Shown here one piece after another: positions 1 through 64,000 of a DNA stretch of 64,000 nucleotides. Position numbers and translations under genes: made by a program. Source of the DNA: Vannielia litorea (GTDB taxonomy: Bacteria; Pseudomonadota; Alphaproteobacteria; Rhodobacterales; Rhodobacteraceae); NCBI RefSeq assembly GCF_900142295.1, contig NZ_FSRL01000001.1, forward strand, positions 496,001 through 560,000, given 5' to 3'. Each line of letters begins with the position of its first letter. Position 1 is the first letter of the stretch. Under the pieces are notes generated by a model, which did no database searches, was not told where the DNA came from, and worked only from the letters and a program-made list of their open reading frames with translations.

Positions 1-98
1 TGAAGAACGGCGTCCAGTTCCAGCGCACTTTGAGACAAGGATTGCTCGATGCCATAGGTTTCGAGCTTTCGCAGAAGTTCCTGGTCTCTCTCGCCCAA
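1..98 (-). CDS. Transcriptional regulator, N-terminal fragment (MarR-like, divergent to the efflux pump)
   Basis: Only the first 32 codons lie in the window. Reading the minus strand from a TTG at 98-96, with GGAGG five bases upstream, gives a charged helical N-terminus (MGERDQELLRKLETYGIEQS...) that runs off the edge with no stop. No domain can be seen in such a short piece. The regulator call rests on context: the gene is head-to-head with an MFS drug-efflux gene, with a palindrome between them, which is the usual MarR or TetR autoregulated arrangement. MarR is an inference. The start is well supported by the ribosome-binding site. Confidence 0.5.
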   Translation of the reverse strand, partial: MGERDQELLRKLETYGIEQSLSQSALELDAVL

Positions 99-116
99 AT
101 GGACCTCCGTATGTCG

Positions 117-147
117 TTGACATATATATGCCGCAGGCACATATATT
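117..147. promoter_or_regulatory. Promoter with overlapping operator palindrome
   Basis: A TTGACA -35 element at 117-122 is followed by AT-rich -10 candidates at 140-147, reading towards the MFS gene. Over it lies an inverted repeat: CATATATATGCC (121-132), GCA, GGCACATATATT (136-147), matching at 10 of 12 positions. Its place between a regulator and an efflux gene fits a repressor operator that would block both divergent promoters. Confidence 0.6.
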
Positions 148-198
148 CGTCGAGTGAAATTCGCAGGTGCGAATGTTTGCGCTTGAGGGGATTTACCC

Positions 199-1710
199 GT
201 GCCGACGCCAGACGACAACAATCTTGTTACAATCGACGAAAGGTCGCGCATCGGGCTTGTCCTGCTTGCCGTTGGGGCAACTTTGCTCTTTGCCTCCCTG
301 GGGCAGACGATCGTCACCACGGCGATGCCGACGATGGTTGCCGACCTGGGAGGTGTGAACCATATCACATGGGTCATCACGGCGTTTCTCCTGGCCTCCA
401 CCATCGGCGCTCCTGTCAGCGGAAAGCTGGGTGATCTGTTCGGCCGAAAGATCGTCATCCAGGGCGGAATTCTGATCTTCGTGCTCGGTGCCGCGATCTG
501 CGGATTTGCCCAGTCCATGGGCATGCTGATTGCCGGGCGTACTGTGCAGGGGCTTGGTGGCGGCGGTCTCATCGTGGTGTCGATGGCCGTAGTGGCCGAT
601 GTTCTGCCGCCGCGCGAACGGGGCAAGGCCCAAGGGCTTCTGGGTGCCGTGTTCGGCGTTTCAACGGTGATCGGGCCGCTGATCGGCGGATTCCTCGTAG
701 AAGCGCTGTCCTGGCACTGGATATTCTTCGTCAACTTCCCTGTCGGCCTCCTCGCTTTCGTGGTGCTTGGCATCGCCCTGGAAACACCAGTGCGCAAACA
801 CCGGGCGAAGCTGGATTTTCTCGGAGCCGGCCTGCTTGCCACCATCCTTTCGGTGGCAGTTCTCGGCTCCAACCTTGGCGGGACGGTCCTCCCCTGGGGC
901 AGCCCGCAATTCCTCGGCCTTCTGGCCCTGGGACTCGCTGCTGTTGCCGGGTTCGTCCTTGCCGAGCGGCGTGCGGAAGAGCCTATCCTCCCTCTTGGGC
1001 TCTTCCGCAACAACACCTTCCTCGTGGTGAACTCGGTGGGCTTCATGGTGGGTGTGGCCATGTTCGGGACGATCACCTTCATCCCGCTCTATCTGCAGGT
1101 CGTCCAAGGGGTCTCGCCCGCGGTTTCCGGCCTCTTTCTGACACCGATGATGGCAGGTCTCATCGCTTCGTCCACGGGCGCCGGGCTGATCATGGCCCGC
1201 ACAGGGCGGTACAAGATCATGCCAACCCTTTCCACGGCGTTGCTGGCCCTGGCGATGCTCTCGCTGTCTACCCTCTCGGAAGGCTCCCCTCTGTGGAAGG
1301 TTACCGTGTCGATGATCTGCGTGGGCCTTGGCCTCGGGCCGGTCTTCTCGATTGGTGTGGCCGCGATCCAGAATGCCGTGCCGCGCCATATGCTCGGGGT
1401 CGGCACCGCTTCGGCCAACATGTTCCGGCTAATCGGCGGATCGGTGGGCACCGCGGCGTTCGGAGCGCTATTCGGAACCGGGTTGATGCACAATCTTGAA
1501 GGCGCCCTGCCGGATGGAACAGGTATCCAATCGATGAGCGCATCGACGCTGGCCAAGCTCAGCCCGGAGGCGCAAGCCCAAGTTCAGCACGGATTCGCCA
1601 TGGCTTTGCACCCCATCTTCTGGATCGGCGCTGCCGTGGCCCTGTTGGCCTGCCTCGTTTCTCTCAGGCTGCGTGAACTGCCCTTGGAGAACGGCGAAGC
1701 GCGGGCCTGA
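199..1710 (+). CDS. MFS multidrug efflux transporter, DHA2 (EmrB/QacA) family, 14 TM
   Basis: This 503-residue protein has the length and hydrophobic pattern of the 14-helix DHA2 drug:H+ antiporters. The loop between helices 2 and 3 carries the MFS motif A form GKLGDLFGRK. The segment with ARTVQGLGGGGL is the EmrB/QacA motif in helix 4. It would export toxic hydrophobic compounds from the inner membrane using proton motive force. The GTG start at 199 has a GAGGGG ribosome-binding site eight bases upstream. The divergent regulator and the palindromic operator suggest induction by its substrates. Substrate identity cannot be read from the sequence. Confidence 0.9.
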   Translation: MPTPDDNNLVTIDERSRIGLVLLAVGATLLFASLGQTIVTTAMPTMVADLGGVNHITWVITAFLLASTIGAPVSGKLGDLFGRKIVIQGGILIFVLGAAICGFAQSMGMLIAGRTVQGLGGGGLIVVSMAVVADVLPPRERGKAQGLLGAVFGVSTVIGPLIGGFLVEALSWHWIFFVNFPVGLLAFVVLGIALETPVRKHRAKLDFLGAGLLATILSVAVLGSNLGGTVLPWGSPQFLGLLALGLAAVAGFVLAERRAEEPILPLGLFRNNTFLVVNSVGFMVGVAMFGTITFIPLYLQVVQGVSPAVSGLFLTPMMAGLIASSTGAGLIMARTGRYKIMPTLSTALLALAMLSLSTLSEGSPLWKVTVSMICVGLGLGPVFSIGVAAIQNAVPRHMLGVGTASANMFRLIGGSVGTAAFGALFGTGLMHNLEGALPDGTGIQSMSASTLAKLSPEAQAQVQHGFAMALHPIFWIGAAVALLACLVSLRLRELPLENGEARA

Positions 1711-1719
1711 GCCCGCGCT
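1698..1719. terminator. GC hairpin over the MFS stop codon
   Basis: A perfect nine-base-pair stem, AGCGCGGGC and GCCCGCGCT, has the stop codon TGA inside its CTGA loop. It lies between convergent genes. There is no clear T tract, so intrinsic termination is plausible but not certain. Confidence 0.45.
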
Positions 1720-1740
1720 CTCCAATCATCGTTCCGGAGA

Positions 1741-3051
1741 TCAGTGAACGATGGTTTCCTCTTTCACGAACATGTTCGCCCAGGCCCGGTCGATCAGTTC
1801 CGGCGTCATCTGGTAGGGGATGCCCTCGAACTCGCAGATGGCGATCATCTGGTCGATCAGGAAGATCGGCTGATAGTTCGCGTAAATATTGTCGATTTCC
1901 GGGTACTTCACCTTCAGAAGGTGGATGAGCGCATCCTGACTCAGCGGCATGCCGCGCTTCTTGGCCACCATGGCGAAGATCTTCAGGTAATCTTCCTGGC
2001 AGGGACCGTCGATCTTGATCTTGAAGAAGATCCGGCGAAGGGCCGCCTTGTCGAAGATCTCGTTGGGGTGGAAGTTGGTCGAAAAGATCACCAGTGTGTC
2101 GAAGGGTACCTCGAACTTTTCGCCCGATTGCAGCGCGAGGATGTCCTTGCTCTCTTCGAGCGGAACGATCCATCGGTTGACCAGCGCCTGCGGGGGCTCG
2201 GCCTGGCGGCCAAGGTCGTCGACGATGAAGATCCCGCCCGATGACTTCAGTTGAAGCGGCGCCTGGTAGGTGCGGGCGGTCGGGTTGTAGACGAGGTCAA
2301 GCATGGAGAGCGAAAGCTCACCGCCGGTGATGACGGTCGGGCGCTCGCAACGGACATAGCGGGTGTCGAACCGGCCCGAGGTGCGGCGCAGGCTGTTTGG
2401 GTCGTCGGCCTCTTCTTCCACGGCGCTGTGCACGATCGGGTCGTAGACGGTAATCACCTGCCCCGCGTATTCGATGGCGCGCGGCACATAGATCTTGTCG
2501 CCCATGGCATCGCGGATACCGTTGGAGATCGACGATTTGCCGTTACCCGGAGGGCCATACATCAGGATCGAGCGACCGGCGGAGACCGCCGGGCCGAGGT
2601 GGTCGAGCAGGCTGTCGGGCAGGATCAGGTGACCCATCGCGCCGGTAAGCTGCTGGCGGCTGATCTGGATGTTGCGGATCGACTGACGCTTGACCTGCTC
2701 CTGGTAGACTTCGAGCGGTACCGGCATGGCGCCGTAATACTCCGATTGTGCCAGCGCATCGAGCGCCCGGGCCTTGCCGGCATCGGTCAGTTGGTAGCCC
2801 ATCTCACCCGATCCGCCTGCTGTCATCGAGCCGGTGGCCTCGATCAGCTTCTGGCTGCGGGCGAGATCCACCAGCTCTTGCGTGACCGGGATCGGCAGAC
2901 AGATCGCGGGCGCAATCTCCGCCACGGTCTCTACGTTCTTGCGGAAGATCGTTTTCAGAACGATATCGCGCATCATCACCAGGGGCAGTTGCATGTCCTC
3001 CAGCCGTTTCGGGGCGGGGGGCGCAATCACGTTGGCCACTTCCATGTTCAT
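1741..3051 (-). CDS. AAA+ ATPase with N-terminal winged-helix-like domain, function unknown
   Basis: The 436-residue protein has a P-loop GPPGNGKSS at 167-175, a Walker B strand IFIVDDL at about 274-280, a sensor-1-like IFSTN at 322-326 and an RR pair at 339-340 that could supply an arginine finger. Residues 40-110 look like a winged helix ending in a YQLTDAGKARALDAL segment. The start at 3051 (MNMEVANV) has an AGGTG site upstream; the open frame extends further 5' but that part is not protein-like. It is divergent from the GT-C candidate and next to the tad locus, so a role in pilus or surface biogenesis is possible. I do not recognise a named family. It is not the TadA or TadZ ATPase, which are elsewhere in the locus. 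Confidence 0.75.
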   Translation of the reverse strand: MNMEVANVIAPPAPKRLEDMQLPLVMMRDIVLKTIFRKNVETVAEIAPAICLPIPVTQELVDLARSQKLIEATGSMTAGGSGEMGYQLTDAGKARALDALAQSEYYGAMPVPLEVYQEQVKRQSIRNIQISRQQLTGAMGHLILPDSLLDHLGPAVSAGRSILMYGPPGNGKSSISNGIRDAMGDKIYVPRAIEYAGQVITVYDPIVHSAVEEEADDPNSLRRTSGRFDTRYVRCERPTVITGGELSLSMLDLVYNPTARTYQAPLQLKSSGGIFIVDDLGRQAEPPQALVNRWIVPLEESKDILALQSGEKFEVPFDTLVIFSTNFHPNEIFDKAALRRIFFKIKIDGPCQEDYLKIFAMVAKKRGMPLSQDALIHLLKVKYPEIDNIYANYQPIFLIDQMIAICEFEGIPYQMTPELIDRAWANMFVKEETIVH

Positions 3052-3190
3052 CCGGGTCACCTGCTCGTTTCGGGCGCGCGTCAAGATTTTTCCCCGGGTT
3101 TCGCCCGATAACCGCCCTACGCTTGGACAATACCCGTGGTGAGCTGGACTGTGCCCGGTTAATGTGGCCAAAAAATGGACAAGAGCAGTG

Positions 3191-4810
3191 ATGAAAAAGA
3201 CAAACTCTGGAAGGTTGTTCGCGTTTCTGCTTGCGGTTCTGGCCGTTGAAGCCGGGATCGCCCTTTGGCGGGGGCAGTTGCTGGTGGGCAAGCATGAGGG
3301 CGACATGCTGCACCTTCTCGAGATCGTCTTTCGCATGGCGGACGGCGAGTGGCCGCATCTCGATTTCATGACACCGATCGGAGTCATGGCCTTCGCTCCC
3401 ATCTCGCTCTTCGTGAAACTGGGGGCAGGGGTGGGTCACGCCATCCACTATGGGCAGCTTCTGGTGGGGCTATGCCTGATACCCCTGGCGTGGCGGGCGG
3501 GCCTCTCGCGCCTTACCGGATACTGGCCTTACCTCTTTGGCGCTCTTATCATCATTCTGGCCACGGCGCTCGTTCACGGTGAGGCCGAGCGTTCTGTCTC
3601 GATCTCGATGCACTACAACCGTTGGGCATGGGCTTTTGCCTTCGTCGCAATCCTCATCGCGGCGCTTCCGCCAGTCGACGGCACTCGCAACCAACTCGCC
3701 GACGGCGTGGTCATAGGCGTGGCATTGGCCTTCATGGCGCTTTGCAAGGTCACATACTTAGCCGCATTCCTGATCCCCGTCTCAATCGGCTTGCTCGCCC
3801 ACCGGCAACTGCGTGCCTTCGCCGTGGCGTTTGTGACCGGGCTGGCGATCGCCGCAATCGTGACAGTCTTCGCGGGTGTGGACTTCTGGCTGGCCTATAT
3901 CGGGGACTTGCTGAGTGTTTCCCGCTCGGATGTGCGGTCCAACCCCGGCGAGCCCTTCACGGCCGTTGTGGCCGCACCTGCCTATATCGGTGGCTCGCTC
4001 GTGCTGCTGATCGGGGTGATCCTGCTGCGGCAGGCCGGAAAGGCCACCGAGGGGCTCATGTTGTTGCTGCTGGCGCCGGGTTTCTTTTATGTCACCTTCC
4101 AGAATTACGGCAACGACCCGCAATGGCTGTTGTTACTGGGAGTGCTGCTCTTCGCCGCCCGCCCGGAAGCGGGTGTGAAGAATGGCCTGGGATGGGACAT
4201 GCAGATGTCTGTCGGCCTTGCAGGCGCTGCCGCCTTTGCCATGATCATGCCATCGGCCTTCAACCTCGCCTACAGCCCGCTCCGGCACCTGGGCCAGGAC
4301 TCGGCCCAGTACTTGCCGCTTCTGCCCCGCGCGGCCCTGCATGACGATCTTCGAGCGGGGGCTGTGCGCGCCTTGCGCGCCGACAAGCGCGTGCCGATCG
4401 AGTTGCCCGCGACGGTGCCCGCGTCCTGGGAAAAGCTGACAGCGCGAGAGACCCCTACGGAGCTGAACGGCGAGACTCTCGAGCAATGCGACCTGCAACT
4501 TGGTCTCGTGGCCGTCTTCGACACGATGGCCCAGAGCCTCGAAGACAGCGGTCACAGCGGCAAGCGCATCTTCGTGACCGATCTGTTGTCGTCGATCTGG
4601 CTGTTCGGAGATTTCGCTCGTTTGGAGAAGGGAGCCCCGTGGTACTATGCCGGGCTGCCCGGCTATGCCTCCGCCGACCTCGTGCTCGTGCCGCTCTGTC
4701 CGGTCAACCCGATGGTGCGCAAGCTGACGCTCGACCGTATCGCCGAGCAGGGTGACACCCTGGAGGAGGTGGATAGGACGCCGTTCTACATCTTGCTGAA
4801 AAAGGGCTAG
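3191..4810 (+). CDS. Polytopic membrane protein, GT-C glycosyltransferase-like
   Basis: The 539-residue protein has about ten hydrophobic helices in residues 8-370 and a soluble C-terminal part of about 170 residues. The first periplasmic loop carries an acidic HEGD motif at 35-38 and a WPHLDFMTP segment, the kind of acidic first loop that binds polyprenyl-phosphate sugars in GT-C enzymes. Such enzymes use lipid-linked donors on the periplasmic side. The start at ATG 3191 is chosen over GTG 3164 because helix 1 follows directly. The gene is convergent with tadV, sharing a CTAG at the stops. With the arabinose-donor genes 20 kb away, a role as pilin glycosyltransferase is an attractive inference. 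The family assignment is by architecture only. Confidence 0.5.
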   Translation: MKKTNSGRLFAFLLAVLAVEAGIALWRGQLLVGKHEGDMLHLLEIVFRMADGEWPHLDFMTPIGVMAFAPISLFVKLGAGVGHAIHYGQLLVGLCLIPLAWRAGLSRLTGYWPYLFGALIIILATALVHGEAERSVSISMHYNRWAWAFAFVAILIAALPPVDGTRNQLADGVVIGVALAFMALCKVTYLAAFLIPVSIGLLAHRQLRAFAVAFVTGLAIAAIVTVFAGVDFWLAYIGDLLSVSRSDVRSNPGEPFTAVVAAPAYIGGSLVLLIGVILLRQAGKATEGLMLLLLAPGFFYVTFQNYGNDPQWLLLLGVLLFAARPEAGVKNGLGWDMQMSVGLAGAAAFAMIMPSAFNLAYSPLRHLGQDSAQYLPLLPRAALHDDLRAGAVRALRADKRVPIELPATVPASWEKLTARETPTELNGETLEQCDLQLGLVAVFDTMAQSLEDSGHSGKRIFVTDLLSSIWLFGDFARLEKGAPWYYAGLPGYASADLVLVPLCPVNPMVRKLTLDRIAEQGDTLEEVDRTPFYILLKKG

Positions 4811-5301
4811 ACCCCGTATTTTGCACTCATTGCAAGGTATGCGGCCAGCGTCCCTCCGAGGGCGAGACCCATCGGAAAATCCTTGCGGGTCCAGCTCTCC
4901 CAGTGCGGTACCAGGTTGCGGACCGGCGGAATGGACCGCGCAAGCCGATGGGTGAAAAAGGCCGCGAGCATGATTGCGGCGAAAAGCATCATCACGGTGA
5001 ACAGGTCTCCGAGGGCAATGAACGGCGCCATGGCGGCTGCAAACTTTGCATCCCCCGCGCCAAGCATGCCGACCATGTTCATCACGAAACCCACGGCCAG
5101 AACCGCCAGCAGATGCACCCAGCGCCACGCATAGTCGGTGAAGGGCAACAGGATGAGCCCGGCGACAGCGAAAATGCCGACCGTTGCGAGGACCGCCTTG
5201 TTGGGGATTTTCATCCGCGCCATATCCGACCATGCCACGTAGAGGCAGATCGGTGCCGTAAGGATGAAGAACCACAGGCTGGCCGTGGCGGGGGCGAGCA
5301 T
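4807..5301 (-). CDS. tadV: Tad prepilin peptidase TadV/CpaA (GxGD aspartic protease)
   Basis: The protein is 164 residues with about five membrane helices, the size of the Tad-specific peptidases that lack the methyltransferase domain. The two catalytic aspartates fit D26 (WSDMARMKIPN) and D84 in the GAGD motif at 81-84, the GxGD signature. It would cut the leader of the Flp pilins after the Gly of DG|AVTVDW in the inner membrane. It is the last gene of the tad run, 16 bases after the TPR lipoprotein gene. Its TAG stop overlaps the TAG of the convergent gene through the shared CTAG. Confidence 0.9.
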   Translation of the reverse strand: MLAPATASLWFFILTAPICLYVAWSDMARMKIPNKAVLATVGIFAVAGLILLPFTDYAWRWVHLLAVLAVGFVMNMVGMLGAGDAKFAAAMAPFIALGDLFTVMMLFAAIMLAAFFTHRLARSIPPVRNLVPHWESWTRKDFPMGLALGGTLAAYLAMSAKYGV

Positions 5302-5317
5302 TCTTGCGGCCCCCGGA

Positions 5318-6175
5318 TCAGTTGGTCACGTTGTTTTCCAGCGCCCTGAGCGACCGGACCGCCTCTTCGAAATGCTGCGGATGCGCGTCGATCGCCTCTT
5401 GCAGAAGGCCCTTGCCGGTTTCCACGTCACCCTGCTTGACGGCGGTGAGCGCCGCGGTGTGCAGCAACTGCGCGCGCTCGATTTGCGACATCTGAACCAA
5501 TGGCAGCTGATAGTTGCGCTGGGCTCCACGGGCGAGCACGAGGTTGTTCTTGGCGGTGAACAGCTCCGGATCGTACTGGATGGCCTCGACGAAGAGCTTT
5601 TCGGCGCCCTTGTAGTCTCCGCGGGAGAGCTTGGAGAAGCCCCAGTTGTTCAGAACGCCGGAAGGCTTGGTGGTGAGCGCGACGGCCGTTTCATAGAAAC
5701 TGTCGGCTTTCTTCCACTCCTTGTTGCTGTCGGCCACCATGGCCTCGAGCCGGTAGCGTTTGTAGGTCTCGTGGGTCGGCGGAATGGAGTCGAGGGTCGC
5801 CTCGGCCTCCTTCCAGTCGCCATTGCGCAGGAGCGCGTCGGCAAAGTCGACCTTGTCGTCGAGCGTGCTGTCCTCATGCTTGACGACTTTGCGCCAGGCA
5901 GCGACGGCCTCGGTGTTCTTCTTGGCGCGGACGAGGCTGAGTGCCAGGCCGCGTTGCAGGTCGATCCGCTTCGGATTGTCGCTGCTGGCGCGTTTGAAGT
6001 AGCTGACGGCCTCGTTGGGGTCGGCGACGGTGAGCATGATGTCCGACAGGCCGTTCTCATCGACGGCGTTGACCGAGGCCATCGCGCGGGACACCTCGCC
6101 GTCGCCGGATTTCTGGCAGGCCGAGAGGACCAAGGCACCCGTAAGGGCAAGGGAAATAAGGGATGTCTGGCGCAT
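5318..6175 (-). CDS. TPR lipoprotein of the Tad system (TadD-like, second copy)
   Basis: The 285-residue protein starts with a lipoprotein signal whose lipobox is LSAC (Cys at about residue 20). It then has several tetratricopeptide-like helix pairs, for example around NEAVSYFKRASSDNPKR and NNWGFSKLSRGDYKGAEK. TadD-type TPR lipoproteins help assemble the outer-membrane secretin. It follows another TPR lipoprotein gene (6206-6772) by 30 bases, so the locus encodes two. It is the larger of the two, and either could be the functional TadD. Confidence 0.85.
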   Translation of the reverse strand: MRQTSLISLALTGALVLSACQKSGDGEVSRAMASVNAVDENGLSDIMLTVADPNEAVSYFKRASSDNPKRIDLQRGLALSLVRAKKNTEAVAAWRKVVKHEDSTLDDKVDFADALLRNGDWKEAEATLDSIPPTHETYKRYRLEAMVADSNKEWKKADSFYETAVALTTKPSGVLNNWGFSKLSRGDYKGAEKLFVEAIQYDPELFTAKNNLVLARGAQRNYQLPLVQMSQIERAQLLHTAALTAVKQGDVETGKGLLQEAIDAHPQHFEEAVRSLRALENNVTN

Positions 6176-6205
6176 TTTCTGCGTCCTTTTACTGCTCTTG
6201 CTGCC

Positions 6206-6772
6206 TCATGGCGTGCTGAGAAGAAGGTATTGCCCGCTGCCCCTGCGCACCAAGTCGAAATTGGTTTCTTGTTCTTCTTCAGAACCATAGCCGGGGAGTT
6301 GCATGCGATCCATGGCGAGGTTCAGATTTTTCTTGATCTGGGCGGAATTGCCACTGTCCAGCGCGAAGGCGATCTTGAACACGCGTTCGGCCTCTCCGTA
6401 CTCCCGTTTTTCCATCAGGATGACGCCTAAGTTGTTCCAGGCAGGAGGAAATTTCTCGTCCTTCTCGATCGCCCGGCGGAGCAGGTCCTCGGCCTGGCCG
6501 AGGCGGCCGAGCTTGAGATTTGCACTGCCCAGCGCGCTCAGCACATCAACCGTCAACCCTTGCTCGGCGGCGGCGCGGTAATAGGCCGAGAGCGCCAGCT
6601 CGTACTCGCCGGCGGACATCAGGCGATGCCCGACGATGAGGCCGTCGGGGTCTTCGAAGGAGCGGGAGGAGGGGGCTTTAGTGCCCTGATTCAATTCGGA
6701 AAGTTTGCCCGACCCGCAGGCGGCGAGGGCCAGCAGGAGCAGGGCCGCGAGGGCCTTGGGGAAGTGTGCCAT
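6206..6772 (-). CDS. tadD: TadD, TPR pilotin-like lipoprotein
   Basis: This 188-residue protein has a lipobox LAAC (Cys at about residue 19) and two or three TPR units, including SAYYRAAAEQGLTVDVLSA and FPPAWNNLGVILMEKREYG. TadD proteins are outer-membrane lipoproteins needed for secretin (RcpA) stability. The start at 6772 (MAHFPKAL) begins the signal peptide; upstream codons of the open frame do not fit a signal. The gene is separated from tadC by about 450 bases that hold the iteron element, so it may begin a separate transcript. Confidence 0.85.
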   Translation of the reverse strand: MAHFPKALAALLLLALAACGSGKLSELNQGTKAPSSRSFEDPDGLIVGHRLMSAGEYELALSAYYRAAAEQGLTVDVLSALGSANLKLGRLGQAEDLLRRAIEKDEKFPPAWNNLGVILMEKREYGEAERVFKIAFALDSGNSAQIKKNLNLAMDRMQLPGYGSEEEQETNFDLVRRGSGQYLLLSTP

Positions 6773-6938
6773 GTGTGACAGGAGACTGCTCGCCTGCGTT
6801 GTTTTTCTGGCCGCGAAGATGCGCCCGCAGGGGCCTTCTGGCAAGGATCTTCGGGCCGTCGGGTGGCGAAAGGGGCAAAAAGGTGACAGCAGCGCCCGGT
6901 GGGGCAGGACTTGGCCGGGAGGTATCAGAGCACCTTAG

Positions 6939-6982
6939 CACAACCCATGCACAACTGATGCACAACCCATGCATACGCGATT
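6939..6982 (+). repeat. Iteron element, copy A: three 11-bp direct repeats
   Basis: Units CACAACCCATG (6939-6949), CACAACTGATG (6950-6960) and CACAACCCATG (6961-6971) are followed by a decayed fourth unit beginning CATACGCGATT. A GGTTAAGG follows 24 bases after the third unit. The same layout recurs at 44948. An 11-bp period places each unit on the same face of the helix, as expected for cooperative protein binding. Confidence 0.75.
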
Positions 6983-7146
6983 TGGGGCGAAAGGCGGTTA
7001 AGGCGCGGGGACGGTGGCTTGAGCCTTTCTTCAGGTCTCGCGGCCCTGTCTGCCGCACGGCTGCGCGGACCGCCGGCCGACAGGCGCACAGGTCTGGCCC
7101 GCATGCGGGTATCGTCGTGGCGTCCGCCCGGGCTGCGCCGCGGGTG

Positions 7147-7169
7147 ATCCTCGGGTCGGGCCCGAGGAT
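7147..7169. terminator. Stem-loop downstream of tadC
   Basis: Perfect nine-base-pair stem ATCCTCGGG / CCCGAGGAT with a five-base loop, 55 bases past the tadC stop on the minus strand. There is no T tract. It may be an mRNA-end hairpin or a dispersed extragenic palindrome. Confidence 0.4.
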
Positions 7170-7223
7170 GACATGGCGCCCAGCGATGGGGTGAAGGGGG
7201 CGGGGGCCAGTGTGGCCCCTGCC

Positions 7224-8225
7224 TCAGAAGAACTTCGCGTTGCTCAGCGTGTCGTAGATCTGGTAGACCGACGGGCCGATGAGGATGATCATCAGCGGCG
7301 GCACAGTGAACATCATGGTGCCGAGCGTCAGCTTGGTGGGCAGGACGTTGGCCTTTTCTTCCGCCCGCATCACCCGCTTGTCGCGCATCTCCTCGGAGAA
7401 CACCCGGAGCGCGTCGGCGATGGAGGTACCGAAACTGGCGGACTGGATCATCACGGTCACGAAGCTGGCGATGTCGGGCACGCCGCAGCGCTCGGACATG
7501 TCCTTCAGCACGTTGGACTTGTCCTTGCCGGCCTTCACCTCGTGGGCGACGATCTCGTATTCCTCGGCGAGCGCGGGATAGCCCTGGCGGATCTCCTTGC
7601 TGACGCGGATGATCGACTGGTCCATCGACTGGCCGGCCTCGACGCAGACCAGCATCATGTCGAGCGAGTCAGGAAAGCCGTTGGTGATGTCGGCCTGGCG
7701 TTGTTGCAGGCGGCGGTTGATCCAGTAGCGGGGCAGGTAGTAGCCCGCGAAGCCGGGGATCAGCACCATCATCAGGAGCTGCTTGGTTTCGACCTCGCCG
7801 GTCGCCGAGCTGACGATGGCGACGAGGAGGCCGATCAGCAGCATGCCGATGCCGAGCGAGAACTGGATGAAGTGGAACATCCGCACCGCGTTCTTGCCGC
7901 GGTAGCCGGCCTGGAGCATGCGCAGGCGGGCTGCGCTCATTTCCTCGGCGGACTGCGGCTCGAGGAAGGTGGCGAACTTGTCGAGCTTCTCGCCGCTCTT
8001 GCTGGAGGAGCGCAGCTTGGCGCCCTTGCCCTCGGCCAGCTTGGAGGCACGGCTGGCGGTGCCGCCGGTGCCCTTGAGCTTGTCCATCGGGTCTGCCTGC
8101 CGCTTGAGGAAGGTCGGCAGGGTGAGCAGCACCAGCAGGAGGCCGAGTGCGCCGATGGCGTAGAGCGGACCGAGCTCCCCGAAGGTGGCGATGAGCCAGT
8201 CGTTGGCGTTTTGCAGTAGTTCCAT
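7224..8225 (-). CDS. tadC: TadC, inner-membrane platform protein of the Tad pilus
   Basis: The 333-residue protein belongs to the T2SF/GspF fold. It has a helix at about 22-42, two more at about 120-165, the conserved segment FPDSLDMMLVCVEAGQSMD in the central cytoplasmic domain, and a C-terminal helix in FTVPPLMIILIGPSVYQI. TadC pairs with TadB to form the inner-membrane platform above the TadA motor. It starts ten bases after tadB on the same strand, so the two are co-transcribed. Confidence 0.93.
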   Translation of the reverse strand: MELLQNANDWLIATFGELGPLYAIGALGLLLVLLTLPTFLKRQADPMDKLKGTGGTASRASKLAEGKGAKLRSSSKSGEKLDKFATFLEPQSAEEMSAARLRMLQAGYRGKNAVRMFHFIQFSLGIGMLLIGLLVAIVSSATGEVETKQLLMMVLIPGFAGYYLPRYWINRRLQQRQADITNGFPDSLDMMLVCVEAGQSMDQSIIRVSKEIRQGYPALAEEYEIVAHEVKAGKDKSNVLKDMSERCGVPDIASFVTVMIQSASFGTSIADALRVFSEEMRDKRVMRAEEKANVLPTKLTLGTMMFTVPPLMIILIGPSVYQIYDTLSNAKFF

Positions 8226-8235
8226 GCTTGGGGCC

Positions 8236-9204
8236 TCAGACTTTGATGTTCACCATGATCTTCATGAAGATCACGTTTACGACGAGGAAGGTGGCGACGA
8301 CGATGCAGGCCGGGATGAAGGCCGCGGTTTCCTTCACGTCGTCGTAGTAGTCGGGTTTGATCACGTTGATCATGATGATCGCCAGGATCGGGAAGAGCGA
8401 CAGGAACATGCCGGACCACTTGGCCTCGGCGGTGATCGCCTTGACCCGGCGGAACAGCTTGAAGCGGGCCCGGATCACCTTGGAGAGGCCTTCGAGGATC
8501 TCGGCGAGGTTGCCGCCCGACTGCTGCTGGATGGTCACGGCGACGGCGAGGAAGCGAAGATCCTGCATGTCGATCCGTTCGGCGAGGTCCTTCAGCGATT
8601 CCGACATCTCGCGGCCATAGGCGGCCTCGTCGGCGATGACGCCGAATTCGGTGCCGAGCGGGTCGGGCACCTCCTTGGCGACGATGTTGACGGCCGAGGA
8701 GAAGGGGTGGCCGACGCGCAGCGAACGGACCATCAGCTCGACCGCGTCGGGGAGTTGCTCCTCGATCAGGGCGAGGCGCTTCTTGGCCTTGTTGTTGACC
8801 CAGGTGTAGACGCCGCCGATGCCCATCGCGAGGGACACGATCAGGCGGACGCCGAAGCCCGCCGAGGAGGCGACCGAAAGCGCGCCGAAGGCGACCACGG
8901 AGAGGCCCAGCATGATCAGCACGAGTTGGCCGGGAGAGAAGGCGATGTTGGCCTTCTGGGCCTTGTTGGCAAGGATCGAGTAGAGCGGGATGCTCTTGGT
9001 CGACATGTGCTGCTTCATCTCCTTGCGGAGCTGTTCGAGCACCTCTTCGCGGTTGCCGCCCTTCTCCATCATGTCGAGGCGGCGGTTGACCTTGCTGTTG
9101 AGCGAGATCGACTTGCCGAAGACGACAAGGTAGAGGCCTTCGACCATCACCAGGACGGCAACGAAGATCAGGCCGTAGATGAGTGGTTCTGCGGAAATCT
9201 GCAT
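8236..9204 (-). CDS. tadB: TadB, inner-membrane platform protein of the Tad pilus
   Basis: The 322-residue GspF-type protein has an N-terminal helix (8-28), a helical pair at about 90-130, the family segment LPDAVELMVRSLRVGHPFSSA, and the T2SF-typical QQQSGGNLAEILEGLSKVIR near residue 230. Two C-terminal helices follow. It forms the platform with TadC. The gene is in the tight tadA-tadB-tadC cluster with gaps of 14 and 10 bases. Confidence 0.93.
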   Translation of the reverse strand: MQISAEPLIYGLIFVAVLVMVEGLYLVVFGKSISLNSKVNRRLDMMEKGGNREEVLEQLRKEMKQHMSTKSIPLYSILANKAQKANIAFSPGQLVLIMLGLSVVAFGALSVASSAGFGVRLIVSLAMGIGGVYTWVNNKAKKRLALIEEQLPDAVELMVRSLRVGHPFSSAVNIVAKEVPDPLGTEFGVIADEAAYGREMSESLKDLAERIDMQDLRFLAVAVTIQQQSGGNLAEILEGLSKVIRARFKLFRRVKAITAEAKWSGMFLSLFPILAIIMINVIKPDYYDDVKETAAFIPACIVVATFLVVNVIFMKIMVNIKV

Positions 9205-9218
9205 GGCTGCGCTCCCCC

Positions 9219-10679
<1,461 letters not shown>

Positions 10680-10705
10680 GGCGGTATTCCTTGGTTGCTA
10701 GTCGG

Positions 10706-11953
10706 TCAGGCGGCTTCTTCCGCGGATTTCACAAGCTCGAGCAGCGACTGGGCCAGTTTCTGGATGTCGCGGCGGAGCGGGTTTTTCGGGGCGAACTCGG
10801 CCAGCGGCTGGCCGTGGTCGGCGCTGTCGCTCACCTGCTTGGCGCCGTTGGCCAGCATCAGCTCGATGTCGATGTCGAGCCCTTCGGCCATCCGCTTGAC
10901 GCGGGCCTTGCCGGAGAGGTCGGTGAACTTGGGCGAGCGGTTGAGCGCGAAACGCAGCTTCTCGTAGGGCAGGTCCTCGGACTTGAGCGCCCGGATCATC
11001 CGCATCACGTTTTGCGCCGAGCGCATGTCGAGCTCGATGGGCGCGAAGTAGACCTGGGCGGCATCCAGCACCGTCTCGGTCCAGGCGCAGACGGTCGTGG
11101 GCATGTCGATCACGACGAAGTCGAAGTTGGCCCGTGCGACCTCCAGCACGGCGGAGATGTCATCCGGCGTCGCGATGTCGAGCGGGAGCATCTCGGCGGG
11201 GGCGGTGAGCACGTGGATCTTGTCGTTGTAGGATTGCAGCGCCGCCATGAAGGCGGAGCTGTCCATCGACGCGGTATCGCTCAGGATCTCGTAGACCGCT
11301 TCCTTGCGGTCGAGGTCGAGAAAGGTGGCGGTCGAGCCGAACTGGAAGTCGAGGTCGATCAGGCAGACGCGCGGATTGTCCTTCTTCTCCTGGGTGGCGA
11401 GCTCGTAGGCGAGGTTCACCGCGAAGGTGGTGGCCCCGGTGCCGCCGGCCATGCCGTGCACGGCCAGCACGACGCCGTCACGGTCGCCGGTGGCGGTGAG
11501 CGTGGGCGTGGCGGCCTGGGGCGCAAGCTGCACCGGTGCGGGTGCGGGCTTGTTCAGCCGCTCGATCGCATCGTGCAGGGCGTTCTCGGGAAGCGGGTAG
11601 GGAACGAAGTCATCGGCGCCGTTGTGCAACAGCTGGTGCAGGACAATGGGGCTGACATCCTCGGCAATCAGGATGACCTTTACGCCCTTGTCGCGGGCCT
11701 TGGTGATGAGCGCGGTGATCTCGGGAAGGTTGGCCTCGTCCTGGCTGTCGAGCGCGACAGCGAAGAACTTGAGCTCCTCGGCCTCGTCCTGGTCGAGGAA
11801 GGCGGAGGCGTCGGCAAAACCAAGGTCACCCCAGCTCTCTCCAAGCTCGGTTTCCATGTCTTCGATCAGAAGATCGAAATTCTGCACGTCGCGCGACACG
11901 GTGCAGGCAGTGATCGGCGCCGGTTCTGGCTGCAATACTGCGGTCATCGTCAT
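10706..11953 (-). CDS. tadZ: TadZ/CpaE, ParA-like localisation ATPase of the Tad pilus
   Basis: The 415-residue protein has an atypical receiver-like N-terminal domain (25-135) followed by a MinD/ParA-type ATPase. Its deviant Walker A is GMAGGTGATT at 167-176 and its Walker B region is VCLIDLDFQFGS. CpaE/TadZ proteins localise the pilus machine to the pole. Two ATG codons at 11953 and 11947 compete for the same GAGG; the second has the better spacing. The gene is upstream of tadA in the same run. A long gap of about 390 bases separates it from the OmpA gene. Confidence 0.93.
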   Translation of the reverse strand: MTMTAVLQPEPAPITACTVSRDVQNFDLLIEDMETELGESWGDLGFADASAFLDQDEAEELKFFAVALDSQDEANLPEITALITKARDKGVKVILIAEDVSPIVLHQLLHNGADDFVPYPLPENALHDAIERLNKPAPAPVQLAPQAATPTLTATGDRDGVVLAVHGMAGGTGATTFAVNLAYELATQEKKDNPRVCLIDLDFQFGSTATFLDLDRKEAVYEILSDTASMDSSAFMAALQSYNDKIHVLTAPAEMLPLDIATPDDISAVLEVARANFDFVVIDMPTTVCAWTETVLDAAQVYFAPIELDMRSAQNVMRMIRALKSEDLPYEKLRFALNRSPKFTDLSGKARVKRMAEGLDIDIELMLANGAKQVSDSADHGQPLAEFAPKNPLRRDIQKLAQSLLELVKSAEEAA

Positions 11954-12344
11954 TGCCTCACGTCCTTTTTCTACGGTCACACCCGGAAACCGCTGAAGGG
12001 AGGAGCATGTTTTGCCTGGCAACCGCCCCCTCTGGCCCGGGTGCCTGCGCGAGTCGTTATACGCGCACTGCTCCCAATGAAGAGTTGATGCCCCCCAAAA
12101 TGGGCAAGATTGCGGCTGAAAAGCCGAAATTGTTGGGTATCTGCGGTGGGATTAACCCCCTGAAGGGGCGTTGTTTCTCAGCTGCGGGGCAATCGTTCGA
12201 TTTCTCCACAGATTTTGTTGCCCGGCTCGAAACGATAGCCCCGAACGAAGAACGCGCGCCGGGGTGCGGCGCGCGTTCGGGTCTGGCTTGCGGGGGCCCC
12301 TGCCGTGAGAGAGGCAGGGCAGGGGAGAACCCCTTGGCCCGGGG
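11954..12344. other. Intergenic region between OmpA-like gene and tadZ
   Basis: About 390 bases without a credible gene. It holds two GC hairpins (12251-12277 and around 12297-12325) just beyond the ompA-like stop, and a less GC-rich stretch near 12100-12240 that could carry the promoter of the tadZABC transcript. No confident promoter boxes were seen. Confidence 0.5.
12251..12277. terminator. Perfect 10-bp stem-loop after the OmpA-like gene
   Basis: AACGCGCGCC (12251-12260) pairs with GGCGCGCGTT (12268-12277) around a seven-base loop. On the minus strand it lies about 70 bases past the ompA-like stop. The following minus-strand bases contain only a short T-rich patch, so it may be a weak or Rho-assisted terminator splitting the locus into two transcripts. 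Confidence 0.5.
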
Positions 12345-12992
12345 TCAGCGTTCTTCGTCGCTGCCCTGTTCGTCGATGATGACCAGCTCGTGGGGCTCGG
12401 TCGCCGAGGTGATCGTCTCGGTGTAGGAGAACAGCGCGTACTTGCCGTCCTGGAACTGCTGGCGCTTGCCCAGGAAGCCCGACACCTCGGTGACCGTGCG
12501 GCGGTTGCGGCGCTCGCGGGTCTCGGTGTGGATGAGCGGCTGGGTCTCGCCGAAGCTGACCACCGCCTCGAGCCGGGAGCGGGAGATCCCGCGCGACACG
12601 AGGTAGTTGACCGCGGCCCGTGCCCGGCGCAGGCCGAGGGCCTTGTTGTAGCCCTGCGAGCCCACCAGGTCGGTGTGGCCGAAGACGCGGAACCGCACCG
12701 TCGGATACTGGGCGATCCACGAGGCCTGCTTGTCGAGGGCGGCCCGGGCCGAAGCATCGAGCGCCGCCGAGTTGAAGGCGAAGTTGATCGTGGTCGGGGC
12801 CTCGGCGGCGAACTTCCGGCTCAGTTCCACGGCGGCGTTGAGCTGGCCGGTGTGGACGAGGTGGTTGTTCATCGTCGCATTGCCGAAGCCGCCGATGTCG
12901 AGGTCGCTGCCCACCACACGGTCGGCGGAGTCGCTGCACCCGGCCACCGCGAGCGCGGTGGAGAGGATGCCAAGGGTGAGTGCCTTTTTCAT
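12345..12992 (-). CDS. OmpA-family lipoprotein of the Tad locus
   Basis: The 215-residue protein has a lipoprotein signal (lipobox VAGC) and a C-terminal OmpA/peptidoglycan-binding domain at about 65-175, with the hallmark segment FGHTDLVGSQGYNKALGLRRA. It would tie the outer-membrane secretin to the cell wall. OmpA-like proteins stand at this place (between rcpA and tadZ, like RcpB or CpaD) in many tad loci. The ATG at 12992 is favoured over the GTG at 13001 because GGAG lies eight bases before it. It overlaps no other frame and follows rcpA by five bases. Confidence 0.88.
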   Translation of the reverse strand: MKKALTLGILSTALAVAGCSDSADRVVGSDLDIGGFGNATMNNHLVHTGQLNAAVELSRKFAAEAPTTINFAFNSAALDASARAALDKQASWIAQYPTVRFRVFGHTDLVGSQGYNKALGLRRARAAVNYLVSRGISRSRLEAVVSFGETQPLIHTETRERRNRRTVTEVSGFLGKRQQFQDGKYALFSYTETITSATEPHELVIIDEQGSDEER

Positions 12993-12997
12993 GGTCT

Positions 12998-14449
12998 TCA
13001 CTCCATCACGTAGCCGTAGGAACCGGAAAAGTCCTGCCGGGCCACCTCGCCTGCGCCGCCCTTGGTGGAGGTGCGGGTGGAGGAGCCGTTGGCGGGCATT
13101 GCGTCGTTGCCGCCGAGGAAGAACTCACGCTCGGTGGGCGGGCGCACACGGTCGGTGGGAAGCGCGAGGGCTTCACCGGCTGTGGGCGTCACCAGGTGGG
13201 CCGAGACGATGATCACGAGCTCGGACTGGTTGCGCTGGTAGTCCGACGAGCGGAACAGGGTGCCCAGGATCGGGATGTCACCGAGCCATGGCACCTTGGA
13301 GATGCCGTCGGTGAAGTCGTCCTGCAGCAGCCCCGCGATGGCAAAGCTCTCGCCGTCGCGCAGCTCCACGGTGGTCGAGGTCGACCGGGTGCGGAAGCCG
13401 TTCACGGTGAAGCCCGCATCGGTGAAGCCAATGGTGGTATCGACACCCGACACTTCGGCGGTGAGCCTCAGGTTGATGTTCTTGCCGATCACGCGGGGCG
13501 TGAAGTTCAGCAGGATGCCGAAGGGCTTGAAGTCCACCGTCACCGAACCGTTGTCGTTGGCCACCGGCACCGGGTACTCGCCACCGGCGAGGAATTCGGC
13601 GTTCTGGCCGGAGAGCGCGGTCAGGTTGGGCTCCGCCAGCGTGCGGATGAAGCCGCGGGTCTCGAGCGCCTCGAGCAGGATCGCCAGCTCGACGTTGGAG
13701 CCGCCGAAGCCGAAGGAGATGGCGCCGGTCGACTGCCCCGAGCGGGTGACGCTGGTGTTGGGGTCGCCGTCGAACAGGTTCGACAGGTTGTTGCCCTCGA
13801 GATAGGTGCCGGATCCACCGGCCGCGCCGAAGTTGCCCTCACCGCCGGAGACACCCGCGATGCCCACGGACGCGGAAAGCGACTTGGACACGGAGCGGTT
13901 CATCTCGGCGAAGCGGACCTTCAGCATCACCTGCTGCGAGCCGCCCACGGTCATCAGGTTCGACACCCGCTGCGGCGCATAGCGCTGGGCGAGGTCGAGC
14001 GCCCGGTCAAGCGATGCGGCCGAGCTGACGATACCCGAAAGGATCAGGCCGTCGTTGGCGGGGCGCACCTCGATCTGCTCGCCCGGAAGCACCTCGCGGA
14101 GGCGCTCCTTGAGCTCGGAGATATCCGGCGTGACCTGCACTTCGACGTTGGTGATGAGCGAGCCATCGGGCGCCAGAAGGGTTAGCGTCGTCCGCCCCGG
14201 CGCCTTGCCGAGCACGTAGATCGTGCGCTCGGAGAGCGTGGAGATGTCGGCGATGCCGGGGTTTGCAATGGAGAGTTCCGCGAAGGCCTCGTCGCTCTCG
14301 ACGACGACGGCCCGGTTCATCGGAACTTTCAGGCTGGAGGAGGCCGATCCGGACATGACCCGGAGGGATTGGGCGGCCGCCCCCTTTATATTGGGAATGA
14401 TTGCAGCAAGGCCGATCAGGCCCGCCGCCATAAGCGCTTTAAGTTTCAT
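12998..14449 (-). CDS. rcpA: RcpA/CpaC, outer-membrane secretin of the Tad pilus
   Basis: The 483-residue protein has a signal peptide (1-26), an N-terminal BON/pilus-secretin N domain (about 30-170) and a secretin core (about 230-430) with the segment VPWLGDIPILGTLFRS typical of the secretin C-terminus. It forms the outer-membrane channel for the Flp fibre. In standard tad operons rcpC/cpaB lies directly upstream; here five kilobases of chaperone-usher genes separate them. The C-terminus carries an extra 50-residue Ser/Thr/Gly-rich tail after the secretin fold. Confidence 0.93.
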   Translation of the reverse strand: MKLKALMAAGLIGLAAIIPNIKGAAAQSLRVMSGSASSSLKVPMNRAVVVESDEAFAELSIANPGIADISTLSERTIYVLGKAPGRTTLTLLAPDGSLITNVEVQVTPDISELKERLREVLPGEQIEVRPANDGLILSGIVSSAASLDRALDLAQRYAPQRVSNLMTVGGSQQVMLKVRFAEMNRSVSKSLSASVGIAGVSGGEGNFGAAGGSGTYLEGNNLSNLFDGDPNTSVTRSGQSTGAISFGFGGSNVELAILLEALETRGFIRTLAEPNLTALSGQNAEFLAGGEYPVPVANDNGSVTVDFKPFGILLNFTPRVIGKNINLRLTAEVSGVDTTIGFTDAGFTVNGFRTRSTSTTVELRDGESFAIAGLLQDDFTDGISKVPWLGDIPILGTLFRSSDYQRNQSELVIIVSAHLVTPTAGEALALPTDRVRPPTEREFFLGGNDAMPANGSSTRTSTKGGAGEVARQDFSGSYGYVME

Positions 14450-14645
14450 GTGACCCTGCCTCTATAGTCACTACGATGGAATGGGGCCTTGAGGCCCACT
14501 TGTGGTGCCCACATCCTGCGGGCAGTCATGTTTTTTTGCAAGAATCAACGCGTTGTGGCGATTCTTTTATGTAGTTTCACAGCAACACGGGGCTAGTTGT
14601 AGCGGACGCACGCCTGGGTTGCCCCTAGGGGTAGCGCCCTGCCGC

Positions 14646-15596
14646 TCAGTAATTCACCGTCACCACCACGCTGTCGGTGTAGGTGCCGAACTCGGCCGAC
14701 TGTCCGGCGTGAATCCGGCCGTAGATGGTGTAGCCCTGGTTCAGGCCGGCGCCGGTGGCGTCGAGGTCGGTCGTGGGGGTCGCGCCCCAGACGGCGCTGC
14801 GGGCGGCATCGCGGTAGAGCCCGTATTCAAGCACATTGGCCCCGTTCTTCATGCGTCGGCGCGCCGGATCGGTGCCGCCGCCTGTCCCCTGGCCGAGGGT
14901 CACGGTGTAAGGCGTGGCATCGGAGCAGCGCACGTTCAGCGAGGCGGTCTGGTCGACGGGTGCGGTCAACTGGGTGGGGATCACCCCGAAGTTCATGCTG
15001 CTCACGTCGATCTCGCAGCTCGCCTCGAGCTGGGCCGACACGGTGAACGGGGCGGGGGTGCTGGTTTGGCCGAGAAGCCCGCAGGCCAGCACGCCGTAGG
15101 TGAGCTTCACCTGTGTCGGGCCGCTGAAGTTGCTGGCGTAGCTGCCGGTGGGCACGCTGGGCGCGTTCTCGACGATGCGGCCGTAGATCGGGATGTCCAC
15201 GGTTCCGCCGAGACCGACCAGCATGGTGATGGACCGGAACACCTCGGTGGTCGGCCCGGTCACGGCGGAGGAACCGCCGAGGCGCAGGTCGTAGGCAAGT
15301 GCGCGGCCCGAGCCGTTGCGCATGTAGCGCGGCGAGTTGCCGGCCCCCGCGCCGCCCGAGCCGGGGCCGATCTGCACGCAGACGCCGACGACATCGGCGA
15401 CCAGCAGCAACGGATTGCTGCAGGTGACGCGGATGTTGCCCTGGGTCGTGTTGTTGGCGCCGGCGCGCAGCGTGACGGTGCCGAAGTTCACATCGGTGAC
15501 CGTGGCGGTGCAGTTGGCCGCCTGGGCGGTCATCGGTGCGACGGCCAGGGCGGCCATCGCCGCGAGGGTGCGGAGGGTGCGGGGGATCATTGGCAT
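14646..15596 (-). CDS. Spore coat U-type two-domain pilus subunit, probable tip adhesin (CsuE-like)
   Basis: The 316-residue protein has a signal peptide ending in AQA|A, then two spore coat U (SCPU) domains, about 27-165 and 175-316. Each shows the Cys pair and the closing strand (VKLTYG and VVVTVNY) used in donor-strand exchange. Two-domain subunits in archaic chaperone-usher systems such as Csu are tip adhesins. The gene overlaps the usher stop by ten bases, so it is translationally coupled. A second ATG at 15590 overlaps the usher TGA and is an equally good start. Confidence 0.85.
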   Translation of the reverse strand: MPMIPRTLRTLAAMAALAVAPMTAQAANCTATVTDVNFGTVTLRAGANNTTQGNIRVTCSNPLLLVADVVGVCVQIGPGSGGAGAGNSPRYMRNGSGRALAYDLRLGGSSAVTGPTTEVFRSITMLVGLGGTVDIPIYGRIVENAPSVPTGSYASNFSGPTQVKLTYGVLACGLLGQTSTPAPFTVSAQLEASCEIDVSSMNFGVIPTQLTAPVDQTASLNVRCSDATPYTVTLGQGTGGGTDPARRRMKNGANVLEYGLYRDAARSAVWGATPTTDLDATGAGLNQGYTIYGRIHAGQSAEFGTYTDSVVVTVNY

Positions 15597-18157
15597 GTGA
15601 ACGGTCCGATCTGCGGTTGCAGCTCGCCGGTGGGCGTGAAGGCGAAGCTGGCCCTGCAGCTGCCTCCGCCCGCGAGCTCGACCTTGAGCGTGTTCTGGCT
15701 CTTCAGCCCGTCGACGTAGGTGAGCCCGTCGTAGCCCACAGGGAAGCCCGCGCCCTTGCCGCCGAGCTTGGCCTCGGAGCCGGGGGGCAGGGGCGCGCCG
15801 GAGGCGGAGACCAGCGTGACGAGCGCGGAAGCGTCGGCCTCGCCGCTGGCGCCTTCGAGTTTGAAATCCACCAGCACACCGCCGCGCCGGCTGGGCACCA
15901 CATCGGCCCCGGTGGCCCCGAGCACGACACTGTCATCGAGCTTTTTGGGGTCGACCGACACATGGCTGAGGCGGAAGGAGCTGAGGCCGGGCACCAGCGC
16001 CACGCCGCCCATGCCGGTGCGGGTGACCTCGCGGTGATGCAGCTGCACCGGAAGGTCGGGCACGCCGGTGCGCACGACGGCGAAGCTGTCGGAGATGGTG
16101 TTGCCGAGCGCAGGCTGCCCGCCCGCTATGACCACGGCCCCTTCGGCCGCGCCGCGCAGGTAGCTCTGGCCATCGGAGTACAGCAGTTCGCCCGAGACCT
16201 TGCCGTAGCGCCCGAGATACTCGACCGATCCGCCACCGTAGTAACGCCCGTCCTGGCGCTCCAGTCGGGCGGTGTAGCCGTAATCGCCCACGCCGTCAGA
16301 GATGGCGCGGCTGGCATAGAGGCTCTCGATCCGCTCGCCGCTGGAGGAGGTGGAGACCTGCGCGCGCCCGGTGGTGCGTTTGCCCAACGGCATGGAAAGC
16401 GCCATGGAAAAGCGGCTCTCCTCGCTCTCGAAGTTGTGGCTGCCGTAGACCGAGAAGTTGGCGCCGCCCTTGTCGAGGCTGTGCGAATAGGCGACCGAGG
16501 CGATCAGGTCGCGGCTCGAGGCGCGCTCGGAGCGCACCAGCGAAAGGCCGAGGTTGCGGTAGTCGTCGGAGATCGGAATCCCCACCGAGATCACGTCGGT
16601 GATCGTGGGAAACTCGAGCAGGGAGCCTGCATCGGAGATCGCGTCGGCCCCGAGATACTCGAGGCCGGTGACATAGGCGAGGTCGGCAAAGCCTGCCTCG
16701 GCGCGCAGGCTCGAGACCTGAAGATCGACCTTGCCGATCTGGGTGCTGAGCGTGCCGTAGGCAAAGCCCGCCGAGGTGCCGAGATAGTCGCTCTGGCCGA
16801 CCGCGAAGGAGAGCTCGCCGATCCGGGTGGCTGCATGAATACCGAAACCCGCCAGCAGCAGGTCATCACTGCCTTCGACATGGGCCTCCAGGGTCATACG
16901 GCGGGTCAGGCCATAGGCGAGGGTCGCCGAATAGAGATCCGTCCCGCCATACTGGCCGCTCTCGGAGCCGTAGGCCTCGCGGGCACGGCCGGTTTCGAGC
17001 GAAAAGTCGAAGCGGCCCTTTTTCAGAAGGTTCGGCGAGGTGAAGAAGGAGACCTCGCGGGTGACCTCGCGCCCGGTCGCGTCGCGCACCACGACGACAG
17101 CATCGCCGCCTCCGGAGGCGATCGGCACATCCTCGAGCCGGAAAGGACCGGGCTGGACCTGGCCGGTGTAGGCGCGGTTGTTCTCGATGTAGACGTCGAC
17201 GGAGGAGGGCACGGCGGCGGCCCCCTCGAAGGAAAACAGCTGCTCGGTCACGAGGTCGGAGCGCAGCGAGAAGTCGCGGCGGAGCTGGACCCCGCCCATC
17301 CGGATCGGGCGCGACCAGGCGGTGGCCGAGGTGGTCACGTCGCCCAGGGTGAGGGTGACGGCGCGATTGAGATTGTGCAGGTCTAGCCGGGTCTCCTGCC
17401 GGATGAACCCGCCCGCCTGGGGGTTGTTGGGGTAGTGGCGGTAGAAGCCGGTGGAGGAGAGGGTGCCGAAAGGGGTGAAGACCCAGCCGTCGACCGCGCC
17501 GGTGAAGCTGGTGAAACTGTAGTTGCCGCTGCCGTCCGGTCCGGCCTGGGCATCGAGCGCGTAGTTCAGCACGGCGCCGTAGCTCTGCTCGGGCTTGGTG
17601 AACTCGGGGCGTTGGGCCGCCGATTGCACCTTGGGCAGAAGCGCCGAGAAGGGCGCGGTGATGGCGATGCTCTGGGAAATCGGGTCGTAGTCGTAGTCGA
17701 CCCCCTCGATCTCGTCGAGATAGACGCGGCCGAGGTTGGTGGCTGGCGCCCGGATGCCCAGCTCGCGCAGCTCGGAACGGGTGGCCGAGATCCGGCCCGT
17801 GCCGCCCTGCTGGACAAACTCGGCAACAAGGAAGGTGTCCTGCCCGTTCAGCGCCACTTCGAGGGCGAGCGGCGTGTCGGCGGCGGGGGCGTTCACCCGT
17901 CCTGCGACCGAGGCGGTGATCTCGAGCCCGTCGCTCACCTGGGTGCGGTCGACGGTGTCGGCACGGGTGGGCGTTTCGGGCGCGCCGACGACGAGGCCGC
18001 CACCGGCGGGCGCCGCCGGGGCCGGGTTGCCCACGACGAGGCCGCCCGTGGCCTGCTGCGCCAGCACGGGGACCGCGGCCATCAGAGCCGTGGCGGCCAG
18101 CGCCGCGAAGGCGCGCTTATAAGATTGTGAAACCGTTCTTGTCACGGGTGCCCCCAC
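15587..18157 (-). CDS. Outer-membrane usher of an archaic (Csu-type) chaperone-usher pilus
   Basis: The 856-residue protein has a signal sequence, an N-terminal periplasmic domain (about 60-185), a FimD-type beta-barrel and plug region (about 190-690) with the motif FSLRSDLVTEQLFSFEGAAA, and a short C-terminal domain ending FTCQ. It secretes and assembles chaperone-bound subunits through the outer membrane. The open frame starts at GTG 18157; GTG 18145 (VTRTVSQS) is an alternative. The unusual repeat of GGLVVGNPAPAAPAGGGLVVG near residues 38-60 forms a linker after the signal. It lies between the chaperone and tip genes. Confidence 0.9.
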   Translation of the reverse strand: MGAPVTRTVSQSYKRAFAALAATALMAAVPVLAQQATGGLVVGNPAPAAPAGGGLVVGAPETPTRADTVDRTQVSDGLEITASVAGRVNAPAADTPLALEVALNGQDTFLVAEFVQQGGTGRISATRSELRELGIRAPATNLGRVYLDEIEGVDYDYDPISQSIAITAPFSALLPKVQSAAQRPEFTKPEQSYGAVLNYALDAQAGPDGSGNYSFTSFTGAVDGWVFTPFGTLSSTGFYRHYPNNPQAGGFIRQETRLDLHNLNRAVTLTLGDVTTSATAWSRPIRMGGVQLRRDFSLRSDLVTEQLFSFEGAAAVPSSVDVYIENNRAYTGQVQPGPFRLEDVPIASGGGDAVVVVRDATGREVTREVSFFTSPNLLKKGRFDFSLETGRAREAYGSESGQYGGTDLYSATLAYGLTRRMTLEAHVEGSDDLLLAGFGIHAATRIGELSFAVGQSDYLGTSAGFAYGTLSTQIGKVDLQVSSLRAEAGFADLAYVTGLEYLGADAISDAGSLLEFPTITDVISVGIPISDDYRNLGLSLVRSERASSRDLIASVAYSHSLDKGGANFSVYGSHNFESEESRFSMALSMPLGKRTTGRAQVSTSSSGERIESLYASRAISDGVGDYGYTARLERQDGRYYGGGSVEYLGRYGKVSGELLYSDGQSYLRGAAEGAVVIAGGQPALGNTISDSFAVVRTGVPDLPVQLHHREVTRTGMGGVALVPGLSSFRLSHVSVDPKKLDDSVVLGATGADVVPSRRGGVLVDFKLEGASGEADASALVTLVSASGAPLPPGSEAKLGGKGAGFPVGYDGLTYVDGLKSQNTLKVELAGGGSCRASFAFTPTGELQPQIGPFTCQ

Positions 18158-18214
18158 CTTCGACCACGTTCATGATGACACCGGCACACGCGGGAGGCGT
18201 GCGCCGGAGGTCGT

Positions 18215-18670
18215 TCACGACGAGAAGCAAAGTGGCACGGAGTGGCGGACCTGGAGTTTCACCGCCTGGTCGGCCTGCTCGATGCCGGGGAGGCGGTCGA
18301 TCAGGACGCGGTAGCACTCGCGGCCCCGCACCTTCCGGCCCTTGGTCCGGACGATCCGTGCGGTCAGCTCTTGCCGGGGCTTCAGCTTGACCACGGGTGG
18401 CGAGATCACGACGTCGCGGGTAGATTTGACCCGGTTCGGATCGGTGCCTTCGCGCCAGGCCATGACCCGGAGCTGGACGATGGAGGTGCCGCGCCCGTCG
18501 GCCTTGACGGTGACGGTGGTCTGGTTGACGCCGGGGGCCTCGAGTTTGGTTGGAGAAACCGAAAGCGACTGGGCGATTGCGCCGGTTCCGCCGGCGACGG
18601 TCAGGCCGGCCACCCCGAGAAGGGCGGCCAGCGTGGCCTTCTTGACTGCGGTGATAATGCTGCTCTGCAT
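18215..18670 (-). CDS. Pilus chaperone, N-terminal domain only (C-terminal domain missing)
   Basis: The 151-residue protein has a signal peptide and one PapD-like N-terminal immunoglobulin domain. The G1-strand region shows the expected ISPPVVKLKPRQELTARIVR and CYRVLIDRLPG motifs. It then stops at RHSVPLCFSS, where a normal chaperone of about 230-250 residues enters its second Ig domain. Only 57 bases remain before the usher start, so the second domain is absent, not just frameshifted. A one-base shift at the end opens a longer tail but it does not look like a chaperone domain. It may be a decayed or a minimal chaperone. Confidence 0.75.
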   Translation of the reverse strand: MQSSIITAVKKATLAALLGVAGLTVAGGTGAIAQSLSVSPTKLEAPGVNQTTVTVKADGRGTSIVQLRVMAWREGTDPNRVKSTRDVVISPPVVKLKPRQELTARIVRTKGRKVRGRECYRVLIDRLPGIEQADQAVKLQVRHSVPLCFSS

Positions 18671-18742
18671 CGTTTTTATCCTTTTATCCTCGTTTATCGA
18701 GGCCTGCCTGTTTTGAGACCTCTTAGCACATTTCGGTCAGGC

Positions 18743-19234
18743 TCAATAGGTTAGAGTGACCAGCACCGTATCGGAGTAGATACCGGCGGAGTAATTGCCC
18801 GCAGCAATGGTGCCGTAGACCGGGATGTTCTGCGGGGTGATTGCGGTCAGGTCGCCCTCCCAGATGTTCTCGTCGATACCGACCTCGTCTGTGTGCGTGG
18901 AATCCGAGAAGATCGAGTAGGGGATCGTTGCGGAGCCGGAGTCCGACATGTTGCGCGAACCACCCGATGACGCGGCACCGGCCCCGAGCTTGACCGACAC
19001 ATCGGTCTTGGCGGAGCTGCACACCACGTTGATCAGGCCGGGGATCGTCTGGCCTGCATCGGTGTTGGTGTCGATGCTGCCGAAGCCGAGCGCCGTCACG
19101 GCGGTGACGGTGCAGCTGTCGAGCACGATGGCGTTGACGGAGAGGTTGGTGGTTTTCTCGGCGGCTTGTGCGGCCCCCATGCTCATGCCCATGCCGACAG
19201 TGGCAGCACAGGCAAACTTAGCAAACTTGGTCAT
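18743..19234 (-). CDS. Spore coat U-domain major pilin (archaic chaperone-usher system)
   Basis: The 163-residue protein has a signal peptide ending MGAAQA|A and a single SCPU domain with a Cys pair (SCTVTAV... and VVCSSAK) and the C-terminal strand DTVLVTLTY. Its size and single domain suit a major fibre subunit that needs the usher and chaperone encoded next to it. The ATG at 19234 has AAGGGAA upstream. It is the first gene of the chaperone-usher run, preceded by a non-coding 325-base region that contains the cpaB terminator. Confidence 0.85.
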   Translation of the reverse strand: MTKFAKFACAATVGMGMSMGAAQAAEKTTNLSVNAIVLDSCTVTAVTALGFGSIDTNTDAGQTIPGLINVVCSSAKTDVSVKLGAGAASSGGSRNMSDSGSATIPYSIFSDSTHTDEVGIDENIWEGDLTAITPQNIPVYGTIAAGNYSAGIYSDTVLVTLTY

Positions 19235-19559
19235 GGCGTTCCCTTCCAGACAGACGGGGGAGCAAATCACGCGTGCCGGACCATCCAACAGCCACTCCAC
19301 CGAATATGTGTCAATTTCGCCCTGAAATTTTGGCTTTTATTTGGTCAACCTCGGTCGGTGTGGCGGTCAAGATTGGGTATTACTGTGTGACGAATGCATG
19401 CTTTTTGCGCCAATACACGTTTCGTGCGATTGCCTTGAATCACCCTTCAACCTGGCGTTGCCTATCTCATCTTTGGATTGAATGGAGCATCGGGAAGCGA
19501 AAAAGCCCGGCGCCTCGCGGGAGCGCCGGGCCTTTTGGCAAGTGATTTGGCGGAACGGG
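19235..19559. other. Non-coding region upstream of the chaperone-usher genes
   Basis: About 325 bases with lower GC than the neighbours and no credible gene. It holds the strong terminator of rcpC at 19500-19535 and, between 19240 and 19490, the likely promoter of the spore coat U gene on the minus strand. The terminator plus AT-rich segment indicate that the chaperone-usher genes are transcribed on their own. Confidence 0.55.
19500..19535. terminator. Bidirectional intrinsic terminator after rcpC
   Basis: GCCCGGCGC (19505-19513) pairs perfectly with GCGCCGGGC (19523-19531). Five A bases precede and four T bases follow, so on the minus strand the stem is followed by a T tract. It lies 25 bases after the rcpC stop and separates flp-rcpC from the chaperone-usher genes. 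Confidence 0.85.
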
Positions 19560-20393
19560 TCAGTTGGTGCAGGGGATCGGCTGCTCGATCACCTCGGCTC
19601 CCTTGCGGACCTTGGTGGTGCAGACGCGCTCCACCTCGACCTGGCGCACTTCCTTGTCCTTGATCCCGAGCAGGCGCTTCTGGTCGACCTCGACCTCGGC
19701 GGCCACGGTCTCGTCTTCCGCGCCAACGAGCGAGAGCGACAGGCGCCCGGTGCTCTGGGCCTGGGCCAGCGATGCCACCTGATCGGGCGAGATCGCCACG
19801 GTGACGGTGCGCGCAATCGACGGGCTGGAATGGCCCTGGTCGTAGGTCTGGTCCACCGCGATGAGCTTGATGCCCGCCTCGATGAGCTTGGTCACCTCGC
19901 GGCCTTCGATGCCGCCGGTCCAGTACACGTCGACCCGGTCACCGGGACGCAGGAAGCCCGACACGCCCGAGGTGGCGTCGACCTTGATGGCGAAGGCGCG
20001 CATGCCCTTGTCCAGGCGCGAGGTGATGCCTGCATCCTCGCCGGGTTCCGTCACCTTGGATTTCAGCACCGGCTCGAACTTGGACATCGCGGTGATGATG
20101 GTGCGCGGGTCCTTCCCGGCGGGAAAGAGATCTTCCATCTTCAGGTAGTGGCCTGCGGGCAGGCTGTCTTGCTGCCAGCGGATGGCAATGACGTCCTCGG
20201 GCATGAGGCGCTCGCCGTAGGCCTTGTTCTTGGACACCACGATCACGTCGACCGTGGGCTTTGCCTGTTGCTGCGCCGCGATCAGCGCATTGCGCTCGGC
20301 GGTCGTGCGGGCGAGATAGCCCTGCACCATGTAGGCGGCAAAACCCGCCAGGGCGACGCCGATCGCCAGAACCAGTGCGAAAACGATACGCAT
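19560..20393 (-). CDS. rcpC: RcpC/CpaB, periplasmic Tad pilus assembly protein
   Basis: The 277-residue protein has one N-terminal helix (residues 2-22), an SAF/beta-clip domain (about 45-110, with YGERLMPEDVIAIRW) and the RcpC/CpaB domain (about 115-215, with LRPGDRVDVYWTGG). CpaB is required for pilus assembly and works with the secretin. The ATG at 20393 is preceded by AAGGAAA. It sits after the two flp genes and ends in a strong terminator, so it is not directly linked to rcpA as in most tad operons. Confidence 0.93.
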   Translation of the reverse strand: MRIVFALVLAIGVALAGFAAYMVQGYLARTTAERNALIAAQQQAKPTVDVIVVSKNKAYGERLMPEDVIAIRWQQDSLPAGHYLKMEDLFPAGKDPRTIITAMSKFEPVLKSKVTEPGEDAGITSRLDKGMRAFAIKVDATSGVSGFLRPGDRVDVYWTGGIEGREVTKLIEAGIKLIAVDQTYDQGHSSPSIARTVTVAISPDQVASLAQAQSTGRLSLSLVGAEDETVAAEVEVDQKRLLGIKDKEVRQVEVERVCTTKVRKGAEVIEQPIPCTN

Positions 20394-20553
20394 GGTATTT
20401 CCTTTCTCACTTGCCACGGGTCGGGGGAAGAGGCGGAAGGGCCCCACGCGCCGCCCGAGAGTCAAACTTGCTCGTGATGCGTTTATTCCCGGTGAATCTG
20501 GCAAAACCGGGGCGGGGCGACGGCGCCGAGAAGAAATGTTCGCAAAAACGAAA

Positions 20554-20572
20554 CGCCGGCCAGGGGCCGGCG
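20554..20572. terminator. Hairpin after the second flp gene
   Basis: CGCCGGCC (20554-20561) pairs with GGCCGGCG (20565-20572). The minus strand continues with CGTTTCGTTTTTGCG, a T-rich tail. This suits an intrinsic terminator between flp2 and rcpC. Confidence 0.7.
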
Positions 20573-20621
20573 CGATTGTCTGCTCTCGCCCCGCGTCTTG
20601 CGGAGTTGGGCCGGTGCAGGG

Positions 20622-20807
20622 TCAGTACTGCTGGACTTCCATGCTGCCCAGCACGTTGCCGATGCTGCCGGACGTCTGGGTCGCGCCCTGGGCGATCATC
20701 GCGATGACCGCGATCCCGAGGCCCACGATGGCGGCTGTGAGAACGACCCAGTCGACCGTCACGGCGCCGGAGTCGTCGCGGGAGAAGCGGGAGAGAAATT
20801 TAATCAT
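20622..20807 (-). CDS. flp: Flp-type pilin (second copy)
   Basis: The 61-residue prepilin has a short basic leader, then the processing site DSG|AVTVDWV and a 20-residue hydrophobic helix (VVLTAAIVGLGIAVIAMI) followed by a short polar tail ending EVQQY. TadV would cut after the Gly. The start at 20807 is chosen because GAGGA lies eight bases upstream; an ATG at 20822 lacks a good site. It is one of two similar pilins in tandem, each followed by its own hairpin. Confidence 0.9.
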   Translation of the reverse strand: MIKFLSRFSRDDSGAVTVDWVVLTAAIVGLGIAVIAMIAQGATQTSGSIGNVLGSMEVQQY

Positions 20808-20968
20808 CGGTTTGTTCCTCATTGTGCCGTCCCACCTGTTGCCGGCGCTTGATGTCCTTGGTTTCGATCGTTGCGCTCAAATGCGGCGAATTGATGTTGC
20901 CCAAGGGGTATCTCCGGGACGTTCCGGACCGCAGCCGGGCCAACACTTGCGAGCAGCTGAAACGAGAA

Positions 20969-20997
20969 GGCCGCGCCTCCCTGGGAGAGGCGCGGCC
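20969..20997. terminator. Perfect 11-bp hairpin after the first flp gene
   Basis: GGCCGCGCCTC (20969-20979) pairs with GAGGCGCGGCC (20987-20997) around a seven-base loop, 26 bases past the flp1 stop. The minus-strand tail is only mildly T-rich. It probably gives a short, abundant flp1 transcript with partial read-through, or protects its 3' end. Confidence 0.6.
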
Positions 20998-21022
20998 CTG
21001 GCAACATAGGCGTGTGAGCCTA

Positions 21023-21226
21023 TTAGTCGGTGGAAGTCGGAACGCCCACGGAGACCGAAGCCACCTCGTTCGAGATGTTCTGGGCCAGGGTGTTCACACC
21101 GCCGGAGACGGAGGCGAGAACGGCGATGCCGAGGCCCACGATGGCGGCGGTCAGCACGACCCAGTCAACGGTCACGGCACCGTCTTCGTCGTTGCGGAAG
21201 TTCTTCACGAGAGTGAACAGTTTCAT
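21023..21226 (-). CDS. flp: Flp-type major pilin (first copy)
   Basis: The 67-residue prepilin has a leader MKLFTLVKNFRNDEDG, cleavage before AVTVDWV, one hydrophobic helix and a Ser/Val/Thr-rich tail ending VGVPTSTD, a plausible site for O-glycans. The GGAGG ribosome-binding site eight bases before ATG 21226 is strong. It is the first gene of the locus and follows a 370-base upstream region with a perfect palindrome. At mature positions 5 and 6 it has Asp-Trp where classical Flp pilins have Glu-Tyr. Confidence 0.93.
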   Translation of the reverse strand: MKLFTLVKNFRNDEDGAVTVDWVVLTAAIVGLGIAVLASVSGGVNTLAQNISNEVASVSVGVPTSTD

Positions 21227-21596
21227 AGTATATCCCTCCAAGGATTTCGCTCGTTTCCAGTGTCAACCAGGGCGGATCTTCTCGGGCCGGCCTCTGAAAT
21301 GGCCCGATCCCCGTCTCGGTATGGATGCTAATTAGCCCTCGGATTGGGGCATGAATTGGGCGTGCGTCGTACAATTTTGAAGCGCTTCAAAAAAAGCGTT
21401 GGGTGTCGAGTAACGCGCGGAAAAATAACGAAAATATAGTTAACGAGAGGTTGGCTTGGCTGGCGATTGCGTGCGCAGTGCGGCAAAATCACCGCGACCC
21501 GCCGCGATTGTTTCATGCCTTCTGGCCATGTGGCGCTGTTTTTGCGAGGCTCGGGCAAAACGATAACAACGTTATTGAGCAGGAAAGGCGCGAAAC
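21227..21596. other. Divergent control region between flp and the lytic transglycosylase
   Basis: About 370 AT-richer bases without a gene. They carry an 18-bp perfect palindrome (21375-21392) and, at 21440-21454, TTAACGAGAGGTTGG, which matches the CtrA consensus TTAA-N7-TTAA at six of eight positions. In Caulobacter, pilin transcription is CtrA-controlled, so this weak site deserves testing. No confident -35/-10 pair was picked. Confidence 0.5.
21375..21392. promoter_or_regulatory. 18-bp perfect palindrome (candidate operator)
   Basis: TTTTGAAGCGCTTCAAAA is a perfect inverted repeat with no spacer, about 150 bases upstream of flp1 and 205 bases upstream of the transglycosylase. The GAAGCGCTTC core resembles LacI/PurR-family operators. 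It could also form a cruciform or hairpin in the flp leader RNA. No LacI-type gene lies in the window. Confidence 0.55.
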
Positions 21597-22478
21597 ATGC
21601 GTCAGATGATGTTTGCAGGCCTCGCTGCGGCCGGTGTTTGCCTGTCCGGCCCTTCCTGGGCCGAGACCTCGGGGGCCTACCCCGACTTCACCTTCAAGCG
21701 TGTGAAGGCGGGCAAGGGGCTGCCCGGCAAGAGGATCACCGTGCAGATCGACCCCAAGGCCCAGGCCGAATACATCGCCGCGCGTCCGAATGCGCCGCAA
21801 AAGGGCGAGGGCGCGGAGCCCGCGGTGGCCACGGCAGGCGAGGGAGAGGTGATCACGGCCAGTGTCGACCCTGTGGCCCTGCCCGACGCGCCGACCTATG
21901 GCTGGTTCTGGACGGCGATCTCGCCCGATCTCAGCGCCAAGGCGCCCGGACGGCTCGACGCCGCGGTGCAGATGCTCAGCAACGGCCCCGAGGGTCAGAC
22001 GGTAAAGGCGCCCCGGCTCTCGCACATGAAGAAGATCTCCGACAAATATGGTGCCGAGATCCTGAAGGCGACCATCGGGACCGATGTGTCGCCGGCGCTG
22101 GTGCTGGCGGTGATCGGGATCGAGAGCTCCGGCAACGTGACCGCCGTCAGCTCTGCCGGGGCCCAGGGGCTGATGCAGCTGATGCCCGACACGGCGGCCC
22201 GCTTTGGCGTGACCGATTCCAACGATCCGGTGCAGAACATCAAGGGCGGCGTGGCCTATCTCGACTTCCTGATGAAGGAGTTCGACCGCGACCCGATGCT
22301 GGTGCTGGCCGGATACAATGCGGGCGAGGGCGCCGTTAAGAAGAATTCAGGGGTTCCGCCCTATGCCGAGACGCGCGACTATGTGCCCAAGGTGCTTGCG
22401 GCCTGGACGGTGGCGCGGGGGCTGTGCCTGACCCCGCCGCAGCTTGTCACCGACGGATGCGTCTTCGCAGGAGGCTGA
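21597..22478 (+). CDS. Secreted lytic transglycosylase (SLT domain)
   Basis: The 293-residue protein has a signal peptide (1-22, ending SWA|E) and a C-terminal SLT domain (about 145-265). The catalytic Glu is E176 in IGIESSGN, with the family segments AGAQGLMQLMPDTAARFGV and LAGYNAGEGAV. It cuts peptidoglycan, and transglycosylases of this kind often open the wall for pili or secretion machines. Residues 23-140 are a non-conserved region. It is divergent from flp1 and five bases before the HAD-UbiA gene, so it is the first gene of that operon. Confidence 0.92.
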   Translation: MRQMMFAGLAAAGVCLSGPSWAETSGAYPDFTFKRVKAGKGLPGKRITVQIDPKAQAEYIAARPNAPQKGEGAEPAVATAGEGEVITASVDPVALPDAPTYGWFWTAISPDLSAKAPGRLDAAVQMLSNGPEGQTVKAPRLSHMKKISDKYGAEILKATIGTDVSPALVLAVIGIESSGNVTAVSSAGAQGLMQLMPDTAARFGVTDSNDPVQNIKGGVAYLDFLMKEFDRDPMLVLAGYNAGEGAVKKNSGVPPYAETRDYVPKVLAAWTVARGLCLTPPQLVTDGCVFAGG

Positions 22479-22483
22479 GAGGC

Positions 22484-23920
22484 GTGGCTGACGCGAAACC
22501 GCTGGTGCTCGATGTCGACGGCACCTTCCTGAAGACCGACCTGCTGCTCGAGAACTTCTGGGCCGGGCTGGGGCGCGACCCTGTGGCGACGCTGGCCGTG
22601 AGCTTTCGGCATCTGCGCCACCCCGAGAAACTGAAGGCCGAACTGGCGCGAATTGCCCCGCTGCGCACCGACCTGATGCCGGTGAACCCCGATATCAGGG
22701 CGCTCGCGGTAAAGTCGAAGGCGGCAGGGCGCGAGGTGGTGCTTGCCTCCGCCTCGACCGAGCCGCTGGTGAAGCAGGTGGCCGCCGATCACGGGCTGTC
22801 GGACCGGGTGTTTGCCTCGACCACGGAGATCAATCTCAAGGGCAAGGCCAAGGCCGGCGTGCTGGTGGAGGCCTATGGCGAGCAGGGCTTCGACTATGCC
22901 GGCAATGCGCCGGTGGATGCCAAGGTCTGGGACCACGCCGAAAACGTGATCATGGTGGGCGAGCAGCCTTCGGTCGCCGCCCGCCTCGCCGCGAAGGGCC
23001 GCAACGTGGTGACCTATGGCGGCGGCTGGCGCTTTGCCGACCTCATGAAGGCGCTGCGCCCGCACCAGTGGGTGAAGAACGTGCTGCTGCTGCTGCCTCT
23101 GGTGGCGGCGCATCAGTTCAGCTGGGCGGCGCTGCTGCCGGTTCTCGTCGGCATCCTTGCATTCTCCTTTGCGGCCTCGTCGATCTACATCGTCAACGAC
23201 CTGCTCGATCTCGAGGCCGACCGGCTGCACAAGAGCAAGTGCAGGCGGCCCTTCGCCGCCGGCACGGTGCCGATCGGGGTGGGGATGATCATAGGGGTGG
23301 CGCTGGGGCTCTCGGCTCTGATCCTTGCCGCCGCGCTCAACTGGGCGTTCTTCGGGATCGTGGTGCTCTACATCGTCACCTCGCTGGCCTATTCGCTGAA
23401 GCTGAAGCGGATGCGCTGGGTCGATATCGTCGTGCTGGCCTCGCTCTACACCATCCGGGTGGTCGCGGGGGCCGCAGCGGGAGAGGTGGCGATCACCAGT
23501 GCTTTGCTGGTCTTCGTCTTTCCGGTCTTCATCACGCTGGGCTGCGTGAAGCGGATCACCGAACTGGCCAAGGCGGAGGATGACGAGCGGCTGCCCGGGC
23601 GCGGCTACGGGCGGCCCGACCGGCACGACCTGCTGAACGTGGCCGGGATCGGCGTGTTCGGGGCGCTGCTGATCTTTTTCATCTATACGCTGAGCCCGCA
23701 GGCAAAGGCGCTCTACCCGGATCGCTGGCTGCTTTGGGCGGCCATGCCGTTCCTCGCCCATTGGCTGATCCGGATGGTGCGGCTCGGCTGGCAGGGAAAG
23801 ATGGATTACGACCCCATCGTCTTTGCGGCCCGCGACCGGGTGGGGCTGGGCGTGATGCTCTTCACCCTGTCGCTGATGTTCTGGGCGGCGAAGCTCTGGC
23901 AGCAATGGTTCGGCGCGTAG
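22484..23920 (+). CDS. HAD phosphatase-UbiA fusion, probable decaprenyl-phosphate 5-phosphoribosyltransferase
   Basis: The 478-residue protein joins an N-terminal HAD-like domain (DVDGT at 10-14, about 1-190) to a polytopic UbiA prenyltransferase domain (about 195-478) with the metal-binding NDLLDLEADR near residue 237 and a second Asp-rich YSLKLKRMRWVD region. UbiA proteins of the Rv3806c type put phosphoribose from PRPP on decaprenyl phosphate. The HAD part could remove the 5'-phosphate, a step done by a separate enzyme in mycobacteria. This role is inferred from the convergent dprE1/dprE2 genes. The GTG at 22484 has AGGAGG upstream. Other UbiA substrates cannot be excluded by sequence. Confidence 0.8.
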   Translation: MADAKPLVLDVDGTFLKTDLLLENFWAGLGRDPVATLAVSFRHLRHPEKLKAELARIAPLRTDLMPVNPDIRALAVKSKAAGREVVLASASTEPLVKQVAADHGLSDRVFASTTEINLKGKAKAGVLVEAYGEQGFDYAGNAPVDAKVWDHAENVIMVGEQPSVAARLAAKGRNVVTYGGGWRFADLMKALRPHQWVKNVLLLLPLVAAHQFSWAALLPVLVGILAFSFAASSIYIVNDLLDLEADRLHKSKCRRPFAAGTVPIGVGMIIGVALGLSALILAAALNWAFFGIVVLYIVTSLAYSLKLKRMRWVDIVVLASLYTIRVVAGAAAGEVAITSALLVFVFPVFITLGCVKRITELAKAEDDERLPGRGYGRPDRHDLLNVAGIGVFGALLIFFIYTLSPQAKALYPDRWLLWAAMPFLAHWLIRMVRLGWQGKMDYDPIVFAARDRVGLGVMLFTLSLMFWAAKLWQQWFGA

Positions 23921-23974
23921 CGCGCGGCGGACCGCCCGAGCGGCTGGCCTCCTGCGACGGAGGGGGCTGCGGGG

Positions 23975-24718
23975 TCAGACCGAGAGCTTCTTGAAGATTG
24001 GCTCGGGAACGCTGCGGATGATGGCCATGATGTAGCGCCAGAAGAACGGCGTGTAGAGCACGTTGCGGCCCTTGCGCCCGGCCTTCAGCATGTGGGCAGC
24101 GACCTGCTCGGGGGAGGCGACAAGAAACATGCCCTCGACATCCCATGTCATGGCCGTGTCCACGAAGCCGGGCTTGACCGTCATCACATGCACGCCGGAG
24201 CGGCCGAGACGGTTGCGCAGGCCTGAGAGGTAGGTTGCAAAGCCTGCCTTGGCGGCGCCGTAGACGTAGTTGCCGATCCGGCCCCGGTCCCCGGCGACCG
24301 AGCCCACGCCGATGACGAGGCCCTTGCCGCGGGATTCGAGCCGGGGCGCGAGCATCTGCAGAAAGCGGGCGGGGCCGGTGAAGCTGTCGGTCACCGTGCC
24401 GTCGATCAGGGAAGGGTCGGCGTCGATGCTCTGTTGCGGGGGCATGGAGCCCACGAAGACCGCGCAGTTGATCGGGCCGTCACCGGCGAGGGCTTCGGCC
24501 TCGGCCAGGAGGGGGGCGAAGGTTTGCGCGTCGCGGGCGTCGAACCGGGCGGCCTTTGCGTTGGTTGCACCGCGCAGGGCAAGGTCGGTGGCCTGCGCCT
24601 CCAGATCGGGCATGTCGCGGCCGGCGAGCAGAAAGTTGGCGCCTTCAACGGCAAGATGGCGGGCCATGGCGCGGGCCATCGAGGAGGTGGCGCCGAGGAG
24701 TATCCAGGTTTCGGTCAT
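23975..24718 (-). CDS. dprE2: DprE2-like NAD(P)-dependent short-chain reductase
   Basis: The 247-residue short-chain dehydrogenase has the nucleotide motif GATSSMA at 9-15, Ser140 (GVGS) and the catalytic Y153-x3-K157 in YVYGAAKAG. The C-terminus RNVLYTPFFWRYIMAIIR followed by KKLSV matches the end of mycobacterial DprE2 closely, including the APxxFRYVM and IFRKL pattern. DprE2 reduces the 2-keto intermediate made by DprE1, giving decaprenylphosphoryl-D-arabinose. The start codon overlaps the dprE1 stop (ATGA), so the two are coupled as in mycobacteria. Confidence 0.88.
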   Translation of the reverse strand: MTETWILLGATSSMARAMARHLAVEGANFLLAGRDMPDLEAQATDLALRGATNAKAARFDARDAQTFAPLLAEAEALAGDGPINCAVFVGSMPPQQSIDADPSLIDGTVTDSFTGPARFLQMLAPRLESRGKGLVIGVGSVAGDRGRIGNYVYGAAKAGFATYLSGLRNRLGRSGVHVMTVKPGFVDTAMTWDVEGMFLVASPEQVAAHMLKAGRKGRNVLYTPFFWRYIMAIIRSVPEPIFKKLSV

Positions 24719-26007
24719 TTGGTGCTCCTGAGGCTCAGACGGCGGGTGAGATCGGTCTCGTAGCGGTGCTCGGGGTCCGCGGCGTTGACGGCGGCGGCCC
24801 AGTCGGAGAGCTCGGGGTACATGCCGGGGATGTCCTCGGCCCGCGCCACGGAGTCCTTGGCGAAATAGATGCGCCCGCCGGCGGCCTTGGTCTCGGCGAT
24901 GAGCTCCTGGATCAGCCCGCGGGTGCCGGTGCGATTGCGGAAATCGACCGCCAGCGTGTAACCCTCCATCGGAAAGCTGAGATGCCCAGCGCGGCCCGCA
25001 CCCATGCGTTTGAGCACCGCGAGCGGCGAGGCGAGGCCGGAACTGGCGATCGCTTCGAGCATCGAGCGCAGGGTGCCGCGCGCGGTCACGGGCACGACGC
25101 ATTGGAACTGGTGAAAACCCTGGCTTCCGTAGAGCCTGTTCCAGTCGTGGATCCGGTCGAGCGGGAAGAAGAAATCGTCGATCGGCTTGACCAGGGTGCG
25201 CCCGGCGGCCGGGACGCGGCTGTAGTAGAGCTTGTTGAAGAGCCGCACGACCGGCGCGGCCAGTGCCCAGCCGGGGGCGTTGAACGGCACCCTGCGGCCG
25301 CGTTTGGCGGACGGCACGAGGCCTGCGCCGGTTTCACCCTCTTCGAGGATGCCGCGCCCGAGGGACTCTCCCGTGGCGGTGGCGTCGATCCAGCCGACGG
25401 TATAGGTGGCCTCGCTCTCGTCGAGCAGATCGAGGAAGCTCTCGAGGTTTTCGGCGCGGCGCTCGGTGACCATCATCACGTCGACCTTGGCGCGGAGCAG
25501 CCTGAGCCGGGCGGAGCCGATCGGGCCGGTCTGGCCGAGGCCGCCGACGGTGGCGGCAAAGAGCGGGTCCTGCGGGGTGAGCACCTTGCCGGTCGCAAGG
25601 GTGATCTCCGTCACATGCTGGCCGAAGCTGCCTGCGCCATGGTGGTTCTTGCCATGCACGTCCATGGCGATGCAGCCGCCGACGGTGGCAAAGCCGGTGC
25701 CGGGCATGACGGCGGGCAGGAAGCCCCGGGGAGCGAGGATGCGGGCCAGGTCGGAGATGGTGGCGCCGGCCTCGACATGGATCACCGCTTCGGCCGCGTC
25801 GAAATCCAGGATCTTGTCGAGCCGCGCCATGATGACGGCGCGCCCCTCGCTCACCAGCGCGGCGTCGCCATAGGAGCGGGCGTTGCCGATGGCGGGGCCT
25901 TCGGTGGCGAGCGCGGCAAGCGCGGCGCTGCGTTCGGGGCGGGCGAGTTCACCCGTGGCAGAGAGCACGCGGCCCCAGCCTGTCCATGTGGTTTTCTTCC
26001 AGCTCAT
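24715..26007 (-). CDS. dprE1: DprE1-like FAD-dependent decaprenylphosphoryl-ribose 2-oxidase
   Basis: The 430-residue protein has an N-terminal FAD-binding PCMH domain (about 5-175) with RSYGDAAL at 44-51, GTGFATVGG and the strongly DprE1-like HGKNHHGAGSFG at 118-129, then an aldonolactone-oxidase-type C-terminal domain. The catalytic Lys in AKDS (K384) is kept. At the position of mycobacterial Cys387, the covalent target of benzothiazinones, the sequence reads GYTLAVDF, with Ala353. It oxidises the 2'-OH of polyprenylphosphoryl-ribose. It overlaps the downstream dprE2 and the upstream membrane protein gene. Confidence 0.9.
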   Translation of the reverse strand: MSWKKTTWTGWGRVLSATGELARPERSAALAALATEGPAIGNARSYGDAALVSEGRAVIMARLDKILDFDAAEAVIHVEAGATISDLARILAPRGFLPAVMPGTGFATVGGCIAMDVHGKNHHGAGSFGQHVTEITLATGKVLTPQDPLFAATVGGLGQTGPIGSARLRLLRAKVDVMMVTERRAENLESFLDLLDESEATYTVGWIDATATGESLGRGILEEGETGAGLVPSAKRGRRVPFNAPGWALAAPVVRLFNKLYYSRVPAAGRTLVKPIDDFFFPLDRIHDWNRLYGSQGFHQFQCVVPVTARGTLRSMLEAIASSGLASPLAVLKRMGAGRAGHLSFPMEGYTLAVDFRNRTGTRGLIQELIAETKAAGGRIYFAKDSVARAEDIPGMYPELSDWAAAVNAADPEHRYETDLTRRLSLRSTK

Positions 26008-27008
26008 GACATTGCCTTGAGAGAGGCCCGCTCGGCGAGGGGAAAGACCAGAAGGCCGATGCCGATGGCGAACCAGAGGGTTGTGACGCGGATGACGGCG
26101 GTGGCGGGCACCGAGACCTCCAGCGGGATGCCGTGGAGCTTGAGCAGCGCGATCATCGCCGCCTCGGCTCCGCCCACGCCGCCCGGCGCGCCGGTGAGGC
26201 CGCCCGCGAGGGTGGAGAAGACGAAGATTGCCACGGCGGAGAAGAAGCCGATATCGGCACCCATCCACATCAGCAGCAGGTGGAAGGCGTAGCCCTCGGC
26301 CACCCAGCCGGCGAGCCCGAGAGTGAGCGATCCGGCGATGACGGGCAGGGTGGAGAACTGCCGGAGCGAACGTGCGGCGCTGCGGATGCGGGCAAAGAGC
26401 CGCGGCAGCCAGCCTGTGGCGCGGTAGCAGAGGGTCACGAGCAGGGTGAGCAGAGCGGGGCGGGTGACCACCACGGAGGCCACCAGCGCCAGCACGGCGA
26501 CCGAGACCGCGCCCTTGATGCCCATGGCGGAGAGCGAGAGCGCGACGGCGAGGATCAGGCCCATGGCGGCGAGGTCGGAGGCCCGGTCGACCAGCACCAG
26601 CGGCGCGGAGCGGGTGAAGGGCCAGCCGGCCTCGCGGCTGATCCAGCGCATCCGCACCAGCTCGCCCACGCGGCCGGGTGTGGCGGTCATGGCGAAACCG
26701 CCCAGGAAGTGGCGCATGTTGGCGACGGGGGTGAGCGGCAGGCCGAGACGTCGGGCGAAGAGATGCCAGCGCACCCCGCGGAAGAGGTAGTTGACGAGGG
26801 AGAGGGCAAAGAGCGCAGACAGTTGCAGCGCCGAGAGCTGCAAGACCTGTTGCCAGCTCTCCTTCCACCCGCCCGCAAGTGCCAGCCCGAGGAAGCCGAG
26901 GGCGAAGAGGCCGAGGAGCAGAAGCACGAAATAGAGCTCACGTCCCACGCGGGGCGTGCGTGCACCGGATCTGGCGCTGGGTTGTCTGCTGCTCGTAGCC
27001 ATTGTCAT
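26004..27008 (-). CDS. YbhN/UPF0104 (AglD-type) membrane protein, candidate lipid-sugar flippase
   Basis: The 334-residue protein has about eight hydrophobic helices and the family signatures NYLFRGVRWHLFARRLG, AMTATPGRVGELVRMRWISR and GGLTGAPGGVGGAEAAMIALL, typical of the lysylphosphatidylglycerol synthase TM-region/UPF0104 group. Members are linked to moving lipid-linked sugars or lipids across the membrane. The stop overlaps the dprE1 start, so it is the first gene of a three-gene operon making and perhaps flipping polyprenylphosphoryl-arabinose. The flippase role is inference. ATG 27008 or 27002 could be the start; neither has a strong site. Confidence 0.75.
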   Translation of the reverse strand: MTMATSSRQPSARSGARTPRVGRELYFVLLLLGLFALGFLGLALAGGWKESWQQVLQLSALQLSALFALSLVNYLFRGVRWHLFARRLGLPLTPVANMRHFLGGFAMTATPGRVGELVRMRWISREAGWPFTRSAPLVLVDRASDLAAMGLILAVALSLSAMGIKGAVSVAVLALVASVVVTRPALLTLLVTLCYRATGWLPRLFARIRSAARSLRQFSTLPVIAGSLTLGLAGWVAEGYAFHLLLMWMGADIGFFSAVAIFVFSTLAGGLTGAPGGVGGAEAAMIALLKLHGIPLEVSVPATAVIRVTTLWFAIGIGLLVFPLAERASLKAMS

Positions 27009-27079
27009 TGATCGCCCGGTTAGCAACAGAATGGGGCGATAATGTGAAGTTGTTTCTAAGATTTCAACAAGAGCCGGTG

Positions 27080-27397
27080 TCAGCCGATGCCCCAGCGGGC
27101 GAGGTCGAGCTCGTTCTGGCCAAGTGCCGCCAGGCTGACCTGAAGGCGGGCCTTGGCATCCTCGAAAGCGGGCGTGTCATGCAGGCGCGCGGCCTCTTCA
27201 GCCTCGGCCAGCTGGGCCTTGGCGGCGCAAAGCGTTTCCCGCATTTCCGGAAAGCGGGCGTTCTGCGGGAAGCGGTCACAGAGGCTCTCCGTGATCTCGA
27301 CCAGCCGGGCATGCAACGGCGCGAGCGTGCCGAAGCAGGGCGTGCTGGCGGCGGCCTGGAAGAGATCGAGCGTTTCGGTGGTGCCTTTTGCGTGCAT
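27080..27397 (-). CDS. Small hypothetical protein, 105 residues
   Basis: The frame from ATG 27397 encodes a soluble, mostly alpha-helical protein (MHAKGTTETLDLFQAAASTP...) with a coiled-coil-like stretch AKAQLAEAEEAARLHDTPAFEDAKARLQ and a single Trp near the C-terminus. No motif or family was recognised. The ribosome-binding site is weak. It lies between the flippase-like gene and the CoA-transferase genes, on the same strand, with non-coding gaps on both sides. Codon composition looks genuine, but I hold the call with moderate confidence. Confidence 0.55.
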   Translation of the reverse strand: MHAKGTTETLDLFQAAASTPCFGTLAPLHARLVEITESLCDRFPQNARFPEMRETLCAAKAQLAEAEEAARLHDTPAFEDAKARLQVSLAALGQNELDLARWGIG

Positions 27398-27543
27398 GGG
27401 AAAAATATGGATGGTCCGCGCGGGCAGTTGAAGAGGGCTCGCGTGCAAGTGCCGCAACGTGAGACATGGGAACAACAGGTGCCGCTGGCAAAAAACCAGG
27501 ACGGCCGCCTCGCCTTGGTAGGGCGGGGCGGCCGCAGGAGCTG

Positions 27544-27568
27544 CCGGGCGTGGCGCGAGCGCGCCCGG
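27544..27568. terminator. GC hairpin after scoB
   Basis: CCGGGCG (27544-27550) pairs with CGCCCGG (27562-27568), with a GC-rich inner part, starting five bases past the scoB stop on the minus strand. A second GC-rich inverted repeat follows near 27500-27535. No T tract is present. Confidence 0.45.
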
Positions 27569-27573
27569 AAAGA

Positions 27574-28197
27574 TCAGACGAGGGTGGCCTCGGTGGCGGC
27601 ACGGAGCTCTTCTTCGGTGACGCCATCGGCCAGTTCCACCAGCTTCAACCCGCCTTCGACCACGTCGAGCACGCCGAGGTTGGTGATGATCCGGTCGACC
27701 ACGCCGGTGCCGGTGAGCGGCAGGGTGCATTGCTTCAGCACCTTGCTCTCGCCGTGCTTGTTGGTGTGGTCCATCACCACGATCACGCGGCCGACGCCGG
27801 CCACGAGATCCATCGCGCCGCCCATGCCCTTCACGAGCTTGCCGGGGATCATCCAGTTGGCCAGGTCGCCGTTCTCGGCCACTTCCATCGCGCCCAGGAT
27901 CGCTGCCGCGATCTTGCCGCCGCGGATCATGCCGAAGCTGGTGGCGCTGTCGAAGTAGCTGGTGCGCTTCAGCTCGGTGATGGTTTGCTTGCCGGCGTTG
28001 ATGAGGTCGGGGTCTTCCTCGCCCTCGAAGGGGAAGGGGCCCATGCCGAGCATGCCGTTCTCGGATTGCAGGGTGATGTCCTTGTCGCCCACGTAGTTGG
28101 CCACCAGCGTCGGGATGCCGATGCCGAGGTTCACGTACCAGCCGTCTTCAAGCTCTTGGGCCGCGCGGGCGGCCATCTGGTTGCGGTCCCAGGGCAT
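27574..28197 (-). CDS. scoB: Succinyl-CoA:3-ketoacid CoA-transferase subunit B
   Basis: The 207-residue protein is a family I CoA-transferase beta subunit. It has the catalytic Glu E46 in LQSENGMLG and the GKIAAAILGAMEVAENGDLANWMIPG region. With subunit A it moves CoA from succinyl-CoA to acetoacetate for ketone-body or polyhydroxybutyrate use. The start ATG at 28197 overlaps the scoA stop (TAATG), so the subunits are made in equal amounts. Confidence 0.95.
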   Translation of the reverse strand: MPWDRNQMAARAAQELEDGWYVNLGIGIPTLVANYVGDKDITLQSENGMLGMGPFPFEGEEDPDLINAGKQTITELKRTSYFDSATSFGMIRGGKIAAAILGAMEVAENGDLANWMIPGKLVKGMGGAMDLVAGVGRVIVVMDHTNKHGESKVLKQCTLPLTGTGVVDRIITNLGVLDVVEGGLKLVELADGVTEEELRAATEATLV

Positions 28198-28901
28198 TAT
28201 GCGTCCTCCTTCTTGCGCGTGGTGCGCTGTTCGATCCGCTTTTCGTGCTCGCCCTGGATGATGCGATGCACGTAGATGCCGGGCAGGTGGATGTGATCGG
28301 GGTCGAGCGAGCCGGTCGGCACGATCTCTTCGACCTCCAGCACGCAGGTCTTGCCGCACATCGCGGCGGGCGGGTTGAAGTTGCGGGCGGTCTTGCGGAA
28401 CACGCAGTTGCCGGTCTCGTCGGCCTTCCAGGCCTTGACGATGGAGAGATCGGCGAAGATGCCCTCTTCGAGAATGTAATCCTTGCCGCCCCAGCTCTTC
28501 ACTTCCTTGCCCTCGGCAATCACGGTGCCCACGCCAGTGGCGGTGTAGAAGCCGGGAATGCCGCAGCCGCCGGCGCGCATGCGCTCGGCCAGGGTGCCCT
28601 GCGGGTTGAACTCCAGCTCCAGCTCGCCCGAAAGATACTGGCGCATGAACTCGGCGTTCTCGCCGACGTAGGAGCTGAGCATCTTCTTGATCTGCTTGGT
28701 GTCGAGCAGCTTGCCGAGGCCAAAGCCATCCACGCCGCAATTGTTGGACGCGATCGTGAGATCCTTGGTGCCGCTCTCGACGATGGCGTCGATCAGAAGC
28801 TCGGGGATGCCGCAGAGGCCAAAACCGCCCGCCGCGATGAACATGCCGTCGAACAGGAGGCCGTCGAGGGCCTCCGCCGCGGAGCCATAGACCTTTTTCA
28901 T
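28197..28901 (-). CDS. scoA: Succinyl-CoA:3-ketoacid CoA-transferase subunit A
   Basis: The 234-residue protein is the alpha subunit of the same enzyme, with the CoA-binding [13 protein letters not shown] near residue 25 and [23 protein letters not shown] in the middle. A GGAAGAGGAG site precedes ATG 28901. It is the first gene of the scoA-scoB operon. The C-terminus has a basic [14 protein letters not shown] tail. Confidence 0.95.
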
Positions 28902-29004
28902 GAGAACTCCTCTTCCTGGACTTCGTGACGTTGTCACGCGGCGCGGGAGAGGAGTCAATGAAATGCCGCAGTGCGGCAGGACGCGGGGGGCCTGCGCGGG
29001 TCGA

Positions 29005-29274
29005 TCAGCCCTGCTGCCGGGGTTCGGCCGTCTTCTGCTGCTTGCGCGCGCCGCGCCGTTCGAGGCGTTCGAGCAGCCAGGCGACGGTGAGACCGGCCAG
29101 ACCCCAGACGAAGACCGCGCCCAGCGTGTACCCCAGGATCTGGGGCGCTGTCATCGCGGCGCCGGCCTCCACGCTGTCGGTATAGGCTCCGGCGGCCCGG
29201 ACCAGGCCGTAGAGCACCCCGCAGAGGGGAATCACCACCATGGAGTTCATGCTGTCGTAAATTCTGCGGAGCAT
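29005..29274 (-). CDS. Small two-helix membrane protein (possibly DUF6460)
   Basis: The 89-residue protein has two hydrophobic helices (about 12-28 and 42-68) with a short loop, and a basic, Gln-rich cytoplasmic tail ([17 protein letters not shown]). It resembles small alphaproteobacterial inner-membrane proteins of the DUF6460 type, but that name is from memory of the pattern and uncertain. It stands alone between scoA and topA on the minus strand. Function unknown. Confidence 0.65.
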
Positions 29275-29360
29275 CCGGCGCCTCTCTGTCTGTCCGAGAC
29301 TTGGTTAATCAGAGTTTCGGGCGGGAGAGGCGCGAGATTGCGGTAATCCCGTGGCGCGGC

Positions 29361-31952
<2,592 letters not shown>

Positions 31953-32081
31953 GGGGCGCCTTTCGGGGCTGGGGGGTGACTCGGATTGGCGCGCAACATG
32001 TGGGGGGGGATCGCGCCTTGTCAATGGAACCTTGAGAGGGCGGCGTGGGGCCTCGCGCGGGCGCGCGTTGGCCCTTGCCCA

Positions 32082-33230
32082 TCAAGCAGTCTTGACGATG
32101 AGGCCGCCGGGCTGGCGGGCAATCCGGCCTTCGAGTTCGAGCGAGGTAAGGTTTTCCGCAAGGTGGCGGGCGGGAAGCGACAGATCCCGCGCCAGCTGGT
32201 CTTCGGCCACGGGCGCCGGGCCGATGAGCCCGAGGATGCGGGCATGTAGCGCGCGGGTCTCCTCCTGCGGGCGTTCGGGGGCGCGGGGCAGGTCGGCCGG
32301 GGCGACAGGCGCCGCCCGGACAGCGGGGGCGATCTCGGCGGGGGCGGGGCCGAGCGCCTCGATCACGTCTTCGGCGCTGCGGATCAGCGTGGCGCCATCC
32401 CGGATGAGCAGGTTGCAGCCCGAGGCGCGGGCATCGAACGGGTGGCCGGGCACCGCCATGACCTCGCGGCCCTGGTCGAGTGCGCCGCGCGCGGTGATCA
32501 GGCTGCCCGAGCGCGCACCCGCCTCGACCACGATGACGGCGCGGGCGAGGCCCGAGATGATGCGGTTGCGCTTGGGAAAATGGCGGGCTTGCGGCTGAAG
32601 GCCCGGCGGCTCCTCCGACAGGATCAGACCGCCCTCGGCGATCCGGGCCATCAGCGCGGCATTTTCCTGCGGGTAGGTCACATCGACCCCGCCGGCGACC
32701 ACGGCGATGGTGCCGCCGTCGAGCGCGGACTTGTGCGCTTCGGCGTCGATCCCGCGGGCGAGGCCAGAGGCGATGACGTGACCGGCCGCCGAGAGCTCGC
32801 CCGAGAGGCGGGCGGCCATGCGGCGGCCCAGCGAAGAGGCATTGCGGGCGCCGACGAGGGCGAGGGTGGGGCGGTTGGCGAGGGTCAGGTCGCCGCGCGC
32901 CCAGAGCAGGGGCGGGGCATCGGAGATGGCGCGCAGGACGGCAGGGTAGTGGCGTTCGCCAAAGGCGAGAAGGCGGGCCCCGCACCGCTTGCCGGCGGCG
33001 AGTTCACGGGCCGCCAGATCACGGGGGAAGGGCTGGTAATCGGCCACCCCGGCCTCGGCCGCGACACGGGGGAGGGCCGCGAGGGCGGCTTCGGCGCAGC
33101 CGTATTCATGCATGAGGCGGTAGAAGGTACTCGGCCCCACCCGACGTGAGCGCAAGAGACGAAGCCACGTCAGCTTATCTTCTTCCGAGGTGGGTGGTGC
33201 GAGGGGGGGTGGGGAAGAAAACAAATCCAC
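32082..33230 (-). CDS. dprA: DNA-processing protein A (DprA/Smf)
   Basis: The 382-residue protein has an N-terminal SAM-like region (residues 10-80), a Rossmann fold with LVGARNASSLGRRMAARLS, ASGLARGIDAEAH, GGVDVTYPQEN and a C-terminal DprA winged helix. It loads RecA on incoming single-stranded DNA. I prefer the GTG at 33230 (VDLFSSPPP), with GGAG ten bases upstream, over a GTG at 33275. A perfect CtrA-type site lies 50 bases before it and would overlap the longer start. In Rhodobacter capsulatus dprA is CtrA-dependent and needed for uptake of gene-transfer-agent DNA. Confidence 0.93.
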   Translation of the reverse strand: MDLFSSPPPLAPPTSEEDKLTWLRLLRSRRVGPSTFYRLMHEYGCAEAALAALPRVAAEAGVADYQPFPRDLAARELAAGKRCGARLLAFGERHYPAVLRAISDAPPLLWARGDLTLANRPTLALVGARNASSLGRRMAARLSGELSAAGHVIASGLARGIDAEAHKSALDGGTIAVVAGGVDVTYPQENAALMARIAEGGLILSEEPPGLQPQARHFPKRNRIISGLARAVIVVEAGARSGSLITARGALDQGREVMAVPGHPFDARASGCNLLIRDGATLIRSAEDVIEALGPAPAEIAPAVRAAPVAPADLPRAPERPQEETRALHARILGLIGPAPVAEDQLARDLSLPARHLAENLTSLELEGRIARQPGGLIVKTA

Positions 33231-33278
33231 GCCAACGTCGCTCCGTCTGCTTGCAGGACCGTTTTTAGAGCGCACTGG

Positions 33279-33293
33279 TTAACCGGCCCTTAA
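33279..33293. promoter_or_regulatory. CtrA-type binding site TTAA-N7-TTAA upstream of dprA
   Basis: TTAACCGGCCCTTAA matches the full CtrA consensus (TTAA, seven bases, TTAA) at all eight defined positions, 49 bases upstream of the preferred dprA start. The 33231-33469 gap it lies in holds no gene. Confidence 0.7.
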
Positions 33294-33469
33294 CGCAGCG
33301 GAAGAAATCGGGCGGGAATGAGGATTTTTTTGCGAAGTCGCTGACAAATCCTGATTATCGAAAGAATTTCAGAGGCTTACCTGCCGAGCAAAACGGAAGC
33401 AGCCCTCGGAGATGGACAGACCGGAGCCTTCGCCCCGGCCTATCGCGTCGGAGGATTGATCGCGCGGCC

Positions 33470-34888
<1,419 letters not shown>

Positions 34889-35050
34889 CGGGTTTCCTCT
34901 GGTCATTTTCACGGCCTACGCGCCACATTGCCGCGCTGGAACCGCTTGAGCGATGTCACGTAATATGGTTTGAGACGCGCGAAGGAACAACGGGCGGCCC
35001 CGCGAACGCCGCCCCGCAGACGCGCTTCAGACAAGCGAAGGGACGTGCCG

Positions 35051-35914
35051 ATGAAGATTTTCAAGCTCCTTGCCGCCGTGAATGCCGCCCTGGTGGCGCT
35101 GTTCGCTGGCTTTGCCGCCTACGCCCAGGACGGGATCGAGGGGCTCGAGTCCATCGGAAAGCCGCATCCCAAGGGGATCGACTGGCAGCCCGCCGTCACC
35201 GAGCTGGCGCGTGACATTCACTGGCTGGAAGGCATGGTGAACGTGATCATCATCGCCATCTCGCTGTTCGTGGTGGCGCTGCTTGCGATCATCATCCTGC
35301 GGTTCAACCAGAAATCCAACCCGAAGCCCGCCAGCTTCACCCACAACACGCCGCTGGAGATCGCCTGGACTCTCGGCCCGATCGTGATCCTCGTCTTCAT
35401 CGGCGCGTTCTCGCTGCCGGTGCTCTTCAAGCAGCAGGAAATCCCGCAGCCCGAGCTGACCATCAAGGCGACCGGCTACCAGTGGTACTGGGGCTACGAA
35501 TATCCCGAGGAGGGCATCGCCTTCGACAGCCTGATGCTGGCGAAGGACGAGCTGGCCGACTACGGCTATGCCGAGGACGAGTACCTGCTGGCCACCGACA
35601 ATGCCGTGGTGATCCCGGTGGATACCGTCGTGGTGGTGCGCGTGACCGGGGCCGACGTGATCCACTCCTGGACCATCCCCGCCTTCGGCGTGAAGCAGGA
35701 TGCCGTGCCGGGCCGGACCGCCGAGCTGTGGTTCAAGGCCGAGCGCGAAGGCGTCTATTTTGGCCAGTGCTCCGAGCTCTGCGGCAAGGACCACGCCTAC
35801 ATGCCGATCACCGTCAAGGTGGTGAGCCAGGAGGCCTATGCCGCCTGGCTGGAGCGCGCCACCGAGGAATTCGCCGGGGTGGCCCCCGCGGTGAAGGTGG
35901 CTTCGGCCGACTGA
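35051..35914 (+). CDS. ctaC: Cytochrome c oxidase subunit II
   Basis: The 287-residue protein has a cleavable signal peptide (1-24), two membrane helices (about 55-85 and 105-130) and a periplasmic CuA domain. The CuA ligands C240 and C244 (CSELC), H248 and M251 are all present, as are the aromatic electron-entry residues [10 protein letters not shown]. It accepts electrons from cytochrome c. It heads the ctaC-ctaB-small gene-ctaG-ctaE-surf1 cluster; subunit I (ctaD) is not in the window. Confidence 0.97.
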
Positions 35915-35999
35915 TCGACGCCGGGGCGGCCCCTGCGCCGCCCGGCCCATTGCTACTGCGCGGGCATTGCGAACCGGACCCGCTAGGGAGGCAGACGAC

Positions 36000-36938
36000 T
36001 TGAGCGACGTGAACGCATATGAGCGGGCGGAAGAGCCGGGCTTCGGGGACTACGTGGCCCTGCTGAAGCCGCGGGTGATGTCGCTCGTGGTGTTCACCGC
36101 CATGGTGGGCCTGCTGGTGGCGCCGGTTCCTGTGCACCCGTTCATCGCCTTCACCTCCATCCTCTTCATCGCCATCGGGGCAGGGGCCTCGGGCGCGCTG
36201 AACATGTGGTGGGACGCCGATATCGACGCCGTGATGAGCCGGACGCAGAAGCGCCCGATCCCCGCGGGAAAGGTGCAGCCGGGCGAGGCGCTCGGCCTCG
36301 GAGTGGCGCTCTCGGGCCTGAGCGTGATGATGCTGGCGCTCGCCGCCAACCTCGCCGCTGCCGCTCTGCTGGCTTTCACCATCTTCTTCTACGCCGTCAT
36401 CTACACCATGATCCTCAAGCGCTGGACGCCGCAGAACATCGTGATCGGCGGCGCGGCGGGGGCCTTTCCGCCGATGGTGGGCTGGGTTGCGGCCACGGGT
36501 TCCGTCAGCCTCGAGGCGCTGCTGATGTTCGGCCTGATCTTCTTCTGGACGCCGCCGCATTTCTGGGCGCTCTGCCTGTTCATGAAGTCGGACTACGCCG
36601 ATGCCAAGGTGCCGATGCTGACGGTGACCCACGGCCATGACGCCACGCGCCGCCAGATCTTCGTCTACACCCTCGTGCTGGCCGCCTCGGCGCTGGCGCT
36701 GGGCTTCACCTCGATTGCCGGTCCGGCCTATATCGCCACCGCCGTGGTCATGAACGCCCTCTTCGCCAGGGGCGCATGGATGATCCTGCGCCGCTCGACC
36801 GAGACCGCTCAGGCCGATGGCTACAAGGTGGAAAAGAGCTTTTTCAAGCTGTCGCTGATCTACCTCGCGCTCCACTTCGGCGCGTTGCTGGCGGATGCCG
36901 CCCTGCGCGCTCTGGGGCTGATCGGGGGTGCGGCATGA
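36000..36938 (+). CDS. ctaB: Protohaem IX farnesyltransferase (haem O synthase)
   Basis: The 312-residue UbiA-family enzyme has nine predicted helices and the metal/prenyl motif NMWWDADIDAVMSRTQKRP plus the second Asp-rich loop region near KVPML. It adds a farnesyl group to haem b for the aa3 oxidase. The TTG start at 36000 has AGGGAGG eight bases upstream. It overlaps the next small gene by four bases (ATGA). Confidence 0.95.
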   Translation: MSDVNAYERAEEPGFGDYVALLKPRVMSLVVFTAMVGLLVAPVPVHPFIAFTSILFIAIGAGASGALNMWWDADIDAVMSRTQKRPIPAGKVQPGEALGLGVALSGLSVMMLALAANLAAAALLAFTIFFYAVIYTMILKRWTPQNIVIGGAAGAFPPMVGWVAATGSVSLEALLMFGLIFFWTPPHFWALCLFMKSDYADAKVPMLTVTHGHDATRRQIFVYTLVLAASALALGFTSIAGPAYIATAVVMNALFARGAWMILRRSTETAQADGYKVEKSFFKLSLIYLALHFGALLADAALRALGLIGGAA

Positions 36939-37129
36939 TCCGCGCCGAGCACGAGCTGCACCAGCGCCGGCTAGGCCGGAACGTGGGCGTTGCCGTTTCC
37001 CTTGTGGCACTCGTCGTCATCGTGCTGGGCCTGACCTTCGTGAAGGTGACCCGCGGCGGGGCCGCGGCGATGGAAGGCTTCGACCATGCCGTGCGCCCGG
37101 CGATGACCACCTCGGAAGGGGGCAACTGA
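36935..37129 (+). CDS. Small single-helix membrane protein of the cta cluster
   Basis: This 64-residue protein has one hydrophobic helix (about 17-37) and short polar ends. It overlaps ctaB by four bases and ctaG by one, so it is translationally coupled. A small gene stands at this place in many alphaproteobacterial cta clusters. An oxidase assembly role is plausible but unproven. I do not give it a name. Confidence 0.75.
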   Translation: MIRAEHELHQRRLGRNVGVAVSLVALVVIVLGLTFVKVTRGGAAAMEGFDHAVRPAMTTSEGGN

Positions 37130-37719
37130 TGGCCACTCCGGATCAGAAGAACGCCCGCGTCGCGCTCTATGCTGCCGGGGTCGTCGTGTTCATGGGTGCG
37201 ATGGCCTGGGCCGCTGTGCCCTTCTACAACTGGTTCTGCAAGGTCACCGGCTACGGCGGCACGCCCTCGGTGGCCGAGGCCGGCTCCGACGTGGTGCTCG
37301 ACCGCGAGATCACCGTGCGCTTCGATGCCAACCTGGAGCGCGACATGCCCTGGGTCTTCACGCCGATGCAGCAGAAGATGACCCTGAAGATCGGCGAGAC
37401 GGGCCTGGCCTTCTACGAAGCCTACAACCCGACCGACCGCCCCGTTGCGGGGCAGGCCACCTACAACGTGGCCCCCTATTCGGCGGGGGGCTACTTCGAC
37501 AAGATCGACTGCTTCTGCTTCACCGAGCAGGTGCTGCAGCCCGGCGAGCGGGTGCAGATGCCGGTGAGCTTCTACGTCGACCCTGAGATCGTGAACGACC
37601 GCGATGCGAAGTTCACAAACTCGATCACGCTCAGCTATACCTTCTACGAGATCGACCTGCCGGAAGAGCAGGCAGCGCTTTCGCCCGACGCGCCCGACAC
37701 GGCGCCGAAGGCCAACTGA
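37129..37719 (+). CDS. ctaG: Cytochrome c oxidase assembly protein CtaG (Cox11)
   Basis: The 196-residue protein has an N-terminal membrane anchor (about 11-30) and a periplasmic Cox11 domain. The copper ligands CFCF at [11 protein letters not shown] near residue 125 are intact. It delivers copper to the CuB site of subunit I. The ATG overlaps the upstream stop as TGATG. It is 32 bases upstream of ctaE. Confidence 0.97.
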
Positions 37720-37751
37720 ACCGAAGAAAGAGACCGTCCGAGGAACCAAAG

Positions 37752-38573
37752 ATGGCCCACGAAAAGAACCACGACTACCATATCCTGCACCCCTCGATCT
37801 GGCCCTTCATCGGCGCTATTTCGGCCTTTGTCATGCTCTTCGGCGCGGTCCAGTGGATGTCTCCGCAGGTGGAGACCAACCAGCCCTGGATGTTCCTGCT
37901 GGGCTTCATCGGCGTGCTCTACGTCATGTTCGCCTGGTGGTCGGACGTGGTGGAAGAAAGCAAGGTCGGCGACCATACGCCGGTGGTGCGGATCGGCCTG
38001 CGCTACGGCTTCATCCTCTTCATCATGTCGGAGGTGATGTTCTTCGCGGCCTGGTTCTGGAGCTTCTTCAAGCACGCCATGTACCCGATGAACCCCGAGA
38101 TCGACCTGGCCCCCGCCGTGGACGGCATCTGGCCGCCCGCAGGGATCGAGACCTTCGACCCCTGGCACCTGCCGCTGATCAACACGCTGATCCTGCTCTG
38201 CTCGGGCATGGCCGCGACCTGGGCGCACCATGCGCTGGTGCATGAGAACAACCGCAAGGCCATGGCCGAGGGGCTGATCCTCGCCGTGGTGCTGGGCCTG
38301 ATCTTCACCGTGCTCCAGGCCTACGAGTACAGCCACGCAGCCTTCGGCTTTGCGGGCAACATCTATGGTGCCAACTTCTTCATGGCGACGGGCTTCCATG
38401 GCGCGCATGTGATCATCGGCACGATCTTCCTGTTCATCTGCTACCTGCGCCTGCGCGCCGGGCACTTCAGCCAGGACAAGCACATCGGCTTCGAGGCTGC
38501 CGCCTGGTACTGGCACTTCGTCGACGTGGTGTGGCTCTTCCTCTTCGCCGCGGTCTACATCTGGGGCGGCTGA
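37752..38573 (+). CDS. ctaE: Cytochrome c oxidase subunit III
   Basis: The 273-residue protein has seven hydrophobic helices and the conserved [21 protein letters not shown] and [13 protein letters not shown] segments of COX3. It completes the aa3 oxidase core, adding stability to proton uptake. Two strong stem-loops follow before surf1. Confidence 0.97.
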
Positions 38574-38579
38574 GCGAAT

Positions 38580-38638
38580 GGTGGGCAGATCGCCCACCCT
38601 GCGGAATACGGAACGCGGGCTGGAAACGGCCCGCGTTC
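38580..38638. terminator. Two stem-loops between ctaE and surf1
   Basis: The first is GGTGGGC (38580-38586) with GCCCACC (38592-38598). The second is a perfect ten-base-pair stem GAACGCGGGC (38611-38620) with GCCCGCGTTC (38629-38638), followed by GGCTTT. They may cause partial termination or mark a processed mRNA end that separates the structural oxidase genes from surf1. Confidence 0.6.
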
Positions 38639-38656
38639 GGCTTTGAAGGACACCTC

Positions 38657-39322
38657 ATGCGCTATCTCTTCCCGGCACTCCTCGGCTTCTGCGGCATCGC
38701 CGTGCTGGTCAGCCTCGGCACGTGGCAGCTGCGGCGACTGGAGTGGAAGAATGCGATGCTGGCCGAGATCGACGCCCGCATCACCGCCACCCCTGTGGCC
38801 GTGCCCGCAACGCCAGACCCTGACGTGGACCGCTTTCTACCCGTGCAGGCGGAGGGCACCTTGGGCGTGGCCGACCTGACGGTACTGGCCTCCATCAAGC
38901 AGGTCGGCGCGGTGCACCGGGTCGTGACCACGCTGACCCTGAAAGATGGCCGCCGCCTCCTGGTGGACGCGGGCTATCGCCGGGTGGGCGAGCCTGTGGC
39001 GGCGCGGAAGGAGCAGATCGTGTCGGTGACCGGCAACCTGCATTGGCCAGACGAGACCGACAGCTTCACCCCGGCGCCCGACGGCAGCCTTTGGTTTGCC
39101 CGCGATGTGCCCGCGATGGCCGCGGCCCTGGGCACCGAGCCCGTGCTCATCGTTGCCCGCGAGATCGCCCCCAACCCTACGGGCCTCGCCACGCTGCCGG
39201 TGAGCAGCGAGGGCATCCCCAACGACCACCTCGAATATGCGCTCACCTGGTTCGGGCTGGCGCTGGTGTGGCTGGGGATGACACTCTTCCTGATGTGGCG
39301 TATCAAGCGCCGCACCGCCTGA
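38657..39322 (+). CDS. SURF1-family oxidase assembly protein
   Basis: The 221-residue protein has the SURF1 layout: one helix at each end (about 4-21 and 196-215) and a periplasmic domain between. The N-terminal LGTWQLRRLEWK is the SURF1 signature, and the domain ends in NDHLEYALTWFGLA. SURF1 (ShyI) helps insert haem a into subunit I. GAAGGA precedes ATG 38657. Confidence 0.94.
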   Translation: MRYLFPALLGFCGIAVLVSLGTWQLRRLEWKNAMLAEIDARITATPVAVPATPDPDVDRFLPVQAEGTLGVADLTVLASIKQVGAVHRVVTTLTLKDGRRLLVDAGYRRVGEPVAARKEQIVSVTGNLHWPDETDSFTPAPDGSLWFARDVPAMAAALGTEPVLIVAREIAPNPTGLATLPVSSEGIPNDHLEYALTWFGLALVWLGMTLFLMWRIKRRTA

Positions 39323-39332
39323 AGGACACCCG

Positions 39333-40721
39333 ATGCGCTATATCTCCACGAGGGGCCAGGCCCCGGTTCTGAGCTTTGAAGACGCCATGCTGAGCGGGCT
39401 GGCCCGTGACGGCGGGCTCTATCTGCCCGAGACCGTGCCGACCCTCAGCGAAGCCGAGATCGCAGCGCTGGCGGGGGTGAGCTACGAGGAGGCGGTGGCG
39501 CGGATCATCGCGCCCTTCGTGGGCGATGCGCTTGGCACGCCTGAGGAGGTGGAGGCGCTGATCGGGCGGGCCTATGCGGGCTTCGGCCATCCGGCGCGGG
39601 CGCCGCTGAAGCAGCTGGCGGACAACCACTTTCTGCTCGAGCTGTTCCACGGGCCGACGCTGGCCTTCAAGGACTTTGCCATGCAGCTCATCGGGCAGAT
39701 GTTCCAGACCGTGCTCAAGCGGAACGGCCGCAAGATCACCATCGTCGGGGCCACCAGCGGAGACACCGGCTCGGCGGCGATCGAGGCCTTTGCCGGGCTC
39801 GACAACGTGGATGTGTTCATCCTTTTCCCGCATGGCCGGGTGAGCGAGGTGCAGCGGCGGCAGATGACCACGCCCGAGGCGGCCAACGTGCATGCGCTGG
39901 CGGTCGATGGCGATTTCGACGATTGCCAGGACATGCTGAAAGAGATGTTCAACGACTTCACCTTCCGGGACGAGGTCGGCCTTGCAGGGGTGAATTCGAT
40001 CAACTTTGCCCGGGTGCTGGCGCAGATCGTCTACTACTTCACTTCCGGGGTGGCCCTGGGCGCACCGCACCGGAAGGTGAGCTACTGTGTGCCCACGGGC
40101 AATTTTGGCGATATCTTCGCGGGCTTCCTGGCCAAGCAGATGGGTCTCCCGGTGGACAAGCTCATCATCGCCACCAACCAGAACGACATCCTGCACCGCT
40201 GCCTGACGACCGGCGACTATGCCAAGGCCGGGGTGAAGCCCTCGATCTCGCCGTCGATGGATATCGAGGTGAGCTCGAACTTCGAGCGCGCGCTGTGGTT
40301 TGCCTACGGCGGCGACGGGGCCGCGGTTTCGGCGCTGATGGAGGAGCTGAAGGCCGGCAGGTTCCGGGTGAGCGAGAACGCCATGGGCGCGCTGACCGAG
40401 CACTACCTCTCGGGCCGGGTCGGCGAGGCGGAGACGAAGGCTGAAATTGAACGCATGTTCAAGGAAACCGGCGAGGTGATTTGCCCGCATACGGCGGTGG
40501 GCACGCGGGTGGCGCGGGACCACCAGGGCGCGACCCCGGTGATCACGCTGGCCACGGCGCATCCGGCCAAGTTTCCGGCCGCCGTGGAGGAGGCCTGCGG
40601 CGTACATGCCGCCCTTCCCAAGCGGATGGGCGACCTATATGACAGGTCCGAACGGGTGACGCGGGTCGACAACGACCTTGCCGCCATCGAGACTCTCATC
40701 AGGGAAAGGCGGTCTGCGTGA
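39333..40721 (+). CDS. thrC: Threonine synthase
   Basis: The 462-residue PLP enzyme begins MRYISTRGQAP, the standard ThrC start, with the PLP lysine K113 in GPTLAFKDFAMQ and the phosphate-binding and SGDTGSAA motifs (GATSGDTGSAA). It turns O-phosphohomoserine into threonine. Its stop overlaps the GTG start of the M16 peptidase by four bases. Confidence 0.97.
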   Translation: MRYISTRGQAPVLSFEDAMLSGLARDGGLYLPETVPTLSEAEIAALAGVSYEEAVARIIAPFVGDALGTPEEVEALIGRAYAGFGHPARAPLKQLADNHFLLELFHGPTLAFKDFAMQLIGQMFQTVLKRNGRKITIVGATSGDTGSAAIEAFAGLDNVDVFILFPHGRVSEVQRRQMTTPEAANVHALAVDGDFDDCQDMLKEMFNDFTFRDEVGLAGVNSINFARVLAQIVYYFTSGVALGAPHRKVSYCVPTGNFGDIFAGFLAKQMGLPVDKLIIATNQNDILHRCLTTGDYAKAGVKPSISPSMDIEVSSNFERALWFAYGGDGAAVSALMEELKAGRFRVSENAMGALTEHYLSGRVGEAETKAEIERMFKETGEVICPHTAVGTRVARDHQGATPVITLATAHPAKFPAAVEEACGVHAALPKRMGDLYDRSERVTRVDNDLAAIETLIRERRSA

Positions 40722-41980
40722 GCGTTCAATTCGACAGGCTTCACAATGGAATGCGCGTTGTCACCGAGGCGATGCCGGGGTTGGCGAGCGCGTCGGTGGG
40801 GCTGTGGATCAACACCGGCGGACGGCACGAGCGGATTGACCAGAACGGGATCGCGCATTTTCTGGAGCACATGGCCTTCAAGGGCACCGCGCGGCGCTCG
40901 GCCTTGCAGATCGCCGAGGAAATCGAGGACGTGGGCGGCTACATCAACGCCTACACCGGGCGCGAGATGACCGCCTATTACGCCCGTGTGCTGGCCGCCG
41001 ACGTGCCGCTGGCGCTGGATGTGATCGCCGACATCGTGCTGGAGCCGGCCTTCGACCTGGGCGAGATCGAGGTGGAGCGGGGCGTGATCCTGCAGGAGAT
41101 CGGGCAGGCACTCGACACGCCCGACGACATCATCTTCGACTGGCTCCAGGAGGCCGCCTATCCGGGGCAGGCGATGGGGCGGACGATCCTGGGCGAGCCC
41201 GAGGGCATCAAGCGCTTTGGCCGGGGCGATCTGGCGGGCTTCGTGGCCGAGCACTACGGGCCCGAGCACCTCGTGCTGGCCGCCGCCGGCGCGGTGGACC
41301 ATGACGAAATTCTCCGGCTGGCCGAGCGCGCCTTCGGCCACCTCACCCCGCGCCCGCGCCGGGTGGAGGAGCCTGCGCGCTTCGTGGGCGGTGAGTTTCG
41401 CGAGATCCGGCCGCTGGAGCAGGTGCATTTTGCCATGGGGCTGGAGAGCCCCAACTACCGTGACCCCGATATCTACACCGCGCAGATCTATGCCAGCGCG
41501 ATGGGCGGCGGCATGTCGTCCCGCCTGTTCCAGGAACTCCGCGAGAAGCGGGGCCTGTGCTACTCGATCTACGCCCAGGCCGGGGCCTATGGCGACACCG
41601 GGCTGATGACGATCTACGCGGGCACCAGCGGCGATGACATTGCCGGGCTGTCCGACGTGGTCATCGACGAGCTGCGCCGCGCGGGGGACGACCTGACCCA
41701 CGCCGAGCTGGAGCGCGCCCGCAACCAGATGAAGGCGGGCCTGCTGATGGGGCTCGAGAGCGCCTCGAGCCGGGCCGAGCGCATCGCCCGGATGGTGACG
41801 ATCTGGGACCGTGTCCCGACCCAGGAGGAAACGGTGGAGAAGATCGACGCCGTCACCCTCGCCGACCTGCGCCGCTTTGCCACCGGCCTCGCCGCCGACG
41901 CGCCCGCGGCGCTGGCGCTCTACGGGCCGGCAGAGCGCGCCCCCGGCCTGAGCGGCCTGAAGGAGCGGCTGGCGGCCTGA
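40718..41980 (+). CDS. M16-family zinc peptidase (mitochondrial processing peptidase-like)
   Basis: The 420-residue protein has the inverted zinc motif HFLEH at 47-51 and the downstream Glu-rich EIEVERGVILQEIGQALDTPDD segment. It also has the MPP-type GGGMSSRLFQELREKRGLCYSI region that forms the second half. It is a cytosolic or periplasm-facing peptidase of the group from which mitochondrial MPP-beta arose. Its place after thrC is common in Rhodobacterales. The substrate is unknown. Confidence 0.95.
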   Translation: MSVQFDRLHNGMRVVTEAMPGLASASVGLWINTGGRHERIDQNGIAHFLEHMAFKGTARRSALQIAEEIEDVGGYINAYTGREMTAYYARVLAADVPLALDVIADIVLEPAFDLGEIEVERGVILQEIGQALDTPDDIIFDWLQEAAYPGQAMGRTILGEPEGIKRFGRGDLAGFVAEHYGPEHLVLAAAGAVDHDEILRLAERAFGHLTPRPRRVEEPARFVGGEFREIRPLEQVHFAMGLESPNYRDPDIYTAQIYASAMGGGMSSRLFQELREKRGLCYSIYAQAGAYGDTGLMTIYAGTSGDDIAGLSDVVIDELRRAGDDLTHAELERARNQMKAGLLMGLESASSRAERIARMVTIWDRVPTQEETVEKIDAVTLADLRRFATGLAADAPAALALYGPAERAPGLSGLKERLAA

Positions 41981-42567
41981 TGCTGCTAGGGCGGCGGAAA
42001 GTCCGGATCGACACGCCGCGGATGCTGCTGCGCCCGCCCGCCCATGGCGATTTTCGCGGCTGGTGCGACCTGCGCCGGGAGAGCCGCGAGTTTCTCACCC
42101 CGTGGGAGCCCACTTGGGCCAGCGATCATCTTTCCCGAAAAAGCTTTACAAACCGTGTCTACTGGGCGCAGCGCGCGATTGCCGGGGGATCGGCGGTGCC
42201 GCTGTTTCTGTTTGCGCGCGACGGCGAGACCCTGCTGGGCGCGATCACGCTCGACAACATTCGCCGGGGGCCGGCGCAGTCGGGCACGCTGGGCTACTGG
42301 ATCGGCGAGCCGCACAAGAGGCGCGGCTTCATGAAGGAAGCCATTGAAGCGGTTGTGCATTATGGCTTCACCGCGCTCGATCTGAGCCGGCTGGAGGCGG
42401 CCTGCCTGCCCGAGAACCTGGCCTCGCGCGGGGCGCTGGAGAGATGCGGCTTCAAATACGAAGGCGTGGCGCAGAGCTACCTTCAGATAAACGGGCGGTG
42501 GCGCAATCATGTGCTTTACGCCAATTTGCGCCGCGACCGGCGCGGCCGGACGGAAGCGGGCGCGTAA
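41980..42567 (+). CDS. GNAT acetyltransferase (RimJ/RimL type)
   Basis: The 195-residue protein has the RimJ-type acetyltransferase fold with LGYWIGEPHKRRGFMKEAIEAVV, the acetyl-CoA-binding region, and ENLASRGALERCGFKYEG near the C-terminus. Such enzymes acetylate protein N-termini, often ribosomal. Its ATG overlaps the M16 stop (TGATG), making a thrC-M16-GNAT coupled run. Confidence 0.9.
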   Translation: MLLGRRKVRIDTPRMLLRPPAHGDFRGWCDLRRESREFLTPWEPTWASDHLSRKSFTNRVYWAQRAIAGGSAVPLFLFARDGETLLGAITLDNIRRGPAQSGTLGYWIGEPHKRRGFMKEAIEAVVHYGFTALDLSRLEAACLPENLASRGALERCGFKYEGVAQSYLQINGRWRNHVLYANLRRDRRGRTEAGA

Positions 42568-42632
42568 ACTTTTCGTGGGGTGGCTGCGGGGCCGCGATTT
42601 GCGGGTAACGTGAGCGGCAGGAGGCGCCGCCC

Positions 42633-43457
42633 ATGTTCAGACCACTCGTTGCCCTTGTTGCCCTTGCCGGACCGGCCCTGGCCCAGGATGCGGAGCGGCG
42701 CGCGTCGCATTGCATCGCGCTGGTCGAGAATGTGCCGGGGCTGGAGTATGTGCAGAAAGCCGCCTGGACCGACCCGGTCGGGCAGGATGCGGTGCGGATC
42801 ACCTATGTCGATCATTCGGTCTACGTGGTGCAGACGCAGGCGGGGCTGGCGGTGGCGACCGACTACAACGGTTATCTCGGGCCGGAGGACTTTGTGCCCG
42901 ACGTGGCGACGATGAACCATGCCCACGGCTCGCATTGGACCCCGAACCCCGACCCGCGAATCCCTCATGTCTTGCAGGGCTGGGGCGATGGCGAGGGGCC
43001 GGCGGCGCATCACCTCGACCTGGGCGAGATGCTCGTCCGCAACGTGCCGACCGATATCCGCTCGGGCTATGGCGGGGTGGAGGAGGATGGCAACTCGATC
43101 TTCGTCTTCGAGGTGGCGGGGCTCTGCATCGGGCACCTGGGCCACCTGCACCACGAGCCCAACGCCGAGCAATATGCGGCGCTGGGGCGGCTCGACATCG
43201 TGATGGCCCCGGTGGATGGCGGGATGACCGTGGATATTGCCACGATGCAGCGCATTATCAGCAGGTTGCGCTCCTCAGTCGTGCTGCCGATGCACTGGTT
43301 CTCGGGTTATTCCCTGGAGCAGTTCCTCGAAGGGATGGCCGGGGAGTTCGTGATCGAGCGGCGGCGGGAGAGTTCGTTAACCATGACGCTCCGCGACCTG
43401 CCGTCGCGGCCGACCATCGTGGTGCTGCAACCCTTGGTGCTTTCGGCCCGCGATTGA
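42633..43457 (+). CDS. Periplasmic metallo-beta-lactamase-fold hydrolase (UlaG-like)
   Basis: The 274-residue protein has a signal peptide (1-17, ALAQ|D) and an MBL-fold pattern: NHAHGSHW corresponds to a metal-binding His motif, then GHLGHLHHEPN and a late MHWF. The canonical HxHxDH is replaced by HAHGSH, so the metal site is a variant. Function is unknown; relatives include UlaG-type lactonases. It ends 30 bases before the FAD oxidase gene. Confidence 0.8.
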   Translation: MFRPLVALVALAGPALAQDAERRASHCIALVENVPGLEYVQKAAWTDPVGQDAVRITYVDHSVYVVQTQAGLAVATDYNGYLGPEDFVPDVATMNHAHGSHWTPNPDPRIPHVLQGWGDGEGPAAHHLDLGEMLVRNVPTDIRSGYGGVEEDGNSIFVFEVAGLCIGHLGHLHHEPNAEQYAALGRLDIVMAPVDGGMTVDIATMQRIISRLRSSVVLPMHWFSGYSLEQFLEGMAGEFVIERRRESSLTMTLRDLPSRPTIVVLQPLVLSARD

Positions 43458-43487
43458 ATTTTGCGCGGGGCCGTGCGTAATGGCCCC

Positions 43488-44906
43488 ATGTTGAACGACG
43501 CGACCCCCGAGATTGTTAACCGTTTTCGCGGAAACCTGCCCGAGGGCGTGGTGCGCGAGGTGGCCCAGAGATACCTCGAAGAACCGAGAGACAGGTTAAC
43601 CGGCCGCGCCGGGGCGGTTCTTGCGCCCGCGACGGTGGAGGAGGTCTCGGCGGTGCTGCGACTGGCCTCGGAGGCGCGGGTGGGCGTGGTGCCCTATGGC
43701 GGCGGCACCGGGCTGGTGGGCGGGCAGCTCGCGCCCGAGGGACCGGTGCCGCTGGTCCTGAGCCTGGAGCGGATGAAGGCGGTTCGGGGCATCTGGCCGG
43801 ACGAGGGCGTGATGACCGTGGAGGCGGGCGCGATCCTGGCCGATGTGCAGCGGGTTGCGGAGGAGCATGACCGGCTCTTTCCGCTGTCGCTGGCCAGCGA
43901 GGGCTCGGCGCGGATCGGCGGGCTTCTGGGCACCAATGCGGGCGGGGTGAACGTGCTGCGCTACGGCAATGCGCGGGAGCTGTGCCTCGGCGTGGAGGCG
44001 GTGCTGGCCGATGGCCGCGTGATGCGCGGGCTGAAACGGTTGCGCAAGGACAACACCGGCTATGACCTGCGCAACCTGCTGATCGGCTCGGAGGGCACGC
44101 TGGGCGTGGTCACCGCCGCGAGCCTGCGGCTGTTTCCACGCCCCGAGAGCCGGGCGGCGGCGGTGCTGGTGGTGGAGAGCCCGGAGGCGGCGTTGCGCCT
44201 GCTGGGTCAGGCGCAAGCCGTTGCGGGGCCTGCGCTTTCGGCCTTCGAGCTGATCGCGGGGCAGGGACCGCGGTTTCTGGCCGAGCACATGCCCCAGGTG
44301 AGGCTGCCCTTTGCCGAGATCCCCGAGTGGTGCGTGCTGATCGAGCTGGGCTGTAGCGCCGGGCAGGATGCCGATGCGCTGATGGAGGCGCTCTTCGCGG
44401 AGGCCTACGAGGCCGGGCTGGTGCGCGATGGCGTGGTGGCCGCGAGCGAGGCGCAGCGGGCGGAGTTGTGGGCGATGCGGGAGAGCCTGCCGGAGGGCAA
44501 CCGGAAGGTCGGCTCGATCCTGTCGAACGACATCTCGCTGCCCTTGAGCGCGGTGCCCGAGTTCATCGCGCGGGCCGGGGAGGCGATTGGAAAGGCGGGG
44601 GATTTCAGGATCAACTGCTTTGGCCACATGGGCGACGGGAACCTGCATTACAACGTGTTTCCGGTCGCGGGAAAGGCGCGGGGCGACTACCCGGCCGACA
44701 CCTCTGACCGCCTGAAAGAGCTTGTGAATCAACTGCTTGCGGAGCTGGAGGGCTCGTTCAGTGCGGAGCATGGGCTGGGGCGGGCCAAGGTGGAGGACCT
44801 GGTGCGCTGGGGCGACCCGGTGCGGATCGAGATGATGCGGGCGATCAAGAAAACCCTTGATCCATTGGGGATTCTGAACCCCGGTGCGATATTCAGAATT
44901 GAATAG
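43488..44906 (+). CDS. FAD-binding oxidoreductase, GlcD/D-2-hydroxyacid dehydrogenase type
   Basis: The 472-residue protein has the FAD PCMH domain (about 45-225) with VVPYGGGTGLVGGQ and LLGTNAGGVNVLRYGNARE, and an FAD-oxidase C domain with the metal-binding FGHMGDGNLHYN near residue 385 and the terminal DPLGILNPGAIF. It oxidises a D-2-hydroxyacid such as D-lactate, glycolate or D-2-hydroxyglutarate; which one cannot be told. ATG 43488 is the start because the sequence upstream is not protein-like. Confidence 0.92.
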   Translation: MLNDATPEIVNRFRGNLPEGVVREVAQRYLEEPRDRLTGRAGAVLAPATVEEVSAVLRLASEARVGVVPYGGGTGLVGGQLAPEGPVPLVLSLERMKAVRGIWPDEGVMTVEAGAILADVQRVAEEHDRLFPLSLASEGSARIGGLLGTNAGGVNVLRYGNARELCLGVEAVLADGRVMRGLKRLRKDNTGYDLRNLLIGSEGTLGVVTAASLRLFPRPESRAAAVLVVESPEAALRLLGQAQAVAGPALSAFELIAGQGPRFLAEHMPQVRLPFAEIPEWCVLIELGCSAGQDADALMEALFAEAYEAGLVRDGVVAASEAQRAELWAMRESLPEGNRKVGSILSNDISLPLSAVPEFIARAGEAIGKAGDFRINCFGHMGDGNLHYNVFPVAGKARGDYPADTSDRLKELVNQLLAELEGSFSAEHGLGRAKVEDLVRWGDPVRIEMMRAIKKTLDPLGILNPGAIFRIE

Positions 44907-44947
44907 GTCAAGGCGACGGGCAGCGTTAACCGCAAATATGTCACAGT

Positions 44948-44991
44948 CACAACCCATGCACATCCGATGCACAACCCATACATATTCAAAA
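44948..44991 (+). repeat. Iteron element, copy B: three 11-bp direct repeats
   Basis: Units CACAACCCATG (44948-44958), CACATCCGATG (44959-44969) and CACAACCCATA (44970-44980) are followed by a decayed fourth unit starting CATATTCAAAA. GGTTAAGG follows at 45007-45014, 26 bases after the third unit. It lies in the 190-base gap between the FAD oxidase and the Hsp70-like gene and has the same orientation as copy A at 6939. Confidence 0.75.
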
Positions 44992-45095
44992 ATGAATAGC
45001 GCGAGGGGTTAAGGCACCGGGCGCGGGGGGTTGACACCCGGCCCGGCTCGGGGTGGAGGGAGGCGCTCATTCCACGGCACCCTCGGAGCGCGATC

Positions 45096-46325
45096 ATGGA
45101 CCGGCTGGCTATCGACTTTGGCACCTCGAACTCGGCGGCGGCGGTCTTTGCCGGCGGCGCGGTGCGCCGGTTGCCGATCGAGGCGGGGGCCGAGACCTTG
45201 CCGACGGCGGTGTTCTTCCCTGAGGGGGGCGGCGCGATGCGGATCGGCGCGGCGGCGGGCGCGGCGCTGATCGGCGGCGAGGAGGGCCGCTACATGCGCG
45301 CTCTCAAGAGCGTGCTGGGGCTGCCGCTGTTTCACGAGAAGCGGCTGATCGAGGGCAGGCGGCGCACCCTCGCGGAGGTTGTCACGGCCTTCCTGGTGCA
45401 GCTGCGGGAGCGGTCGGAGGGCTTTACCGGGATGCGCTTTGCCCGGGCGCTCTCGGGGCGGCCGGTGCATTTTCATGGCGACGCGGAGAAGGACGCGCAG
45501 GCGGAGGCGGACCTGCGGGGCTGCTACCTTGCGGCGGGGTTCGAGGAGGTGACGTTTCTGCCCGAGCCGGAGGCGGCGGCGGTGGCCTGCCAGGGGATGG
45601 GCCGGAGCGAGGGGATGGGGCTGATCGTGGACATCGGCGGCGGCACCAGCGACTTCACGCTGTTCCGCAGCGGGGCGGAGGTGGAGATCCTGGCCAGCCA
45701 CGGCCTGCGGCTGGGCGGCACCGACTTTGACCGGGTGGTGAGCCTGGCGGAGGTGATGCCGCTCCTGGGGCTGGGCGGGGAGCTGCGGCGCGAATTCGGG
45801 CCGGGGCTGCTGCCGGTGCCGGCGGCGATCTTCGTGGACCTGGCGACCTGGCAGAAGATCCCGTTTCTCTACGCGCCGGATGTGCGCCGGGAGGTGGCGG
45901 GGATGGTGAAGCTGGCGGTAGAGCCTGCGCGGCTGGGGCGGCTGGCGCGGGTTCTGGAGGACGAGCTGGGCCATGCGCTGGCCTTCGCGGTGGAGAAGGG
46001 CAAGATCGCCGCGAATGACGCGGGCCTGGGCCGGATCGGGATGGGGATGGTGGAGCCGGGGCTGGCGGCGGAGCTGACGGCGGCGCGGATGGACGCGGTG
46101 CTGGGCGAGGCGCGGGCGGCCCTGGGCGCGGCGGCGCGGGAGCTGCTGGCGCGGGCGGGCGTGGCGCCGGAGGCGGTGGGCCGGGTGATCCTCGTCGGCG
46201 GGTCGAGCCTGATGGGCTTCGTGGAGGCGGAGATGCGGACGGTCTGCGGGGGCGCGGAGGTGCTGCGCTCGGAGGCTTTCACGGCGGTGGTGGACGGGTT
46301 GGCGATGGCGGCGGCCGCGCGGTAG
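45096..46325 (+). CDS. Hsp70-family protein (YegD-like)
   Basis: The 409-residue protein has the actin-like ATPase motifs: phosphate 1 IDFGTSNSA (6-14), the connect/phosphate 2 segment VDIGGGTSDFTLF, PEPEAAAVA, and an adenosine loop VGGSSLMGF. It ends soon after the nucleotide-binding domain, so the peptide-binding domain of DnaK is missing, as in YegD. It probably acts as a chaperone-like ATPase. Its partners are unknown. Confidence 0.9.
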   Translation: MDRLAIDFGTSNSAAAVFAGGAVRRLPIEAGAETLPTAVFFPEGGGAMRIGAAAGAALIGGEEGRYMRALKSVLGLPLFHEKRLIEGRRRTLAEVVTAFLVQLRERSEGFTGMRFARALSGRPVHFHGDAEKDAQAEADLRGCYLAAGFEEVTFLPEPEAAAVACQGMGRSEGMGLIVDIGGGTSDFTLFRSGAEVEILASHGLRLGGTDFDRVVSLAEVMPLLGLGGELRREFGPGLLPVPAAIFVDLATWQKIPFLYAPDVRREVAGMVKLAVEPARLGRLARVLEDELGHALAFAVEKGKIAANDAGLGRIGMGMVEPGLAAELTAARMDAVLGEARAALGAAARELLARAGVAPEAVGRVILVGGSSLMGFVEAEMRTVCGGAEVLRSEAFTAVVDGLAMAAAAR

Positions 46326-46451
46326 GGGCGGGGGCGCGCGCGAGGCATCGGCGGGTGTCGCCGGGAGAGAGGACGCCTCGAAGGGCGGATGAGCCGTGTC
46401 GGAGGCTGCTCTTCGGGGCCTTCGGCCACTCATCGCAGATGCGGGGGGGCC

Positions 46452-46991
46452 TCAGGCGCCTTCGTAGGCCACCAGCGCATGCACGTCGAAGCCCAGGCCT
46501 TCGAGCCGCTTGCGGCCGCCGAGGTCTGGCAGGTCGACGATGAAGGCGCAGCCGGTGATGACGCCGCCGAGCCGCTCGACCAGCTTGATCCCGGCTTCGG
46601 CTGTGCCGCCGGTGGCCAGCAGGTCATCGACCAGCAGGATGCGCTCGCCCGGCTGGATCGCATCGTCATGCACCTCCATGATCGCCTCGCCGTATTCCAG
46701 CGTATAGGCCTCGGAGATCACCGTGCCGGGGAGCTTGCCCTTCTTGCGGATCGGCACGAAGCCGGTGCCAAGCTGGTGCGCGATGGCGCCGCCGAGGATG
46801 AAGCCGCGCGCCTCGAGGCCCACGACCTTGTCGATCGGCTCGCCGGCGTAGGGGTGGAGCATCTGGTCGACGCAAAGGCGCATGCCGCGCGGGTCGGCGA
46901 AGAGCGTGGTGACATCGCGGAACATGATCCCTTCGTGGGGGAAGTCGGCGATGGTGCGGATGTAGTCGGCGACGGATTTCACAGCGGTCAC
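46452..46991 (-). CDS. apt: Adenine phosphoribosyltransferase
   Basis: The 179-residue protein has the APRT PRPP motif [13 protein letters not shown] near residue 125, the early [15 protein letters not shown] and the [14 protein letters not shown] segment. It salvages adenine to AMP. The start is GTG at 46991 ([10 protein letters not shown]) or the GTG at 46982. The first lies inside an 11-bp triplication, so the true start is uncertain by three residues. Confidence 0.97.
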
Positions 46992-47018
46992 TCGGTGGTC
47001 ACTCGGTGGTCACTCGGC
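46986..47018. repeat. 11-bp tandem triplication at the apt start
   Basis: GGTCACTCGGT is present three times in a row (46986-46996, 46997-47007, 47008-47018, the last base differing). On the minus strand each unit has a TGA, so the stop of the upstream gene is repeated and the apt start codon lies in the last unit. It is a short slipped-strand duplication. Confidence 0.85.
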
Positions 47019-47372
47019 GGGCGCTTCGCCTTCGGTCTCTTCCTTCAGCGAGTTCTGGAAGATCGCCTCGGTGACCTGGAACAGGCGGGCGTTGGGGCTG
47101 GCCTGGCACTGGGCGAGGGTGATGTCGATGATCTTGGCCGGGCCGACCTCCTGCATCTTGTCGAGCAGCGCCTTGGGGGCGTCGATGGAGGCGTGGGACC
47201 AGTAGCCGAGGATCCAGCCGGCGACCTGGCCCTGGTCGGTCACGTTTTCGGTGACGAAGGCGGCGCGGGCGCGTTCGCAGGTCCATTGGCCGGTGCCCAT
47301 CATGTAGGCCTCCGAGAGGGCCGGAGCCGTGGAGGCGGCGCAGAGGGCGGCGGCGAGGATGGTGCGGTGCAT
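47010..47372 (-). CDS. Secreted two-cysteine protein, HdeA/Rap1a-like, function unknown
   Basis: The 120-residue protein has a signal peptide (1-21, ALS|EA) and a compact helical domain with two Cys (WTCERARAAF and LAQCQASPN) that would form one disulphide. The spacing resembles small periplasmic acid-stress or immunity folds such as HdeA or Rap1a, but only loosely. It is 18 bases upstream of apt. Function unknown. Confidence 0.6.
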   Translation of the reverse strand: MHRTILAAALCAASTAPALSEAYMMGTGQWTCERARAAFVTENVTDQGQVAGWILGYWSHASIDAPKALLDKMQEVGPAKIIDITLAQCQASPNARLFQVTEAIFQNSLKEETEGEAPAE

Positions 47373-47433
47373 GGGCTTCTCCCTTGGTCGGTCGGGGCTA
47401 TTGGTAGCCGGGCGGCGCCCGGATGAACAGGGG

Positions 47434-47907
47434 TCACCAGAGCTGCGGCTTTGTGACCATCAGCCAGAAGACGCCGGTGAGCGCCGCGAAGGCGGGCCAG
47501 CCGAGCGCGAACCAGATGCGGTAGGCGCGCAGGGCGGCGGCGGGCAGGGGCGCGCCTGTGGCGGCGGCGGTGCGGGCTGCGTTGCGGATGCGGATCTGCA
47601 GGTGCACCACCGGCGCCCAGCAGGCGAAGGCCAGCGCGTAGAGGGCGTAGGTGACAACGAGCCAGGGCTCGGTGAGGCTGTAGCCCAGGGCCTGGATCAG
47701 CGCGAGGCCGGTGAGCGGCTGGACGATGCCGGCGGGGGTGGTGAAGAGCCAGTCGGCCAGCACGACGTGATGCGCGGTATGGGCCACGGTTTGCGGATTG
47801 CGGGTGCGCATGGCCATGACCATCTGGAACGCCGTTCCGATCCCGGTGCCGAAGAGCACCGTGGAGGAGAGGATATGGAGCCATTTGAGGAGTTCGTGGA
47901 GGTCCAT
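47434..47907 (-). CDS. DUF2269-type integral membrane protein
   Basis: The 157-residue protein has four hydrophobic helices and the DUF2269 pattern: KWLHILSSTVLFGTGIGTAF at the N-terminus and ALGWPAFAALTGVFWLMVTKP at the C-terminus. The conserved His in LHIL could bind haem as in related four-helix membrane proteins. It has no close partner. The ATG at 47907 begins the family N-terminus. Confidence 0.85.
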   Translation of the reverse strand: MDLHELLKWLHILSSTVLFGTGIGTAFQMVMAMRTRNPQTVAHTAHHVVLADWLFTTPAGIVQPLTGLALIQALGYSLTEPWLVVTYALYALAFACWAPVVHLQIRIRNAARTAAATGAPLPAAALRAYRIWFALGWPAFAALTGVFWLMVTKPQLW

Positions 47908-47932
47908 GCGGGGGCCTGTTGCGGGTGTTGGA

Positions 47933-47951
47933 GTGGGGGGGCAGCCCCCAC
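47933..47951. repeat. Extragenic stem-loop downstream of the SDR-DoxX gene
   Basis: GTGGGGG (47933-47939) pairs with CCCCCAC (47945-47951), followed by GCCCTTCGGGATA, itself a small stem. Roseobacter genomes carry many extragenic elements of this look; membership here is from memory and needs a genome search. Confidence 0.4.
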
Positions 47952-48020
47952 GCCCTTCGGGATACTTGTGGCAGGAAAATGAGGGGGCGGTCGGGGCGGG
48001 GTGTGATCCTTGAGCTTGGG

Positions 48021-49295
48021 TCAGCGCTCGGTGTCGAGGGCGCGGGCGGTGAGCAGGAGGGCGAGGATGGGGAGGTTTTTCAGCAGGGCGCCGTAGGGGT
48101 CGAGCCAGAGGTGAGGGGCGGCCATGGTGAGGCCTGCGGTGTAGCCGGTGACGAGGAGGATCTGTGCCCAGAAGGTGAGGCGCGGGCGCCAGTTGCGGAA
48201 GAGCGCTGCGGCCAGCGCGAGGTCGATCACGCCGAAGGCGCGGGCGGCGGTGGTGAGGGTCTGCTCGGAGAGGCCGGTGGCGGCGAGGTCGGGGAGGTAG
48301 CTCTGCGGCGGCGTCAGCAGGCCGAGGAGGCCGGAGACCAGCCAGAGCAGCACGAGCGTGAGGCGCAGGAGCGGGCGGAGCAGGTAGAGGCGGGCGTGCC
48401 AGAGATCGGCCGGGGTGGGCGGGCGCCGGGCGAGGAAGGCGGAGGCGCCGGGCAGCGGCGTGGCGGTGGGCGCGAGGACGCCGTGCTCGAGCTGGGCGAT
48501 GGCGGTGGTGGAGAAGGGGCCGGCGCGCATGGCGTCGCCGAGCCGGCCCATGAGCCGGGCGAGGGCCATCGGGACGGGCAGCGCGGGCACCGGCCGCAGC
48601 CCGAGGTGGGCGCGGGTGGCGGCGGTGAGTTGCTTCAGGGTCAGGGTGTCGGCGCCGCCGGTGGGGATGGCGCGGGGGCTGCCTGCCTCCCCGGTTGCGG
48701 CGAGCAGGCGCTGGGCGAGGTCCTCGGCGTGGCAGGGGTTGAACTGGTGCCGGCCGGAGCCGAGCACGGGCATGACGAAGGGAAAGGCCGAGAGGGCGCG
48801 CAGCACGGCGGAGCCGCCATAGGCGCCGTCGCCGAGCACGAGGCCGGCGCGCAGGATGGTGAGCCGGTGGTGGCCGGTCTCGGCGGCGAGCCGGGCGGTC
48901 AGCTCGCCGGTGCGGCGAGCCTCGGCGAAGGGGGTGTCGGCGTCGATGCCGGTGGCCGAGAGCAGGGTGAGGAAGCTGCCGTGGGGCAGGGCATCGTAGA
49001 GCGCGGCGGGGGCATGCTCGTGGACGGCGGCGAGGGCGGCGGGCGATCCGGTGAGCAGGCCCGCGCAGTTGATGACCCCGTCGGCGGTGCGGGCGAGGTC
49101 GCGCCAGGAGGAGGCGCTGTGCCACTTCTCGGCGGTGAGGTCGGCGGCGAAGGTCTCGAAGCCGAGCGCCTTCAGGGCCGAGGTGCGGCGGGCGATGCAG
49201 GTGACGCGGTGGCCCGCCGCGCGGGCGGCATAGGCGACGTGGCGGCCGATGAAGCCGTCGGCGCCCAGCAGGAGGATGTGCCTCTGGTCGGTCAC
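48021..49295 (-). CDS. NAD-dependent epimerase-like domain fused to DoxX-like membrane domain
   Basis: The 424-residue protein has an N-terminal Rossmann domain (LLLGADGFIGRHVAYAARAAG at 8-28) of the atypical SDR type up to about residue 285, then four hydrophobic helices (about 300-420) typical of DoxX/DUF4 oxidoreductase-associated membrane proteins. NAD(P)-binding SDR-DoxX fusions are known, but the reaction is not. The GTG at 49295 overlaps the LysE stop by four bases, so they form an operon. Confidence 0.82.
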   Translation of the reverse strand: MTDQRHILLLGADGFIGRHVAYAARAAGHRVTCIARRTSALKALGFETFAADLTAEKWHSASSWRDLARTADGVINCAGLLTGSPAALAAVHEHAPAALYDALPHGSFLTLLSATGIDADTPFAEARRTGELTARLAAETGHHRLTILRAGLVLGDGAYGGSAVLRALSAFPFVMPVLGSGRHQFNPCHAEDLAQRLLAATGEAGSPRAIPTGGADTLTLKQLTAATRAHLGLRPVPALPVPMALARLMGRLGDAMRAGPFSTTAIAQLEHGVLAPTATPLPGASAFLARRPPTPADLWHARLYLLRPLLRLTLVLLWLVSGLLGLLTPPQSYLPDLAATGLSEQTLTTAARAFGVIDLALAAALFRNWRPRLTFWAQILLVTGYTAGLTMAAPHLWLDPYGALLKNLPILALLLTARALDTER

Positions 49296-49912
49296 GCGCG
49301 GCGCAGCGTGGCGGTTGCGGCGGCCATGGCCAGCAGCGCGCCGCCGCCGGCGCGGGTGAGCCAGGTCAGCACGGCGGGGCGGCGGATGGTGGCGCGCAGG
49401 CGGTCGGCGGCCAGCGCGTAGGCCAGCGCGTTCAGCGCGGCGAGGGTGACGAAGGTGGCCGTCAGGATGGCGAACTGGGGCAGGAGCGGCGCGGCGGGCG
49501 TGACGAACTGCGGGACGAAGGCGATGAAGAAGGCGATCGACTTGGGGTTGAGCGCGGTGACGGTGGCGGCATGGCGGAAGATGGTGGCGGGCCGGGCCCG
49601 GGCGGCCTCGGGGCGGTCGAGCGTGGTGGCGGGGGTGCGGAGCAGCTTGAGGCCCATCCAGGCGAGGTAGGCCGCGCCGAGCCACTTGAGGAGCGTGAAG
49701 GCGGTGGCCGAGGCGGCCACCAGGGCGCCGAGCCCCGCGAGCGAGGCGGTCATGGCGAGGAGGTCGCCCAGGGCGACGCCGGTGGCGCAGGCCATCGCGG
49801 TGCGGCGGCCCTGGCTGAGCGCGTAGGAGAGCACCAGCAGCACGGTGGGCCCCGGGATCAGCAGCAGGGCGGTGGAGGCTGCGGCGAAGGCAAGCCAGAG
49901 GTCGAGGGGCAT
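49292..49912 (-). CDS. LysE/RhtB-family amino acid exporter
   Basis: The 206-residue protein has six helices and the family markers IPGPTVLLVLSYALSQGRR near the N-terminus and ALNPKSIAFFIAFVPQFV in the middle. RhtB-like exporters release amino acids such as homoserine, threonine or leucine. The substrate is unknown. It is the first gene of the LysE/SDR-DoxX pair. Confidence 0.9.
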   Translation of the reverse strand: MPLDLWLAFAAASTALLLIPGPTVLLVLSYALSQGRRTAMACATGVALGDLLAMTASLAGLGALVAASATAFTLLKWLGAAYLAWMGLKLLRTPATTLDRPEAARARPATIFRHAATVTALNPKSIAFFIAFVPQFVTPAAPLLPQFAILTATFVTLAALNALAYALAADRLRATIRRPAVLTWLTRAGGGALLAMAAATATLRRA

Positions 49913-50042
49913 GGGGCGGTCTCCTTTGCGGGGGAGGAAGCCACGGGGGCAGCCGAGGGTCAATGGGGCGCGGGGGCGAGGCGCCGCGCATGGGTTGCAC
50001 CCGCCCGGCGGGCGGGGTCTGATGGCGCCAGGAGGGCGGCTG

Positions 50043-50693
50043 ATGTTCGAGACGGTGGCGGCGGGGCTGGACTGGTTCGGCCTTTGCGTCTTTGCGGTGA
50101 CCGGCGCGCTGGTGGCCTCGCGCAAGGAGATGGACGTGGTGGGCTTTGTCCTGCTCGCGGTGGTCACCGGCGTGGGCGGCGGCACGCTGCGCGACCTCGT
50201 GCTGGGGCTTTCGCCGGTATTCTGGGTGGAGCGGCCGGAGGTGCTGCTGGTCTGCGCGGGCGTGGGCGCGCTGGTGTTCTTCGTGGCCCACATCCCGGCC
50301 TCGCGGTACCGGGTGCTGCTGTGGTTCGACGCGGTCGGGCTGGCGCTGTTTGCCGTGACCGGGGCGGAGCGGGCGCTGGATGCGGGCGCGGGCCCCTCGG
50401 TGGCGGTGGCCATGGGGGTTGCCACGGCCTCCTTCGGCGGCATCCTGCGGGACCTGCTGGGCGGCGAGGAGCCGGTGATCCTGCGGCGCGAGATCTACGT
50501 GACGGCGGCCTTTGCCGGTGCGCTGGTGCTGGCGCTGGCGGATGCGGCGGGGCTTGCCCGCGAGCCGGCGCTGGTGGCAGGCTTTGCCGTGGCGCTGGCG
50601 CTGCGGGCGGCGGGGCTCTGGTGGGGGCTCTCGCTGCCGCGCTACCGGGCGCGGCCCGGGCGGGAGGTTGCCGAGATCGAGAGGGACCGCTGA
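50043..50693 (+). CDS. TRIC-type/UPF0126 (YicG) membrane channel
   Basis: The 216-residue protein has seven helices and two copies of the family motif: GVGGGTLRDLVLGLSPVFW and ATASFGGILRDLLGGEEPVIL. These mark prokaryotic TRIC-like cation channels (YicG family). AGGAGGGCGGCTG gives a good ribosome-binding site before ATG 50043. It overlaps the next channel gene. Confidence 0.92.
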   Translation: MFETVAAGLDWFGLCVFAVTGALVASRKEMDVVGFVLLAVVTGVGGGTLRDLVLGLSPVFWVERPEVLLVCAGVGALVFFVAHIPASRYRVLLWFDAVGLALFAVTGAERALDAGAGPSVAVAMGVATASFGGILRDLLGGEEPVILRREIYVTAAFAGALVLALADAAGLAREPALVAGFAVALALRAAGLWWGLSLPRYRARPGREVAEIERDR

Positions 50694-51127
50694 TGCTGGG
50701 GCAACTGGCGCTGGGCTCGGCGATCATGGGCGCGACCACGGTGGTGGCGGCCCTGTCGCTCTGGGGGCTGGAGGCCTTCCTGGCCCGCATCCACCGCTGG
50801 GTGGTGCGCCCGCCGCAGGGGCCCAGGCTGGTGGCGGCGGTCACGGCGGTGATGATCTGGACGCTGGTGGTGATGACCGTCGCGGTCTGGATCTGGGCGC
50901 TGGCGCTCTGGGGCCTCGGTGTGTTCGTCACGCTGGAGGCGGCGGTTTACTTTGCGTTGGTGGCCTTCACCACCCTGGGCTTCGGCGACATCCTCCTGCC
51001 GCAGGAATGGCGGCTGCTGGGAGGGCTGGCGGCGGCGAACGGGCTGCTGGTGTTTGCCCTGCTGGCGGCGATGCTGGTGGAGACCCTGCGGCAGACGCGG
51101 CTGCGCCAGCGCGGCGACCGGCCCTAG
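50693..51127 (+). CDS. Two-helix ion channel (Ion_trans_2, K+ filter-like)
   Basis: The 144-residue protein has an N-terminal helix (about 7-30), a second pair around a pore loop (about 50-125), and the selectivity-filter-like TTLGFGD near residue 95, matching the TVGYGD pattern of K+ channels. It lacks a recognisable regulator domain. The ATG overlaps the TRIC-type stop (TGATG), so two channel-like proteins are co-translated. Confidence 0.87.
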   Translation: MLGQLALGSAIMGATTVVAALSLWGLEAFLARIHRWVVRPPQGPRLVAAVTAVMIWTLVVMTVAVWIWALALWGLGVFVTLEAAVYFALVAFTTLGFGDILLPQEWRLLGGLAAANGLLVFALLAAMLVETLRQTRLRQRGDRP

Positions 51128-51200
51128 GATGCGACCCGCCACGCGACGGGTTTTCGCTGCCCGCGCGGGGCGATAAGGTCGCGCCGCGACCGCCCCCCGT

Positions 51201-51285
<85 letters not shown>

Positions 51286-51305
51286 GGGGGGAGCGTGTTG
51301 CCCCC
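51286..51305 (+). terminator. Short hairpin after tRNA-Leu
   Basis: GGGGG (51286-51290) and CCCCC (51301-51305) surround a ten-base AGCG-containing loop directly after the CCA. It could end the tRNA transcript. No T tract follows. Confidence 0.35.
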
Positions 51306-51340
51306 GGCAAGCGGAGGCAGATGGCCCGCCGCCGCCCGGA

Positions 51341-52411
51341 TCAGTTGAAATCCATCGGCAGGTTGAACGACTGCGACCCGCCGCCGAGTTGGGCGGGCGC
51401 CCGGGGCATGCGCCCGGCGCTGCGGACGGCCTGGAGCGCGGCCTGGTCGAGGCGCGGGTTGCCCGAGGACCGCGCGAGGCCGAGGCCGGTGACCTGGCCG
51501 GAGGCGGCGACGGTGATGCGCAGCACAACCTGGCCGCGCCCGCCGGGCGACCGCTTGCGGCGCTCGACGCGCGAGCGGATCTGGGCGCCCCATTGGCCGA
51601 TCAGGCTTTGCTTCTGGCTCGCGGAGAGCTGACGGGCGCCGGTGGTTCGGGCGATGCCGGCCTGCGACGAGCCGCCGGTGCCTGCGGATTTGGCTCCGGC
51701 GCGGGCCTGCGAATTTTCCTGCGCGGGCCGGGCCTTGGTGGGCTCGGCGCTGCGCTGGGGTTGCGGCGTGGCGGGCGGCTGGGGCTCGGGGGCCTTGGCG
51801 ACGGGCGGCGGGGTGGGGCGCTCGGGCATCGCACGTGGCCTTATGCTGCGGCTCGGCGCGGTCTGGGGCGCGAGCGGCTCGGCGTTGGCGGTGTCGATCT
51901 CCGGCGGTTGCGGCGGCTCGGCCCGGGGCGGCGCGGGGTGGGGCGTGGCGCGCTGGGCCTCGGGCAGCGCGACGGGCACCGGCGCCTCGGGCGCGGCGGG
52001 AAGCTGCACCGGCGCCAGTGCGCTGGGCGGCACCTCGACGGCGGGGGGCACCGGGCTGGCTTGCAGCACCGGGGCGGTGTCGAGCGCGGGGGGCGCCTCG
52101 GCCGGTTCGGGCCGGACCGGTTGCGGCAGCGCGGCGGGGCGCAGCGCATCGGGCGTGCTCGTCAGCTCGGGCGGCGCCTCCGGCGCGGGCGGCTCGGGTG
52201 GGGCCTGCTCCGAAGGGTCGGACAGCTCGGGCGGGCGATCCCAGCTTTGGACCATCGCGGCGAGGGTGGCGTCGGCGGGGATGACGGAGGCGGCGCTCTC
52301 TCCGCCCTCGCCGCCCGTGGTGGTGCCGCCGTCGGAGGCGGGCAGGGCGAAGGCGATAGCGATGTGCAGGGCGGCGGCGAGGCCGACGAAGACGGGGAAG
52401 TCGTATCTCAT
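51341..52411 (-). CDS. tonB: TonB energy-transducing protein
   Basis: The 356-residue protein has one N-terminal membrane helix (about 5-23), a long Pro/Ala-rich periplasmic span (25-260) and a C-terminal TonB domain (about 270-356) with LIGQWGAQIRSRVERRKRSPG and GRMPRAPAQL. It carries the energy of the ExbBD motor to outer-membrane receptors. Its ATG overlaps the stop of the first ExbD gene by four bases. It ends the receptor-exbB-exbD-exbD-tonB run. Confidence 0.93.
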   Translation of the reverse strand: MRYDFPVFVGLAAALHIAIAFALPASDGGTTTGGEGGESAASVIPADATLAAMVQSWDRPPELSDPSEQAPPEPPAPEAPPELTSTPDALRPAALPQPVRPEPAEAPPALDTAPVLQASPVPPAVEVPPSALAPVQLPAAPEAPVPVALPEAQRATPHPAPPRAEPPQPPEIDTANAEPLAPQTAPSRSIRPRAMPERPTPPPVAKAPEPQPPATPQPQRSAEPTKARPAQENSQARAGAKSAGTGGSSQAGIARTTGARQLSASQKQSLIGQWGAQIRSRVERRKRSPGGRGQVVLRITVAASGQVTGLGLARSSGNPRLDQAALQAVRSAGRMPRAPAQLGGGSQSFNLPMDFN

Positions 52412-52788
52412 CGCGGCACCGCCACGAGCTCGACGCGGGGCAGGCCGGCGGCGGCGAGTTGCCCGAGCACGCGGGCGACGACGACGGCCTCGGCGGCGGC
52501 ATCGGCGCGGAGCTGGGCCGCCTCGCCGGCGACCGCGACGAAGCCGGCGAGCGCGGCCTCGCCTCGGGCCGCGCCGAAGGCCAGGGTGCCGTCGGGCCCG
52601 ATGTAGAGCACCGCCTCGCGGCGCCGGGCCTCCTCGCCCGTGGCCTGCGGCGGCGCGACCTCGATCGGCTCGGGCGGGGCGAGGCTGGAGGTCATCAGGA
52701 AGAAGATCAGCAGCAGGAAGACCACGTTGATCATCGGCAGCACCGACTCGGTGGCGCTGCGGCGGGGCGGATCGGAGAACTCCATCAT
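52408..52788 (-). CDS. exbD: ExbD-like protein with Asn in place of the conserved Asp
   Basis: The 126-residue protein has the ExbD layout: a short cytoplasmic N-terminus, one helix (about 17-38) and a periplasmic domain. At the invariant proton-relay Asp of the helix it has Asn21, in LPMINVVFLLLIFF (codon AAC, clear in the sequence). The neighbouring ExbD has Asp20 in LTPLIDVVFLLLVFF. A protein without the Asp could be structural or regulatory. It overlaps tonB and the second exbD by four bases each. Confidence 0.88.
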   Translation of the reverse strand: MMEFSDPPRRSATESVLPMINVVFLLLIFFLMTSSLAPPEPIEVAPPQATGEEARRREAVLYIGPDGTLAFGAARGEAALAGFVAVAGEAAQLRADAAAEAVVVARVLGQLAAAGLPRVELVAVPR

Positions 52789-53171
52789 TCGACCAGCACC
52801 AGGGCGGTGAACCCCGCTGCCCGCAGGGTCTCGGCCAGGGTCACCACACGTTGCAGGCTGGCGCCCTCGCGGCCGCGCAGGATGATGGTGTCGCCCGGGG
52901 ATTCGGTCAGCTGCGCCAGCGCGGTGGCCAGCACCTGCTCGTCGGTTTCCACCCCGTTCAGGCGGGTGCCCTGGGGGGTGATGTCGACCAGCCGGGGCGG
53001 GCCGGAATAGGCCGCCGCACCGCCGCCGCTGCCCGCCAGCGGCAGGGGCAGCATGACCTCGGTGCCGAAGCGCGAGGCCAGCATGAAGAAGACCAGCAGC
53101 AGGAAGACCACGTCGATCAGCGGCGTGAGGCTTGGCCTGCGGGCCTTGCGGGGCGGCTCGAAGAGGGTCAC
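52785..53171 (-). CDS. exbD: ExbD, biopolymer transport protein
   Basis: The 128-residue protein has a basic N-terminus, one helix (about 18-36) with the catalytic Asp20 (LIDVVF), and a periplasmic domain with LTESPGDTIILRGREGAS. With ExbB it forms the proton-driven motor that energises TonB. The GTG start overlaps the ExbB stop. Its conserved Asp makes it the active one of the pair. Confidence 0.94.
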   Translation of the reverse strand: MTLFEPPRKARRPSLTPLIDVVFLLLVFFMLASRFGTEVMLPLPLAGSGGGAAAYSGPPRLVDITPQGTRLNGVETDEQVLATALAQLTESPGDTIILRGREGASLQRVVTLAETLRAAGFTALVLVE

Positions 53172-54136
53172 TCGGCGGCTCGCGCCATGGCGGGGGCGGC
53201 CCTGGGCGGCGGGGTGTCGGCGATGAAGATGCGGGCGGCGATGTCTTCCATGTCGGCGCGGATGGAATCGCGCACGCTCTCGAACCAGGTCAGCGCGGCG
53301 GAGGCGGGGATCGCCACGGCCATGCCTGCGGCGGTGGTCAGCAGCGCCTCCCAGATGCCGCCCGCGAGCAGCGAGGGATCGGCGCGGCTGCCGGCGGTTT
53401 GCAGGGTCTGGAAGGCCTCGATCATGCCCAGCACGGTGCCGAGCAGGCCCAGCAGCGGCGCGATGGTGGCGATCAGCTCGAGCGCGCGCAGCCCGGTGGA
53501 GAGCTCGCCCAGCCGGCGGCGGGCGGCGCGGGTGACCTCCTCGCGGGCGGCGGGCTCGTCGAGCGCCAGGCGGGCCTCGATGGCAGCGCGGGTGAGGCGG
53601 CTGCGGGTGCCCTTGCGGCCTTCGAGCAGGGCGAGGGCGGCGGGGGCGTCGCCCGCAGCCCAGGCCTCGACGGCGCGGAAGGCCGCCCCGCGCGACCAGG
53701 CCCCGGCGAGGAAGAAGCGCCAGGTTTTCCAGAGGATCAGGGCGAGGGTGAGCACAGCCAGCGCGGTGATGGCCCAGATCGCCGGGCCGCCGTCGACGAG
53801 AAAGCGGGTGGCCCGGTCGAGCGGGGCGGCGGGGGTGGTCTCTGGTGCGGAGGCGGGGGCAGGTTGGGCCGCTGCCGGATCGTCGGGCGCGGGGGTGGTG
53901 TCGGGGGCGGCGGGCGCATCGGATGCCGCCGGGGCGGAGGGCGCGGGGGCCGTATCGGGTGCGGCGGGCGAGGTGTCGGCGGGGAGGACGGGGGCCTCGG
54001 GCGCCGGGGTCTCGGTGACAACCTCGGGGGCTGCGTCGGGCGCGGCGGTCTGCTGCGCGGCCGCGGGCAGGGCGCAAAGGCACAGCAGGGTAAGGGTGGC
54101 GGCCTTGAGGTGCGAGCTGGCGGGGCGGATCTGCAT
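53168..54136 (-). CDS. exbB: ExbB/MotA-TolQ-ExbB family proton channel with long Pro-rich N-terminus
   Basis: The 322-residue protein is longer than E. coli ExbB (244). The extra part is a signal peptide (1-28, AAAQ) and an Ala/Pro-rich region (about 29-110). The core has three helices, the cytoplasmic domain and the conserved LIATIAPLLGLLGTVLGMIEAF segment with AAGMAVAIPA. It forms the stator with ExbD. It starts 62 bases after the receptor stop. Confidence 0.9.
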   Translation of the reverse strand: MQIRPASSHLKAATLTLLCLCALPAAAQQTAAPDAAPEVVTETPAPEAPVLPADTSPAAPDTAPAPSAPAASDAPAAPDTTPAPDDPAAAQPAPASAPETTPAAPLDRATRFLVDGGPAIWAITALAVLTLALILWKTWRFFLAGAWSRGAAFRAVEAWAAGDAPAALALLEGRKGTRSRLTRAAIEARLALDEPAAREEVTRAARRRLGELSTGLRALELIATIAPLLGLLGTVLGMIEAFQTLQTAGSRADPSLLAGGIWEALLTTAAGMAVAIPASAALTWFESVRDSIRADMEDIAARIFIADTPPPRAAPAMARAAE

Positions 54137-54198
54137 CGGGCGGACTCCTTGGGTCGGGTCGGGAGGCGCCGCCGGTGCGCCTCCCGCATGGTTGCCTA

Positions 54199-56133
54199 TC
54201 AGAACTTCATGTTCGCCGAAATCAGGAAGGTCCGGCCAGGTTCGGTGATGGGTTCGACAGCCGAGAAGCCGACGCCGTCGTTGCCGCGCCCGGAATAGGT
54301 GGTGTCGAACACGTTCTTCACGTCGAGCCGGAGGGTCAGGGCATCGTAGGCGGGCGGGGTCCAGGTGGTCCAGAGGTTGACCACCTCGTAGCTCTCCAGC
54401 GGATTGTAGCCTGCGGGCACGTCATCGACCTCGAGCGCGATCTCGGCGGTGCCGCCGACGGTCCACTGGTCGTTGAGGTCATAGGCGCCGGACAGGCCGA
54501 TGATGTGGCCCACCGGGCGGCCGATGTAATAGGCCGTGGTGCCCACCGGTCCGTCATCGACGGAGACATCGGCATAGGTCCAGTTGCCCTCGATGTAGCC
54601 GCGCGCACCGGTGTAGCGCAGTTTGGCGTCGAAACCCTCGGAGGTGATGTCGTATGCCGCCGCTACACCCGTGGTGGTGAAGGGATCGTCGGCGTCCTTG
54701 ATCTCGGTGTGGAAGAGCGCGAAACCCGCCTGCCAAGGGCCCTGCTCGTAGCGCAGGCCGATGCGGTAGTTGGTCGACCGCGAGGTGATCTGGTCGCCGT
54801 AGACCGGCGCAGAGTTCAGGCCGATCAGCGCGGCCTCGTTGAGCTCGTAGCCGCCCCAGACGGAGGCCGCGCCGAGGTTGAGCGTCAGCCGGTCGGTCAG
54901 CACGACGTCTGCCGCGGCGTTGACGCTGACGCCGGAGGACGACCACTCCTGCCCGCTGTTGCCCGTGTAGGTCTGGCTGTCGAGCCGCAGGCCGTAGGAG
55001 AGCGAGACGCGGGGGCTCACGTCCTGCCGCATCTGGGCGTAGAGGCCGATATTGGAAAGCTCCTCCTCGCCGGCGGTGGCGGAGGTGCCGGTGTTGGTTG
55101 CGGTCTCGTGGAAGAAGTCGATGCCCGCGGTCAGCACGCCGGAGCCGAGCGCAAACCTGTTTTCGGCCTTGCCCGAGAGGCTGCGGTTGCGGCCCTGGGC
55201 GCTTTCGGCGTCGAGCAGTTGCTCGTTCCAGGCCAGCTGGATCGTGGGTGCCCAGAGGCCCTGCGGATTCTCGTCGGTGTAGGTGAAGCTGTAGCTGGTG
55301 CGCTCGGTGATCGCCCGGAGATAGGTCGTGGGGCGGGTCGGGCTGTTGAGGTAGTCGAAGTCGGGGCGGGGGAAGCCGCCCTGGAAGGCGCGCAGGCCCT
55401 GGTCGGAGATCTGCTCTGCCGAGAACTCGAAGCGTTTTCCGCTGTCGGTGGTGTAGGCCACCTTGGCGAACACGTCCTCGAGGTCGGGCTCGGTGCCGCC
55501 GACCACGGTGCCCTCGCCGTTCTCGTAGTCATCCCCGGTCTGGCGGGAGTAGGCCAGCAGGTACTCGAAGCCGCCCTGGGCGCCGTAGATTGCGGCCGAG
55601 CGGCGGAAGGTGCCGCCGTTGGAGCCGAAGGTGAGGCCGGTGAAGCCGCCGACGGTGGCGCCGGGCTCCAGCAGGTCGCGGGCGTCCTTGGTCTCGTAGG
55701 CGATGATGCCCGCGAGCGCGCCGGGGCCTGCATCGGCCGGGGCGAGGCCGGAGCTGACGTTCACGCTTTTCAGCAGGAACGGGTCGAGCGGCACGTTGCC
55801 GGTGTGGTGGAAGGCGCCCTTGTTCTGGCGGGCTCCGTCGATGGTGACGGCGAGGTTGCTCTCCTCGAGCCCGTGGACCAGCACCTTCTGGGCGATCACC
55901 GAGCCGCCGGAGGCGAGAATCTCGGACTGGCCGGCGAAGAGCTCGTCGGTGCTGGCGGCGTTGCGCTCCTCGATCTCCTGCGCGGAGATCTCGACGTTGC
56001 CGAGGCTGTCTTGCGCGGCATCTGATTCGACCCGGATGGCTTCGAGGTCGATGACCTCCTGCGCGGCCGCGCTGCCTGCGATCAGCACGGCGGTGGAGGC
56101 GAGCAGGATGGTTCGTAGTTTGTTGGTCTTCAC
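54199..56133 (-). CDS. TonB-dependent outer-membrane receptor (iron/haem or siderophore uptake)
   Basis: The 644-residue protein has a signal peptide (1-24), a TonB-box-like EVIDLEAIRVES, a plug domain (about 40-150, with VLVHGLEESNLAVTIDGARQ) and a 22-strand barrel ending GRTFLISANMKF with the terminal Phe. The plug sequence resembles haem/haemoglobin receptors, but the neighbouring ABC transporter is of the ferric-siderophore class, so the ligand is open. The GTG at 56133 has GGGGAC six bases upstream. A shared motif upstream (56238-56262) suggests iron control. Confidence 0.9.
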   Translation of the reverse strand: MKTNKLRTILLASTAVLIAGSAAAQEVIDLEAIRVESDAAQDSLGNVEISAQEIEERNAASTDELFAGQSEILASGGSVIAQKVLVHGLEESNLAVTIDGARQNKGAFHHTGNVPLDPFLLKSVNVSSGLAPADAGPGALAGIIAYETKDARDLLEPGATVGGFTGLTFGSNGGTFRRSAAIYGAQGGFEYLLAYSRQTGDDYENGEGTVVGGTEPDLEDVFAKVAYTTDSGKRFEFSAEQISDQGLRAFQGGFPRPDFDYLNSPTRPTTYLRAITERTSYSFTYTDENPQGLWAPTIQLAWNEQLLDAESAQGRNRSLSGKAENRFALGSGVLTAGIDFFHETATNTGTSATAGEEELSNIGLYAQMRQDVSPRVSLSYGLRLDSQTYTGNSGQEWSSSGVSVNAAADVVLTDRLTLNLGAASVWGGYELNEAALIGLNSAPVYGDQITSRSTNYRIGLRYEQGPWQAGFALFHTEIKDADDPFTTTGVAAAYDITSEGFDAKLRYTGARGYIEGNWTYADVSVDDGPVGTTAYYIGRPVGHIIGLSGAYDLNDQWTVGGTAEIALEVDDVPAGYNPLESYEVVNLWTTWTPPAYDALTLRLDVKNVFDTTYSGRGNDGVGFSAVEPITEPGRTFLISANMKF

Positions 56134-56237
56134 GTCATGTCCCCATGTTCTGGTGTTTTGCCGACTGGCTTGCACCGGGGCGCCTTCTTGCGGGCCGCAC
56201 GGGGGACTGGCGTGTCGTATGCGGGGGTCGATTGCGA

Positions 56238-56262
56238 TAACCGACTAAAAGAGTCAAGCTTG
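56238..56262. promoter_or_regulatory. Candidate iron-regulatory site upstream of the receptor
   Basis: GACT-AAAAG-AGTC (56243-56255) is an inverted repeat. On the minus strand the region reads TTGACTCTTTTAGTCGGTT. The core TCTTTTAGTCGG is almost the same as TCTTTTGTCGG in the intergenic region before the divergent ABC operon. It could be an iron-responsive operator of the Rhodobacterales type; the regulator is unknown. Confidence 0.45.
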
Positions 56263-56292
56263 GCCGGACGCATCCGTCCGGACCTGTGCCCG

Positions 56293-56601
56293 TCAGGTGG
56301 CGGTGGCCAGCCCTTCCCAGTCCATCGTCTCGAAGTTCTCGCGGAAGGCGAAGCGGACGAGGTGGTTGTCGATCACAGCGCGGGCGCGGGTCAGGCCTTC
56401 CTCGTCGGGGGCGGTGATCTCGATCACCAGTTCTTCCGGCTCGGCCCTCATCGTCGCGGGGCCGGGAGGCAGCGCGGCCTCTGCGGAGGTGGCGTCGTAG
56501 CGGACGTCGATCTTGTGGGCGAAGTGCTTGCACAGCTGTTGCATGTACTTGCTGGCCGAACGGGTGGCAAAACGGCCGGTGTCGTGGAGTTGCTCTTGCA
56601 T
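56293..56601 (-). CDS. DUF2218 protein
   Basis: The 102-residue protein has the DUF2218 pattern: KYMQQLCKHFAHKIDVRYD in the first half and a central LVIEITAPDEEGLTRARAVIDNHLVRFAFRE, alternating hydrophobic strands. DUF2218 genes commonly lie by siderophore receptors. It may bind a metal or haem, but no function is known. It lies between the receptor and the divergent ABC operon. Confidence 0.85.
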   Translation of the reverse strand: MQEQLHDTGRFATRSASKYMQQLCKHFAHKIDVRYDATSAEAALPPGPATMRAEPEELVIEITAPDEEGLTRARAVIDNHLVRFAFRENFETMDWEGLATAT

Positions 56602-56612
56602 CTGACGGATCT

Positions 56613-56640
56613 CTGAGTTCTTTTGTCGGAAATATCCTGA
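56613..56640. promoter_or_regulatory. Second copy of the candidate iron-regulatory motif
   Basis: Sequence TCTTTTGTCGG with GAAATATCC after it (within 56618-56640) lies between the DUF2218 start and the FatB-like gene. It matches the core of the 56238-56262 site with one base missing. It is close to the promoters of both divergent genes. Confidence 0.4.
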
Positions 56641-56697
56641 GTGAATGAATCGGGATTGTCCAGACACCCTGACCCACGAGAACGAGAGGCCCTCGCC

Positions 56698-57606
56698 ATG
56701 AAACTGCTTTCTCCTGCCCTTGCGGCGCTGGCCCTGATGCCGGCCGCGCTGGCCGCCCAGTCGGTCGAGATAGAGACCTTTGCCGGCGCCGCCTCGGTGC
56801 CCGTATCGCCCGAGAAGATCGTGGTGCTCGACATCGCGGCGGTCGATTCGATCTCGGCGCTGGGCGTGACCATCGACGCGGTGCCCGCCGTCACCCCGCC
56901 GGCCTACCTCGCCGAGGTCTTTGCCGCCGCGCAGCCGGTGGGCAGCCTGTTCGAGCCGGATTTCGAGGCCATTGCCAGCATGGCCCCCGACCTGATCGTG
57001 GCGGGCGGGCGCTCGCAGAAGCAGGTGGAGCCGTTGTCGAAGATCGCGCCGACCGTCGACATGACGATCTGGGAGGATGTCGTGGGCGAAGGCCGGGCGC
57101 GGCTCGAGGCCTTTGGCAAGCTCTTTGCCGCCGAGGACAAGGCCGCAGAGCTCGTGGGCCAGCTCGATGCCGCCGTCGCGGGTGCCAACGCGGCAGCCGA
57201 GGGCAAGGGCGCGGCGCTGATCCTGCTGGTCAACGGCGGCAAGATCTCGGCCTATGGCGACGACAGCCGTTTTGGCTGGCTGCACACCACGCTGGGCCTG
57301 CCCGAGGCCTTCCCCGACCTGACCGCCGAGACCCATGGCGAGGCCGTGAGCTTCGAGTTCGTGGCCGAGGTGAACCCGGACTGGCTCTTCGTGATCGACC
57401 GGGGCGCGGCCATCGGCCAGGAGGGCGAAGCGGCCGCTGCCGTGCTTGACACGCCGCTGATCGCGGGCACCAAGGCGGGCGCGGCCGGGCAGATCGTCTA
57501 CCTCGACAGTGCGGCGCTCTATCTCGCGGGCGGCGGCATCCAGTCGATGCTGGGCACCATCGCCGAAGTGACCACCGCGCTGGAAGGCGCCGGGGCGGGC
57601 AATTGA
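56698..57606 (+). CDS. Periplasmic iron-siderophore-binding protein (FatB/CeuE type)
   Basis: The 302-residue protein has a signal peptide (1-21, LAAQ) and a class III SBP fold with two lobes: PEKIVVLDIAAVDSISALG in the first and PDWLFVIDRGAAIGQ in the second. Such proteins bind ferric siderophores and pass them to an ABC importer. ATG 56698 is the first gene of a tight operon with two permeases and an ATPase (overlaps of 4, 8 and 4 bases). Confidence 0.92.
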   Translation: MKLLSPALAALALMPAALAAQSVEIETFAGAASVPVSPEKIVVLDIAAVDSISALGVTIDAVPAVTPPAYLAEVFAAAQPVGSLFEPDFEAIASMAPDLIVAGGRSQKQVEPLSKIAPTVDMTIWEDVVGEGRARLEAFGKLFAAEDKAAELVGQLDAAVAGANAAAEGKGAALILLVNGGKISAYGDDSRFGWLHTTLGLPEAFPDLTAETHGEAVSFEFVAEVNPDWLFVIDRGAAIGQEGEAAAAVLDTPLIAGTKAGAAGQIVYLDSAALYLAGGGIQSMLGTIAEVTTALEGAGAGN

Positions 57607-58559
57607 CACCGGCCGCCCGATGGGCGGTCGCCGGAACGATCCTCGCCGTCCTGATCGTCGCCAGCGTGCTGATCGGGGCGGCGAGCCTCTTTTCGGGTGA
57701 CGTGGACAGCGGGCTGCTGATGGCCGTCAGCCGCCTGCCGCGGACCCTTGCCGCCCTGCTGGCCGGTGCGGGCCTCGCGCTGGCGGGCGTGGTGGTGCAG
57801 ATGGCGGTGCAGAACCGGCTGGTGGAGCCGGGCCTCGTGGGCACGCCGGAGGCGGCGATGCTGGGGCTGCTGGCGATCACCCTGCTCGCGCCGGGTGCGG
57901 CGCTGATGGTGAAGATGGGCGTGGCCGCCGGGGCGGCGCTGGCCGGCACGCTGGGCTTTTTGCTGCTCGCGCGCCATGTGCCGCGCCGCGACCCGGTGCT
58001 GCTGCCGCTGGTCGGGCTGATCTATGGCGGCATCCTCGGCGCCGCCGCGCTCTGGCTCGCCTGGACGACCGACCTGCTGCAATACCTCGGCACCTGGATG
58101 TCGGGCGAGTTCTCGGGCGTGCTGGCGGGGCGCTACGAGCTGTTGTGGCTGGTGGCCGCGCTGGCGCCGGCGCTCTGGCTTGCGGCCGACCGGATCACCC
58201 TGCTGGGGCTTGGCGAGGACGCCGCCCGCAGCCTGGGGCTGAACTACCGCCAGACGCTGCTTGCCGGCCTCGTGCTGGTGGCGCTGATCACTGCCGCGGT
58301 GGTGGTGACGGTCGGGGCGATCCCCTTCGTGGGGCTCGTGGTGCCCAACGTCGTGTCGCGCTGGCGGGGCGACAACCTGCGGCGCAACCTGCCCGTGGTG
58401 GCCTGGCTCGGGGCGGTCTCGGTGCTGGGCTGCGACATTCTCGGCCGGGTGGTGCGCTGGCCCTACGAGATTCCGGCGGGCACGATCTTTGCCGTGCTGG
58501 GGGCGGGGCTGTTCCTGTGGCTGCTCCATGCGCCGCGCCGGGAGGCCGCCCATGGCTGA
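57603..58559 (+). CDS. Ferric-siderophore ABC permease, FecCD family (FatD-like)
   Basis: The 318-residue protein has about nine to ten helices and the FecCD signatures SRLPRTLAALLAGAGLALAG and IPFVGLVVPNVVSRWRG near the C-terminus. It overlaps the SBP gene by four bases; the start is a TTG at 57603. It forms a heterodimeric pore with the next gene's product. Confidence 0.93.
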   Translation: MTPAARWAVAGTILAVLIVASVLIGAASLFSGDVDSGLLMAVSRLPRTLAALLAGAGLALAGVVVQMAVQNRLVEPGLVGTPEAAMLGLLAITLLAPGAALMVKMGVAAGAALAGTLGFLLLARHVPRRDPVLLPLVGLIYGGILGAAALWLAWTTDLLQYLGTWMSGEFSGVLAGRYELLWLVAALAPALWLAADRITLLGLGEDAARSLGLNYRQTLLAGLVLVALITAAVVVTVGAIPFVGLVVPNVVSRWRGDNLRRNLPVVAWLGAVSVLGCDILGRVVRWPYEIPAGTIFAVLGAGLFLWLLHAPRREAAHG

Positions 58560-59499
58560 GGCCCGCCGCCTTGTGCCGCTGGCGCTGATCCTGCTCGGGG
58601 TCGCGGCGCTGTTCCTGGCGTGGAAGCTGCGCGCGCCGGTGGAGTTCATCCTCGCGCTGAGGGCCACCAAGCTGGCCACGCTGGTGGTGGTGGGCGCGGC
58701 GATCGGGGCGGCGACGGTGATCTTTCAGACGCTGACGGAAAACCGGCTTCTGACGCCGGGCATCGTGGGGTTCGATGCGCTCTATGTCTTCATCCAGACC
58801 GGCGCGGTGATGCTGCTGGGCGGCGCGGCGCAGGCCGGGGTGCCGGTGGTGCTGCGGTTCGGGCTGGAGGCGGGCTGCCTCGTGGCCGCAAGCCTCGCGC
58901 TCTTCGGGCTGCTGCTGCGGCGGGGCGCGGGAGACATCCTGAGGATGGTGCTGACGGGGGTGATCCTGGGCATCTTCCTGCGCGGGCTCACCGGCTTTGC
59001 GCAACGGCTGCTCGACCCCTCGGAATTTGCCATCGTCCAGCAGGCGAGCATCGCCAGCTTCACCGCCGTCGACACCACCGTGCTGGCCATCGCCGGGGCC
59101 ACGCTCGTGGCCGCGCTGGCGGGTGCGCTCCGGCTCGCCCCCGCGCTCGACGCGGCGGGGCTGGGGCGGCAGGCGGCGCGGGGGATCGGGCTGGACCATG
59201 ACCGGGTGGTGCTGACCGGGCTGGCGCTGGTGGCGCTGATGGTGGCACTTTCGACCGCGCTGGTGGGGCCGGTCACGTTTTTGGGACTGATCGCCGCGAG
59301 CCTCGCCTATCGTGCCTGCGGCACCTGGCGGCACGGGGTGCTGATTCCGGCGGCGGCGCTGATCGGCGCGGCGATCCTGGTGGGCGGGCAGTTCCTGTTC
59401 GAGCGCCTTTTGGGGCTGCAATCCTCGCTGGCCGTGGTGGTGGAATTCCTCGGCGGCCTGCTGTTTCTCGTTCTCTTGCTGAAGAGGTCTGCCCGATGA
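58552..59499 (+). CDS. Ferric-siderophore ABC permease, FecCD family (FatC-like)
   Basis: The 315-residue protein has the second FecCD fold with LRATKLATLVVVGAAIGAATV in the N-terminal part and VGPVTFLGLIAASLAY near the C-terminus. The ATG at 58552 overlaps the first permease by eight bases. It partners the first permease and the ATPase. Confidence 0.93.
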   Translation: MAEARRLVPLALILLGVAALFLAWKLRAPVEFILALRATKLATLVVVGAAIGAATVIFQTLTENRLLTPGIVGFDALYVFIQTGAVMLLGGAAQAGVPVVLRFGLEAGCLVAASLALFGLLLRRGAGDILRMVLTGVILGIFLRGLTGFAQRLLDPSEFAIVQQASIASFTAVDTTVLAIAGATLVAALAGALRLAPALDAAGLGRQAARGIGLDHDRVVLTGLALVALMVALSTALVGPVTFLGLIAASLAYRACGTWRHGVLIPAAALIGAAILVGGQFLFERLLGLQSSLAVVVEFLGGLLFLVLLLKRSAR

Positions 59500-60260
59500 T
59501 CCGGATCGACAGTCTGACCGTGACCCGTGGCGAGCGGCCTGTGCTCGACAACCTGTCGCTGGCCTTCGGAGAGGGCGGCATCACGGCGCTGATCGGGCCG
59601 AACGGGGCGGGCAAGTCGACGCTGCTCCATGCCATCGCCGGGCTGCTCCCGGCGGGGCGGGGGCGGGTCGAGGTGGAGGGCTGCGACATGGCCCGCACCG
59701 CGCCGGCCGAGCGGGCGCGGCGGGTGGCGCTGTTGATGCAGAACGATCAGGTGACCGCGCGGCTCACGGTGGAGGACCTGGTGAGCTTTGGCCGCTGGAG
59801 CTGGCACCGGGGCCGCCCCGGCCCGCGCGACCGGGAGATGGTGGCGCAGGCGCTGGCGCAATTCGAGCTGGAGGCTCTGGCGCGGCGGCAGATCGACACG
59901 CTCTCGGGCGGGCAGCGGCAACGCGCCTTCGTCGCCATGGCCTGGGCGCAGGAGACCCCCTGGCTGCTGCTCGACGAGCCGCTCGCCGCGCTCGACCCGC
60001 GCCATGTGCGCGACCTGATGGAGCGGCTGCACGCGATGTCGCGGCCCGGCGCGAAGGGCGCCCGCAGCATCGTGATCGTGATGCACGACCTTGGCGCGAC
60101 GGCGCGCTATGCCGACCGGATCATCGCCATGAAGGACGGGCGGATCGTGAAATCCGGCCCCAGGGCGCTGGCGATGACCGGCGGGGTGCTCAGCGCGCTG
60201 TTCGACACCGGGCTGAAGGTGGTGCGGGTCGAGGACGCCGACACGGTGGTGCCGGCCTAG
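59496..60260 (+). CDS. Ferric-siderophore ABC ATPase (FatE-like)
   Basis: The 254-residue ATPase has Walker A GPNGAGKST at 34-42, signature LSGGQ at 136-140, Walker B LLLDEP at 157-162 and an H-loop in VMHDLGATARYA. It powers the importer. Its ATG overlaps the permease stop; its stop shares CTAG with the convergent lipocalin gene. Confidence 0.95.
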   Translation: MIRIDSLTVTRGERPVLDNLSLAFGEGGITALIGPNGAGKSTLLHAIAGLLPAGRGRVEVEGCDMARTAPAERARRVALLMQNDQVTARLTVEDLVSFGRWSWHRGRPGPRDREMVAQALAQFELEALARRQIDTLSGGQRQRAFVAMAWAQETPWLLLDEPLAALDPRHVRDLMERLHAMSRPGAKGARSIVIVMHDLGATARYADRIIAMKDGRIVKSGPRALAMTGGVLSALFDTGLKVVRVEDADTVVPA

Positions 60261-61318
60261 TCGTAGCCTGTCATTTCCAGGTAGCCGCGGCCGTCGTGGC
60301 TGCCGGTGATGCTGACCGGCCCTTCCCAGTAGGGAAAGCTGACCTCCATGAAGGCGCGCGGGTTGAGCGCCTCGATCTCCACGTTCACGCCCCGGTCGGG
60401 CAGTTCGACCCGCCAGCGGGTGGGCGGGGTGGCCTCGGTCAGCGGGGTGAGGGTGAGGGCGCCGTCGGGATAGGCGGTGGCGGTGCCGTCGGGCTCGATC
60501 CAGGTGGCGGAGGTGAAGGCCGTGCCGTCGGTGCTGCGCAGGGCGAAGCCCATCAGGCGGGCACCGGAGGAAAAGGAGAGCGAGATCCAATCCCATCCGT
60601 CCTGGTTTTCGGCCAGCGGCTGGGAGGACCACTCGCGGTCGAGCCAGGCCTTGCCGGTGACGGGGATGGCCCGGTCGGGGAGGGTGACGGTTCCGGTGAG
60701 GTCGTAGAAGGGCTGGGAGTAGTAGTGGCTGGCCTGGCCGCCGGGGCTTTTGACCGAATAGCCCTCGGCCCCGTGCAGCACGAGCGGGCCGGTGGCGGTG
60801 AGCGCGAGGTCGTAGGCGAAATCGGGGGCGGAGGCGGTGAGGCGCAGCGCGTCGAGCGCGTCGCCGGTGGCGGCGGTGGAGGTCACTTGCCAGTCGTCGA
60901 TCCAGGCGGAGAAGGGCGTGGCGGTGACGCCGGCCTGGCCCGTGCCGCCACGGGCGCGGCGCTCGGTGGAATGGTGGGCCTCGGGCGTGGTAAGGGCGGC
61001 ATGGGCCATCCAGACCTGCGGCGAGCCCCAGCCCTTGGCCTCGCGGCCCTGTGCCTCGGGGGCGAGGGCGGAGCGAAACAGGGTCCACTGGACGCCGTAG
61101 GGGGTGCCGTCGGGGCCCTCGAGCGTGGCGGTGAGATACCACCATTCGATGCGGAACGCGGGGTGGGGGCCGTGGTCGGCGGGAAAGGCGAGCCGCGTGT
61201 CGCGGGAGGGCAGGGCGAAGCCCTCGGCCTCGGTGCCGAGACCGGCGAAGCCCTGGGCGCGGGCCGTGAGCGGGGTGGCCGCGAGGGCGGCGAGAAGGGT
61301 GCGGCGGGTGAGGGTCAT
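60257..61318 (-). CDS. AttH/CrtC-like lipocalin-fold secreted protein
   Basis: The 353-residue protein has a signal peptide (1-22) with twin-Arg-like MTLTRRTLL and a two-part lipocalin-like fold with RIEWWYLTATL, GVQWTLFRSAL and GKAWLDREWSSQPL, typical of the AttH/carotenoid 1,2-hydratase-like (COG5621) group. It is translationally coupled to the FtsX-type permease, as in the Agrobacterium attEFGH set. It may bind a lipid or hydrophobic ligand; the reaction is unknown. Confidence 0.87.
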   Translation of the reverse strand: MTLTRRTLLAALAATPLTARAQGFAGLGTEAEGFALPSRDTRLAFPADHGPHPAFRIEWWYLTATLEGPDGTPYGVQWTLFRSALAPEAQGREAKGWGSPQVWMAHAALTTPEAHHSTERRARGGTGQAGVTATPFSAWIDDWQVTSTAATGDALDALRLTASAPDFAYDLALTATGPLVLHGAEGYSVKSPGGQASHYYSQPFYDLTGTVTLPDRAIPVTGKAWLDREWSSQPLAENQDGWDWISLSFSSGARLMGFALRSTDGTAFTSATWIEPDGTATAYPDGALTLTPLTEATPPTRWRVELPDRGVNVEIEALNPRAFMEVSFPYWEGPVSITGSHDGRGYLEMTGYD

Positions 61319-63714
61319 CTTTCGCTCGCGAAGACCTTGAGGAAGGCGGAGGGCCGGGTGCGGCGGAGCTTGAGCACCGGCCAGAAGCAGGCCAGCGCGG
61401 CGGCGGCCATGGCGGTGGCGAAGAGCAGCGCCCATTGACCGGGGAAGAGGAACATCGGCAGCCGCCAGCCGAAGGCCTGGGTGTTGACCACGGCGAGCAG
61501 CGCCCAGGCGAGGGCGAGGCCGAGGGGCAGGGCGAAAGCGGCGGTGAAGGCGGCCAGCGCGAGGGTGCGGACGGCCTCCAGCGTGGCCAGCCGGGCGCGG
61601 GTGGTGCCCATGGCCCAGACCGGGGCGAGCTGGGGCAGGCGCATGGTGGAGAGGGTCAGCATGGCGGTGAGGATGGCCAGCGCCGCCACGCCGAGGGTGA
61701 GCGCGTTCAGCGCCGCCGTCACCGCGAAGGTGCGCTCGAAGATCGCCAGCGAGTAGGCCTTGATCTCGGCGTTCGGCACCAGCGCGGTGGGCGGCAGGCC
61801 GAAGTCCTCCGTCAGGGCGGCGGTGAGCGCGGGAATGTCGGAAGGCTCGGCACGGATGCCATGCCGGAGCCGGGACACATCGGGGAAGTGGCGGGTGAGC
61901 GCGAGGGTGGCGACGATCGCCTGGGGGCCGGGGTTTCCGTAATCGGAGTAGGTGGCGACGATGGTGGGGTGCCAATCGGGCGCGAGGCGGAGGCTGTCGC
62001 CGGGCGAGAGGCCGGCGCGGCGGGCGAGCTGCTCGTTGATCATCACCGCATCGCCGGTGGCGAGGCGGTCCCAGGCGTCGGGTGTGGCGGAGAGCAGCGG
62101 CCAGTTCTCGCGGTAGGTGGCGTGGTTGGCAACGCCGTAGAGCTCGCCGGTGCCCTGGTCGGCGAGCGGGAGGGTGACGTGCCAGATGGGCAGGGTGGCC
62201 TGGACCTCGGGGCGGGTGTCGAGGAAGGCGCGCAGGCGGGCCGCCTCCGCCTCGGTGCGGGCGGTGACGTAGAGCTCGGAGACGAGGCGCTGGTCGAGGA
62301 AGCCGGTGAAGGTGAGGCGGAAGGAGCTGACCATTGTGCCGACGCCGATGTTGGTGGCCAGCGCCAGGAGCAGGGCCATGAGGGCGAGGCGCAGGCCGGG
62401 AAGCTGCTGGCGGGCATCGGCCCAGAGCCATTGGGCGAGCGGGCGGCGGGCGAGGGCTTCGGCGGCGGCGAGGAGGGCGGCGAGCAGGGCGGGCAGGGCG
62501 AGGGCCGCACCGAGCAGGAGCCCGCCGAGCAGGGCGAAGCCGCCGGGGAGGCCGCCGACCAGCGGCACGGCGGCGGCCCCCGCGGCGGCGAGGGCGAGGC
62601 CGGCTGCGGCCAGGAGGGTGAGGCTGCGCGAGGAGGCGCGGGCCCAGGCGCGGGGCCGGGCGGAGGCGAGGATGGGCAGCCGAGCGAGGCCGATCAGCGC
62701 GCCGGTGCCGGCGGCCAGGGTGCCCGCGAGGGCGATGGCCAGCCCGGTGGCCGCCCAGGACGGCCGGAAGGCGAGCTGTCCGGGCAGGGCCGCGCCGTAG
62801 AGACCGCGCAGGGAGGCGGAGACATCGGGCAGGAGCGCGGCGGCGGTGACATGGCCGAGCACAAGGCCGAGGGCTCCCGCGACGAGGGCGAAGGCGGTGA
62901 GCTCTGCCAGGGTGAGCGCGGCGAGCAGGCGGGTGGAGAGCCCCAGCGCGCGGAGGGTGCGGATCATCGGGCGGCGCTGTTCGAAGGCCAGCCCGATCGC
63001 GCCATGGGCGATGAAGAGGCCGACCGCGAAGGAGAGCAGCCCGAAGGCGGTGAGGTTGAGGTGGAAGCTGCGCGTGAGCCGGGCGATCTCGGCACCGCCC
63101 TGCGGGCGGCTGCGGGTGAGGCTGGGCGCCACCTCGGAGAGCGGCGGACGGGTGAGCGGCTGGGCGGCATCGGGCGCGACCAGCAGGTGGGTGATGGCCC
63201 CCGAGGGGGCGAGGGTCATCGCGCCGTCGATGGTGGTGACGATCAGGCCGGGCGCGAGGCCGGGGGCCGGGGTGGCCTGGGGAGCGCGGGCGAGGGTTTC
63301 GGGCGCGGCCCAGGCCGGAGGGGGCAGGGTGACGAGGGCGGAGGGGGGCATCTGCGCCAGGGTGGGCGCGAGGTCGGGCAGGCTGCCCATGGGGAGGGTG
63401 AGGAAGTCGTAACCGCGGAGGGTGAGGCCCTCGGGCGTTGCGCCCTCCCAGACCGGGGAGACCTGCCAGCCGGCGGCGCGCAGGGCGAGGAAGCTCTGCA
63501 TCGGGATGCGGCCCGTGGGGGAGGTCAGATGGTCGGGCGCGTCGGGGGAGAGGGTGGCCTCGGAGGCGGCATAGGAGGCGCGGGCCTCGGCGTTGATCGC
63601 CTGCACGGCAGAGAACAGCGCGGTGGCCAGCGCGATGCCGAGCAGAAGCGTGGCCAGCTGGCCGGGGTGGCGGCGCCAGTGGGAGAGCAGGGCGGAGAGG
63701 GCGGCGCCGGTCAT
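61315..63714 (-). CDS. FtsX-family ABC permease (AttF/G-like fusion)
   Basis: The 799-residue protein has two FtsX/MacB units: an N-terminal helix, a large periplasmic loop, three helices (about 270-400), a second set (about 410-500), a second loop and three C-terminal helices ending KLRRTRPSAFLKVFASER. It is the double-length form seen in lipoprotein/exporter-type permeases. The ATG at 63714 starts MTGAALSALL. Stop overlaps the next start (TGATG). Confidence 0.88.
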   Translation of the reverse strand: MTGAALSALLSHWRRHPGQLATLLLGIALATALFSAVQAINAEARASYAASEATLSPDAPDHLTSPTGRIPMQSFLALRAAGWQVSPVWEGATPEGLTLRGYDFLTLPMGSLPDLAPTLAQMPPSALVTLPPPAWAAPETLARAPQATPAPGLAPGLIVTTIDGAMTLAPSGAITHLLVAPDAAQPLTRPPLSEVAPSLTRSRPQGGAEIARLTRSFHLNLTAFGLLSFAVGLFIAHGAIGLAFEQRRPMIRTLRALGLSTRLLAALTLAELTAFALVAGALGLVLGHVTAAALLPDVSASLRGLYGAALPGQLAFRPSWAATGLAIALAGTLAAGTGALIGLARLPILASARPRAWARASSRSLTLLAAAGLALAAAGAAAVPLVGGLPGGFALLGGLLLGAALALPALLAALLAAAEALARRPLAQWLWADARQQLPGLRLALMALLLALATNIGVGTMVSSFRLTFTGFLDQRLVSELYVTARTEAEAARLRAFLDTRPEVQATLPIWHVTLPLADQGTGELYGVANHATYRENWPLLSATPDAWDRLATGDAVMINEQLARRAGLSPGDSLRLAPDWHPTIVATYSDYGNPGPQAIVATLALTRHFPDVSRLRHGIRAEPSDIPALTAALTEDFGLPPTALVPNAEIKAYSLAIFERTFAVTAALNALTLGVAALAILTAMLTLSTMRLPQLAPVWAMGTTRARLATLEAVRTLALAAFTAAFALPLGLALAWALLAVVNTQAFGWRLPMFLFPGQWALLFATAMAAAALACFWPVLKLRRTRPSAFLKVFASER

Positions 63715-63790
63715 CGGTGCATGCTCGTCCGCGCTTCGAGGCGCTCTCGCGGCGGGGCGGCGGTGGTGCGCGGGAGCGAGGGCGGCCGGG

Positions 63791-64000
63791 TCATGCCAGC
63801 CGGCCGTGCGACAGGTGCAGGCGGCGCGACATGGCGGCGGCGACGGTGGCGGAATGGGTGACGGTGACAAGGGCGGCGCCGGTTTCGGCGGCAAGTTCGA
63901 GCATGAGCGCGAGAACGGTGGCGGCATTGTCCTCGTCGAGATTGCCGGTGGGCTCGTCGGCGAGCAGGAGCGGCGGCCTGGCGGCCAGCGCGCGACCGAT
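63791..64000 (-). CDS. ABC transporter ATPase, C-terminal part (runs off the window)
   Basis: The last 69 codons of an LolD/MacB-type ATPase. They include Walker B and D-loop LLLADEPTGNLDEDN, then an H-loop VTVTHSATVA and a short RRLHLSHGRLA end. It is the upstream gene of the FtsX-lipocalin set, 76 bases before the permease. The start and Walker A are outside the window. Confidence 0.93.
   Translation of the reverse strand: MGRALAARPPLLLADEPTGNLDEDNAATVLALMLELAAETGAALVTVTHSATVAAAMSRRLHLSHGRLA

Follow-up and report, generated by a model that had tools for sequence, protein, structure and literature searches.

The window analysed here, 64,000 nucleotides of Vannielia litorea DNA, contains five genes, four at one end of a Tad (type IVc) pilus locus and one at the other, which probably form a module for adding D-arabinofuranose to the Tad (Flp) pilus (probability about two in three). 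We infer both the acceptor and the chemistry. In the proposed route, the HAD domain of a HAD-UbiA fusion would remove the 5-phosphate, DprE1 would oxidise and DprE2 reduce carbon 2 to give polyprenyl-phosphoryl-D-arabinofuranose, a YbhN protein would flip the arabinose lipid to the periplasmic face, and a candidate GT-C transferase (GTC) would transfer the sugar to an Flp pilin, perhaps at a C-terminal Ser/Thr. The steps up to the arabinose lipid (HAD-UbiA, DprE1, and DprE2) are predicted from homology and conserved catalytic residues, and the transfer to pilin from the fold, co-occurrence, and locus position of GTC and from the pilin sequences. The best reading is D-arabinofuranosylation of the Tad pilus by an unnamed GT-C family, in putative analogy to TfpW of Pseudomonas. 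More tentatively, this may be an undescribed and widespread Tad (type IVc) arabinosylation system of Rhodobacterales, in which a new GT-C family would recognise a C-terminal Ser/Thr-aromatic Flp ending and draw on polyprenyl-phosphoryl-arabinofuranose from HAD-UbiA/DprE1/DprE2 and a YbhN-type flippase, with convergence on TfpW and a possible role as a phage shield.

The Tad genes on the minus strand encode the TadV prepilin peptidase (4807–5301; PF01478, E 1e-9), two proteins with TPR matches in Pfam (5318–6175 and 6206–6772), TadC and TadB (7224–9204; PF00482, and PF19360 TadB_TadC_N for TadB), the TadA/CpaF ATPase (9219–10679; PF00437, E 7e-68; TIGR03819 TadA family at 352 bits, below the cut-off of 373), a second ATPase (10706–11953; PF13614 AAA_31), an OmpA-domain protein and a secretin (12345–14449; PF00691, and PF00263 with PF13629), and CpaB/RcpC (19560–20393; PF16976, E 9e-25). 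The first TPR protein is presumably TadD-like, from its position and type, and we take the second ATPase to be CpaE/TadZ-like and the secretin to be RcpA. A lytic transglycosylase (SLT) gene is found at 21597–22478 on the plus strand (PF01464, E 2e-25), and also adjoins Tad genes in genomes without arabinose genes. The window contains a chaperone-usher cluster as well, which was set aside as the relevant pilus in favour of the Tad (type IVc) pilus, whose genes GTC adjoins.

GTC (3191–4810, plus strand, 539 aa, with the start ATG 3191 chosen by homology) sits at the opposite end of the same Tad locus from the dprE genes, and its stop overlaps that of the convergent tadV by 4 bases. It is a candidate GT-C arabinofuranosyltransferase on the basis of its fold and its co-occurrence with dprE1. 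Searches of Pfam and NCBIfam gave no match up to E 1, PHROGs gave none, and the PDB sequences, including the AftA, AftD, and Emb structures, contain no sequence relative. The AlphaFold model (pLDDT 90.9, pTM 0.91) has a GT-C fold. Foldseek ranks 1–15 against the PDB are all GT-C, at E 8e-4 to 0.3 and with low TM-scores (0.20–0.39 by query), ranks 16–50 have a probability of at most 0.13, and just 2 of 340 matches reach E ≤0.001. The residues D38, H56, and D58 are invariant (D38 and D58 across 57 sequences) and lie in the loop that follows helix 1; D38 and D58 are probably the conserved acids of the first periplasmic loop, with the sidedness taken from the helix count. Across about 85,000 scanned species genomes, 374 stretches encode GTC relatives. 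By comparison with Pfam, NCBIfam, PHROGs, and the PDB, the family appears to be a previously unnamed GT-C family.

The distribution of GTC follows that of dprE1. The 149 genomes of the order comprise 28 with close-class dprE1 (20 genera), 27 with divergent-class dprE1, and 94 without dprE1, and GTC (E 1e-10 or less) occurs in 27, 2, and 0 of them, respectively. Fisher's test on 27/28 versus 2/121 genomes, with kinship ignored, gives p 3e-26. Conversely, of 36 named genomes with GTC, taken from a set of 80, 35 have dprE1. A test of dependent evolution on a tree built from locus genes links GTC with close-class dprE1 (p 2e-6, 50 taxa); as a caveat, GTC carriers cluster on this locus tree, with 8 changes against a mean of 15.9 and a minimum of 10 in 500 shuffles. 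The gene at 1741–3060 adjoins GTC in all 20 fetched loci, and tadV does so in 17 of them. The site is empty in each of the 20 GTC-free Tad loci read, where 63–234 bases separate tadV from the 1741–3060 gene. The original prediction of an arabinofuranose-lipid pathway, and its pointer to a neighbouring pilus, hold as predictions: close dprE1 relatives are spread over the order, their Tad neighbourhood recurs in most loci read, and a Tad-linked candidate transferase has been found.

The proposed acceptors are two Flp-type pilins on the minus strand, both with a GAVTVDW core. The first (20622–20807, 61 aa, ending in SMEVQQY) has nothing above threshold in Pfam, and the second (21023–21226, 67 aa, ending in PTSTD) matches PF16982 Flp1_like at E 0.016, below threshold. 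The Flp ending [ST][YNF]N?, noticed after the fact, occurs in 15 of 21 GTC carriers versus 1 of 20 genomes without GTC in the set where it was noticed, and in 22 of 28 versus 3 of 20 in other genomes. Dependent evolution of GTC and the ending is indicated at p 6e-4 (46 taxa, mostly from the set where it was noticed). The Ser/Thr-Tyr/Phe/Asn ending is absent from the two pilins of the window (QQY and STD) and from those of genomes G014 and G100, and it may mark a structural feature or lineage instead of an acceptor. This absence favours a rather unlikely alternative, that the arabinose lipid is made and used by GTC on another surface glycan (LPS, capsule, or exopolysaccharide), and that the Tad neighbourhood represents shared regulation of attachment. 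Known three-component pentofuranose systems, such as those described for Citrobacter youngae O1/O2 (Kelly et al. 2024, PMC11127046), act on O antigens. In addition, none of the 13 divergent dprE operons read from this order lies at the Tad locus, and two have a distant GTC-like gene directly behind dprE2 (E 5.6e-27 and 1.6e-20), a gene type absent from 20 control loci. However, GTC remains by the Tad genes in four genomes of the 20 fetched loci with the dprE cluster elsewhere, and the pilin C-termini associate with GTC. Genome G055, which keeps GTC, lacks TadA and has apparently lost the Tad core, has also lost the HAD-UbiA fusion (not found at E 1e-20 there or in G052).

It is improbable that GTC uses another donor and that the four genes, making the arabinose lipid, serve an arabinosyltransferase elsewhere in the genome, although a GT-C fold by itself does not specify the donor and GTC has no sequence relative among solved structures. 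The metagenome-assembled genome G154 has GTC with no dprE1 found at E 1e-30, and G122 has the four donor genes with GTC absent. Such a split is countered by the near all-or-none co-occurrence in two samples, which extends to divergent-class dprE1 in G014, G100, and G169, and by the homologues directly behind dprE2.

The wall of tuberculosis bacteria is made with lipid-bound arabinose. The original prediction described a complete, mycobacteria-like pathway of four genes lying together. All four are present in 22484–27008, but on two strands, because the HAD-UbiA gene (22484–23920, plus strand, GTG start, 478 aa) converges on a minus-strand operon of YbhN, DprE1, and DprE2, in which both junctions are 4-base ATGA overlaps. 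"Complete" was premature from four genes since the candidate transferase is encoded 18 kb from them, outside the coordinates then given. The proteins are homologous to solved Rv3806c, DprE1, and DprE2, and the architecture resembles the Citrobacter PRP-PPPRS fusion more than the mycobacterial arrangement.

The fusion matches PF12710 and PF01040, and passes NF006088, a model of unnamed function ("UbiA family prenyltransferase") that matches the fusion itself, with 507 bits against a cut-off of 351. Its UbiA part matches 8j8j, the M. tuberculosis DPPRS (Rv3806c), at E 2.8e-27, and the next solved UbiA protein at 6.7e-5. By sequence score it does not group with menaquinone or homogentisate enzymes, since three NCBIfam decaprenyl-phosphate phosphoribosyltransferase models give 124–141 bits and other prenyltransferase models, NF006088 aside, 50 at most (homogentisate phytyltransferase 33, ubiA_proteo 25); no menaquinone model is among the NCBIfam models listed. 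Judged by these scores, DPPRS is the closest UbiA family, and the best score of 141 bits misses the equivalog cut-off of 207. The UbiA motifs NDxxDxxxD (NDLLDLEAD at 238) and KRxxEL (KRITEL at 356) are present and align to 8j8j. In ORF15/DPPRS, the N and D residues of these motifs are required, and R and E variants retain some activity (PMC11127046). The HAD domain is barely above the PF12710 cut-off (28.9 versus 27), and the loop I nucleophile Asp motif DVDGT at residue 10 predicts phosphatase activity.

The DprE2-like 2-ulose reductase (23975–24718, minus strand, 247 aa; NF053786, E 3e-45) has a DprE2 structure as its best solved match (21gq_C, E 3.6e-27), and the DprE1-like 2'-oxidase (24715–26007, minus strand, 430 aa; NF053785, E 6e-105) matches solved DprE1 (best 4aut) over its whole length at E 3.7e-64. 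The anticipated motifs RSYGDA (residue 44) and HGKNHHGAGSFG (118) of DprE1 and the DprE2 end RYIMAIIRSVPEPIFKKL (residue 228) were found, and among solved structures HAD-UbiA, DprE2, and DprE1 are closest to Rv3806c, DprE2, and DprE1, with catalytic motifs kept. All 40 of the other loci read also have dprE1 and dprE2 next to each other, with a truncated E2 match in one. By sequence, the DprE1, DprE2, and DPPRS-like proteins are homologous to the mycobacterial enzymes and outside the NCBIfam equivalogs (352 versus 500 bits for DprE1, 155 versus 250 for DprE2), and their predicted product is polyprenyl-phosphoryl-D-arabinofuranose. A different lipid pentose such as ribofuranose, from a DprE-like pair with changed chemistry, is very improbable: these scores are under the cut-offs, but both enzymes are similar over their full length with active-site segments kept, and Citrobacter fusions without DprE are described as giving ribose, or xylose where another epimerase is present (PMC11127046); the kept DprE pair therefore points to arabinose. 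The mycobacterial DPA pathway (Rv3806c, Rv3807c, DprE1, DprE2, Rv3789, Emb/Aft) is, by prediction, alike in the chemistry of the steps to the arabinose lipid and in its GT-C end user, and differs from the window in that the window fusion has a HAD phosphatase domain.

Work by Kus in 2008 and by Harvey in 2011 and 2018 reportedly described pilin arabinosylation by TfpW in P. aeruginosa group IV. TfpW acts on type IV pilins (PMC11841053, PMC11127046), and both it and the predicted window system attach DprE-type D-arabinofuranose to a type IV-family pilin via a GT-C enzyme. However, tfpW lies beside a type IVa pilin gene, whereas GTC neighbours Tad (type IVc) genes and the window has an N-terminal HAD fusion. 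A further candidate, from P. syringae, has its phosphatase domain at the C-terminus and is likewise predicted to act on pilin (PMC11127046). Citrobacter ORF15 and the window share an N-terminal HAD phosphatase fused to a C-terminal UbiA phosphoribosyltransferase, and both systems, the window's by prediction, have a lipid donor, a flippase, and a GT-C transferase; DprE1/E2 homologues are reported for Araf cases (PMC11127046). In contrast, Citrobacter has a MATE flippase, a GT-C gene in the donor operon, and an O-antigen acceptor, and the window has a PF03706 YbhN with the donor genes, a GT-C gene by the Tad genes, and a predicted pilin acceptor. Azorhizobium noeCHOP, alphaproteobacterial genes for Nod factor arabinosylation that their authors compared with mycobacterial arabinose-donor genes (PMC2443382), belong to a symbiosis operon without a pilus link, unlike the window. 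The Aggregatibacter Flp pilin is described as glycosylated (PMC6182317), and the portions of the open-access literature covered name no transferase for Tad pilins. Many marine genera have the candidate set and transferase linked to the Tad locus, a system that would bring arabinofuranose to a further class of pilus. Comparable modification protects P. aeruginosa against pilus-specific phages (PMC11841053), and a role in marine host-phage contact therefore becomes testable.

The YbhN/UPF0104 membrane protein (about 26004–27008, minus strand, start uncertain) bears out the original assignment, with PF03706 at E 4e-39 (135 bits, gathering score 33.4) and TIGR00374 above its cut-off. UPF0104/YbhN proteins are predicted flippases, including a domain of archaeal AglD, the flippase domain of MprF, and P. 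aeruginosa GpgF (PMC5898192, PMC12713373), and the window protein shares their family and proposed role of moving lipids or lipid-linked sugars. The descriptions of AglD, MprF, and GpgF covered in these sources do not include a polyprenyl-phosphate pentose substrate, and the flippase activity of GpgF is unproven. If the prediction is correct, this poorly understood family gains a polyprenyl-phosphate-sugar role. YbhN adjoins dprE1 in 26 of 27 related loci, with none at the dprE operon of G087. The predicted role as arabinose-lipid flippase is supported by the operon structure and by the divergent class, because in all 13 operons read there GtrA takes its place, flanked by HAD-UbiA and dprE1.

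The window suggests that its Tad (Flp) pilus is decorated with D-arabinofuranose, a reading for which the probability is put at about 0.65 and in which we infer the chemistry and the steps that go beyond homology. The four genes expected for the lipid donor in the original prediction are present in the open reading frame listing and the family scans. A HAD-UbiA fusion (22484-23920, +) converges on an opposite-strand operon of YbhN (26004-27008, -), DprE1 (24715-26007, -) and DprE2 (23975-24718, -), with ATGA overlaps as junctions. The similarity of DprE1 to solved DprE1 spans its length (E 3.7e-64), and DprE2 has a DprE2 as its top match among solved structures. In alignment, DprE1 retains the segments around HGKNHH and FAKDS, and an alanine stands where mycobacterial DprE1 has the NVCVDF cysteine. 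This cysteine, Cys387, is the residue that benzothiazinone drugs bind. In a search of solved structures, the UbiA half matches 8j8j at E 2.8e-27, and the next solved UbiA protein follows at 6.7e-5; 8j8j is M. tuberculosis DPPRS (PMC11127046, accessible part). The fusion comprises the NDxxDxxxD and KRxxEL motifs, as examined in ORF15 (same accessible part), and the loop I aspartate is present in its HAD part. A menaquinone, ubiquinone or homogentisate prenyltransferase is ruled out for the UbiA part by model scores, and by sequence score it does not group with menaquinone or homogentisate enzymes, the alternative raised in the original prediction. Judged by sequence, the donor genes would very probably make the predicted lipid donor.

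Among 149 genomes searched from the order, dprE1 occurs in 55. Relatives of the window's DprE1 fall into a close class (28 genomes in 20 genera, identity of at least 53%, the window's genome among them) and a divergent class (27 genomes, identity of 46% or less). Stretches of 13.8-19.9 kb were fetched around 40 of the other 54 dprE1 genes, 27 close and 13 divergent, the genomic context of the divergent class being read in these 13 of its 27 genomes. E1 and E2 are adjacent in all 40 loci. In the close loci, YbhN stands directly before E1 (26/27) and HAD-UbiA is nearby (23/27). The divergent loci have the order HAD-UbiA, GtrA, E1, E2 (13/13), with GtrA identified by PF04138 and NF037976 in one locus and by similarity in the rest. 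At E 1e-5, none of the 27 close loci has a GtrA match and none of the 13 divergent loci a YbhN match. A flippase role for undecaprenyl-phosphate sugars has been proposed for GtrA (PMC11127046, excerpts), and its exchange with YbhN between the classes supports YbhN as the predicted flippase of the arabinose lipid. Flippase activity has been predicted for the YbhN family by comparative work (PMC5898192, accessible text), and a P. aeruginosa member is described as a predicted, unproven glycolipid flippase (PMC12713373, accessible text). Two genomes with divergent dprE1 (G007 and G069) have one TGA within the dprE1 match, which indicates a pseudogene or a sequencing error. Two loci from the same genus as the window (L033 and L034) have a 713-aa protein between dprE2 and HAD-UbiA, plus two small genes; by eye, this protein resembles a sensor kinase with a receiver domain.

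The candidate transferase (GTC) is a 539-residue membrane protein encoded at the end of the Tad locus opposite the donor genes (3191-4810, +). It has no match in Pfam, NCBIfam or PHROGs, and a profile search of the PDB found no sequence relatives except a chance match at E 4.9. The AlphaFold model, made with 57 sequences, has a pLDDT of 90.9 and a pTM of 0.91. A Foldseek search of the PDB has GT-C enzymes at every one of ranks 1-15, namely OST, AftA, AglB, DPY19, AftD, ALG3, ArnT, EmbC, and EmbB, at E 8e-4 to 0.3 with two matches at E 0.001 or less; among the matches listed, ranks 16-50 have a probability of 0.13 or less. Given the low TM-scores of its matches, the modelled GTC is read as having a GT-C fold and forming a separate sequence family. 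Among its invariant residues are D38, H56, and D58, which lie in the loop that follows the first helix, within the motifs KHEGDxxHL and PHxDFxTPxG.

With the window's protein as query at E 1e-10, GTC is present in 29 of the 149 genomes, excluding distant relatives in G058 and G034. It occurs in 27 of 28 close-class genomes, 2 of 27 divergent genomes and 0 of 94 genomes free of dprE1 (27/28 vs 2/121, Fisher p 3e-26, kinship not corrected for). TadA is found in 141 of the 149 (E of 1e-120 or less), so the Tad locus alone does not account for this distribution. On a tree built with six flanking proteins of 50 hand-picked genomes, parsimony gives 8 changes of GTC state, fewer than in any of 500 shuffles (mean 15.9, least 10); the carriers thus cluster, though not as one clade. 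A dependent model is better than an independent one for GTC with close-class dprE1 (LR 31.6, p 2e-6) and with any dprE1 (p 1e-5). A class-wide GTC profile search matched 3 of 289 genomes, the window's own and two with partial distant matches. Across about 85,000 species genomes scanned, 374 stretches encode GTC relatives, and Tad genes lie within the stretch in 72 of the best 80. From these 80, 36 named carriers were picked by hand; dprE1 is present in 35, of which 34 are close class and one divergent (G169, Roseisalinus antarcticus), and the only carrier in which none was found is a MAG (G154). In 20 fetched GTC loci, the gene corresponding to 1741-3060 is on one side of GTC in all 20, and tadV is on the other in 17. 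These 17 include four genomes with dprE1 on a different contig or at a distance of about 150 kb (G087, G106, G072, and G146), and two with divergent dprE1 (G014 and G100).

When all long frames in the 13 divergent loci are searched with the GTC-family profile, two proteins match (E 5.6e-27 and 1.6e-20), each encoded directly behind dprE2. The genes for these GTC-like membrane proteins (L061 11415-13004 and L066 6901-8499) follow the dprE2 match at a distance of about 14 bases in GtrA-containing divergent operons, which indicates that the GT-C family of GTC occurs within dprE operons too. The profile has no match in 20 Tad loci that lack GTC. Further membrane proteins close to divergent operons (L063 and L060) were compared as GTC relatives with a negative result. 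GTC very likely uses the arabinose lipid donor.

Most close-class loci have the donor genes between scoAB and a transglycosylase gene heading a Tad pilus locus. This recurring synteny bears out the pilus neighbourhood noted in the original prediction and rules out chance adjacency. Tad gene names are based on Pfam, except for the window's TadD, CpaE, and RcpA, which we take to be so named. The 20 GTC-free loci used for synteny (12 without dprE1, 7 divergent, and G122) have the order flp-cpaB-rcpA-cpaE-tadA-tadB-tadC-tadD-tadV, followed by the 1741-3060 gene; a few of them lack one piece or have it split. In all 20, the tadV match is 63-234 bases from the match to this last gene, and scoB and the transglycosylase gene are 44-435 bases apart in the six loci where they adjoin. 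The 439-aa protein (1741-3060, -) is encoded at the end of the Tad locus whether or not a genome carries GTC; it has no Pfam match and faint NCBIfam matches to AAA ATPases. A chaperone-usher pilus cluster (14646-19300, -), with a spore coat U domain protein, an usher (PF00577) and small subunits, separates rcpA from cpaB within the window's Tad locus. It is set aside as the arabinose partner because it would not fit into the rcpA-cpaB gap of the GTC-free loci with both genes mapped (0.2-0.7 kb) or of same-genus L033 (0.4 kb). A 2021 survey covers Tad genes in Rhodobacterales, and its main text has none of six terms looked for (PMC8383342).

Several genomes depart from the common arrangement. 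G122 has the four donor genes and lacks GTC, and VGQ is the C-terminus of its pilin; the fusion at its locus is matched over residues 181-477 only, and a second, divergent fusion is also present. G052 keeps dprE1/E2, ybhN, and GTC, and about 40 bases separate its transglycosylase match from that of dprE2 (L042 8700-8750), where others have HAD-UbiA. At E 1e-20 the fusion was not found in the genomes of G052 and G055. In G055 (L041 10584-11835) and Marivivens donghaensis (L192), a deletion appears to have placed DprE2 and TadD in a single open frame; the locus no longer has the Tad core and HAD-UbiA, while the GT-C, dprE1, and ybhN frames remain. TadA was not found in G055 at E 1e-120. G106 and G146 have the fusion elsewhere in the genome, near Tad genes. 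G087 has an operon without YbhN, G049 and G045 have about 23 kb between GTC and tadA, and the parts in G011 are spread over three contigs.

The Flp pilin is probably the acceptor of arabinose. In P. aeruginosa, TfpW modifies type IV pilins with D-arabinofuranose, and glycosylation of the pilin protects against pilus phages (PMC11841053, accessible part). Aggregatibacter Flp1 is described as glycosylated (PMC6182317, excerpts), and RcpC was once implicated in glycosylation of Flp (PMC12307814, excerpts). The overall Ser/Thr content of Flp tails is a weak marker (28% vs 25%, p 0.04, with G122 counted among carriers), and the C-terminal ending was used instead. In carriers, the last residues of Flp pilins tend to be Ser/Thr plus Tyr, Phe or Asn, often as IATY or TTF. 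This ending was noticed post hoc in a defining set, where [ST][YNF]N? is terminal in 15 of 21 carrier genomes and 1 of 20 others, and was then applied to other genomes (22/28 vs 3/20, p 2e-5, kinship ignored). With kinship considered, the ending goes with GTC in a set that is mostly the defining one (18/26 vs 1/20, p 6e-4). The second pilin set comprises the best 30 of the 36 named carriers by cpaB locus, and the comparison uses 20 and then 20 more GTC-free loci, hand-picked from 113 TadA-positive GTC-free genomes, the second 20 all without dprE1. Loci that yielded no Flp are omitted from the counts (6 of 27 GTC-positive loci for the first set, 2 of 30 for the second). The pilins of G014 and G100 are without the ending, and the window's own pilins (20622-20807, - and 21023-21226, -) end QQY and STD, outside the pattern. 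Those of the near relatives L033 and L034 end ASY.
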